DNA from: Desulfobacteraceae bacterium
GTDB lineage: Bacteria; Desulfobacterota; Desulfobacteria; Desulfobacterales; JALSRD01
Direction: 5' to 3'
Assembly: GCA_027061725.1 (NCBI GenBank)
Contig: JAMOVG010000198.1
Coordinates: forward strand, 1-41,160
Length of the DNA: 41,160 bases
Every line of letters begins with the position of its first letter. Positions within the stretch are counted from its first letter, which is position 1. Below the pieces are notes generated by a model. That model worked only from the letters and a program-made list of their open reading frames with translations. It was not told the DNA's origin and searched no databases. The position numbers were made by a program, and so were the translations under genes. Of the stretch, positions 1-41,160 are shown in pieces.

Positions 1-2
1 AC

Positions 3-488
3 CGGGAGTCCTTGGGGGCCCGCTTCAAGCTGGGCACGGAGATGGTGGAGATCGGGCCGGGCGTGTACCTGACAGGCGAGGTGCCGCGGGAGAGCGCCTT
101 CGAAAAGGGCGACCCCAACATGACCATGATCACCGAGGATGGACGGCAGGTCCGTCCCGATCCCCTGCACGACGACCTGTCCATGATCGTCGACACCGAC
201 CGCGGGATGGTGATCGTACTGGGCTGCGCCCACGCCGGCATGATCAACATCCTCAACTACGCCATCGCGCAGCTCAAACGCGACCGCATCTTCGCCGTCA
301 TCGGCGGCACCCACCTGGGGTTCTCCAGTGACGAACAGTTCGACGAAACGGTCAAGGTCATCGACCAGTACCGCATCGAGCGCCTGGGTGTGTCGCACTG
401 TACGGGGCTGGAAAAGGCTTCCCTGCTGCATGCCAAGCTGGGGCCGCGCTTTTTCTTCGGCACCGTGGGAGCCGTGCTGGAAGGCTGA
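3..488 (+). CDS. MBL-fold metallohydrolase, 5'-truncated by window edge
   Basis: C-terminal part of a metallo-beta-lactamase-superfamily hydrolase; the reading frame is open to the left edge, so the TTG at 12 is not a credible start. The motifs GCAHAGMIN, IGGTHL and GVSHCTG match the COG1237-type branch (relatives of the archaeal dihydropterin-ribofuranosylaminobenzene phosphate synthase group), in which such His/Cys positions line a dinuclear metal site. That family assignment comes from motif recognition. The substrate cannot be told. The protein ends 13 bases before the A-run of a hairpin shared with the convergent gene on the other strand. Confidence 0.85.
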   Translation, partial: RESLGARFKLGTEMVEIGPGVYLTGEVPRESAFEKGDPNMTMITEDGRQVRPDPLHDDLSMIVDTDRGMVIVLGCAHAGMINILNYAIAQLKRDRIFAVIGGTHLGFSSDEQFDETVKVIDQYRIERLGVSHCTGLEKASLLHAKLGPRFFFGTVGAVLEG

Positions 489-500
489 AGCCGTCCTCTG

Positions 501-548
501 AAAAAAAGGCACCGGACGTCGACGAATATCGTTCGACGCCCGGTGCCG
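501..548 (-). terminator. intrinsic terminator between convergent genes
   Basis: An inverted repeat of about 16 bp (GGCACCGG.CGTCGA arms, loop near AATATC, 508-547) is preceded on the plus strand by seven A residues, which read as a T-run on the minus strand. It therefore fits a Rho-independent terminator for the membrane-protein gene at 598-1206, and it may also stop transcription from the MBL gene. Confidence 0.8.
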
Positions 549-597
549 GTCACAAGCCGATTTCCCTTTGGAAATTGCTAACTTTTACCTTCTGACT

Positions 598-1206
598 TCA
601 CGCTTCCCCTGGCGGGGGAGGGGGCGGTGCTTGCAGAGGAGAGCCCCCCGCCCCGACGACGTTTTCCTCGTAGGCTGACACCAGCAGGATCATGGCAAAA
701 GGCTGGGTGAACAGCCAGCCGATGAACACGGAACTGCCCACCGCCGAGATGCCCACCAGCAGGATCAACAGCACGATGTGGTCCATGATGTCGTCCCGGG
801 AACTGACGATGCGGAAGCTCTCCTTGAAAGCCTCGACCACTCCCATGCCCCTGTCCACCATCAGCGGAAGCATGTACAAGCTGGCCCACGCGATGGCACA
901 GGCCAGGATGATGCCCGGAATGAAGAGCAGTGCAAAACCGATGCTCGTGACGATTACCACGACGATGCTGTAGCCCAGCAGGGGCAGGAACAGCCTCATT
1001 TCTGAGAAGATGTCGGCAATTTTGGGTTCACGGCCGGTACGCACCATCAACAGGATCGCCTTGGTGTAGCCGGCCAGGGTGACCAAGGCCAGTATGCCCA
1101 GCGTTAGGCCGCTGACCACCACCATCACCAGGGTCATCAAGACCAGCGGCACCAGGTTGTCGATGGTCAGGCGCCAGGCCCGTTCCAAATGGTGTTTGAA
1201 ATTCAT
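598..1206 (-). CDS. multi-pass membrane protein of unknown function
   Basis: A 202-residue protein with about five hydrophobic helices: residues ~15-45, ~45-60, ~75-105, ~105-125 and ~145-180. A short tail carries a run of prolines (PPPPPPP). The layout resembles YciC/DUF975-like or glycerophosphodiester-phosphodiesterase membrane-domain proteins, but I do not recognise a diagnostic motif. The start is supported by an AAGGAGAG Shine-Dalgarno about 9 bases upstream of ATG. It lies downstream of nuoN on the same strand with a 157-base gap that holds a possible promoter, so it is probably a separate unit rather than part of complex I. Confidence 0.75.
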   Translation of the reverse strand: MNFKHHLERAWRLTIDNLVPLVLMTLVMVVVSGLTLGILALVTLAGYTKAILLMVRTGREPKIADIFSEMRLFLPLLGYSIVVVIVTSIGFALLFIPGIILACAIAWASLYMLPLMVDRGMGVVEAFKESFRIVSSRDDIMDHIVLLILLVGISAVGSSVFIGWLFTQPFAMILLVSAYEENVVGAGGSPLQAPPPPPPGEA

Positions 1207-1333
1207 GCGATGCCCTCTCCTTATCGTTTGTCCGTCATCTCCAATCCGTTTTCCGTGGTCGCCATATCCAGATTCTCAAAAGCATGGACCACCCGACAGC
1301 GGATTGATGGCCAGTGCCGCTATCGGCCGAAAT

Positions 1334-1362
1334 AGTTTGCGCTGAGTCCGCCCGTTTGTCAA
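1334..1362 (-). promoter_or_regulatory. possible sigma70 promoter for the 598-1206 membrane gene
   Basis: On the minus strand a perfect TTGACA (1362-1357) just beyond the nuoN stop is followed after 17-19 bases by a weak A/T-rich -10 (CAAACT/AACTAT). Only the -35 is convincing. Confidence 0.3.
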
Positions 1363-1363
1363 T

Positions 1364-2785
1364 CTATATAACGGTACGCACGGCCGCTTCCGCCAGGTCC
1401 AGCAGCGGCGCCGGGAAAATGCCGGCACACACCGTAACGGCCACCAGAGCACCGGCCAGCAGGCGTTCGCCCACCGAAAGCCGAATGGCCGGAAGATTTT
1501 TCGCCGGTTCGGTCAGGTAGGCCGCCTTGATGGCCAGCAGGTAGTAGTAGAGGGAAACCACCACGTTGAACATGGCGATGAGCACCAGCACCAGGTGCCC
1601 CTTGGCCATGGCGGCCGTGAAGATGAACAGCTTGCCGGTAAAGCCGATGGTCGGCGGAATGCCGGCCAGGGCGAACAGGGCCATCATCAGCACCATGGCC
1701 AGCAGCGGGCTTCGCCGGTGAAGGCCGGCCAGACCGTCGATGGAGAGGTTGGCGCCGTCGGTCGCCACCTTGGCCAGCACGAAGAAGCAGCTGAACTTGA
1801 GCACCAGCACGGTGAAGGCGTAGAAAACCGCGGCGGAAAACCCTTCGGGGCTCATGCTCAGGATGCCCAGCAGGATGTAGCCGCCGTGGGCGATGGTGGA
1901 GTAGGCCAGCATACGCTTGAAGTCCTTCTGCACGATGGCCGTCAGGTTGCCCACCGTCATGGAGACGATGGCCAGCGCCGCCAGGGCGCGCACCAGCAAG
2001 AGGCTTCCGTCGCCGGCCATGGCGACGATGCGGATGAGCACGGCCACCGTGGCCACCTTGGAGGCCGTGGCGATGTAGGCCGCCACCTGGTTGGCGGCCC
2101 CCTCGTAGACGTCGGGCGCCCAGAAGTGGAAGGGGAACAGGGCCAGCTTGAAGAAGAACCCGCCCAGCACCATCAGCAGGCCGGTGAGCACGTCCGGCCG
2201 GGAAATCAGCTGCGGCAGGGCGGCCGAAAGCGCGACCACGCTGGTGGTACGGGCCGCGCCGTAGATCAGCGCCAGGCCGAAGAGCATCACCGCCGAGGCC
2301 GAGGCCCCGACCAGGAAATAGCGGATGGCGGTCTGGGCGCTGCGTGCCTGCCCCTTTCGCAGGAACACCAGCACGTACAGGCAGTAGCTGGACAGCTCCA
2401 GGGCCACGTAGATGGTGACCAGGTTGACGGCGCTGACCAGCATCATCATGGCCAGTGTGCACAGCGACAGCAGCAGGTAGACCAGGGCGTGGCGCTTTTC
2501 GTCCACGCCCGCAAGTTCGCTGCACAGCAGCACCACCAGCAGCAGCCCCAGCGACAGCATGACCTTGAAGACCTGCGAGAACAGGTCCACGCGGTAGGTG
2601 TCAACGAACAGGTCGCCGCGCATCCCCGTGGCGCCCACGGTGACGGCCAGCCCCACGGCGGCCAGGATCAGCGCCGTGGCGTGGTCCCGACGGGGGTTGG
2701 CCGGCACCAGGCACAGCACCATAAATACCGCCGTCATGACGAGGCCGTAGAACAGTTCGGGGCTGAGGGTCATCCAGTTTACCAT
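1364..2785 (-). CDS. nuoN: NADH-quinone oxidoreductase subunit N
   Basis: Antiporter-like proton-pumping subunit of complex I in the cytoplasmic membrane. It has 473 residues (E. coli NuoN is about 485) and roughly 14 hydrophobic helices. The family-typical central stretch around FKLALFPFHFWAPDVYEGA, followed by AYIATASKVA, is clear. It is the last gene of the nuo operon. Its ATG overlaps the nuoM stop (ATGGTAA), implying translational coupling. No strong terminator is visible directly after it. Confidence 0.97.
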   Translation of the reverse strand: MVNWMTLSPELFYGLVMTAVFMVLCLVPANPRRDHATALILAAVGLAVTVGATGMRGDLFVDTYRVDLFSQVFKVMLSLGLLLVVLLCSELAGVDEKRHALVYLLLSLCTLAMMMLVSAVNLVTIYVALELSSYCLYVLVFLRKGQARSAQTAIRYFLVGASASAVMLFGLALIYGAARTTSVVALSAALPQLISRPDVLTGLLMVLGGFFFKLALFPFHFWAPDVYEGAANQVAAYIATASKVATVAVLIRIVAMAGDGSLLLVRALAALAIVSMTVGNLTAIVQKDFKRMLAYSTIAHGGYILLGILSMSPEGFSAAVFYAFTVLVLKFSCFFVLAKVATDGANLSIDGLAGLHRRSPLLAMVLMMALFALAGIPPTIGFTGKLFIFTAAMAKGHLVLVLIAMFNVVVSLYYYLLAIKAAYLTEPAKNLPAIRLSVGERLLAGALVAVTVCAGIFPAPLLDLAEAAVRTVI

Positions 2786-4260
2786 GGCAGCCTGCCTATG
2801 AACGGGATCGAAGCCGTCTGTATCAGGTTGTACATCAGGGACGGAAACAGGCCGAAGAGCACGATGACCGACACCAGGATGGCCCGCGGTACGGCCAGGC
2901 CGGGCGAAATGTCCGGCAACTGCGCGACGCGTTCGGCAGGCGGACCGTAGCAGGTGCGCTGCACCACGCGCAGCATGAACAGGGCGCTGACGGCCAGTGC
3001 GCCGACCGCGAAAACGGCGTAGACCGGGTAGACCTTAAAGGCCGCGATGAACACCAGCAGTTCGGCCCAGAAGCTGGCCAGGCAGGGCACCCCGATGCCG
3101 GCCAGGGCCGCCACGATGAAAAAGCCCGCGGCCAGCGGCATGCTGCGGCTGAGCCCGCCCAGCTCGGCGATGGCCTTGGTGTGGGTGCGGTCGTAAATGT
3201 AGCCCACCGACGAGAAGAACAGGGCCGTCATTACGCCGTGGGCGAACATCTGGAAAACAGCGCCGTTGAGCCCGCTGACCGTCATGGTGGCCAGGCCGAG
3301 TCCCACCACGCCCATGTGCGACACGCTGGAGTAGCCGATGACGTACTTGAGGTCCGTCTGGCGCAGGCCCGCCAGCACGCCGTAGACGATGCCGACGGTG
3401 GCCAGCAGCGCCATCAGGGGCGCCCAGTACTGCCAGCCCACGGGGCACAGGAACATGCCCAGGCGCAGGATGCCAAAGGCCCCGATCTTCATGAGCACGC
3501 CGGCGTGGATCATGCTCACGGCCGTGGGCGCGGCCACGTGGCCCACCGGCGACCAGGTGTGGAAGGGCCACACCGCCGCCAGGATGCCGAAGCCGATGTA
3601 GAACAGGAAGAAAGCCAGCTTCTGTTCGGAGGGGGTAAAGGTGCCTGGCTCCATGAGCACCGTCAGGTCGAAGGTGAACATGCCGGACTTGACCACCAGG
3701 TAGACGATGCCCGGCAGGATCAGGGCGCTGCCGGCCAGCAGGTACAGCGTCAGCTTCATGGCCGCGTATTCCTTGCGGGTGCTGCCCCACACGGCGATGA
3801 GCAGGTACATCGGAAACAGGGAAACGTCGAACCACACGAAGATGAAAAACAGGTCCAGGCTCATGAACAGCCCGAAGACACCGGTGACCAGCAGGATGAT
3901 GAGGGCGAAGAACTCCTTGACCCGCAGCTCCAGTTCCCACATGGTCAGCACGCCGGTGAAAAAGACGATGCCCGTGAGCAGCAGCATGGGCAGGCTGAAG
4001 CCGTCCACGGCGTTAAAATAATGGATGCCCAGCGACGGCACCCAGGCCACCTTCTCGGCGAACTGCCACCCGCCGGCGGCGTGGTCGTAGGCCACGAAGA
4101 GGTACAGGCTAATGGCCAGGGTCACGCCGGCGCACACCGCGCTGACCCGCTTGATTTGCCGTGTCTGTTCAGCGGGAAGAAACAGGATGATCAGCAACCC
4201 CGCCACGCAGGTCAGCAAAATGGTGGTCAGATAAGGAAAATTGGCATAGGCAATGGGCAT
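2779..4260 (-). CDS. nuoM: NADH-quinone oxidoreductase subunit M
   Basis: Proton-pumping antiporter-like membrane subunit of complex I, 493 residues, about 14 transmembrane helices. Typical NuoM stretches include WPFHTWSPVGHVAAPTAVS and GYSSVSHMGVVGLGLAT. The start has an AAGGGTGA ribosome-binding site about 9 bases upstream. Unlike most junctions here, it is separated from nuoL by a 252-base spacer containing one copy of a repeated sequence (4281-4344), so its translation is probably initiated independently. Confidence 0.97.
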   Translation of the reverse strand: MPIAYANFPYLTTILLTCVAGLLIILFLPAEQTRQIKRVSAVCAGVTLAISLYLFVAYDHAAGGWQFAEKVAWVPSLGIHYFNAVDGFSLPMLLLTGIVFFTGVLTMWELELRVKEFFALIILLVTGVFGLFMSLDLFFIFVWFDVSLFPMYLLIAVWGSTRKEYAAMKLTLYLLAGSALILPGIVYLVVKSGMFTFDLTVLMEPGTFTPSEQKLAFFLFYIGFGILAAVWPFHTWSPVGHVAAPTAVSMIHAGVLMKIGAFGILRLGMFLCPVGWQYWAPLMALLATVGIVYGVLAGLRQTDLKYVIGYSSVSHMGVVGLGLATMTVSGLNGAVFQMFAHGVMTALFFSSVGYIYDRTHTKAIAELGGLSRSMPLAAGFFIVAALAGIGVPCLASFWAELLVFIAAFKVYPVYAVFAVGALAVSALFMLRVVQRTCYGPPAERVAQLPDISPGLAVPRAILVSVIVLFGLFPSLMYNLIQTASIPFIGRLPW

Positions 4261-4280
4261 TTATAGTTCACCCTTGATCT

Positions 4281-4344
4281 GTTTTCCGTAAGTTTCGCGC
4301 CGCTCGGCACAAGATCCATTTCGGCTCCGCTCCCGTGTCCATCC
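4281..4344 (-). repeat. intra-operon repeat, copy A (nuoL/nuoM spacer)
   Basis: A 64-base stretch matches 7900-7962 at roughly four of five positions with one 2-base gap; a shared core on the plus strand reads TTTCGGYTCCGYTCCCGTGTCC. It sits about 20 bases upstream of the nuoM start. The rest of the 252-base nuoL/nuoM spacer (to 4512) shows no gene I can support, although one minus-strand frame stays open through it. Confidence 0.7.
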
Positions 4345-4512
4345 GGAGCGTCATGCATCTGTCCGAATGAATTGCAAAAATTCGTCGCCGGCTCCTCAAA
4401 CAGTTTGAAATTCTCAATGCCGGCCAGATGGATGCCTTTTCCCCCGGATGGACAATGCCGCTGCGCCGAATCGGATCTTGCGCTCCCCTGTCTGGTTGCT
4501 TGTCAAATCAAA

Positions 4513-6432
4513 TCACCCCAAAAAGAAATAAAGCGTCAGCAGCCCCATGACCGCGAAGATGACCATCATCTTGTACTGCACCATGGAAAGGTGCAGCACG
4601 GACAGCCGGCGGCTGCCGCCTACCGTGCCGCGTGCCACGGCGTCCAGGCCACCGTCGATGACGCGGCGGTCGCCCTGGTCGCAGAAAGCGGAGAGCCGGG
4701 CGTAGACCACGCGGTCCAGGAACCAGCGGTAGAAATCGTCGATGTACCAGCGCCGGGCGAAGAGCCGCGCCACCGGTTCGACGCGCTCCACGAACCCGAT
4801 GCGCGCAGAAGCCGTTCGGCCGAACTCCACCCAGGCCAGCAGCACGCCGGCCAGCGCCAGGCCGATGGCCACGTAGGGCAGCCAGGCCAGGTGGGCCGCC
4901 GGGTGTGCGTCCAGGCCCGGGTCGACGGCGGTCAGAAAACGGCCGAGCGCCCCGTGGGCCCAGCCCAGTGCCAGGGTGACGCCGGCCAGCACCACCAGCG
5001 GCGCGGCCATGAGGCGGTAGTGGCGGTCGTGGTGCGGGTCGCCGCCGTGGCCGCCGTGTGGCGCGCCTACAGGCGCTTCGTCGCCGCTCTTCTCCGGTGC
5101 CGGTACGGCCACGGCGAAGATCAGGCGGAAGGTGTAATAGGCCGTCAGGAATGCCCCCAGCAGGCCGGCCCCCAGCCAGAGGGGGTTGGAGAGACCGGCC
5201 AGCCGGCCCATGATGGTCTCCTTGGAGAAGAATCCCGACAGGGGCGGCAGGCCCGCCAGGGCCGCGGCACCGATGGTCATGCAGATCATGGGAATTTTCA
5301 GTGCGCGTCCGCCGGCCCGCCCGATGGCGAACATGTCGTTGGTCCCGAAAGTGTGAATAAACACGCCGGCGCACAGGAACAGCAGGGCCTTGAAACCTGC
5401 GTGGGTGGTCAGGTGGAACACCCCGGCCACGTATCCGCCGGCGGCCAGGCCCATGATCATGAAGCCCAGTTGGCTGATGGTGGAGTAGGCCCAGACCTGC
5501 TTGATGTCACGGGTTACCATGGCCATGGTGGAGGCCAGCAGCATGCTGATGGTGCCGATGGCCAGAAAGACGGTCATGGCCGTGGGCGACAGGCGAAAGA
5601 ACGGGAACAGGCGCGCGAACAGGTATACCCCGGCGGCCACCATGGTGGCCGAGTGCAGCAGGGCGCTGACCGGCGTGGGGCCTTCCATGGCGTCCGGCAG
5701 CCAGGTCAGCAGGGGGAACTGGGCGCTCTTGCCCACGATGCCGCCGAAGATCAGCAGAGCCGACAGCGTGATCATGGCCGGCGGCATGTGCAGCGGCACG
5801 TCGCCGGCGTTCATCTTAAGGATGTCCAGGTTGCCGAAGTGGACCAGCACCAGCAGGAGCCCCAGGAAGAAGGCCACGTCGCCCGTGCGGGTCATCACGA
5901 AGGCCTTCTTGCCGGCCTCGCTGGCCGAAAACTTCTCGTACCAGAAGCCGATCAGCAGGTAGGAGGCCACCCCCACCAGTTCCCAGAAGACATAGAGCTG
6001 CAGCATGGTGGGCGAGACCACCAGGCTGGTCATGGCCCAGGCGAACAGGGACATGCAGCCGTAGTAGCGGGCGAAGCCGGGGTCGCCGGCCATGTAGCCC
6101 AGGGAGTAGACCTGCACCAGGAAGCTGATGGCCGTCACGATGGTCAGCATCAGCAGGCTGGTGGGGTCCAGCAGGAAACCGATGGATACCGTGATGCGGC
6201 CGGACACCAGCCACTGGGCCGCAGCCCCGATGGGCGCGGTCATGTGCCAGTGCCGCACCAGCAGCAGAAGCGCGGCGGACAGCGAGACCGTGATGGCGGC
6301 AATCGACAGGCCCGCGCACAGCCGCGGCCGGCCCCGCAGCGCCGCCATGATCAGGGCGAAAGCCGCGAAGGGCAGGCCGGTGGCCAGCAGAACCGCGGCG
6401 GTCGTGACGGTATCGGGTGTGGCGGCGGTCAT
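4513..6432 (-). CDS. nuoL: NADH-quinone oxidoreductase subunit L
   Basis: Distal antiporter-like pump of complex I, 639 residues (E. coli 613). It includes the family-typical FWELVGVASYLLIGFWY, HSATMVAAGVYLFARLFP and HAGFKALLFLCAG segments. The C-terminal region (~520-600) is more polar and then returns to a final hydrophobic helix, as expected for the lateral amphipathic helix and anchor of NuoL. The ORF-track start at 6753 is an artefact: the real ATG at 6432 overlaps the nuoK stop as ATGA. A 252-base spacer separates it from nuoM. Confidence 0.97.
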   Translation of the reverse strand: MTAATPDTVTTAAVLLATGLPFAAFALIMAALRGRPRLCAGLSIAAITVSLSAALLLLVRHWHMTAPIGAAAQWLVSGRITVSIGFLLDPTSLLMLTIVTAISFLVQVYSLGYMAGDPGFARYYGCMSLFAWAMTSLVVSPTMLQLYVFWELVGVASYLLIGFWYEKFSASEAGKKAFVMTRTGDVAFFLGLLLVLVHFGNLDILKMNAGDVPLHMPPAMITLSALLIFGGIVGKSAQFPLLTWLPDAMEGPTPVSALLHSATMVAAGVYLFARLFPFFRLSPTAMTVFLAIGTISMLLASTMAMVTRDIKQVWAYSTISQLGFMIMGLAAGGYVAGVFHLTTHAGFKALLFLCAGVFIHTFGTNDMFAIGRAGGRALKIPMICMTIGAAALAGLPPLSGFFSKETIMGRLAGLSNPLWLGAGLLGAFLTAYYTFRLIFAVAVPAPEKSGDEAPVGAPHGGHGGDPHHDRHYRLMAAPLVVLAGVTLALGWAHGALGRFLTAVDPGLDAHPAAHLAWLPYVAIGLALAGVLLAWVEFGRTASARIGFVERVEPVARLFARRWYIDDFYRWFLDRVVYARLSAFCDQGDRRVIDGGLDAVARGTVGGSRRLSVLHLSMVQYKMMVIFAVMGLLTLYFFLG

Positions 6433-6746
6433 GGGCGCTCCGTTGAAAACAGGTCTTTGATGGACTGCGGGTCCAGCGAGCCGGTGCGGCGGTAGGCGAA
6501 CACGATCAGCGCCAGCCCGATGGAGACCTCGGCGGCGGCCACCGCCAGGATGAAGATCACCATGGTCTGGCCCTCGATCTGCTGCCAGCGCAGGGCCGCC
6601 CCCACGAAGGCCACCGCGCCGGCGTTTAACATGATCTCCAGGCCCAGCAGCACCATGATCAGGTTGCGGCGGGTGACGGCGCACAGCATGCCCAGCACGA
6701 ACAGCAGGGCCGACAGCAGCAGGATGTGGCTGTAGGGGACGATCAT
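6429..6746 (-). CDS. nuoK: NADH-quinone oxidoreductase subunit K
   Basis: Small three-helix membrane subunit of complex I, 105 residues (E. coli 100). The conserved RRNLIMVLLGLEIMLNA helix and AAAEVSIGLALIV helix carry the buried glutamates (GLE and AAE) known in the family to take part in proton transfer. Both ends overlap neighbours by ATGA (nuoJ upstream, nuoL downstream), which is tight translational coupling. Confidence 0.97.
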   Translation of the reverse strand: MIVPYSHILLLSALLFVLGMLCAVTRRNLIMVLLGLEIMLNAGAVAFVGAALRWQQIEGQTMVIFILAVAAAEVSIGLALIVFAYRRTGSLDPQSIKDLFSTERP

Positions 6747-7270
6747 GACGCATTCTCCTTGCCGGTCTGGCGGCGGCGGATGTCGCGGCCCAGGTGCAGC
6801 ACCCCCATCAGCGCGATCAGCAGCAGGAAGGAGGCGATCTCGATGGACAGCCAGTGCTGCCGGAAGAGGTATTCGCCGAAAACGGCCGGCTCGGCCACGG
6901 CCGCCTGCAGCGCCGCGTTGCCGCCAGCGGCCGCGGCGCGCACCAGCATCACGGCGGCGGCCACGTAGACGATGCCCAGCAGCGCGGCCGCGGCCTGCTG
7001 CCCGCGGGTCAGCACGCCGCTGTCTTTGCCTTTGACTTCAACCATCATTATCACGAATAAAAACAAGACCATGATGGCGCCGACGTAAACGATGACCTCA
7101 AGCATCGCCAGCAGCGGCGCCCCCAGCAGGTAGAAGAGCATGGCGCTGCCGAAAAACGAGAGGGCCAGGAAAACGGCCGCGTGCACCAGGTGCCTGCGCG
7201 TCACGGCGATGGCCGTGGACGCCAGGATGAAGACGGCGATGGCGTAAAACAGTATGGCGTAAACGCTCAT
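6743..7270 (-). CDS. nuoJ: NADH-quinone oxidoreductase subunit J
   Basis: Membrane subunit of complex I, 175 residues (E. coli 184), with about five hydrophobic helices. The conserved third-helix stretch EVIVYVGAIMVLFLFVIMMV contains the pi-bulge region known to rotate during turnover in the family. The ORF-track start at 7615 runs back into nuoI; the real ATG at 7270 overlaps the nuoI stop as ATGA. The C-terminus is short and basic (RRRQTGKENAS). Confidence 0.96.
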   Translation of the reverse strand: MSVYAILFYAIAVFILASTAIAVTRRHLVHAAVFLALSFFGSAMLFYLLGAPLLAMLEVIVYVGAIMVLFLFVIMMVEVKGKDSGVLTRGQQAAAALLGIVYVAAAVMLVRAAAAGGNAALQAAVAEPAVFGEYLFRQHWLSIEIASFLLLIALMGVLHLGRDIRRRQTGKENAS

Positions 7271-7848
7271 GGCAGATTGCTCTTTGCGTCCACCGGCGGC
7301 TGTTCGTTGACGTGCTCCCCCTTGCCGGCCGTGTCGGTGGCGATGCCGGCGTGGCGGTAGAAGCAGTAGCGGTCGTCCCTGCCGCCGTGGTCCACCAGCA
7401 GGTCGTCCTTTTCGAAGACCATCTCCAGGATGTCCTGCCGGCAGTTCTCGAAGTCGGGCGTCAGCTGGATGGCCGACGTCGGGCAGGCCTCCTCGCACAG
7501 CCCGCAGTAAATGCAGCGCGAAAAATTGATGCGGAACCAGGCCGCCACGCGCCGTCCGCCTTCGCCCCCGGTGGACTGCATGGAGATGCAACTCACCGGG
7601 CAGACCGCCGAGCACAGGTAACAGGCCACGCAGCGCTCCCGTCCGTCCGGGTCGCGGGTCAGCACGATGCGCGCCCGCGAGCGCTCCGGCAGGACGCGCT
7701 TTTGCTCCGGGTACTGCTCGGTGACCGGCCGACGCAGCAGGTGCTTGGCCGTCGTGGCGAAGCCGCTGCCCAGCGCTTTGATGGATTCCGCGATCAGTGT
7801 GCCCGGATGATCCGCGGGTTTGGTTTTTTTGGTCCGGTCAGAAGACAT
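7267..7848 (-). CDS. nuoI: NADH-quinone oxidoreductase subunit I (ferredoxin-like)
   Basis: Peripheral 2x[4Fe-4S] subunit that passes electrons toward NuoB in complex I. Its 193 residues carry two CxxCxxCxxxCP motifs: C73/C76/C79/C83 and C112/C115/C118/C122. A long polar N-terminus and an extended C-terminal tail (~135-193) make it slightly longer than E. coli NuoI. The Shine-Dalgarno is weak (AAAAGAA). It lies 119 bases from nuoH, across a spacer holding repeat copy B, the second break in an otherwise overlapping operon. Confidence 0.96.
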   Translation of the reverse strand: MSSDRTKKTKPADHPGTLIAESIKALGSGFATTAKHLLRRPVTEQYPEQKRVLPERSRARIVLTRDPDGRERCVACYLCSAVCPVSCISMQSTGGEGGRRVAAWFRINFSRCIYCGLCEEACPTSAIQLTPDFENCRQDILEMVFEKDDLLVDHGGRDDRYCFYRHAGIATDTAGKGEHVNEQPPVDAKSNLP

Positions 7849-7899
7849 TTGTTGATTCTTTTAGCATGGATAACAAATGGTTGTATGGTAAAAGCGTAC

Positions 7900-7962
7900 G
7901 TTTTCGGTAAATTCCGCCGTTTCGCACAGGATGCGTTTCGGTTCCGTTCCCGTGTCCGTCCC
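7900..7962 (-). repeat. intra-operon repeat, copy B (nuoH/nuoI spacer)
   Basis: This is the second copy of the 62-64-base sequence found at 4281-4344, in the same orientation. It fills about half of the 119-base spacer between the nuoH stop and the nuoI start, ending about 50 bases before nuoI. The match was found by eye. Confidence 0.7.
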
Positions 7963-7967
7963 ATTTT

Positions 7968-8957
7968 TCAAATCAACATCACAAATCCCGTAAGGATAAT
8001 GTTGATCAGTGCCGCCGGCACCAATACTTTCCAGCAGATGGCCATCAGCTGGTCGTAGCGCAGGCGCGGCAGCGTTCCCCGGATCCAGATCATGACCAGG
8101 GCCACGGCGATGATTTTGACAAACAGCCACAGCGGGCCCGGCAGCCAGGGGCCGCGCCAGCCGCCCAGGAAAAAGACCGCCACCAGCGCCCCTAGCACCT
8201 GCATGTGCACGTACTCGCCCAGGAAAAAGAGCCCGAAACGCATGCCGCTGTACTCGGTGTGAAAACCGGCCCCCAGCTCGTTTTCGGCCTCGGGCAGGTC
8301 GAAGGGGATGCGCTTGCTCTCGGCCATGGCGCTGATCACGAAGATCGCGAATGCCAGCGGCTGCACCAGGATGAAGGGGTAGCTGTTCTGGGCGTTGACG
8401 ATGTCCACCAGCGAAAAGGAGCGCGCCAGCATGACCACCGGCACCAGCGACAAGCCCAGGGGCAGCTCGTAGCTGATCATCTGGGCCGCACCGCGGATGC
8501 CGCCGATGAGGGCGAATTTGGAGTTGGAGGCCCAGCCGCCCAGGGCCACGCCGTAGACCCCCAGCGAGGAGAAGGCGAACACCAGCAGCAGCGCCACGTT
8601 GATGTCCGAGATGATCAGCGGCACGCGCCGTCCGAACAGGGTGATGTCCGTGCCGAAGGGCACCACGGCGAACATCAGCAGGGCCGTGACCGACACCACG
8701 GCCGGTGCCAGCAGGAAGATGACGCGGTCGGCGGACTCGGGCACCAGGTCTTCCTTGGTCAGCAGCTTGATCATGTCGGCGATGGGCTGCAGCAGGCCGA
8801 ACTTGCCGGCGCGGTTGGGGCCCAGGCGCACCTGCAGCCGGGCCAGCAGCTTGCGCTCGGCCCACACCAGGTAGGCGGCGGTGAGCAGCAGCGCCACCAG
8901 CACCACGACCAGTTTGACCAGCAGAACGATCAGTCCGGTGATCCAGGCCAGCATCAC
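7968..8957 (-). CDS. nuoH: NADH-quinone oxidoreductase subunit H
   Basis: Heel subunit of complex I that forms much of the quinone chamber with NuoB and NuoD. It has 329 residues (E. coli 325) and about eight helices. The conserved ERKLLARLQVRLGPNRAGKFGLLQPIAD and ESKRIPFDLPEAENELGAGFHTEYSG loops are intact; in the family these line the quinone cavity and the proton-coupling E-channel. Initiation could be the GTG at 8957 or the ATG immediately after it (8954); both overlap the nuoG stop (GTGATG). Confidence 0.97.
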   Translation of the reverse strand: MMLAWITGLIVLLVKLVVVLVALLLTAAYLVWAERKLLARLQVRLGPNRAGKFGLLQPIADMIKLLTKEDLVPESADRVIFLLAPAVVSVTALLMFAVVPFGTDITLFGRRVPLIISDINVALLLVFAFSSLGVYGVALGGWASNSKFALIGGIRGAAQMISYELPLGLSLVPVVMLARSFSLVDIVNAQNSYPFILVQPLAFAIFVISAMAESKRIPFDLPEAENELGAGFHTEYSGMRFGLFFLGEYVHMQVLGALVAVFFLGGWRGPWLPGPLWLFVKIIAVALVMIWIRGTLPRLRYDQLMAICWKVLVPAALINIILTGFVMLI

Positions 8958-11410
8958 GATTCCCCGTTGGGCTTTACGCTGCGGATGTCGGCGACTGCGA
9001 CAACCAGCGGCCCGTCGGCGGCCGCGTGCCAGTCAATGCCCCGCAGACGGGGCACCAGCAGCACGCCGCGCGCCATCTCGTTTACGATTTCGATTTCGCC
9101 CTCAATGACGCCCCGTCCGCAGTCCACGGCCACCCGCTGGCCGGCGGAAAGCTGCAGCGCCGCCGCGTCCCCGGGGTGCAGGCCCAGCCGCGGCGCGCTT
9201 TCCAGTTCCTGCAGACAGGCCGCGCGCCGGGACAGCGGTTCGCTGCCGAAGATGTGTTCGCACACCACCACCTCCAGACCACCGTCGGCGGCCGTGGCCG
9301 GGTCTTCCGGCGGCTGGAAAGCGTCCGGAGCAGACGCCGGCAGCGCCAGCCGTTTCCCCGGGGCCGCCCCGCAAAGGGGTGCGGGCAGCGCCTTGCGCAG
9401 GGTGTCGGCCGAGACGCGGGTCCCCTCGCGGGCCAGGGCGGCCAGGACCTGCCACGCCGGCAGGGGATCGGCGCCCGGGATGTCGGGCGAAAAGGTGCGC
9501 GGCGGGTGGCCGCCCCCGCTGACCTGGGCCACCGGCGTGCCGCCCCGGAAAGCCGGACGGGCCTCCCGGACCCGGGCCTCTGCGCTGACGAAGGTCCCGC
9601 CGGCCTCAAAGACCGTCTGGGTGGGGATGAAAACCCGTGCCGCCCGGCCTGCGGCGCTGTCCAGGCAGTCGCAGACCACCAGTGCTTCGAGGTTTTCCAG
9701 GAGCGGGTCGTCGGCGGAAAAGCCCAGTTCGGACAGGTTCGTTTCCACTACCACCAGGGCCCGCACATCGCCCTTTTCCAAAGCTTCGCGCAGCGCCGCA
9801 CCGTGGTCTGCGGTCCGGCCCGCCAGGCCCAGGGCCAGGGCGTTGGCGCCGGGCAGTACGGGGAAAAAGCCGGCCTTTCGGCCCTCTGCGGCCAGCAGGC
9901 GTGCAACGTTCGCGGCCGCGGCCGGGGTGTCGGGTGCCACGGCCGACGTGCCGCACACGACAACCGGCCGTCGGCTCTCCCGGGCCGCCAGGCCCAGGTG
10001 GTCGATCTGTTCGTCCACGGCCGGGTCGACGCGGCTGTCCCGGCAGGCCTGCAGAAACCCCCGGGCCCTGTCGGACAGGGCGGCACCGCCGTCGGCCACG
10101 GCCTTCCCGGCAAAGCGCATCAGCGCGGCGGTCAGCTGCGATGGCCGCAGCGCCAGGCGTCGCGCATCCAGCGGCAGCTGTACGGATCGTGCGTCCGCCA
10201 GGGCCACGACGGCGCCCCTGCGCCTGGCCTGGCGCACGGACAGGGCCAGCATGGGCGCTTCGTTGACAGGGTCGCAGCCGACCAAAAGGATGAAATCTGA
10301 TTTTTCGATATCTTTCAGTGAGATGGAAATTTTTTCTTCAAGGTTTTTCGAGGCGCTCTGCAGGGCTTCGGCCGTGCGGGGACCGGCCCGGAAAAACGGT
10401 CCGCGCCATCCCTTTTCGCTCCCGAAACGGGTCAGGGCCCCCAGGGTCTCCAGGCAGACGCGGCCCGAGGCCGCCAGCGCCACGCTGCCGCTGCCGTGGC
10501 GCTGCGCGATGCCGGAGAGGCGCCGGGCGGCCTCGTCCAGGGCCTCGTCGACACCGGATTTGCGGCCGTCGATGCGGGCGCTGCGCGGGCGCTGCGGGGA
10601 ACTGGCGTATGGGAACCCGTAGCGGCCCCGGTCGCAGATGAACCAGCCGTTGACCTGCGGGTCGTGGGCGGCCTCCACGCGCACCACCTCCCGGTAGCGG
10701 GTGTTGACGGTGACGCGGCAGCCCAGCGAGCAGTGAATGCAGACCGAAGGTGTTCTCTCGAAGTCCCAGTAGCGCCCCTTGAAGCGCGAGGGGCGGTCCG
10801 TGAAAACCCCCGTGGGGCAGACGTCGATGAGATTGCCGGCGAAGGGGCTCTCCAGGACGCCGTCGCTGCGGCGGCCGAAGTAGACGCGGCCGGCGCTGCC
10901 CATGACGCCCAGGTCGGTGTAGCCGGCATATTCGCGGTAGAACCGCACGCAGCGGTAGCACTGGATGCAGCGGTTCATCTCGTGGACCACCAGCGGGCCC
11001 AGGTGCTGGTCGATGTGAGTGCGTTTTTTGACCGGCAGCCGCCGCCGGCCGTGGCCGCCGGAGACGGTCATGTCCTGCAGCAGGCACTGGCCGCCCTCGT
11101 CGCACACCGGGCAGTCGTGGGGGTGGTTGGCCATCAGCCACTCGATCACCTGGCGGCGGAAGGCCACGGCCTCCTCGTCGGTGGTGGAGATCACCATGCC
11201 CTCTTCGGCTTCGATCATGCAGCTCATGCGGATGCCCCGGCACGATCCCTCCAGCACCTGGACGGCGCATACCCGGCAGGCACCCACCGCTCCCAGCGCC
11301 GGGTGGTAGCAAAAGCGCGGGATCATGATGCCGGCCTGCTCGGCGGCGTCGATAACGCGGGTGCCGGGCGGCACTTCCACGCGCAGGTTGTCGATGATCA
11401 GTTTAATCAT
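8954..11410 (-). CDS. nuoG: NADH-quinone oxidoreductase subunit G
   Basis: Large iron-sulfur subunit of the complex I electron-input arm, 818 residues. Visible ligands: [2Fe-2S] C34/C45/C48/C64; the His-Cys3 cluster H96/C100/C103/C109; [4Fe-4S] C148/C151/C154/C198; and C224/C227/C231/C259, which correspond to the off-pathway N7 cluster found only in some bacteria. The remainder is a degenerate molybdopterin-oxidoreductase-like domain ending in an aspartate-decarboxylase-like barrel. The ORF-track start at 12034 is wrong; ATG at 11410 overlaps the nuoF stop as ATGA. Confidence 0.96.
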   Translation of the reverse strand: MIKLIIDNLRVEVPPGTRVIDAAEQAGIMIPRFCYHPALGAVGACRVCAVQVLEGSCRGIRMSCMIEAEEGMVISTTDEEAVAFRRQVIEWLMANHPHDCPVCDEGGQCLLQDMTVSGGHGRRRLPVKKRTHIDQHLGPLVVHEMNRCIQCYRCVRFYREYAGYTDLGVMGSAGRVYFGRRSDGVLESPFAGNLIDVCPTGVFTDRPSRFKGRYWDFERTPSVCIHCSLGCRVTVNTRYREVVRVEAAHDPQVNGWFICDRGRYGFPYASSPQRPRSARIDGRKSGVDEALDEAARRLSGIAQRHGSGSVALAASGRVCLETLGALTRFGSEKGWRGPFFRAGPRTAEALQSASKNLEEKISISLKDIEKSDFILLVGCDPVNEAPMLALSVRQARRRGAVVALADARSVQLPLDARRLALRPSQLTAALMRFAGKAVADGGAALSDRARGFLQACRDSRVDPAVDEQIDHLGLAARESRRPVVVCGTSAVAPDTPAAAANVARLLAAEGRKAGFFPVLPGANALALGLAGRTADHGAALREALEKGDVRALVVVETNLSELGFSADDPLLENLEALVVCDCLDSAAGRAARVFIPTQTVFEAGGTFVSAEARVREARPAFRGGTPVAQVSGGGHPPRTFSPDIPGADPLPAWQVLAALAREGTRVSADTLRKALPAPLCGAAPGKRLALPASAPDAFQPPEDPATAADGGLEVVVCEHIFGSEPLSRRAACLQELESAPRLGLHPGDAAALQLSAGQRVAVDCGRGVIEGEIEIVNEMARGVLLVPRLRGIDWHAAADGPLVVAVADIRSVKPNGES

Positions 11411-12672
11411 CCAAACGGACAGGCCTTTCGCTCTATGTGTTCCTGCACTTCGTCTGCAAAGTGCGCCAGCAGGCTCTCCAGGGGGGCCGCCGCGCCGGGG
11501 GCGAAGGCGCAGTAGGCGTTCCACAGGTGGCGGCCCATCTCTTTGAGCACGCCGACGTATTCGGGCTTGCCGCGGCCCTCTTCGATCTCGCGCAGCAGTT
11601 CCCGGATCACGGGCAGCCCCTCGCGGCAGGGGGTGCACCAGCCGCAGGACTCGCGCGCAAAGAATTCCATCAGGTTCAGGGTGACGCCCACCAGGCAGGT
11701 CCTGTGGTCGAAGACCATGATGGCGCCGGTGCCCAGGCGGTTGCCGGCCTGCTTGAGCGACTCGAAATCCATGGGGATGTCGTAGTGTTCGGCCGGCAGA
11801 AAACCGGTGGAGGCCCCGCCCGGCAGGCAGGCCTTGAAGCGCGAGCCCTCGGCCATGCCGCCGGCATGGTTTTCGATGATCTCCGACAGGCGCACCCCCA
11901 TGGGCAGTTCGAAACAGCCCGGCCGCCGGACCCGGCCGCTGATGCCGAAGATCTTGGTGCCGGCCCCGCTCTCGGTGCGGGCCAGGCCCTTGAACCAGTC
12001 GGCGCCGTTTCGCACGATGTGGGGCATGCAGCACAGGGTCTCGACGTTCTGCAGCACCGTGGGCCGGTCCCAGAGCCCCTTTTCGGTGGGGTAGGGCGGC
12101 GGCTGCTGCGGGTTGGGGCGTCTTCCCATGATGGCGTTGAGCTGCGCGGTCACCTCGCCGCAGATGTAGCGTCCCCCGCTGCGGTGCACAATGATGTCGA
12201 AGTCGAAACCGGAGCCCAGGATGTTCTGCCCCAGCAGGCCCTCTTTTTCGGCCAGCGCGATTTCACGCTCCAGGATGCGCGCGGCGCCCTCGTACTCCGG
12301 ACGGATGAAAATGATGCCCTCGTGGGCGTCGACCGCGAAGCCCGCCAGGCAGATGCCCTCGAGCAGCTGGTGGGGATCGGCGTGGATCAGCACGCGGTCC
12401 TTGAAAGTGCCCGGCTCCATCTCGTCGGCGTTGCACACCACGTACCGCGGGTAGGGTGCATCGGCGGCCACCGTCGAGAGCTTGACCCCGGCCGGAAAGG
12501 CGGCGCCCCCGCGCCCCAGCAGCACGGCGTCGGTGAGCACCTGCTGGACCTGCTGGCGCGAACTGTCGGCGAGCACCTTTGCCAGCGCCTCGTAGCCCCC
12601 GCTGTGGCGGTACTCCGCCAGCGTGGCGATGCGGTCGGGGTGACGGTTTTTAAACAGCACCTGGGCCGTCAT
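11407..12672 (-). CDS. nuoF: NADH-quinone oxidoreductase subunit F (FMN/NADH site)
   Basis: NADH-oxidising, FMN-binding subunit of complex I, 421 residues. The glycine-rich flavin loop is GRGGAAFPAG (residues 53-62), followed by CNADEMEPGTFKDR, and the N3 cluster motif ESCGWCTPCREG with a later Cys in AYCAFAPG. The usual acidic pair of the GEET nucleotide-pocket motif reads GEVTAQ here (E173, V174), a noteworthy change. It follows nuoE by one base and overlaps nuoG by ATGA. Confidence 0.95.
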   Translation of the reverse strand: MTAQVLFKNRHPDRIATLAEYRHSGGYEALAKVLADSSRQQVQQVLTDAVLLGRGGAAFPAGVKLSTVAADAPYPRYVVCNADEMEPGTFKDRVLIHADPHQLLEGICLAGFAVDAHEGIIFIRPEYEGAARILEREIALAEKEGLLGQNILGSGFDFDIIVHRSGGRYICGEVTAQLNAIMGRRPNPQQPPPYPTEKGLWDRPTVLQNVETLCCMPHIVRNGADWFKGLARTESGAGTKIFGISGRVRRPGCFELPMGVRLSEIIENHAGGMAEGSRFKACLPGGASTGFLPAEHYDIPMDFESLKQAGNRLGTGAIMVFDHRTCLVGVTLNLMEFFARESCGWCTPCREGLPVIRELLREIEEGRGKPEYVGVLKEMGRHLWNAYCAFAPGAAAPLESLLAHFADEVQEHIERKACPFG

Positions 12673-12673
12673 G

Positions 12674-13153
12674 TCAGTGCGCCTCTCTCAGCTCGTCCAG
12701 CAGTTGGTCGATCGTCTCAGGGGTCAGCGGTCCGTAGACCTTCTTGTTGATCAGCATGGCCGGTGCCCGGTCGCAGTAGCCGATGCAGCACACCGGCAGC
12801 AGGGTGAACAGACCGTCGGCGGTGGTTTCACCGGGCGCGATGGACAGCTTCTGCGACAGGTACTCCTGCAAGCTGCGGCCGCCCTCCAGCCAGCAGATCA
12901 CGCTGTCGCACACGTGGATGACGTATTTGCCCACCGGGCGCCGATAGACGAAGGTATAGAAGGTGGCCACCTCGTCGACTTCCATGGGGGTCATGCCCAG
13001 CAGCCCGGCGGCTTCCTCGACGGCCTCGTCGGTGACAAAACCGTAGTGCGCCTGCAGGGCGAAGAGCACGTCCACCACCAGCTCACGGGGGTGATCGACG
13101 GCCGCGATCCTGTCTTGCAGTTCTTTTTTAAGGTTTTCTGGCAACATATTCAA
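12674..13153 (-). CDS. nuoE: NADH-quinone oxidoreductase subunit E
   Basis: Thioredoxin-fold [2Fe-2S] subunit next to NuoF, 159 residues (E. coli 166). The N1a ligands are recognisable as C82-x4-C87 and C123-x3-C127. The N-terminal helical region (~10-70) with TPMEVDEVATFYTF is family-typical. ATG at 13153 or two codons later are both possible. It is separated from the nuoBCD fusion by 48 bases and followed almost directly by nuoF, so E-F-G form a coupled input module. Confidence 0.95.
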   Translation of the reverse strand: MNMLPENLKKELQDRIAAVDHPRELVVDVLFALQAHYGFVTDEAVEEAAGLLGMTPMEVDEVATFYTFVYRRPVGKYVIHVCDSVICWLEGGRSLQEYLSQKLSIAPGETTADGLFTLLPVCCIGYCDRAPAMLINKKVYGPLTPETIDQLLDELREAH

Positions 13154-13201
13154 ACAATACAGAAAACGACTCTAAAGCGGCACGGGCATTTGCCGGCCAT
13201 C

Positions 13202-15580
13202 TCACCGGTCGATGTCCGGCAGAATGTAGTCCACGGACCCAATGATGGCGATTAGGTCCGAAAGCGACCAGCCGCGCACCATTTTCGGAAGCACCTGCAC
13301 GTTGGCAAAACCCGGCGCCCGGATGCGCATGCGATAGGCGCACGTGCCGCCGTCGCTGACTACGTAGTAGCCCTGTTCGCCGCGCGGAATTTCGCACGAG
13401 GCGTAAGCCTCGCCGGCCGGGATGGTCGGGCCGCGGCTGACATTGACGAAGTGGTGGATCAGGCTCTCGATGTCGCTGAGCATCTCATCGCGCTGGGGCA
13501 GGGCGTAGCGATAGTCGTCGGTGCGGTAGCGCCCTGCCGGCATATTCTCCGCGGCCTGTTCGATGATCCGGAGGCTCTCGCGCATCTCGGCCACGCGCAC
13601 CAGGTAACGGGCGTAGCTGTCGCCGTCCTCCGCCGTCGGAATCTGGAAATCGAAATTTTCGTAGCCCGAGTAGGGAAAAGCCTTTCGCAGATCCCAGGCC
13701 AGGCCGCAGGCCCGCAAGTTGGGGCCCGTGACGCCCCAGTCCACGGCGTCTTCGCGCGAAAGGCGGCCGATCCCCTGGGTGCGGGCCTTGAAGATGGCGT
13801 TTTTCGTGATCAGGGCTTCGTAGTCGTCGAGCTTTTCCGGGAAGATGTCGGTAAAGGCCTTGACCGCTTCGCGCCACCCGTCGGGGAGGTCGGCGGCCAC
13901 GCCCCCGATGCGGAACCACGAGGGGTGCAGCCGGCCCCCGGTGATCATCTCCACGATGTCCATGATCATCTCGCGCTCACGGAAGGTGTAGAAGGTGGGT
14001 GCCATGGCCCCGGTGTCGTGGGCGAAGGTGCCGAAGTAGACCAGGTGATTGCTGATGCGGAACAGCTCGCTGAGCATCACCCGGATGCACTGCGCACGGT
14101 CGGGCACCGTGATGCCGGCCAGCTTTTCCACGGCCAGCACGTAGGGCAGGTTGTTGGCCGCGCCGGCCAGGTAGTCCACCCGGTCGGTGTAGGGGATGAA
14201 CTGGTGCCAGTGCTGGCGTTCGCCGATCTTCTCGGCGCCGCGGTGGTGGTAGCCGATCTCGATCTTCAGATCGGTGATCTCCTCGCCCTGCAAAGCCAGG
14301 ATGAAGCGGATCAGGCCGTGGGTGCTCACGTGGTGGGGGCCCACGTTGAGAATCAGTTCGTGGTCGTCGTCGTTGCCGCCCAGCAGGATGCCGGCGTCCA
14401 GGGGCTGGTGCTCGGCCGCGTCGCGGGTGGTGTAGGGCGGCATCTCGGTGGCGCGTCCGGGGTAGTCCTTGCGCAGCGGGTGGCCCTCCCAGTCGTGGGG
14501 CAGCAGGATGCGCCGCAGGTCGGGGTGGCCGGTGAAATCGACCCCGAACATGTCGAAGATCTCGCGTTCGTACCAGTCGGCCGAGGGCCACAGGTCGCAG
14601 ATGCTCTCCGCCGTCTGGCCGGCGGGCAGCGGCACCTTGAGGCGCAGGCGCATGGCCGGATCGAGGCACAGCAGACTGTAGACCAGGGTGGTGTCGTGGG
14701 CCGGCCTCCGGCGGCGGGCGGTCTCGTCGATGGCCGTCAGGTCCTCCAGACGTGCGAAACGCCGGGGGGCCTCGTGCTTGAGGTAGCGCAGCACCGCCTT
14801 GAGCGAAGCCGGCGAGGCCTCGAAGGTGGCCATGTCCGCGGTGGGGGAGACGGGGCGCACGGCGTCGCCGAAGCGCCCGGCCAGCTCACGCGTGAGGTTT
14901 TTTTCGGCCGTGCCCGGTTCGATGCGGGCGGCCGCCGGCGTCCACATGAGCCGGTCGCGGCTTTCGAAGAACCCGGGGGGCACGGCGGCGCTGCCCCGGA
15001 TGGGGATGCCCTGCATGCCCGGCCCGCGGGGATCCCGCGACTTGCTGCGGCCGTCCACCAGTACCGGCTTTTCGGTGCCCTGGCTGCCGCCGCCCAGGTG
15101 GAAGATGCGCCCGCCGGGGCGCTCGGCGGCGATTTTCTCCTGCAGCATGGTCAGGCCCTTTAGCACCGCCTCGGGACGCGGCGGGCAGCCCGGGATGTAG
15201 ACGTCCACCGGCAGGATCTGGTTGACGCCCTGCACCACGCTGTAGACGTCGTACATGCCGCCGCTGTTGGCGCACGATCCCATGGAGATCACCCAGCGCG
15301 GTTCGGCCATCTGCTCGTAGAGGCGCAGCACCACCGGGGCAATTTTCTTGAAGACCGTGCCGGCGATAATCAGCAGGTCAGCCTGGCGCGGCGAGGGCCG
15401 CAGCACCTCGGCGCCGAAGCGGGCGATATCGTAGCGCGACGTGAAGGTGGTGGCTTCTTCCACGAAACAGCACGACAGCCCGAAGAACATGGGCCACAGG
15501 CTGCGGGAGCGTGCCCAGTTGATCAGCGGGTCGACGGCCCGTGTGAAGGCGGCTATTTTCTTCGGCTGGTCGGCCCCCAC
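13202..15580 (-). CDS. nuoBCD: NADH-quinone oxidoreductase B/C/D fusion
   Basis: One 792-residue frame joins three complex I subunits. Residues ~1-165 are NuoB, with N2 cluster ligands C37/C38/C103/C132 ([25 protein letters not shown]). A ~80-residue polar linker follows. Residues ~248-378 are NuoC, ending with [10 protein letters not shown] and [19 protein letters not shown]. Residues ~405-792 are NuoD, with GPHHVSTHG and HHRGAEK. I chose GTG at 15580 because GGGAGG lies 6 bases upstream and the longer ORF-track N-terminus is nuoA read in another frame. It overlaps nuoA by 28 bases. Fusion of C and D is common; B-C-D in one chain is less so. Confidence 0.95.
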
Positions 15581-15966
15581 TCGAGCCCTCCCTTTTTCCA
15601 GATGTAGACCAGCCCGTAGAGCAGGATGAGGATGAAAAAAGTCATCTGCAGCCAGCCGGCCCAGCCCAGTTCGCGGCTGGCCACGGCCCAGGAGAAGATA
15701 AAGGCGCCCTCCACGTCGAAAAGCAGGAAGAAAATGGCCACCATGTAGAACGGCACCGGGTTGTGCAGGCGGGCCGCACCGGTGGGGATGACGCCGCTCT
15801 CGTAGGCACGCTGTTTTTCCACACCGGGCCGCTTTTCGCCCAGCCACGCCGACAGGAAGATCATGGCGCCGATGACCACCAGCACCACCAGGGCGTAGAG
15901 TACCAGGCTGAAGATGCCCGGGTGCCAGGGGGACAGAACGCTGGATACGGCGGCGGCAGATTGCAA
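15553..15966 (-). CDS. nuoA: NADH-quinone oxidoreductase subunit A
   Basis: First gene of the nuo operon; a three-helix membrane subunit that packs against NuoH and NuoD. It contains [30 protein letters not shown] (conserved DVE) and the [17 protein letters not shown] end. Two starts are open. GTG at 16029 gives 158 residues but has no Shine-Dalgarno and would lie at the predicted transcription start. TTG at 15966 has GGAG 8 bases upstream and gives 137 residues, the normal family size. I prefer the TTG. Confidence 0.9.
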
Positions 15967-16037
15967 GGTCTTTACTCCGGCTTTCTGTTGATGACGAAAA
16001 GCCCTTACCGGAACACTACTGTGTGGCACGAAACTTC

Positions 16038-16068
16038 ATAATTAGACGATGGCCGGGTGTGCTGTCAA
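16038..16068 (-). promoter_or_regulatory. probable promoter of the nuo operon
   Basis: On the minus strand TTGACA (16068-16063) is followed after 17-19 bases by the A/T-rich TAATTATG, giving a sigma70-like promoter whose start would fall near 16031. It lies between nuoA and the structured repeat at 16088-16323. Confidence 0.5.
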
Positions 16069-16087
16069 GTCAAACCTAAGGTGAGCG

Positions 16088-16323
16088 CAGGGTAATCGCA
16101 AGTAGCGATTGGCATGGAGGATACCGGGACCCTTCATGGGTTGCGTGCCCCTGGGGTTAAGGGGCGGGCAGGTATCGGCGGCGCGTCAAGAAAGGCGCGC
16201 TGTCGGAGCGCAAGCGCGCACCCCGCCTTTCAGCGCCGGCGGCTGGCGCATCTCCGCCGGGCCTCACGAAACGTGGGCGGCATCTGCCCGCCCCGGCGGT
16301 TCAGGCAACTTGCGATGGCCCTG
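16088..16323 (+). repeat. structured intergenic repeat element, copy 1
   Basis: A 236-base gene-less element occupies most of the gap between cls and nuoA. Ends are 19-base inverted repeats matching at 16 of 19 positions (16088-16106 and 16305-16323). Inside is an outer stem of up to 17 bp (GGGGCGGGCAGGTATCG at 16161-16177 against 16278-16294). Two hairpins follow: AAAGGCG/CGCCTTT (16191-16197/16224-16230) and CCGGCGG/CCGCCGG (16236-16242/16254-16260). A second copy, inverted, is at 30887-31209. No transposase is present. It could be a MITE-like element, a REP/BIME-like palindrome or a structured RNA. Confidence 0.75.
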
Positions 16324-16365
16324 AAATGGAGCGGTTTTCATGTGAACCCTTTTTAACAACGTGAA

Positions 16366-16392
16366 ACGCCCCGCTTTGGTCAAAGCAGGGGC
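16366..16392 (-). terminator. hairpin at the 3' end of cls
   Basis: GCCCCGCTTTG pairs with CAAAGCAGGGGC across a two-base loop, overlapping the cls stop. No clean T-run follows on the minus strand, so termination is only possible, not shown. Confidence 0.4.
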
Positions 16393-17828
16393 GAGAGCAG
16401 GCGGGCCACCTTGACGGCCAGTTTGAAAAGCGGGCTGCGGCGATGGTAGTCGGCCATGGTCACGCGGATGCAGTTGGCAAAGTCGGTTTCCAGCATTTTC
16501 TCCACGTCGGCCACGAATGCCCTGTCGCTGACCACCATGCTGATTTCAAAATTGAGTTTCAGCGACCGGTTGTCCAGGTTGGCGGTGCCCACGGAAGCCA
16601 GGTCGTCGTCCACCAACATGACTTTCTGGTGGAGGAATCCGGGTTTGTAGCGGTAGAAGCGGATGCCGGGCATGGTGAACTGGGGCAGATAGGAGAACGA
16701 CGCCAGGTAGACCAGGCGATGGTCCGGGCGCAGCGGCAGCATGATGCGCACGTCCACACCCCGCAGAGCGGCCAGCTGCAGCGCGCTGATGACGGCCTCG
16801 TCGGGCACGAAGTAGGGGCTGACAATCCAGACCCGCTGCCGGGCGGAGTGGATGGCGTGGCAGAAAAACAGGCTGCAGGTGTCGTGTTCGTCGGCCGGTC
16901 CCGTGGGCAGCACCAGGATGTGCTGGTTGCCGGACGGGGCGGCCTGCGGCTGCCATTCAAGCTCTGGCAGCTCGTGGCTGGCCCAGTACCAGTCTTCCAT
17001 GAAGGACAGCTGCACGCAGGTTACCGAGGGGCCCCGGAAACGAGCGTGAGTGTCCCGCCAGGGACCGAAGCGGGGGCTGCGCCCCATGTATTCATCGCCG
17101 ACGTTGAGCCCCCCCACAAAGGCCACCCGGCCGTCCACGATGACGATCTTGCGGTGGTTGCGGAAGTTGATCTGGAAACGGTTGCGCCACCCCTTGCGGG
17201 TGTTGAACGGCCGCACGTCAACGCCGGCCTCGCGCAGCCGTTGCCGGTATTCCGAGGGCAGTTTGTGGCAGCCCACTTCGTCGTAGAGCAGGTAGACGGA
17301 AACACCCTGGCGGGCTTTTTCGATCAGCAGGGCCTGCAGCTCACGCCCGATTTCGTCATCGTGAATGATGAAGAATTGCACAAGGATATAATGCCGGGCT
17401 TCCCGGATAGCTTCAAAGATGGCACCGAAGGTTTCGTGCCCGTCGATGAGCAGTTCGGCGCTGTTGGCACCGGTGAACGGCAGCTGGGCCAGCTCTTCCA
17501 GGGCGCGGTAGCGGCCGGAGGCCCCGCGCAGGGTGGCCGAGTATTTTTCGGTATAGGCTTCCAGGCTGGCGATGATCTGGCGCAGTACCTGGTTGCCTTT
17601 GCGGCGGGCATTGACATATCCCTGAAACTTGTTGCGGCCGAAGATCCAGTAGAGCGGCAGGGCCGCATAGGGAAAGGTGATCAGGGAGACGGCCCACGCA
17701 ATGGCCCCCTGGGAGGTGCGCACCGTCATCAGGGCGTGGGCGCTCGACACGATGCCCAGCACGTGCAGCAGTGCTGCAAAAACGGAGATCAGCGCGACGA
17801 AGTGGGCGTGCAGGAACTCGAGGCTCAT
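16380..17828 (-). CDS. cls: cardiolipin synthase / phospholipase D family protein
   Basis: Membrane-anchored phospholipid transferase of 482 residues, the size of E. coli ClsA. Two N-terminal helices (~8-35, ~43-62) precede two phospholipase D catalytic motifs: HRKIVIVDG with GGLNVGDEYMG, and HQKVMLVDD with GTANLDNRS. Each keeps the HxK...D signature. The family joins two phosphatidylglycerol molecules into cardiolipin. The start has GAGG 5 bases upstream. It follows the histidine kinase gene by 34 bases on the same strand, so the two may be co-transcribed. Confidence 0.92.
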   Translation of the reverse strand: MSLEFLHAHFVALISVFAALLHVLGIVSSAHALMTVRTSQGAIAWAVSLITFPYAALPLYWIFGRNKFQGYVNARRKGNQVLRQIIASLEAYTEKYSATLRGASGRYRALEELAQLPFTGANSAELLIDGHETFGAIFEAIREARHYILVQFFIIHDDEIGRELQALLIEKARQGVSVYLLYDEVGCHKLPSEYRQRLREAGVDVRPFNTRKGWRNRFQINFRNHRKIVIVDGRVAFVGGLNVGDEYMGRSPRFGPWRDTHARFRGPSVTCVQLSFMEDWYWASHELPELEWQPQAAPSGNQHILVLPTGPADEHDTCSLFFCHAIHSARQRVWIVSPYFVPDEAVISALQLAALRGVDVRIMLPLRPDHRLVYLASFSYLPQFTMPGIRFYRYKPGFLHQKVMLVDDDLASVGTANLDNRSLKLNFEISMVVSDRAFVADVEKMLETDFANCIRVTMADYHRRSPLFKLAVKVARLLSPLL

Positions 17829-17862
17829 GATGCCTCAATGTTCCACAGGAGGCGGGCGGCTG

Positions 17863-19584
17863 TCAAGGGTGCTGCGGGCTCCCGGCGGCGCCGGGCATGA
17901 GGGTCACGCGGCCGGCGTCCTTGGCGTAGCGGTCGGCCTTGTTTTCGTCTTTGGCGCCGCGGTCGCCGGCAGGCAGGGGGGCGCCGCCTTTGAGCGCCCG
18001 CTGGACCGTGCGTGCCAGCTCACCGATGGTGGGCGGCTTCATAAGGAATTCCTGGATGCCCAGAGCCCGGGCCTGGTCCCGCGAAACGCTGCGGCTGTAC
18101 CCCGTGCACAGCAGGATGGGAAGGCCGGGACGCATGGCGTGGACATGCCGGGCCAGGACGTCGCCCGTCATGTCGGGCATGGTCATATCGGTGATGACGA
18201 TGTCGTAGAAATCCGGGTTCTTGCGGAAGCTGTCGAGTGCCTCGGGGCTGTCGGTGAAGGCGGACACGCTGTAGCCCAGGTACTCGAGCATCTGCACCAT
18301 GACCTCGATAATTTTCTCCTCGTCGTCGACCAGCAGGATACTACCGCTGCCTTTGGGGATCTGTTCAGCCACCGGCGACTTATCGGCCTTGGCCTTGGCC
18401 TCGATGCACGGCAGGTAGACGTTGAAAGTGGTGCCTTTTCCCGGCTCGCTGTAGGCCTTGATGTCGCCGTTGTGGCCCTTGACGATGCCGTGCACCACCG
18501 ACAGGCCCATGCCGGTGCCCTCGCCCTCTTTCTTGGTGGTGAAGTAAGGCTCGAAGATGCGATCCAGCACCTCGGCGGGCATGCCGTGCCCGGTGTCGCT
18601 GACGGTCAGGCGCACGTACGTGCCGGGTTTCATATCGAGGTAGTCGGCCAGGTCTCCGGAACGGATCTCGACCTCTGACAGGCTGACGTCCAGTACGCCC
18701 CCCTTTTCGCGCATGGCGTGACCGGCATTGGTGCACAGGTTCATCAGGATCTGGTGAATCTGGGTGGCGTTGGCCATAACGGCGCCGCAGTGGGCGATGT
18801 TCTGCTGGATGTTGATGGTCGTAGGCAGCGACGCCCTCAGCAGGCGCAGCGCCTCCTTCAGGATGGTGTGCAGCTGCAGGGGCCGCTTCTCTTCACTTTC
18901 CTGGCGGCTGAAGGACAGCACCTGCCGGACTAGGCTGCGGGCGCGGTCCACGGCCTGGATAATGCCCTTGAGATTCTTGGCGGCATCGTGGTCACTGCCG
19001 ATCTTGAAAAGCGCAATTTCGGCGTGGCCGCTGATGGGCGTCAGGATGTTGTTGAAGTCGTGGGCAATGCCGCCGGCCAGGGTGCCCAGGGACTCCATTT
19101 TCTGGGACCGGCGCAGCTGGGCCTGCAGCTTGGCCTTTTCCTCCTGGGCGCGGATACGTTCGCTGATGTCCCGGGCGATGGTCAGGATGGCCGGCTCGTA
19201 GTCGTACTCGATGAGGCGGCAGTTGGCCTCCACGGGCAGCACACTGCCGTCTTTGCGCAGGTACTCGGCCTCATAGATGTTGTGCCCCTTTTCGCGCAGG
19301 ATCTTACGGCGCTGGGGAACCGTTATGGCGGTGTCCGGGCTCTCGATGCCCTCTCGCTGCATGGCGGTCAGTTCGCGGTAGGTGTAACCCAGCAGCTCGC
19401 AGGCCACCTGGTTGGCGTCCAGGATCTGTCCGTCCCAGTCGAAGACAAAGATGGCGTCGCCGGCGCTTTCGAACAGGGTGCGGTAGCGGTTCATGGACCG
19501 GCGCAGGGCGTGCATGGTCGAGAAATCGAAGGACAGGGACTCCAATGATTTTGGCTGGGAACCGGATTTGCGGGCGGCGGCCAT
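17863..19584 (-). CDS. PAS hybrid histidine kinase with C-terminal receiver
   Basis: A 573-residue signal-transduction kinase with no transmembrane helix, so probably cytoplasmic. A PAS domain (~30-145) is followed by a short coiled stretch, then the phosphoacceptor block GGIAHDFNNIL (H175). The ATPase domain shows NLCTNAGHAM, DTGHGM and GEGTGMGLSVVHGIV. The receiver (~430-550) has VDDEEK, phospho-acceptor D in VITDMTMPDM and K in LMKPP. Start is ambiguous: ATG 19596, or ATG 19584 with GGAG 6 bases upstream, which I prefer. The longer ORF-track start lacks support. No partner regulator lies beside it. Confidence 0.92.
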   Translation of the reverse strand: MAAARKSGSQPKSLESLSFDFSTMHALRRSMNRYRTLFESAGDAIFVFDWDGQILDANQVACELLGYTYRELTAMQREGIESPDTAITVPQRRKILREKGHNIYEAEYLRKDGSVLPVEANCRLIEYDYEPAILTIARDISERIRAQEEKAKLQAQLRRSQKMESLGTLAGGIAHDFNNILTPISGHAEIALFKIGSDHDAAKNLKGIIQAVDRARSLVRQVLSFSRQESEEKRPLQLHTILKEALRLLRASLPTTINIQQNIAHCGAVMANATQIHQILMNLCTNAGHAMREKGGVLDVSLSEVEIRSGDLADYLDMKPGTYVRLTVSDTGHGMPAEVLDRIFEPYFTTKKEGEGTGMGLSVVHGIVKGHNGDIKAYSEPGKGTTFNVYLPCIEAKAKADKSPVAEQIPKGSGSILLVDDEEKIIEVMVQMLEYLGYSVSAFTDSPEALDSFRKNPDFYDIVITDMTMPDMTGDVLARHVHAMRPGLPILLCTGYSRSVSRDQARALGIQEFLMKPPTIGELARTVQRALKGGAPLPAGDRGAKDENKADRYAKDAGRVTLMPGAAGSPQHP

Positions 19585-19596
19585 GCTGTTCTCCAT

Positions 19597-19898
19597 GTCT
19601 TTGCGCCTGCTTGCGCGGGTAAACAATCCTAGGATGAAGCAACAATTGTGCCGCCCCCGATCTCCCTGCCTCAAAAGTCCTCGAAGGCCGGTGAACTTCT
19701 GCTATAAACGGGTTCCAGAGAGGAGATACTTTTTTCCCTATACATTAAAAAATCAGGTTGTTGAAGTGCTTGGCAGGAGATGTTGGAAGCGTGCAGCAGT
19801 GGAGATGACGCTCCCGCGGCCGCACCCCCCGCACCGGACGGGCCCAGCGCAGCAGTGCGGGATTTTTGACGATTATTGGCGGGCAATAACAAAATACG
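19597..19898. other. intergenic region between hybrid kinase and ddaH
   Basis: About 300 bases without a supported gene, A/T-rich around 19720-19765. It should hold the kinase promoter; the best I see on the minus strand is a weak TTCAAC followed by TGTATA. A hairpin with CCCGCAC/GTGCGGG arms (19828-19834/19855-19861) followed by ATTTTTG looks like a plus-strand terminator although no plus gene precedes it. Confidence 0.4.
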
Positions 19899-20660
19899 TC
19901 AGAAACGCAGCGACAGGCAACTCAGGCCACCGTCTATTTTGCGAAACTCGGATACGTCCAGGGCAATGGTTTCGAAACCGGCCTGCTCGATGCATTTGCG
20001 GGTCCCGGGAAAACCCTCGGCCACCAGCACTCGCCCGTTGATCCACAGGCAGTTGGCGGCGTAACATTCCGCGTCGTCTACGGCCAGGATGTGAAACCGC
20101 CGGAAGGCCGGGTGATCGACGAATTCTCCGGCGGCCACCAGGGTGTCGTTTTCCAGGTAGGCGACGCCGCTCTTGAGGTGCAGAAAATCATGCAGGGCCA
20201 CGGTGGAGGCGCCCAGTCCGCGCTTTTCGAGGATAGCGGTCATCTGCGCCGCACCTTCACGATTGGTGCGCTGCGACAGGCCGATGAAGAAGTGGCTCCC
20301 GACCATCATGATGTCGCCGGCGTCCACTGTACCGGGTGCGGTGATGTGCGCAATGTCGTCGAAGAATGCCGCCAGGGCCGCTTCCACCGTGGCGGTTTCG
20401 CCGCGGCGGCTGGGGGCGCCGGGGCGGGTGATGACGGCACAACCCGGAACCAGCAGGGCGGTGTCTTCGATGAAGGTCGAGTCGGGGTAGGCCTCGTCGG
20501 CTTCCAGCACGGTGACCGCCAGGCCGCAGTCGCGCAGCGCCTGCACGTAGGCGGCGTGCTGCTCCAGGGCGCGGGCAAAATCCGGTTTGCCCAGGCCGGC
20601 TGTGGTCAGGCCGTGGATCATGTTTCTGCAGGGGGTTTTGACCAGTGCTTTGGTGAACAT
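19899..20660 (-). CDS. ddaH: dimethylarginine dimethylaminohydrolase
   Basis: A 253-residue member of the guanidino-group-modifying enzymes. DDAH hydrolyses N-omega-methylated arginines to citrulline and methylamines. Recognised blocks are PDSTFIEDTAL (~60-69), GTVDAGDIM (~110-118), FLHLKSGVAYL with the catalytic His (H161), and DGGLSCLSLRF with the nucleophilic Cys (C248). Close relatives such as arginine deiminase are larger, so DDAH is the better call. An AAGGAAG ribosome-binding site precedes the ATG. It follows hisHF by 8 bases, probably as an operon. Confidence 0.88.
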   Translation of the reverse strand: MFTKALVKTPCRNMIHGLTTAGLGKPDFARALEQHAAYVQALRDCGLAVTVLEADEAYPDSTFIEDTALLVPGCAVITRPGAPSRRGETATVEAALAAFFDDIAHITAPGTVDAGDIMMVGSHFFIGLSQRTNREGAAQMTAILEKRGLGASTVALHDFLHLKSGVAYLENDTLVAAGEFVDHPAFRRFHILAVDDAECYAANCLWINGRVLVAEGFPGTRKCIEQAGFETIALDVSEFRKIDGGLSCLSLRF

Positions 20661-20668
20661 GGCTTCCT

Positions 20669-22240
20669 TTAAGTCCTGATTTCGACTTTGCCTTTAAGAT
20701 ACTGTTTTACAGAACTAATTGGTACCTCACGACGATGGAAGATGCCGGCCGCCAGGGCCGCTTCGGCCGCGGTGCGGGTGAAGACTTCCAGGAAGTGCTC
20801 CTCGCAGCCGGCGCCGCTGGAGGCGATCACCGGGATGGAGACGGCGCCCTTGACGGCGTTGATCAGTTCGATGTCGAAGCCGGCGTTGGTGCCGTCGCGG
20901 TCGATGCAGTTGAGCAGGATCTCCCCGGCACCCAGCTGCTCGCAGACGCGCGCCAGGGTGACGGCGTCCAGGTCGCGGTCCTCGCGGCCGCCGCGGACGG
21001 TGCACTGGTACCAGCAATGGCGTTCTCCGTTTGGCCCCGGGGTGGCGGTTTCGATGGTGGGGTGGGGCACCGCATCGGCCGAGGCCACGTACACCCGGTG
21101 CGGATCGATGGAGATCACCACGGCCTGGTTGCCGTAGCGGCGCGAGATGGTCTCGATGGCGCTGTCACCGGAGGGATGCCCGCGTTTTATCACCTCTTCG
21201 GCGATGCGCACGGCGTCGCTGCCGATGGAGATCTTATCGGCGCCCGAACGGAAATAGGCGTCCGCCACTTCCAGCGCCGTCCAGCTGCGGCCGTTGCGGT
21301 CGGTGAAATCCCGGATGCCGCCCCCGATGGTCAGCGGTACAAAGACGTTCTCCGAGGTGCGCCGAAGGACCTCCAGCATGGGCATGTCCTGCAGCGGAAA
21401 GTCGCGGAAACCGGTGATGTTGAGAAATGTGATCTCGTCGGCGCCCTCCTGGTAATAGCGTCGGGCCAGTTCGACGGGCTTTCCCAGGTTGCGCACCTCG
21501 CCGTCTTCGCGCACGTCGTACTGGTCGCCCTTGGTGACCACCAGGTCGCCGCGGTCGTTGGTGCGCACGTCCAGGCAGGCGATGATGCGCCGGGCCAGCC
21601 GCGTGGGGCCGGCGGCCGGGGCGGGCCGGACAGGGGCGCTGTCGGCACGCAGGAAATTTTCCAGGATGCGCAGCCCGGCAGGGCCGCTTTTTTCCGGGTG
21701 AAACTGGGTGGCCACCAGGTTGCCGCGCTGGACGGCGCTGACGAAGCGGTAGCCGTAATCGGTGGTGGTCAGTACCGCCGCCTCGTCATCGCACACCACG
21801 TGGTAGGAGTGCACGAAGTAGAACTTCTCGTCGCCGCGCAGGCCGTCGAAGACGCGCGACGGCTGCTGGACGCGCAGCCCGTTCCAGCCCATGTGGGGCA
21901 CGGCCCGGTCGATGTCGAAGCGCCGCACGCTGCCCTCGATGGCGCCCAGCCCTGGCACGCCGGGGGCCTCCTGGCTGCCGGCAAACAGCGCCTGCAGCCC
22001 CAGGCAGATGCCCAGGAAGGGACGGTCGGCCGCCAGGTAGCGTTTCAGGGGGGCCACGAAGCCGCGGTCGCGGAGCTCCTGCATCATGCTGCCGAAGGCA
22101 CCCACCCCGGGAAACACCAGTTTCTCGGCGGCCAGGATGTCGTCGGGCGTCCGGACGACGCGGACCCGTTCTCCCAGCTTCTCCAGGGCGTTTATCACGC
22201 TGCGCACATTGCCGGCGCCATAGTCGAGCAGGGTGATCAT
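20669..22240 (-). CDS. hisHF: imidazole glycerol phosphate synthase HisH-HisF fusion
   Basis: Bifunctional enzyme of histidine biosynthesis: the glutaminase half supplies ammonia and the cyclase half makes imidazole glycerol phosphate and AICAR. It has 523 residues. Residues 1-~203 are HisH with nucleophile C79 (LGICLGLQ) and FHPEKS. Residues ~218-523 are HisF with CLDVRTND and CIDRDGTNAGFD catalytic aspartates. The segment with KPVELARRYYQEGADEITF, NITGFRDFPLQD and the insertion FTDRNGRSWTALEVA is eukaryote HIS7-like. Start: ATG 22240 with AAGGGGA upstream; the ORF-track start at 22282 lacks this. No other his gene is nearby. Confidence 0.95.
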   Translation of the reverse strand: MITLLDYGAGNVRSVINALEKLGERVRVVRTPDDILAAEKLVFPGVGAFGSMMQELRDRGFVAPLKRYLAADRPFLGICLGLQALFAGSQEAPGVPGLGAIEGSVRRFDIDRAVPHMGWNGLRVQQPSRVFDGLRGDEKFYFVHSYHVVCDDEAAVLTTTDYGYRFVSAVQRGNLVATQFHPEKSGPAGLRILENFLRADSAPVRPAPAAGPTRLARRIIACLDVRTNDRGDLVVTKGDQYDVREDGEVRNLGKPVELARRYYQEGADEITFLNITGFRDFPLQDMPMLEVLRRTSENVFVPLTIGGGIRDFTDRNGRSWTALEVADAYFRSGADKISIGSDAVRIAEEVIKRGHPSGDSAIETISRRYGNQAVVISIDPHRVYVASADAVPHPTIETATPGPNGERHCWYQCTVRGGREDRDLDAVTLARVCEQLGAGEILLNCIDRDGTNAGFDIELINAVKGAVSIPVIASSGAGCEEHFLEVFTRTAAEAALAAGIFHRREVPISSVKQYLKGKVEIRT

Positions 22241-22410
22241 GCGTGTTTTCCCCTTAGCGATAATGCGTTGCCATACTCCCAAAACCGAACATGATTTCTA
22301 CCACAGAGATCGCGGAGATCACAGCGATTTTTTCAGCGTTCTGCCCTCTGGATATATGGCGGTTCGGCGCCGGAACGCTTGTCGTGGTCTCGAGCGGTCC
22401 CACCTTTTGC

Positions 22411-22446
22411 TTGACAATACGGGGCGAAGATTCATTTTAGGAAATA
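22411..22446 (+). promoter_or_regulatory. possible promoter of the cupin gene
   Basis: CTTGACA followed after 17 bases by ATTTTA/TTTTAG lies about 80 bases upstream of the cupin ATG. The rest of the 283-base gap from hisHF holds a short tract resembling CACAGAGATC-type iterated sequence (22300-22325) and a near-palindrome centred on CGGCGCCG, but no gene. Confidence 0.4.
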
Positions 22447-22523
22447 CTGGACCCGTTGGCAGGTTTGAACCCAAGGCCCTGGAGGGGGCCGTCTTGTCTA
22501 TTTTGCGCAAAGGAGTGTGCTCC

Positions 22524-22874
22524 ATGATCATTGCAAATGAAAAAGAAGCCCCGGCGCAGGTGCTGGAGAGCCCGGAGCTCAGGGATGTGGCCATGAAGGT
22601 GTTGGTGTCGCCCGAAGAGGGCTGGCAGGATCACGTCATGCGGCTGTTCGAACTGGGCGAGGGCGGCTACACGCCCCGGCACACCCACGACTGGCCGCAC
22701 ATCAACTACATCGTGGAGGGAAAGGGCGTGCTGCATGTCAACGGGCAGGACACCCCCATCGAGAGCGGCTCCTATGCCTTCGTGCCCGCCGGCAGCACCC
22801 ACCAGTTTCGAAATGCCGGCAGCGGCAAGTTCCGCTTTATCTGCATCGTGCCCAGGGAGGGGCACCAGTTCTAG
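22524..22874 (+). CDS. small single-domain cupin protein
   Basis: A 116-residue cupin barrel. Motif 1 is GGYTPRHTHDWPHINYIVEGKG and motif 2 is GSYAFVPAGSTHQFRN, so metal ligands H53, H55 and H93 are visible, while the usual motif-1 glutamate position appears to be H59. Small cupins of this kind bind a metal and act as isomerases, dioxygenases or sensors; no substrate can be inferred. The ATG at 22524 has AAAGGAG upstream, whereas the ORF-track start at 22233 lies in the leader. It is a single-gene plus-strand unit between divergent hisHF and the convergent parvulin gene. Confidence 0.85.
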   Translation: MIIANEKEAPAQVLESPELRDVAMKVLVSPEEGWQDHVMRLFELGEGGYTPRHTHDWPHINYIVEGKGVLHVNGQDTPIESGSYAFVPAGSTHQFRNAGSGKFRFICIVPREGHQF

Positions 22875-22883
22875 AGAAGGCTT

Positions 22884-22957
22884 TCAGCCGACAGGGGCAG
22901 GTATCAGCGGTCAGCTGACCACTGACCGCTTCTCACCCGGTGTTCATGGACGGCTGA
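22884..22957 (+). terminator. nested hairpin downstream of the cupin gene
   Basis: A perfect 9-bp stem (AGCGGTCAG/CTGACCGCT, 22906-22914 and 22922-22930) is nested in a 7-bp outer pair (TCAGCCG/CGGCTGA), followed by ACTTTTGG. It may end cupin transcription. A second small hairpin (GGCGTAC/GTACGCC, 23036-23053) lies further on, beyond the parvulin stop. Confidence 0.45.
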
Positions 22958-23113
22958 CTTTTGGACTCGAAGCTGTTTCCGATCGGCAAATGAGGATTTT
23001 TGCGCACGGCCAGGCAAATCCAAAGATGGTGCGGAGGCGTACTCGCGTACGCCGCGCAAGCCATCCCGCCGATTGATGCCGAGATTACGAAGAAAACCCG
23101 TTACGGAGGGAAA

Positions 23114-24088
23114 CTAAATGAACTTCTCGATCTTGGCGCCCTCCTTGAGCTTTTTGATGTAACCCTCCAGGGCGCTGTTGATTTTCTGCTGCTTTAGATA
23201 GCCGCGGATTTTTTCCTTGACGTCCTTGAAGGGCACCGTGCCGGCGGCCTTCTTGTCGGTCACCTTGATCAGGTGGTAGCCGAAGCGGGTCTGGACGATG
23301 TCGCTGACCTGGCCCGGCTTCAGGGCGAAGGCGGCGTCCTCGAAGGGCTTGACCATTTGGCCGCGGCCGAAATACCCCAAATCGCCGCCCTGCTTGCTGC
23401 TGGGCCCCTCCGAGTATTTCTTGGCCAGTTCGGCGAAATCCCCGCCGTTTTTGACCTTCTTCTGGATATCTTCGATCTTCTTCTTTGCCGCGTCCTTCTT
23501 GGCTTGGTCGTCCTTGGCGTCCGACTTGATCAGGATGTGGCTGGCCTTGACCTGCTCGGGTTGCTTGAAGAACTCCGGATGGGACTTGTAGAATTTCTCC
23601 ACTTCGTCGTCGGAAATGGTGATCTTGCCGGCCACGTCCCTGTTGATGAGCTCCTGGATGGCCATGCCCTCGCGGGTCTTTTCCCTGAGGTCGGCCTCGG
23701 TGAGGTTCATCTGCTTGAGGGCCTTGTTGAATGCCTCCTTGGAGGGGAAACGCGCCTTCAGCTTGGCGATGTGATCGTCGATGGTCTTGTCCGAGATCTG
23801 AATGCCCTCTTTTTTGCTCTGGGCGTAGAGCAGTTTCTGCTCGATGAGCCGGTCGAGTATCTGGGCCCTGAGCTTGGCGGTATCGGCCTCCTTTACCATC
23901 TGGCCCTGCTGGGCCATACGACGCTTGGCCTGGTTGACTTCGTTGTCGAGTTCGCTGACGCTGATGACCGTCCCGTTGACCACGGCGGCCTTTTTCGAGG
24001 CGGCGATCACCGGCGCGGCCGCGACGGCCGCCGTGCCGAAGCAGGTGATCATGCACAGCGCGCAGAGTTTGCTGAATCGGATTCTCAT
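23114..24088 (-). CDS. exported parvulin-type peptidyl-prolyl isomerase (SurA/PrsA-like)
   Basis: A 324-residue chaperone/isomerase. An N-terminal signal peptide (~1-30, basic then hydrophobic, ending near APVIAAS) sends it to the periplasm. A SurA-N-like helical region (~33-175) follows, then one rotamase domain (~180-278) with VKASHILIKSD, FAELAKKYSEGPSS, GGDLGYFGRGQM and TRFGYHLIKVTD, and a lysine-rich C-terminal helix. E. coli SurA has two such domains; this has one. The start at 24088 has AAAGGA upstream; the longer ORF start at 24145 would bury the signal peptide. The likely role is folding of outer-membrane or secreted proteins. Confidence 0.92.
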   Translation of the reverse strand: MRIRFSKLCALCMITCFGTAAVAAAPVIAASKKAAVVNGTVISVSELDNEVNQAKRRMAQQGQMVKEADTAKLRAQILDRLIEQKLLYAQSKKEGIQISDKTIDDHIAKLKARFPSKEAFNKALKQMNLTEADLREKTREGMAIQELINRDVAGKITISDDEVEKFYKSHPEFFKQPEQVKASHILIKSDAKDDQAKKDAAKKKIEDIQKKVKNGGDFAELAKKYSEGPSSKQGGDLGYFGRGQMVKPFEDAAFALKPGQVSDIVQTRFGYHLIKVTDKKAAGTVPFKDVKEKIRGYLKQQKINSALEGYIKKLKEGAKIEKFI

Positions 24089-24245
24089 TGGATGCGGTCC
24101 TTTCTCTGGGCATTCAGAGAAGCGGTGACAGATTTTAAGACTCACGGAGCGGACTGGAAGGTGGAAAAATTCCCGAAGGCGGTTCGTCGATCTGTGCGGC
24201 CCTCTGGTTGTGGTTGAACCTATGTTGAGCGGTTTACAAGTAAAA

Positions 24246-24282
24246 TAAGGGGCACTTCGGAAATCTCCGGAAAGTGCCCCTG
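24246..24282 (-). terminator. terminator of the cold-shock gene
   Basis: GGGGCACTT arms enclose an inner CCGG pair (24249-24281). On the minus strand the hairpin is followed by TTATTTTACTT, a good Rho-independent terminator 25 bases after the cold-shock stop. Confidence 0.85.
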
Positions 24283-24305
24283 GTGGTCATGATGGATTTT
24301 GCAGA

Positions 24306-24506
24306 TCAGACAACGGTGACGTTGACGGCGGCAGGACCCTTCTGTCCATCTTCGATGTCGAAGGTCACCCGGTCGCCCTCGTTGAGCGTCCTGAATCCAC
24401 TGGCGTTGATGCCGGTGTGGTGCACGAACACATCCGGTCCGTCTTCCTGCTCGATGAAGCCGTACCCCTTACTGTCGTTAAACCATTTGACGATTCCCTC
24501 GGCCAT
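24306..24506 (-). CDS. cold-shock protein (CspA family)
   Basis: A 66-residue single cold-shock domain that binds single-stranded RNA or DNA. The RNP1 motif KGYGFI and RNP2 motif DVFVHHT are present, and the N-terminal [14 protein letters not shown] is family-typical. The gene has an AAGGAGGGA ribosome-binding site, its own promoter and terminator, and a leader of about 140 bases. Long leaders are typical of cold-regulated csp mRNAs; whether this one is cold-induced cannot be seen from sequence. Exact paralogue identity is not assignable. Confidence 0.96.
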
Positions 24507-24651
24507 TGTGACAATCCCTCCTTTCTTACTGTGATCTTGGTTTCAAACTTCAGGCTGCCACGCTGGCAAAAGTGGTGCTGTCCTGCAGAACGAAACCGGC
24601 CCGCCGATTTTCTGGCTGGGCCAATACCCAACAAATTTCACAAGGTCTTTC

Positions 24652-24680
24652 AGAATACCTTTTCTGAAATCATAGATCAA
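24652..24680 (-). promoter_or_regulatory. promoter of the cold-shock gene
   Basis: On the minus strand TTGATC, 17 bases, TATTCT. The predicted start near 24645 gives a leader of about 140 bases before the ATG at 24506. It lies just downstream of the upstream PLP-enzyme stop, so the csp gene is not dependent on readthrough. Confidence 0.55.
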
Positions 24681-24733
24681 GACTTTTGTGCATTTTTTTT
24701 GGAAAAAGCCAAATTCAATTTCTGGGGAGAGCT

Positions 24734-26152
24734 TCAGCCGACGGCATGGCTTTTCCGGTAGGCCTCGATGCGCTCGTCGATTTCCGCGATGCGGGCCTGC
24801 TGCCTCTCCCAGTATTCCTGGTCCGCCTGGGCGTTGAGTTCCTCGATGCTTTTGCCCTGCTGCTCGACCCAGGTGTAGTATTTCAGGTTGTGCCAGCGGG
24901 CGCGGTTGAGGCGCGTACCCTCGCTGATCCAGTCCAGCTTCTGCTTGTGGAAGATACTTACCGTGCGCACGCAGGCCTCGGTCTCGTCCATGGGGCCCAG
25001 GTCCTCGGTAAGCTGGGCCATGACCGAGTGGTAGCGGTCGATGGCATCGGTGCAGATGGTGGCCACCAGGTCGTTTTTTCCCAGTCCGTAGAACTTGGCG
25101 GTCTTGATGGCACCCAGCACGTTGCAGACCCCCGAGATGCCGAAAATCTGCGACAGGCGCTGCACGGTTTCCCCGTCGATGCCGTATCGTTCGCTGAGCA
25201 CGCGCCAGCCGGCCTCCTCGGTGAGCAGCTGCAGCCCCATCTTGGACTCCATGTCGTCGATGCACATGACGGCGTCCATGTTGGTGACGTTGTGGATCCA
25301 GGTGACGTGCTTGTCGCCGATGCCCTGGATGTCGTGGGCGCCGTAACCGTTGGCGAACAGCGTGGGGCACTGGATGGGCTCCAGGCCGACGATGCGGTGG
25401 CTGCCCGGCCACTGCTGCTTCAGGCGATCTCCGGCTGCGATGGTGCCGCCGGAACCCATGGCCGAAACATAAGCCGCCACGCGGCCGTCGCCGATGCCGC
25501 GCGCCTTCAGCTGCCCGGCCAGTTCGATGAGGGTGTTGCCGGTCACGAAGTAATGGAAACGATAGTTGCCGAAGGCCTCGAACTGGTTCATGACCCGCAC
25601 CCGCTCGGGGTCTGCGGCCACCAGTTCGTGGCACTTGTCGTAGATCTCCTTGACGTTGCTCTCGCATCCCGGGGTCAGTTCCAAGCGTGCACCGTAGCGC
25701 CGCACGATGTCGAAGCGCTCCTGGCTCATCTCCTCGGGCAGGATGACCACCGAGTCGAACTGCATGCGGCAGCCCACCCAGGCACCGCCGATGCCATAGT
25801 TGCCCGTCGACGGCCAGACGATGGTGTGCCGCGCCGGGTCCACCTCGCCGCCGATGGCCTTTTCCACCAGCACGGCGTAAGTGGCGCCCACCTTGTGGCT
25901 GCCGGTGGGAAAGTCCTTGCCGTAGAGCACCACGATGGGCGCTTCCACGCCGGTCAGCGCTTCGGGCAGCACCTCGTGGTAGATGCGGTTGTCAGCGTCT
26001 TTCCAGGAGATGTTGAATAGGTTGATGGGGTCCAGGGGATCCTTCCCGCGGGCCTCCAGGGCCTGTTGGCGGATGCGGGGGTCGATTTTGTCCGGGTCCA
26101 GCATTTCCGCGAAAGTCGGTCCGGTGATCAGGGTCGTCGAATCAGAAGTCAT
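24734..26152 (-). CDS. PLP-dependent enzyme, cysteine-synthase-like fold type II
   Basis: A 472-residue fold-type II (tryptophan-synthase-beta family) enzyme. The Schiff-base lysine is K87 in TGSHKVGAT, the substrate loop is PSTGNYGIGG, and a glycine-rich phosphate loop appears as SAMGSGGTIAAG. It is longer than typical cysteine synthases (~310 residues), with an extra C-terminal ~100 residues of charged helix. The substrate is unknown to me; cysteine synthase, a beta-eliminating lyase or a related beta-replacement enzyme are possible. The start at 26152 has AAAGGAA upstream, and the ORF-track start at 26284 is too long. It follows a second PLP enzyme by 14 bases. Confidence 0.88.
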   Translation of the reverse strand: MTSDSTTLITGPTFAEMLDPDKIDPRIRQQALEARGKDPLDPINLFNISWKDADNRIYHEVLPEALTGVEAPIVVLYGKDFPTGSHKVGATYAVLVEKAIGGEVDPARHTIVWPSTGNYGIGGAWVGCRMQFDSVVILPEEMSQERFDIVRRYGARLELTPGCESNVKEIYDKCHELVAADPERVRVMNQFEAFGNYRFHYFVTGNTLIELAGQLKARGIGDGRVAAYVSAMGSGGTIAAGDRLKQQWPGSHRIVGLEPIQCPTLFANGYGAHDIQGIGDKHVTWIHNVTNMDAVMCIDDMESKMGLQLLTEEAGWRVLSERYGIDGETVQRLSQIFGISGVCNVLGAIKTAKFYGLGKNDLVATICTDAIDRYHSVMAQLTEDLGPMDETEACVRTVSIFHKQKLDWISEGTRLNRARWHNLKYYTWVEQQGKSIEELNAQADQEYWERQQARIAEIDERIEAYRKSHAVG

Positions 26153-26166
26153 GGCGGTTCCTTTCT

Positions 26167-27657
26167 CTATGCAGCGCTGCGGTCCAGCCCGGTGAAGAAC
26201 AGGACCACGTTTTCCACAGGGGCGATGTCGCCGGCGGCCGTCAGCTGCAGCAGCCCGGCTAGGCCGGATGTGCCCGTGGCGCACGGCGTCATGTCCGTCT
26301 CGGCACGGGCCAGGCCGTGGGCGCGGGCGATCTGCGTTTCGTCGATGATTTCTGCGCGGCCGCCGGTCCGCAGTATGGCGGCGGCCAGCGCGAGCCAGTC
26401 ATAGGTCTCGTCATCCAGGATGCCGTGGGCCAGGCTGCGGGGCGGCGCCCCGTCCCAGGCCCACATGAACGCGTCGCGGCGGGTCACCGCTTCGGCCAGC
26501 ACCTGCCCGACGGCCGGGGTATCGAAATGCCGCCGGGCGAAATCGGCGACCCGTCGGATTCGGGGCGCCCCGGAACGGCTGAAATTTTTCAGGCGTGCGA
26601 GCTGCGGCCCGGGGTCGCTGTCGTGCTGCCAGGGCGGCAGGTCCCAGGCCAGACCGTTGCGCACGGCGATGCGTCCCAGCAGCAGCAGGTAGGCGCGCAC
26701 GAAGGGGAAGCCGCCCTCGGGCTGGCACGCGTAGATCCTCGGCAGGCGTTGCGCCAGGCCCAGGGCCAGCGCCGTCTGCCAGGCCTGGACGATGGCCCTG
26801 CCCAGGGCGCCGCCGCCCACCTGGATGACGGTTGCCGTGACATCCAGGCCGGTTTCGGCCACCTGCATGAGGGCCTCCCAGCCCAGGGTCTCGCCGCCCT
26901 CGATATTGGACCAGTTGTCGTTGCCCGAGCAGGAAAAGGGCAGCCAGCCCTTTTGCTCCACCGCCCGGCGGAAGGCCAGGTAGCAGGGGTCTCCGGCCGC
27001 CTCACGGTCGCGGCCGTACTTGTGCACCCGGGTCCGGTGTCGGTGCAGCAGTTTTTCGACCAGCGGGTCCACCTCCTGGGGCACGAAAGCGTGCAGGTCG
27101 AACCCGCCGGCGCGCGCCACGGCGGCCGCGCCCAGGGCCGCGTTGCCGCAGCTGTAGATGGCCAGCGTCGGCCGGGGGGCCTGTGGACGTCTGCGGCGTA
27201 TGGCCTCGAGGTACAGCAGGCTGCCCATCAGATGGCGGGCCTTGTGCGAGCCGCTCACATTGACGGTTTCGTTCTTGATCAACAGTCGTCCGGGCCGTGC
27301 CAGCGCCCGTGCCAGCCGTTGGCCCTCGACCAGCGGGGTGACCCGGAAGCCGGTGCCCTCCATCTCCTGCAGACGGCCGTCGAGCTCGTCCAGCACCGCT
27401 TCGTATGCCGGCCGGCCGAGCAGGGCGCGGCTGGCGAAGCCGGCGCTGAAGAGGCGGAAAGGGTCCCTGGAACCCGCCTGCCAGGATTGCCGCAGGTGCG
27501 CTGCCGCCGCCCTTGCAGAGGGGCCGAACGCGGTCAGCCGACGGAGGGTGTGCTCGGCTCCCGGACGGCGGTGGGGGCAGGCCAACAGGCCGCCGGACGG
27601 GTCGTAGCCGCGGCCGCAGGCCGGACAGTACAGGGTGATGTGCGGCGCTCTTTTCAT
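26167..27657 (-). CDS. threonine-synthase-like PLP enzyme with zinc-ribbon-like N-terminus
   Basis: A 496-residue fold-type II PLP enzyme. Residues ~11-28 (CPACGRGYDPSGGLLACPH) resemble the N-terminal zinc ribbon of some threonine synthases. The catalytic lysine is K139 in SGSHKARHLM, the substrate loop is YSCGNAALGAAAV, and VGGGALGRA is the phosphate-binding glycine loop. True threonine synthases act on phosphohomoserine; I cannot confirm that specificity here, and no thr/hom genes are near. It is followed after 14 bases by a second PLP enzyme and is divergent from a TRAP transporter, suggesting shared substrate chemistry. Confidence 0.85.
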   Translation of the reverse strand: MKRAPHITLYCPACGRGYDPSGGLLACPHRRPGAEHTLRRLTAFGPSARAAAAHLRQSWQAGSRDPFRLFSAGFASRALLGRPAYEAVLDELDGRLQEMEGTGFRVTPLVEGQRLARALARPGRLLIKNETVNVSGSHKARHLMGSLLYLEAIRRRRPQAPRPTLAIYSCGNAALGAAAVARAGGFDLHAFVPQEVDPLVEKLLHRHRTRVHKYGRDREAAGDPCYLAFRRAVEQKGWLPFSCSGNDNWSNIEGGETLGWEALMQVAETGLDVTATVIQVGGGALGRAIVQAWQTALALGLAQRLPRIYACQPEGGFPFVRAYLLLLGRIAVRNGLAWDLPPWQHDSDPGPQLARLKNFSRSGAPRIRRVADFARRHFDTPAVGQVLAEAVTRRDAFMWAWDGAPPRSLAHGILDDETYDWLALAAAILRTGGRAEIIDETQIARAHGLARAETDMTPCATGTSGLAGLLQLTAAGDIAPVENVVLFFTGLDRSAA

Positions 27658-27739
27658 GGGGGCGATCTTACCTTCATTGGTTGTGGTTTGCCAAGTGTTC
27701 TTTTTCCCCTTTGGGGCCCGGTTTCCGAATCATCTTTAC

Positions 27740-27768
27740 TTGACAAAGCCGATGCGATAGGCGATGTT
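27740..27768 (+). promoter_or_regulatory. possible promoter of the TRAP transporter operon
   Basis: TTGACA (27740-27745), 17 bases, GATGTT. The -10 is weak. A small hairpin (GCCGG...CCGGC, about 27793-27815) lies in the leader. The 226-base divergent region to the PLP gene shows no other clear site. Confidence 0.35.
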
Positions 27769-27883
27769 TAGACATCTACCCTTCGGTAACCCATTTGCCG
27801 GTGTGCGGTACCCGCCGGCATTCCCCCGCAAGAATCGCAGTGCTTTCACCAGGCGTTTTTCTGCGGTATCGAATGAGGGATCC

Positions 27884-28396
27884 TTGGTTAACGCTGAACT
27901 TGCCCGCAAGATGGATGCATTCGGACGGCGCCTGAACTGGCTGGTGGAGCGCCTGTGTGCCCTGCTGATGGCCGTCATGGTGATGGTAATCTGGTTTGGT
28001 GTGTTGGAGCGCTATTTCCTGGGCCTGGGTGTCACCTGGACCGAGGAGTTCTCACGCTACGTCATGATCTGGGTGGCGCTGCTGGCCGTGTCCTGCGGCG
28101 CCTACCGCCGTGAGCACATCGGGCTGGACTTCATCCTGCAGCGCCTCTCGCCCGACAACCGCAAGCGTCTGCGCCTGGCCCTGGACCTGATGGGGCTGTG
28201 CTTTTTCCTGTTCATGTTCTATTACGGTCTGGGCATGGCGGCCGGCGGGGCCAGCCAGTACGCCACCATCTTCGGCATGACCATGCTGGTGCCCTTCGCC
28301 TCGGTGCCGGTGTCGGCGGCCCTGACCAGCATCCAGATCGTGGTCACCATGATCCGCGATTTCAGCGCCGAACCCCTTTCCCCGGAGGCCCAGTGA
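27884..28396 (+). CDS. dctQ: TRAP transporter small membrane subunit (DctQ family)
   Basis: A 170-residue, four-helix small permease of a tripartite ATP-independent periplasmic transporter. It has the family-typical GVTWTEEFSRYVMIWVALLA and YRREHIGLDF segments. Start choice: TTG at 27884 has GAGG 5 bases upstream, while ATG at 27911 has no clear Shine-Dalgarno; the ORF-track ATG at 27764 is probably upstream of the transcript's coding part. The large subunit begins one base after its stop, so the pair is co-translated. Confidence 0.88.
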   Translation: MVNAELARKMDAFGRRLNWLVERLCALLMAVMVMVIWFGVLERYFLGLGVTWTEEFSRYVMIWVALLAVSCGAYRREHIGLDFILQRLSPDNRKRLRLALDLMGLCFFLFMFYYGLGMAAGGASQYATIFGMTMLVPFASVPVSAALTSIQIVVTMIRDFSAEPLSPEAQ

Positions 28397-28397
28397 C

Positions 28398-29681
28398 ATG
28401 ACCATCGTGGCCGTCACCTTTTTCGGTCTGATCCTCATCGGCCTGCCCATCGGTTTCGTGCTGGGCATCGCCGGCGTCATCGGCCTGCTACAGATCGGCG
28501 GGCAGAACTTCCTCACCATGGCGCCCAAGCGCTTTTTCGAGGGCCTGGACCTGTTCACCTTCATGGCCATGCCGTTCTTTATCCTGGCCGGCGAGATCAT
28601 GAACCGCTCGGGCATCACCGAGCGTCTGGCGGCCTTTGCCGATGCCCTGGTGGGGTACCTGCGCGGCGGCCTGGCGCACTCCAACATGGTGGCCTCGGTG
28701 ATGTTCGCCGGCATGACCGGCGCGGCGGTTTCCGACACGGCGGCCTTCGGCAACACCCTGGTGCCCGCCATGGTCAAGCAGGGCTATACGCGGCCCTTTT
28801 CCTGCGCCGTGACGGTGGCCGGGTCCATCATCGGACCCACCATCCCGCCGTCCAACCTGATGGTCATTTACGGGTCGCTCATGGGGGTCTCCATCGCCGG
28901 CCTGTTCGCCGCCGGCATCCTGCCCGGCCTGCTCATCTGCCTGCTGTGCATGGCGGTCATCGCCGCCCTGGGACGGCGGCTGAACCTGCCCAAGAGCCAA
29001 AGGGGGCCCAGCCTGCGGGTGATCGTGGCCGCCTTCCGCTCCAGTTTCCTGGCGCTGCTGATGCCGGGAATCATCCTGGGCGGCATCCTGCTGGGCATCG
29101 TGACGCCCACCGAGGCGGCCGCCATCGCCGTTTTCTACGCCCTTTTCATCGGGGTGGTGGTCTACCGCGCCATCACCTTCGCCGACATCGTGGACATGCT
29201 TATCCGCACCGCGCTGATCACGGGGGTGGTCTTCCTGATCATCGCCTCGGCCTCCATCCTGAGCTGGTGGATGACTTTCATGCAGATCCCCCAGACCATC
29301 GCGGCTTTTTTTCTGTCGCTCTCGAGCAACCCCAAGGTCATCATCGGCCTGATCCTGGCGCTGCTGCTGGCCATCGGCATGTTCATGGACATCAACGCCG
29401 CCCTGATCATCCTGGCCCCGGTGCTGGGTCCCCTGACGGCGGCCGTGGGCATGAACCCGGTGCACGCCGGCATCATGATCGTGCTGGCGCTTAACATCTC
29501 GCTGATGACCCCGCCGGTGGGCGCCTGCCTGTTCGTGCTCTCCTCGGTGACCGGCGAGCGCATCGAACGCATCAGCGCCGCCCTGGTTCCCTTCCTGGTG
29601 GTGGAGGTGCTGGTGCTGGTGATGGTGGCCTACTGGAGCGACATGACCATGTGGCTGCCGCGGCTGCTGCTGGGCAAGTGA
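28398..29681 (+). CDS. dctM: TRAP transporter large permease subunit (DctM family)
   Basis: A 427-residue integral membrane protein with about 12-13 helices that forms the ion-coupled transport channel of the TRAP system. Family hallmarks include FFILAGEIMNRSGIT, FAGMTGAAVSDTAAFGN, TIPPSNLMVIYG, and MFMDINAALIILAPVLGP followed by MTPPVGACLFV. Transport is driven by a sodium or proton gradient in characterised relatives. It sits between the small permease and the binding protein in the standard Q-M-P order. Confidence 0.96.
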   Translation: MTIVAVTFFGLILIGLPIGFVLGIAGVIGLLQIGGQNFLTMAPKRFFEGLDLFTFMAMPFFILAGEIMNRSGITERLAAFADALVGYLRGGLAHSNMVASVMFAGMTGAAVSDTAAFGNTLVPAMVKQGYTRPFSCAVTVAGSIIGPTIPPSNLMVIYGSLMGVSIAGLFAAGILPGLLICLLCMAVIAALGRRLNLPKSQRGPSLRVIVAAFRSSFLALLMPGIILGGILLGIVTPTEAAAIAVFYALFIGVVVYRAITFADIVDMLIRTALITGVVFLIIASASILSWWMTFMQIPQTIAAFFLSLSSNPKVIIGLILALLLAIGMFMDINAALIILAPVLGPLTAAVGMNPVHAGIMIVLALNISLMTPPVGACLFVLSSVTGERIERISAALVPFLVVEVLVLVMVAYWSDMTMWLPRLLLGK

Positions 29682-29747
29682 TGACTGGATTTGGAATCGG
29701 TATTGTTTGGCGTCTAACTTACATCAATGGGAAAAAGGAGGAAACGC

Positions 29748-30794
29748 ATGAAGCACTTCACCCGTATTTTCGTCATTTTCGTCGTGGCGCTGGGGCTGGC
29801 CCTGGCCGCTCCCATGGGGGCCCAGGCCGCCAAGGTCATCAAGCTGCACCACCTCAACAAGGACGACCCCTTCGACAACCCCACCGGCGCCATGGCCACG
29901 GTTTTCAAGAGCCTGGTGGAAGCCGGCACCAACGGCAGCGTCCAGGTGCAGACCTTTCCCAGCGGCCAGCTGGGCAAGGACGCCGAGGTGGTCCAGCAGG
30001 TCAAGGCCGGCGTGATCCAGTCCGGCATCCACTCGGTGGGCGGCTTCGCCTCGGTCTACCCCATGATGGGGGTCATCGACATCCCCTTCGCCTTCCCCAA
30101 CATCAGCACCACTTACGCGGTCTTTGACGGGCCCTTCGGCAAAAAGTTTGCCGGCGATATCGAGAAGAAGACCGGCCTCAAGGTGCTGGGCTTCGGCGAC
30201 TCCGGGGGCTTTTTCCAGTTCACCAACTCCAAACGGCCCATCAAGACCCCGGCCGACATGAAGGGCCTCAAGATCCGCACCATGGGCTTAGACACCCACA
30301 AGACCATCATCAAAGCCCTGGGCGGCCAGCCTGCCGCCATCGCCTGGAGCGAGGTCTACACGGCGCTTCAGACCGGCGTGGCCGACGGGCAGATGAACCC
30401 CATTCCCATCATCGCCTTCGCCAAGTTCAACGAGGTCCAGAAGTACCTGACCCTCAGCGGGCACCTCTTCGCGCCCTACGTGTGGGTCATGAACCAGAAG
30501 TTCTGGGACAGCCTGACGCCGTCCGAGCAGTACGTCGTGAAGTACGCCGCGCGTTCCGCCATCGTGGCCGGGCGGGGCATGGGCCGCATCATCGAGGCCT
30601 CCGACCGCGGTCTGCCGGCGCTGGCCAAGGACATGCAGGTCAACGCCCTGTCGCCCGAGGAGAAGGCCAAGTTCCGCGATGTGGCCATGCCGGCCGTCAA
30701 GGAGCTGATTGTCAAGAAGTTCGGCGCCGAGGGCCAGGAGATGATGCAGGCCTTCCTGGACGCCATCGCCCAGGCCGAAAAGGCCGAAAAGTAG
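29748..30794 (+). CDS. dctP: TRAP transporter substrate-binding protein (DctP family)
   Basis: A 348-residue periplasmic solute receptor. A signal peptide (MKHFTRIFVIFVVALGLALA, cleavage near AQA-AK) precedes the DctP fold. FTNSKRPIKTPADMKGLKIRTMG carries the conserved arginine that in the family pairs with a substrate carboxylate. AIAWSEVYTALQTGVADGQ is the typical hinge/pocket block. A carboxylated solute is therefore likely, but its identity is open. AAGGAGG lies 7 bases before the ATG at 29748. A strong terminator follows. Confidence 0.95.
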   Translation: MKHFTRIFVIFVVALGLALAAPMGAQAAKVIKLHHLNKDDPFDNPTGAMATVFKSLVEAGTNGSVQVQTFPSGQLGKDAEVVQQVKAGVIQSGIHSVGGFASVYPMMGVIDIPFAFPNISTTYAVFDGPFGKKFAGDIEKKTGLKVLGFGDSGGFFQFTNSKRPIKTPADMKGLKIRTMGLDTHKTIIKALGGQPAAIAWSEVYTALQTGVADGQMNPIPIIAFAKFNEVQKYLTLSGHLFAPYVWVMNQKFWDSLTPSEQYVVKYAARSAIVAGRGMGRIIEASDRGLPALAKDMQVNALSPEEKAKFRDVAMPAVKELIVKKFGAEGQEMMQAFLDAIAQAEKAEK

Positions 30795-30818
30795 CCGGTT
30801 CCCGGCTGCACCGTTAAA

Positions 30819-30857
30819 CACCCCCCTGTCGCGGGAAACCGGGGCAGGGGGTTTTTT
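30819..30857 (+). terminator. terminator of the TRAP operon
   Basis: ACCCCCCTG pairs with CAGGGGGT and is followed directly by seven T residues, 25 bases after the dctP stop. Confidence 0.9.
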
Positions 30858-30886
30858 TGATTTTCACAGCCGGGGTATCTCCGCTT

Positions 30887-31209
30887 GGCGGGGCAATTGC
30901 AAGGCTCCTCCGTCTTTGGGTGAAAGCCCCGTCTGCAGCATGACTCGACCGGGGCGGGCAGGCATCGCCTGTGCTCCGTGAGCCCCGGCGGGGATGCTCC
31001 GCCCGCCGGCGCTCAAAGGCGAGAACACGCTGCGCTCAGACAGCTCGCCTTTTTTAATGGGCCCCCGGCCTGCGCATCTTTTTCCCGCCGGTTCTCCAAC
31101 TGCGCACAGCCGACACCTGCCCGCCCCTTCCGCAGGGATGGGCCAAAGATAGCGAAGGACAATTGCCGCAAAAAATGTAGAAGGCTGCTTGCAATTGCGT
31201 TGCCCCGCC
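30887..31209 (-). repeat. structured intergenic repeat element, copy 2 (inverted)
   Basis: A 323-base element filling most of the 552-base dctP-glnS gap. Its ends are inverted repeats GGCGGGGCAATTGCAAG (30887-30903) and, at 31188-31209, the complement with a 5-base insertion. Outer stem arms are 30951-30967 and 31111-31127. Hairpin arms are CCGGCGG/CCGCCGG (30985-30991/31003-31009) and AAAGGCGAG/CTCGCCTTT (31015-31023/31044-31052). Read on the minus strand, its central ~110 bases align with 16185-16294. It also carries ~50 extra bases (about 31053-31100) absent from copy 1. On the plus strand the last hairpin plus T6 resembles a terminator. Confidence 0.75.
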
Positions 31210-31346
31210 TTGTCTCACCGGTTGACAGCGCCGGCCCACCTCCTGTAGTTTCAACCATCGCCGGCGGCGCAGGGGGCATCGGCCGGCAGACGATCCGCCA
31301 TCGGGCGGAAAACCGCCTACAGCCAGAGAAGAGAGGAAAGCCGGCC

Positions 31347-33091
<1,745 letters not shown>

Positions 33092-33095
<4 letters not shown>

Positions 33096-33181
33096 GCGCA
33101 GATGAAAAAGACGGAAAAAACGAGATCGGGCGAGATTGCAACGGGGACGGCGTTGTCAATAAATTGTTCATAACGTTCTAA
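33092..33181 (+). CDS. possible 29-residue peptide overlapping the glnS stop
   Basis: ATG overlaps the glnS TGA as ATGA and opens a 29-codon frame: [20 protein letters not shown] and VVNKLFITF. The DxNGDGVVN segment resembles a calcium-binding dockerin/EF-hand loop. It has no Shine-Dalgarno of its own and could be a chance frame; translation would depend on coupling to glnS. Confidence 0.25.
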
Positions 33182-33266
33182 CCTGTTGACGGGACAGGTG
33201 GATATTCGTTGGCCGGAAAATCTGCGATTGGCAATGGCCGAGGCGGAGCATGCGTTAAAATAACAG

Positions 33267-33295
33267 TATAAACAGATAGATGCAGATTGTTTATA
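33267..33295 (+). promoter_or_regulatory. A/T-rich perfect dyad downstream of glnS
   Basis: TATAAACA (33267-33274) and TGTTTATA (33288-33295) form a perfect 8-bp inverted repeat separated by 13 bases and followed by ACTTTTCC. It could be a weak terminator for glnS or an operator for the response-regulator gene. Confidence 0.4.
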
Positions 33296-33334
33296 ACTTT
33301 TCCGGCACCTTCCTCAAATCCGCTTTTTTGGGCA

Positions 33335-33510
33335 TTGACAATCCGGCCGTCCTGTTTCAGATTGCCCCTCAGATTTCCCCGAGGGCGGTAAAGCCCAGAG
33401 GCTGATTTTCCGTCCCTCGTCTTCGGTAGTGTTTTGCGCTATCCGGGTGCCGGGTTCCGCTACCGGCGAATCCCGGCGGCTTTCCTTCAATCCCGATTAC
33501 CGCAGGTGAG
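33335..33510. ncRNA. possible structured leader or degenerate c-di-GMP-I-like RNA
   Basis: Most of the 424-base glnS-response-regulator gap is gene-less. TTGACA (33335-33340) with a weak CAGATT 17 bases on could be a plus-strand promoter. It is followed by hairpins CCCTC/GAGGG, AGCC/GGCT and CCGGG/CCCGG. On the minus strand (about 33450 down to 33366) the order GCGCAAAAC, CCGAAGACG, GGGACGGAAA, AGCCTCTGGGCTT recalls the cyclic-di-GMP-I (GEMM) pattern, but with broken pairing and no minus-strand gene downstream. Confidence 0.25.
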
Positions 33511-33519
33511 AAGCGACGG

Positions 33520-33930
33520 ATGTACCGTATCCTGATTGTCGACGATGATCCCGGGATCTCCACCATGATGTGCGAGGCGCTCACGCACTTCGGCTACGCT
33601 GCAGAGACCGCCGAAAGCGGGTGGGAGGCATTGGAGCGGCTGCAGCAATGCGTGTTCGATCTGGTGATTACCGACATGTACCTGCCGGACCTGGAGGGGG
33701 CCTGCATCGTGCGCCACATCCGGCGCTCCGCGCGCCCGCACACCCCGGTGATCGGTGTATCCGGCACCCCCTGGATGCTAGACGGGTCGGGCTGCGACGT
33801 GGTGCTGACCAAGCCTTTCCCTCTTAACGCCCTGGTGGAGGCAGTCCAACGGCTGGAGCGAAGGGCGCCCGTGATTTCTCCCGCATCGGCTGCCGCCCCT
33901 CTGGACACCGCCGCGCCGCTGCATCCCTGA
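33520..33930 (+). CDS. single-domain response regulator (receiver only)
   Basis: A 136-residue CheY-like receiver with no output domain. The acidic pocket is VDDD (8-10), the phospho-acceptor D52 lies in LVITDMYLPD, S81 is the switch residue, and K98 is in LTKPFP. The last ~25 residues are an Ala/Pro-rich tail. Such proteins act by protein contact or in phosphorelays; the hybrid kinase at 17.9-19.6 kb is a candidate partner only by co-occurrence. AGGTGAGAAG lies upstream of the ATG. Confidence 0.92.
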   Translation: MYRILIVDDDPGISTMMCEALTHFGYAAETAESGWEALERLQQCVFDLVITDMYLPDLEGACIVRHIRRSARPHTPVIGVSGTPWMLDGSGCDVVLTKPFPLNALVEAVQRLERRAPVISPASAAAPLDTAAPLHP

Positions 33931-33952
33931 AGGGCGTTGCCCAGCCTCTCGC

Positions 33953-33969
33953 CCGGTTGAACCAACCGG
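33953..33969. terminator. short hairpin between convergent genes
   Basis: CCGGTTG-AAC-CAACCGG, a perfect 7-bp stem with a 3-base loop, lies in the 54-base gap between the response regulator and the convergent secreted protein. No T-run is present. Confidence 0.35.
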
Positions 33970-33984
33970 CTCAAGCTAGCAGCC

Positions 33985-34530
33985 TCAGGGAAGGGCGTCC
34001 TTGACCGCCTGAGGCACTTTCTTTTCCTTGACTGTTTTGCTCTTGATGCCGATGGACATGGTGCAGTAGCCGACCTGCGCCCCGCAGATGGTTCTGAGAG
34101 TGCCCTTTTTCAGTTCCCCGGTCTTCTTATTCTGCTTGCCACTGAGCACAAACCCCAGGTAGATGTCCGACGTGTCAGCACCCTCCGTGATCTGGAAGTA
34201 AGTGGTGAAGATCCCCTTGTCATAATTGCCCATTTTCCTTTCAAGGTCCATCTTCAGGGAGTCCCAGTAATTGTTATCTTCGTCGTAGAACACCAGGTAG
34301 GCCTCCATGCCGGAAAAACCGGTATGGGTGATCTTGATGTACACCGTCCCCTTGAGTTTTTCCTTCGCCATGTTGCCGTTGTCGTTACAAACCCCCCCGC
34401 CGGAGAGCTTTCCCTTGAGCCACTGGCCCTGCCAGTCATCGTGCATGAGCGCGTAGGCGCGGTGGTTTGCCGCAGTGCACAACAACAGCAGCGTTATGGC
34501 CAGGATCGTCATCAGCCTGACGGTTTTCAT
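33985..34530 (-). CDS. small exported protein of unknown function
   Basis: A 181-residue protein with a clear N-terminal signal peptide (MKTVRLMTILAITLLLLCTA, possible cleavage after AYA). The mature part looks like a beta-rich single domain. It includes KLKGTVYIKITHTGFSGMEAYL, EDNNYWDSL and DIYLGFVLSGKQNKK, with three cysteines (VCND, TICG, GYCT). I do not recognise the family. A strong GGGAGGTG ribosome-binding site supports the start. It is convergent with the response regulator and divergent from acuI. Confidence 0.8.
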   Translation of the reverse strand: MKTVRLMTILAITLLLLCTAANHRAYALMHDDWQGQWLKGKLSGGGVCNDNGNMAKEKLKGTVYIKITHTGFSGMEAYLVFYDEDNNYWDSLKMDLERKMGNYDKGIFTTYFQITEGADTSDIYLGFVLSGKQNKKTGELKKGTLRTICGAQVGYCTMSIGIKSKTVKEKKVPQAVKDALP

Positions 34531-35090
34531 GAATCCACCTCCCTTTTGTCAACGGTTTCCGGATGCCGCGGGAAAAGCAGCGGTGGCGTACGCCCGCCGG
34601 GCAGCGGGAAACAACACGGTTGCGCCACCGTGTCTTACAGGCGGCCTCCTCTTTTCGGATTGTCCAGAAGACCGATTGCCGTCGGAACGGCTACCGTGGG
34701 GAGAGGTCGGGGGGCAGAAGGCAGAGGCGCAGTGGTCGCTGTCGGCAGGGACCGTCCCGTTGGCTTCGCATCCATCGAATTAGCATTTAGCATAATTTAT
34801 GCCATTTTGAGAAAGTCGAAAATTGATGAAATTCCAGATTGTTGTGATTCGCAATGGATATCTTTGGGCCTAAGATAGGAATATATTGCTATAAAGATAG
34901 GCAAAAAAGGTAACGCTTCTGGGAATAAATCGCCATATCTGCAGCCGCCCTTGCGGCCGTCTTTGGGAAAACGGACCGGCGCGCGGAGCACGTCCGCGAC
35001 GGCAGGGAGATCCTGCTTGACGGCCGGTTCGAGGACCGTATATGGAAGTCCATGCAGGCCAACAACCACCGCAAGACAGGGGAGGGAGAC
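34531..35090. other. divergent intergenic region with A/T-rich island and coding-like tail
   Basis: A 560-base gap. An A/T-rich island (34770-34920) holds the 13-base palindrome GCATAATTTATGC (34790-34802). From about 34931 the sequence becomes GC-rich and stays open in the acuI frame for ~50 codons (including GREILLDGRFEDRIWKSMQ) up to the acuI start, preceded by a TAA. This looks like the remnant of a gene's 3' end, but I cannot name it. No plausible complete gene is visible. Confidence 0.35.
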
Positions 35091-36092
35091 ATGACCGAAC
35101 AAACCTTTCGTGCCCTGGTGGTGCGGGAAGTCGAGAAGAGCCGCTTCAACCGCAGCATCGAGGAGCGCACCACCGCCGATTTGCCCGCGGGCGATGTCCT
35201 CATCCGCGTACGCTATTCTTCGCTCAACTACAAGGACGCGCTGTCGGCGTCGGGCAACCGCGGCGTGACGCGCACTTACCCACACACGCCGGGCATTGAC
35301 GCTGCCGGTATAGTCGTACAGAGCGCCTCGCCGGACTTCCAGCCCGGGCAGCAGGTGCTGGTGACCGGCTACGACTTGGGCATGAATACCGCCGGCGGGT
35401 TTGGCCGGTACATCCGCGTGCCGGCCGGGTGGGTCGTCAAACTGCCGGACGGGCTGAGCCTCAGGGAGAGCATGATCTACGGTACGGCCGGGTTCACGGC
35501 AGCCCTCTCCGTGGCCGAACTGGAAAAGGGCGGGCTGACGCCGCCGGCGGGTGAAGTTCTGGTGACCGGCGCCACCGGTGGGGTGGGCAGCATGGCGGTG
35601 GCCATCCTGGCGCACATCGGGTTTTCGGTGGTGGCCCTGAGCGGCAAACCCGACGCCGCCGATTACCTCAAAAAACTGGGCGCCGCCGCGGTTCTCCCCC
35701 GGGAAGAAGGCCTCGACGACAGTTCGCGCCCGCTTCTCAAGGGACGCTGGGCCGGGGTGGTGGACACCGTGGGCGGTGCGTACCTGGCCACGGCCCTCAA
35801 GGCCACCCGCCAGCGCGCCGTAGTGACCTGCTGCGGCCTGGTGGCCTCCCCGACCCTGGAGACCACGGTTTTCCCCTTCATCCTGCGCGGCGCGCGGCTC
35901 ATCGGCATCGACTCGGCCAGCTGCCCCTATCCCCAGCGCCTGGAGACCTGGCAGAAGATCGCCGGCCCCTGGAAACTGGAGAACCTGGACGTCATGGCCG
36001 CCGAGATCACGCTGGAGGACCTGGACGGGCAGATCGAAGAGATGCTGCAGGGAAGATCTCGGGGCCGCAAGATCGTACGCATGGGGGACTGA
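35091..36092 (+). CDS. acuI: acrylyl-CoA reductase / YhdH-family quinone oxidoreductase
   Basis: A 333-residue zinc-free medium-chain dehydrogenase/reductase. The N-terminal GroES-like part has YSSLNYKDALSASGNRGVTR and TPGIDAAGIVV. The Rossmann part (~140-280) has VTGATGGVGSMAVAILA for NADPH binding. The SLNYKDAL and GNxGVxRxYP blocks are diagnostic of the YhdH/AcuI subfamily, which reduces acrylyl-CoA to propionyl-CoA in characterised members. The ATG at 35091 has GGGAGGGAG upstream. hutI starts 3 bases after the stop, so the two form an operon. Confidence 0.9.
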   Translation: MTEQTFRALVVREVEKSRFNRSIEERTTADLPAGDVLIRVRYSSLNYKDALSASGNRGVTRTYPHTPGIDAAGIVVQSASPDFQPGQQVLVTGYDLGMNTAGGFGRYIRVPAGWVVKLPDGLSLRESMIYGTAGFTAALSVAELEKGGLTPPAGEVLVTGATGGVGSMAVAILAHIGFSVVALSGKPDAADYLKKLGAAAVLPREEGLDDSSRPLLKGRWAGVVDTVGGAYLATALKATRQRAVVTCCGLVASPTLETTVFPFILRGARLIGIDSASCPYPQRLETWQKIAGPWKLENLDVMAAEITLEDLDGQIEEMLQGRSRGRKIVRMGD

Positions 36093-36095
36093 GCC

Positions 36096-37322
36096 GTGGA
36101 CGAGCTGTGGGTCAACGTGCGTCTGGCCACCATGGTACCGGGACCGGAGCCATACGGCCGCATCGACGATGGGGCGCTGGCGGTGTCCGACGGGCGCATC
36201 GCCTGGGTTGGAAAAGCCGGTGACCTGCCGTCCGGGCTGCGCAACGGGGCCGGTCGGGTGCACGACGGAGAGGGGCGCTGGGTCACGCCGGGCCTTGTCG
36301 ACTGCCACACCCACCTGGTCTACGCCGGCAGCCGTGCGGCCGAGTTCGAACAGCGCCTGCAGGGCGTGAGCTACGAGGAGATCGCCCGGCAGGGCGGCGG
36401 CATCCTCTCCACGGTGCGCGCCACGCGGGCGGCCGACCTGAAGACGCTGGTCGCCCAAAGCCTGCCCCGTCTGCGCTCGCTGATGGCCGAGGGCGTGACC
36501 ACCGTGGAGATCAAGTCCGGCTACGGCCTGGAACCCTCCGCCGAGTTTCGCCAGCTGGCGGCCGCCGCGGAATTGTCCCGCCGCCTGCCGGTCACCGTGG
36601 TGCCCACCTTCCTGGGGGCCCACGCGCAGCCCCCCGAGTACGACGACGCCGACGATTACATCGATGCCGTCTGCGGGAAGATGCTGCCCGAGGTGGCCCG
36701 TCGCCACCTGGCCGCGGCTGTGGACGCCTTCTGTGAGCGCATCGCCTTTACGCCCGCCCAGACCGCGCGGGTCTTCGAGGCCGCCCGCGGCCTGGGCCTC
36801 TCCGTCAAGCTGCACGCCGACCAGCTCTCCGACGGCGGCGGCGCGGCCCTGGCCGCCCGGTACGGCGCCCTGTCGGCCGATCACCTGGAGTACACCAATG
36901 CCGGGGGCATCGCGGCCATGGCGGCCGCCGGCACCGTGGCCGTACTGCTGCCGGGCGCCTTCTACTTCCTGCGCGAAACCCGCGTACCGCCCGTGGACGG
37001 TTTCCGGCGGGCCGGGGTCCCCATGGCGGTGGCCTCGGACAGCAATCCGGGCAGCTGCCCGGCAGGCTCGCTGCTGCTGATGCTCAACATGGCCTGCACC
37101 CTCTTCGGCCTGACCCCCGAAGAGGCCCTGGCCGGCGCCACCCGTTACGCAGCCCGGGCCCTGGGAAAGGAGATGCGCATCGGCACCCTGTCGGCCGGAA
37201 AGGACGCCGACTTCGTGCTCTGGGACATCGCCCACCCCGCCGAACTTTCCTACGGCCTGGGCGTCAACCCCTGCCACACTGTCGTGCGCCGCGGCCGGAT
37301 ATCCGAACCATCGCCGCGCTGA
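36096..37322 (+). CDS. hutI: imidazolonepropionase
   Basis: Amidohydrolase of histidine degradation that opens imidazolone-5-propionate to N-formimino-glutamate. It has 408 residues (usual ~405). Metal ligands are H71/H73 in [12 protein letters not shown], with [18 protein letters not shown] and [10 protein letters not shown] completing the family pattern. It starts at GTG 36096, three bases after acuI. The hutH and hutU genes that would feed it are not in the window. The stop abuts the stop of the convergent moaD-like gene with no spacer. Confidence 0.95.
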
Positions 37323-37562
37323 TCAGCCCCCGAAGATGCGCTGAAAGACGTGAACACGCTCGCCGCCCTGCAGGCGGTGGGAGGATTTAACCAGTTTGCC
37401 GTCCACGGAGACCATGCCCAGGCGACTTGCAGGAATGCCCAACTGCTCGATGAGACGGCCGACATCGGCACCCTCCGGCAGCGCTACTACGAGACCGCTG
37501 CGGGCGTCGTAGCCGGGCACATGCCTGGGAAGGGTGCCGAACAGTTTTACGGAGACGTTCAT
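37323..37562 (-). CDS. MoaD/ThiS-like ubiquitin-fold protein
   Basis: A 79-residue beta-grasp protein ending in FGG, the di-glycine tail that in MoaD/ThiS proteins is adenylated and thiocarboxylated to deliver sulfur. FGTLPRHVPG at the start and GGERVHVFQRIFGG at the end fit the family. It lies 9 bases downstream of an AOR gene, the usual place for a dedicated sulfur carrier for the tungsten-pterin cofactor. Its E1-like activating partner is not in the window. Confidence 0.85.
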   Translation of the reverse strand: MNVSVKLFGTLPRHVPGYDARSGLVVALPEGADVGRLIEQLGIPASRLGMVSVDGKLVKSSHRLQGGERVHVFQRIFGG

Positions 37563-37571
37563 GGCGGCCCG

Positions 37572-39299
37572 CTAGAAGTCGAAGGTCTTGTCCATCTCTT
37601 CGTCGCTGATGATGACGACCTTGTTGTGGGGCGGCAGGGGCTCTTCGTAGAACATGGGCGCCAGCCGATCGTCCTGGCTGGTGAAGCCGGCGCGCCGGTT
37701 GAAGTCGCGCTCGGCCTTGAGAACGCGGGTCCCCAGGTCGGTCCAGTCCGCCTCGGTAAAGGCTTTGCCGGACTTGGCGGCGATCATTTTGCACACGTTT
37801 TCCAGGCCGCCCGGGGCGGCCAGGCCGCTCTGGGCAAAGTCGCAAATGCCCACGCTGTCCACGGCCGCCATATGGATCTGGGTGTTTCGGGAGGCCTCCA
37901 CCTGTCCCTCGGCGGAAAAGCGGTCCAGGGTCCCGCCGAAATCCTCCAGGCTCTGGTCCACCACCCACCCGGCGGTGTGATCGGCGCCCATGGGGGAGGT
38001 GGCGTAGGTGACCGCCATACCCTGGATGGCCCGGGGGTCGTAGGCCGCCATGCTCTGGCCCTTGACCACCGGCACGCGCGGGTGGCCGAAGTGTTTCCCC
38101 ACCGCCACCGGCCCGTTTCCGATGACCTTCCCGAAATCGGTTCCACCGGCGACTTCTTCCAGCATCTCGATGGCGGCCCGCCCGTCACCGAACGGTTTGT
38201 ACCCGGCGTCCATAGCCACGGCTACGGCCACGCCGGTGCTGATGGTGTCCAGGCCGATGTCGTCGCACAAAAAGTCCAGCCGGGCGATGGTGTCCAGGTC
38301 GTCGTTTCCGATCATGGCCCCCATGGACCAAATGGTCTCGTATTCGAGGGACGAAGTCACGTATTTGCCTTCGCGGTCCACGTACTCGTTGGAACAGTTG
38401 ATGATGCACTGGGCGCAGCCCTTGTGGGTGGTTTTGCCGCCCCGTTCGCGGATGATCTGCGCCATGGTTTCGCCGCTGATGTGGTCGGCCCCCTCGAACT
38501 GTCCTTCCCTGGCGTTGCGCGTGGGCAGGGCGCCGGCGGCGTTGATGGGTGCCACCAGCACGGCGCTGCCGAGTTCGGGAAGTACTTCTCCGCTGAACTC
38601 GTCGGCGCGCACGGCCCTGGCATACTCCCTGGCGGCGGTCTTGAAAGCCTCGGGGTCGGCCAGGGGCGCCGGTGCGTTGCCCTTTTTGTGCACCACCAGG
38701 GCCTTAAGCCCCTTGGACCCCATGACGGCGCCCAGCCCCCCCCGGCCGGCCGCCCGGCAGGGCCGGCCGTCGAAATCCGTCGTCTGGATGGAGGCTGCTG
38801 AAAGCTGCATCTCGCCGGCCGGGCCGATGCCGGTGACGCTGTAGTCCGGACCGAGCTGGTCCCGAATCTGTTCCACCATCTCGTACGTGCGGCTACCCCA
38901 AATGCGGCCGGCATCCGCCAGGCTCGCTTCGCCGTTTTCGTCGATTTTTAGAACAAAGGTTTTGCCGTCCTCCGGCCGCCCCTCGACCACGACCGCGGTG
39001 ATGCCGAGCCGCGCCAGGTCGCGAGCCACGGTGCCGCCTACGTTGCTCTCCTTGATACCGCCGGTCAGGGGACTCTTGGCGCCGACGGACAGGCGGCTGG
39101 TGTTGACCAGCGGCGTGGCGCTGAAGTAGCCCGGCGCGAAGATCAGTTTGTTGTCCGGCCCCAGGGGATCGCAGTCGGCGGGCACCTCGGCGTTGATTAA
39201 CAGGGACGTCAGGGCCCGTCCGCCCAGATTCGTGAATTCTTCGGGGACATCCCGGGTGGTTACGGTGGCGTTGGTCATATCGACGCGAATGAGTTTCAT
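37572..39299 (-). CDS. aor: aldehyde:ferredoxin oxidoreductase family (tungsten) enzyme
   Basis: A 575-residue AOR-family oxidoreductase, expected to bind a tungsten bis-pyranopterin and one [4Fe-4S] cluster. The N-terminal domain carries GGRALTSLL and FAPGYFSATPLVNTSR, then GRGGLGAVMGSKGLKALVV. Cluster ligands are the three cysteines of CAQCIINC plus a distal Cys in DSVGICDF. Members oxidise aldehydes to acids with ferredoxin; some, such as BamB, act on aromatic CoA thioesters, so substrate is open. AAGGAGGACCC precedes the ATG. The upstream gene's alternative-frame stop overlaps this ribosome-binding site. Confidence 0.93.
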   Translation of the reverse strand: MKLIRVDMTNATVTTRDVPEEFTNLGGRALTSLLINAEVPADCDPLGPDNKLIFAPGYFSATPLVNTSRLSVGAKSPLTGGIKESNVGGTVARDLARLGITAVVVEGRPEDGKTFVLKIDENGEASLADAGRIWGSRTYEMVEQIRDQLGPDYSVTGIGPAGEMQLSAASIQTTDFDGRPCRAAGRGGLGAVMGSKGLKALVVHKKGNAPAPLADPEAFKTAAREYARAVRADEFSGEVLPELGSAVLVAPINAAGALPTRNAREGQFEGADHISGETMAQIIRERGGKTTHKGCAQCIINCSNEYVDREGKYVTSSLEYETIWSMGAMIGNDDLDTIARLDFLCDDIGLDTISTGVAVAVAMDAGYKPFGDGRAAIEMLEEVAGGTDFGKVIGNGPVAVGKHFGHPRVPVVKGQSMAAYDPRAIQGMAVTYATSPMGADHTAGWVVDQSLEDFGGTLDRFSAEGQVEASRNTQIHMAAVDSVGICDFAQSGLAAPGGLENVCKMIAAKSGKAFTEADWTDLGTRVLKAERDFNRRAGFTSQDDRLAPMFYEEPLPPHNKVVIISDEEMDKTFDF

Positions 39300-39369
39300 G
39301 GGTCCTCCTTAGTCTTTGGAAATGATGTTTTCGACAGGCTTGTTCATCCGATGATCGCTCCTGCCCTTT

Positions 39370-39906
39370 TTACTTTCCGGATCCCTCGATGTTCTCGGTT
39401 CCCCGGTTTGGGCGCCGGAGCGGGCCAGGGATGCCACCTGCATCTCCTGGGGCGCCAGGTGAATATTTCGGGCTTTGACGCTGTTTGGAGAAGCGTTCGT
39501 CTCCGATCATGGCGGGCACCGAGAGCAAGTTTCGCAGCGGGATATGGCCCATGGGGAAGATGAACCCCTTCTGCGTTTCGGGAATCTTGCAGGAGTCGCC
39601 GATCATGCCGGCCAGCGTGCGGCACAGGTTGTCGCCGGTGACGGGGGCGATGGACGATACATAGCCGTATTCGCTCTGGGTGAATACTTTCGCGTAGTTC
39701 AGAACGATATCCGCAATTCCTGCCACGGAGACAGCGGTGGCAATCAGAGAATAAGACAATTCAGCGATAGCCGCATTTGCGCAGGACTTCCAGGATTCGC
39801 TTTCCTGGCGGTGGCCCGTCTGGAAAAAGGCGGACGCGAAGTGCTTGATGCGACGGCGCAGTTCGCAAAGCTCCTCGAAAAGCGTATCCTGGGAAGGCAT
39901 GGACAT
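39370..39906 (-). CDS. unknown protein upstream of AOR, probably frameshifted
   Basis: The open frame encodes 178 residues: a charged N-terminus (~1-45), one hydrophobic stretch (ELSYSLIATAVSVAGIADIVL) and a conserved-looking middle (KGFIFPMGHIPLRNLLSVPAMIG). I do not recognise the family. After about residue 140 the protein becomes low-complexity (SPGAPGDAGGIPGP). The neighbouring minus-strand frame instead becomes coding-like (VKARNIHLAPQEMQVASLA) and runs to TAA at 39309-39311, immediately before the AOR Shine-Dalgarno. The original gene therefore probably spanned 39309-39906 with a single-base shift near 39475-39509. The start has only a distant GGAG. Confidence 0.6.
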   Translation of the reverse strand: MSMPSQDTLFEELCELRRRIKHFASAFFQTGHRQESESWKSCANAAIAELSYSLIATAVSVAGIADIVLNYAKVFTQSEYGYVSSIAPVTGDNLCRTLAGMIGDSCKIPETQKGFIFPMGHIPLRNLLSVPAMIGDERFSKQRQSPKYSPGAPGDAGGIPGPLRRPNRGTENIEGSGK

Positions 39907-40086
39907 CGTGGTCTGTTTCTCCGGCGGAAAGGGGCCTGCCCCGCCGCCTGGCGGAAGCTGGATCCGGATGCAATAGATTAATTATGCCATACTCATTTGA
40001 AATGGTCAAGATCGTAACATCCAACAATTACACTAAAAAGATGTTGACTGGATCGAAGGGCGGCTCGTTTCCGGAAAAAGAGGGCG

Positions 40087-40115
40087 TTGACATTTCATGG
40101 GCTTGAAGGGATTCT
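40087..40115 (+). promoter_or_regulatory. possible promoter of the RecD2-like gene
   Basis: TTGACA (40087-40092), 17 bases, GATTCT. The -35 is perfect and the -10 weak. The 244-base divergent gap from the 39906 gene shows nothing else clear. Confidence 0.3.
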
Positions 40116-40150
40116 TGTGAATGAAACCGTATTGAGGATGGGATGACGAT

Positions 40151-41160
40151 TTGAAGGCCGTTGCCGAAAATAGCGCGGTGATCAGCGAGACCCTGCGGGG
40201 GGTCGTCAGCCGCGTGACCTACCACAACCCCGAGAGCGGGTGGTCGGTGCTGCGGGTGTCGCCCTTCGACAATCCCCACGGGCAGGAGACGGTCATCGTG
40301 CACCAGACTAGGGTGTTTGCCGGGGCCACCATGGAGTTCCAGGGTACCTGGGTCGAGCACCCTAAATACGGCCGCCAGTTCCGGGCCACGGCTGCCATCG
40401 AGAAGAAGCCCGCCACCACGGCGGCGCTGGAGAAGTACCTGGGGTCGGGGCTCATCCGGGGGGTGGGGCCCAAGACGGCCAGGAAAATCGTGGCACACTT
40501 CGGCAAGGACACTCTGGAGGTGTTTGAAGCCCACATCGAGCGGCTCACCGAGGTGCGCGGCATCGCCGACAAGAAGCTGCACATGATCCGCGACGCCTGG
40601 CGCGAGCACCGCGCCATCCGCGAAGTCATGATGTTCCTGCAGTCCCACGGCATCAGCACCTTGTTCGCCGTGCGCATTTATAAAGAATACGGCGACGACG
40701 CCATCGCCATGGTGACCGAGGACCCCTACCGCCTGGCCGACGATTTTTATGGCATCGGCTTCTTCTCGGCCGACAAGGTGGCCCTGAGCATCGGACTGTC
40801 GCCCGACAGCCCCCGGCGCATCGCCGCCGGCATCCGCCACGTGCTGGCCGCCAGCCGCGCGTTCGGCCACTGCTACCTGACGGCCTCCCAGATCCGGGAG
40901 CAGGTCCGGGAGCTGCTGGGCCTGGACCTGGCCGACCGCCTGGTATCGCTGCTCGAGGAGATGGAGCGCGAGGGGCAGCTGAAGGTGCGGCGCCTGGCCG
41001 GTGGGGACGGCGCCGTGGAGCTCTGCTACTACGCCCGCTCGCTGTACTACGACGAGCAGTACGTGGCCCACTGGGCCGCCCGCATGAGCCGGCCGGTGCC
41101 GGTAGAGCGGGGCCGCGTGGCGCGCTGGGTGGCGCTATACTGCAAGGCCTCGGGGCTGGA
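40151..41160 (+). CDS. recD2: RecD2-like ATP-dependent DNA helicase, 3'-truncated by window edge
   Basis: An open frame from TTG at 40151 to the end of the window (~336 residues), absent from the ORF track because it has no stop. The N-terminal OB-like part (TLRGVVSRVTYHNPESGWSVL) is followed by helix-hairpin-helix motifs (LIRGVGPKTARKIVAHFG and EVRGIADKK) and the YGIGFFSADKVALSIG block. This is the accessory N-terminus typical of RecD2 helicases, which act without RecBC. The Walker motifs would lie beyond the edge. No ATG is available in frame; a TGA at 40133 limits the upstream extent. Confidence 0.88.
   Translation, partial: MKAVAENSAVISETLRGVVSRVTYHNPESGWSVLRVSPFDNPHGQETVIVHQTRVFAGATMEFQGTWVEHPKYGRQFRATAAIEKKPATTAALEKYLGSGLIRGVGPKTARKIVAHFGKDTLEVFEAHIERLTEVRGIADKKLHMIRDAWREHRAIREVMMFLQSHGISTLFAVRIYKEYGDDAIAMVTEDPYRLADDFYGIGFFSADKVALSIGLSPDSPRRIAAGIRHVLAASRAFGHCYLTASQIREQVRELLGLDLADRLVSLLEEMEREGQLKVRRLAGGDGAVELCYYARSLYYDEQYVAHWAARMSRPVPVERGRVARWVALYCKASGL

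What the first reader, a model, noticed from the sequence alone, without database searches (positions are those of the whole stretch)
24734..29681. Two tandem fold-type II PLP enzymes divergent from a TRAP transporter
Two different PLP enzymes (both with a GSHK lysine motif, one with a zinc-ribbon-like N-terminus) are 14 bases apart and share a divergent region with a dctQMP operon. Neither enzyme matches a standard length for cysteine or threonine synthase. Together they could import and process an amino-acid-like or carboxylated solute by beta- or gamma-elimination/replacement. This is a candidate undescribed catabolic cassette.
Basis: inference. Interest (0 to 1): 0.5.

Follow-up and report, generated by a model that had tools for sequence, protein, structure and literature searches.

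The report
TRAP-linked PLP pair replacing YgeX lyase
Two uncharacterised vitamin-B6 enzymes beside an uptake system belong to families that, across many bacterial phyla, sit with the genes of the newly solved anaerobic uric-acid breakdown pathway and usually stand where its known last enzyme (YgeX) is missing, so they probably finish the breakdown of an imported or internally made ureido/diamino acid.

Summary
In detail: PLP1 (472 aa) and PLP2 (496 aa, Cys-rich N-terminus) are 14 bases apart and divergent from a dctQMP TRAP operon. The cassette is not of unknown context. PLP1 relatives (at least 590 stretches) sit with the reductive urate pathway genes XdhD, YgfK, SsnA, HyuA, YgeW/UacY, YgeY and carbamate kinase. 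In 192 genomes of the class, PLP1 family and YgeY share 18 genomes (2.3 expected). The second enzyme (c1, or PLP2 in this lineage) occurs in 18 of the 20 PLP1-family genomes; no c1 was found among the other 172. The known lyase YgeX is absent from 18 of those 20 genomes and from 42 of 49 in other phyla. TRAP appears where upstream purine genes are missing from the locus; its binding protein is 75-78% identical in clusters whose PLP enzyme is only about 45% identical. So the window most likely encodes a TRAP-fed lower half of the urate pathway (ureido acid to 2,3-diaminopropionate to ammonia and a C3 product), with a PLP pair in place of YgeX. Caveat: this genome also has a YgeX-type urate cluster, so here the cassette is an extra, parallel set. 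Substrate, product and division of labour are inferred, not shown.

The parts
24734..26152 (-). PLP1: fold-type II PLP enzyme, 472 aa, cysteine-synthase-like core with N- and C-terminal extensions; Schiff-base lysine K87
   Evidence: Pfam PALP; A1/A4 alignments with K87, STGN 115-118, GSGGT 233-237 conserved; AlphaFold model pLDDT 92.8, best PDB match OASS CysK2 4lmb
26167..27657 (-). PLP2: threonine-synthase-like fold-type II PLP enzyme, 496 aa, zinc-ribbon-like N-terminus; Schiff-base lysine K139
   Evidence: Pfam PALP; 50-78 bits for PLP2 proteins to the c1 profile, hhalign 98.3% to c1; model pLDDT 83.7, best PDB match threonine synthase 2zsj
27658..27763 (.). divergent intergenic/promoter region between PLP2 and dctQ (up to about 27883 if dctQ starts at TTG 27884)
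   Evidence: sequence; one weak sigma-70-like site on the - strand, no more than shuffles give
27764..28396 (+). DctQ, TRAP small permease (likely true start TTG 27884)
   Evidence: Pfam PF04290 E 5.7e-27
28398..29681 (+). DctM, TRAP large permease
   Evidence: Pfam PF06808 E 1.8e-109; TIGR00786 392 bits
29727..30794 (+).
   Evidence: Pfam PF03480 E 4e-79; 75-87% identical to DctP of five other PLP-pair/YgeY/YgeW clusters

Best explanation
The window encodes an import-and-cleavage module for a ureido/diamino-propionate. DctPQM imports a carboxylate such as 2,3-diureidopropionate or albizziin (2-amino-3-ureidopropionate). YgeW (phosphorolysis to carbamoyl phosphate, cashed in by carbamate kinase) and YgeY remove the ureido groups; in this genome these genes are on other contigs, in close relatives they are in the same cluster. 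The resulting 2,3-diaminopropionate is processed by the PLP1/PLP2 pair in place of the single lyase YgeX. PLP1, the more widespread partner, most likely does the alpha,beta-elimination through an aminoacrylate to pyruvate and ammonia. PLP2 (or its counterpart c1) is a helper, for example for the other stereoisomer or a second elimination/replacement step. Shown: gene content, linkage, co-occurrence, fold class and YgeX absence in most relatives. Inferred: substrate, product, import ligand and division of labour.
For: Class sample of 192 genomes: PLP1 family in 20, YgeY in 22, overlap 18, expected 2.3; genus-level overlap 13 of 14 and 16 genera out of 99. Second PLP enzyme: c1 in 15 genomes, all within the PLP1-family set; PLP2 in G000, G003 and G020; so 18 of 20 have one or the other, and c1 was found in none of the other 172. 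YgeX over cut-off in only 2 of the 20 and in 7 of 49 PLP1-family genomes from other phyla; it is in none of the 96 neighbourhoods. YgeY present in 18 of 23 PLP1-family genomes tested elsewhere, even when not adjacent. Gene order: G003 YgeW-YgeY-PLP1-PLP2 <> TRAP; G075 YgeW-c0-c1-TRAP-carbamate kinase-YgeY-GntR; G098 YgeW-c0-c1-TRAP-YgeY-GntR with no SsnA match in the genome. DctP is 75-78% identical in c0/c1 clusters whose PLP enzyme is about 45% identical to PLP1: same transporter, exchanged PLP pair. The pathway to diaminopropionate is biochemically established (PMC12507026).
Against: This genome (G000) has a YgeX-type urate cluster on contigs C354/C266, and Pyramidobacter (L153/G218) and a Desulfobulbaceae MAG (G237) also carry both YgeX and the pair. 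Across the class, PLP1 family and YgeX are not significantly exclusive (2 observed, 3.0 expected). Hence the pair may do something related but not identical. The window itself has no YgeY or YgeW. No residue-level evidence for diaminopropionate binding was obtained: the Asp of the diaminopropionate ammonia-lyase TDGNH loop (recalled from memory) is Thr in PLP1 and Cys in PLP2. 20 of 70 large PLP1-family neighbourhoods hold none of the searched pathway genes. Most genomes are MAGs.
Confidence: 0.5

Rival explanations
1. Stereochemical or product specialisation: the pair acts on the same diaminopropionate-type intermediate but is not a plain substitute for YgeX (racemase plus lyase, or beta-replacement giving an amino acid such as cysteine instead of pyruvate), which is why some genomes keep both.
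For: Dual systems in G000, G237 and G218; PLP1 is closest to beta-replacement enzymes (OASS, CBS, O-ureidoserine synthase), PLP2 to threonine synthase with serine racemase also matched.
Against: Most PLP1-family genomes have no YgeX at all, so in them the pair must be enough if diaminopropionate is degraded; product unknown.
Confidence: 0.25
2. The TRAP cassette handles a different imported ureido- or acyl-amino acid, and YgeW/YgeY/PLP homologues were recruited to it; the diaminopropionate link holds only for the purine-type clusters.
For: PLP1 clade is only about 45% identical to the c0 clade and its YgeY partners are divergent (G003 497 and G020 459 bits versus 660 or more for most complete ones); PLP2 differs strongly from c1 (19-24% identity); no upstream purine genes at the TRAP loci.
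Against: The same DctP (75-78%) accompanies both PLP variants; PLP1-clade enzymes of Chloroflexota sit in clusters with YgeY, YgeW, carbamate kinase and SsnA-like genes.
Confidence: 0.15
3. Ordinary sulfur or amino-acid biosynthesis enzymes (cysteine, cysteate or threonine synthase paralogues) that only happen to lie next to a TRAP operon.
For: Superfamily matches to cysK (122.9 bits) and threonine synthase (68.1 bits).
Against: Far below the curated cut-offs (351 and 303 bits); ThrC-type sequences are encoded elsewhere in G000, G003 and G020; conserved linkage with YgeY, YgeW and TRAP.
Confidence: 0.07

Closest known systems
Reductive uric acid degradation pathway (XdhD-YgfK-SsnA-HyuA-YgeW/UacY-YgeY-YgeX), PMC12507026
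   Same: PLP1-family loci carry YgeW or UacY, YgeY, carbamate kinase and, in many loci, XdhD, YgfK, SsnA or HyuA
   Different: YgeX is absent from the locus and usually from the genome; two non-orthologous PLP enzymes instead; the TRAP-type loci lack the upstream purine genes. Li et al. scored YgeX by Pfam PF00291 alone, which PLP1 and PLP2 also match, so their survey could not tell them apart.
Diaminopropionate ammonia-lyase YgeX (TIGR01747/TIGR03528)
   Same: fold-type II PLP enzyme; same place in the gene cluster
   Different: PLP1 18.9 bits against a cut-off of 274, PLP2 not listed
O-acetylserine sulfhydrylase / cystathionine beta-synthase / SbnA (PLP1)
   Same: catalytic core fold; TM-score 0.86 over 4lmb
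   Different: about 160 extra residues in N- and C-terminal extensions and an insertion; 123 bits against a cut-off of 351
Threonine synthase / cysteate synthase (PLP2, c1)
   Same: N-terminal Cys cluster and threonine-synthase fold; c1 just passes NF006050 (307.5 against 303)
   Different: PLP2 fails it (68 bits), has a long insertion and a GGG in place of the GDG loop
DctPQM TRAP transporters
   Same: all three subunits complete
   Different: ligand unknown

Membership tests
YgeX diaminopropionate ammonia-lyase | score above TIGR01747 cut-off (274 bits) | tested here: not met
   PLP1 18.9 bits; PLP2 below threshold
YgeX diaminopropionate ammonia-lyase | diaminopropionate converted to pyruvate + 2 NH3 | not testable with these tools
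   needs an assay
Cysteine synthase (CysK/CysM) | score above TIGR01139 cut-off (350.95) | tested here: not met
   PLP1 122.9 bits
Threonine synthase | score above NF006050 cut-off (303) | tested here: not met
   PLP2 68.1 bits; the related c1 of L041 scores 307.5 and meets it
Cysteate synthase | score above TIGR03844 or NF053679 cut-off | tested here: not met
   PLP1 29.5 against 600 for NF053679; PLP2 not listed
Fold-type II PLP enzymes (Pfam PALP) | PF00291 above gathering score, Schiff-base Lys and Asn loop | tested here: met
   73.4 and 110.8 bits against 35; K87/N118 and K139/N172 conserved
TRAP (DctPQM) transporter | complete P, Q and M subunits above Pfam gathering scores | tested here: met
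Reductive urate pathway, lower half | YgeY linked to the pair | tested here: met
   at genome level in 18 of 20 class genomes and 18 of 23 others; adjacent in G003 and G020; in G000 on other contigs
Reductive urate pathway, lower half | YgeW or UacY in the cluster | tested here: met
   G003 YgeW 594.4 bits against 500; UacY-like in L036, L166, L153, L103; not in the window itself
Reductive urate pathway, lower half | substrate and product identity | not testable with these tools
   inferred from neighbours

The most novel reading that the evidence does not exclude
A widespread two-enzyme PLP system (PLP1/c0 plus c1/PLP2), hidden under the generic Pfam PF00291 label, carries out the final C3 step of anaerobic purine breakdown by a route that differs from YgeX. 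A TRAP-fed form lets bacteria without the purine-ring-opening genes live on ureido-amino acids made by others or by plants.
Probability: 0.35. Interest if true: 0.65.

Novelty: new variant of a known kind. Interest (0 to 1): 0.5.

Why it matters
The reductive urate pathway was solved only in 2025 and its last steps are still debated (ureido order, stereochemistry; PMC12990295). A PLP pair that is present where YgeX is missing in Chloroflexota, Spirochaetota, Ignavibacteriota, Acidobacteriota, Clostridia and Desulfobacterota would correct current annotation ('cysteine synthase-like', 'threonine synthase') and widen the set of predicted urate degraders. The TRAP-linked form predicts a testable cross-feeding trade in ureido acids in anaerobic communities.

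Tried and rejected
(1) Cysteate/sulfonate metabolism: cysteate synthase models far below cut-off. (2) 'The pair is found with TRAP in every relative': rejected, most c0 loci carry purine genes or an ABC transporter instead. (3) 'Pair and YgeX strictly exclusive': rejected at genome level (G000, G075, G218, G237 and others have both); exclusive only at the locus level. (4) TAG inside the G003 PLP1 homologue as pyrrolysine: rejected, it is the normal stop at the end of the 471-aa ORF. (5) A conserved operator in the divergent region: the alignment of three relatives shows nothing clear and promoter matches are at chance level. (6) A YgfK call in L027 is most likely a glutamate-synthase-like protein (201 bits, judged by eye from its sequence), not a urate gene. 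(7) Literature searches for the pair, for a TRAP-YgeY link and for albizziin catabolism found no prior description. (8) One search for the ligand of PDB 4ngu gave nothing.

Full report
OBSERVATION. The window is one whole contig (G000:C198, 41160 bases). PLP1 (24734-26152, minus, 472 aa) and PLP2 (26167-27657, minus, 496 aa) are separated by 14 bases and diverge from dctQ-dctM-dctP (27764-30794, plus). Pfam gives PALP (PF00291) for both and DctQ/DctM/DctP for the transporter. No curated NCBIfam enzyme model is reached: PLP1 scores 123 bits for cysteine synthase A (cut-off 351), PLP2 68 bits for threonine synthase (cut-off 303), and diaminopropionate ammonia-lyase models give PLP1 at most 20 bits. 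The two proteins show no BLASTP similarity to each other. AlphaFold models are good (pLDDT 92.8 and 83.7). PLP1 matches cysteine synthases/CBS over its core (best 4lmb, TM 0.86 of the target), PLP2 matches threonine synthases (best 2zsj). The Schiff-base lysines (K87, K139) and Asn loops are conserved.

CLOSE RELATIVES. Orthologues of PLP1 at 85% and 74% are in G003 (same genus) and G020 (same order), each beside a PLP2 orthologue (56% and 49%). G003 has the order YgeW - YgeY - PLP1 - PLP2 <> dctQMP; G020 has the TRAP genes, PLP2, PLP1, YgeY and YgeW. The G003 proteins pass the curated cut-offs for YgeW (594 bits, TIGR03316) and YgeY (498 bits, TIGR03526). A Desulfobacteraceae MAG (L079) has TRAP, PLP2 and PLP1 on one contig and YgeY on another. 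YgeW and YgeY are the ureido-removing enzymes of the reductive uric-acid pathway, in which YgeX (a PLP lyase) makes pyruvate from 2,3-diaminopropionate (PMC12507026). The two studies of that pathway disagree on the order of ureido removal (PMC12990295).

WIDER FAMILY. Two clades are fully supported (100/100): a PLP1 clade (54-74%; Chloroflexota, Thermotogota, some Bacillota and Myxococcota, and the Desulfobacterota lineage of the window, which is nested among Chloroflexota) and a c0 clade (about 45%; many phyla). Their neighbourhoods repeatedly contain XdhD, YgfK, SsnA, HyuA, YgeY, YgeW or UacY, carbamate kinase, a purine-type BMP/ABC transporter and a second, Cys-rich threonine-synthase-like PLP enzyme, here called c1. 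c1 is an alternative partner: the same superfamily as PLP2 (hhalign 98.3%) but 19-24% identical. YgeX was the best hit for no ORF in the 96 neighbourhoods. At the tally thresholds used, 67 of 96 neighbourhoods had at least one pathway gene or the partner PLP enzyme, and 20 of 70 large ones had none.

CO-OCCURRENCE. In one fixed sample of 192 genomes of the class: PLP1 family 20, YgeY 22, overlap 18 (expected 2.3, Fisher p 1.5e-19 without correction for relatedness; at genus level 13 shared of 14 and 16 among 99, p 1.2e-12). c1 is in 15 genomes, all of them PLP1-family genomes; the three PLP2 genomes are PLP1-family genomes without c1. YgeX over cut-off is in 29 genomes but in only 2 of the 20 (G000, G075), which at genome level is not significantly fewer than chance gives. 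In other phyla YgeX is found in 7 of 49 PLP1-family genomes and YgeY in 18 of 23. Several genomes have YgeY and PLP1/c0 but neither c1 nor YgeX (G165, G193, G194, G204, G212; PLP2 itself was not searched in the last four), whereas c1 never occurs without c0 in the class sample. This asymmetry suggests that PLP1/c0 is the essential lyase and c1/PLP2 the helper, but these are draft genomes.

TRAP-TYPE LOCI. TRAP genes accompany the pair in the window, G003, G020, L079, G031, G075, G098, G187 and Pyramidobacter; TRAP lies with c0 alone in G165, and with c1/UacY/YgeY (c0 on another contig) in G091. None of these loci has XdhD or SsnA; the one YgfK call (L027, 201 bits) looks like a glutamate-synthase-like protein. 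G098 has no SsnA match anywhere. The window's DctP is 87% identical to that of G003 and 75-78% to those of G020, G031, G075 and G098, although the PLP1 of the window is only about 43-44% identical to the c0 of the last three. The same transporter is therefore used with either PLP pair, which argues that both pairs serve the same imported compound.

THIS GENOME. G000 also has YgeX-YgeY on contig C354 and YgeW, XdhD, SsnA and YgfK on C266, i.e. an E. coli-like urate cluster, so the window's cassette is a second set without its own YgeW/YgeY. G237 and G218 likewise have YgeX as well as the pair. This is the main reason for caution: the pair may differ from YgeX in stereochemistry or product.

MECHANISM. 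Import of a ureido acid by DctPQM, removal of ureido groups by YgeW (carbamoyl phosphate to ATP through carbamate kinase) and YgeY, then beta-elimination on diaminopropionate by PLP1 with PLP2 as partner. The order, ligand and product are inferred from neighbours and from the published pathway. No biochemical evidence exists here.

KNOWN OR NEW. Li et al. mapped YgeX by Pfam PF00291 alone, a label that PLP1 and PLP2 also receive, so the substitution was invisible in that survey. No paper found in the library describes the pair or a TRAP link. Verdict: a new variant of a known pathway type, moderately interesting, with a cheap decisive assay.

Noticed in passing
20669-22282 (-): A single 537-aa ORF that reads as a HisH-HisF fusion (glutamine amidotransferase plus cyclase, as in eukaryotic HIS7), followed by a dimethylargininase-like gene at 19899-20660 (NF045658 348 bits, cut-off 450). 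The HisHF reading is by eye.
   Followed up: no
22518-22874 (+): A small cupin (Cupin_2) upstream of and divergent from HisHF; function unknown.
   Followed up: no
37323-39299 (-): Tungsten/aldehyde:ferredoxin oxidoreductase-like gene followed by a MoaD/ThiS-like small protein (by eye).
   Followed up: no
1364-15847 (-): Long NADH:quinone oxidoreductase (nuo) operon (by eye).
   Followed up: no
L084 and L097 (Thermotogae MAGs): PLP1-clade gene next to an XdhD-like gene and an adenine-deaminase-like gene (in L084 also an SsnA-like amidohydrolase), without YgeY or YgeW in the locus: a possible shorter purine cluster.
   Followed up: partly
L038 and L164 (G165): A complete YgeY-carbamate kinase-YgeW-XdhD-SsnA-YgfK cluster (G165:C94) in a genome with c0 but without YgeX or c1: a natural test of whether c0 alone is enough.
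   Followed up: partly
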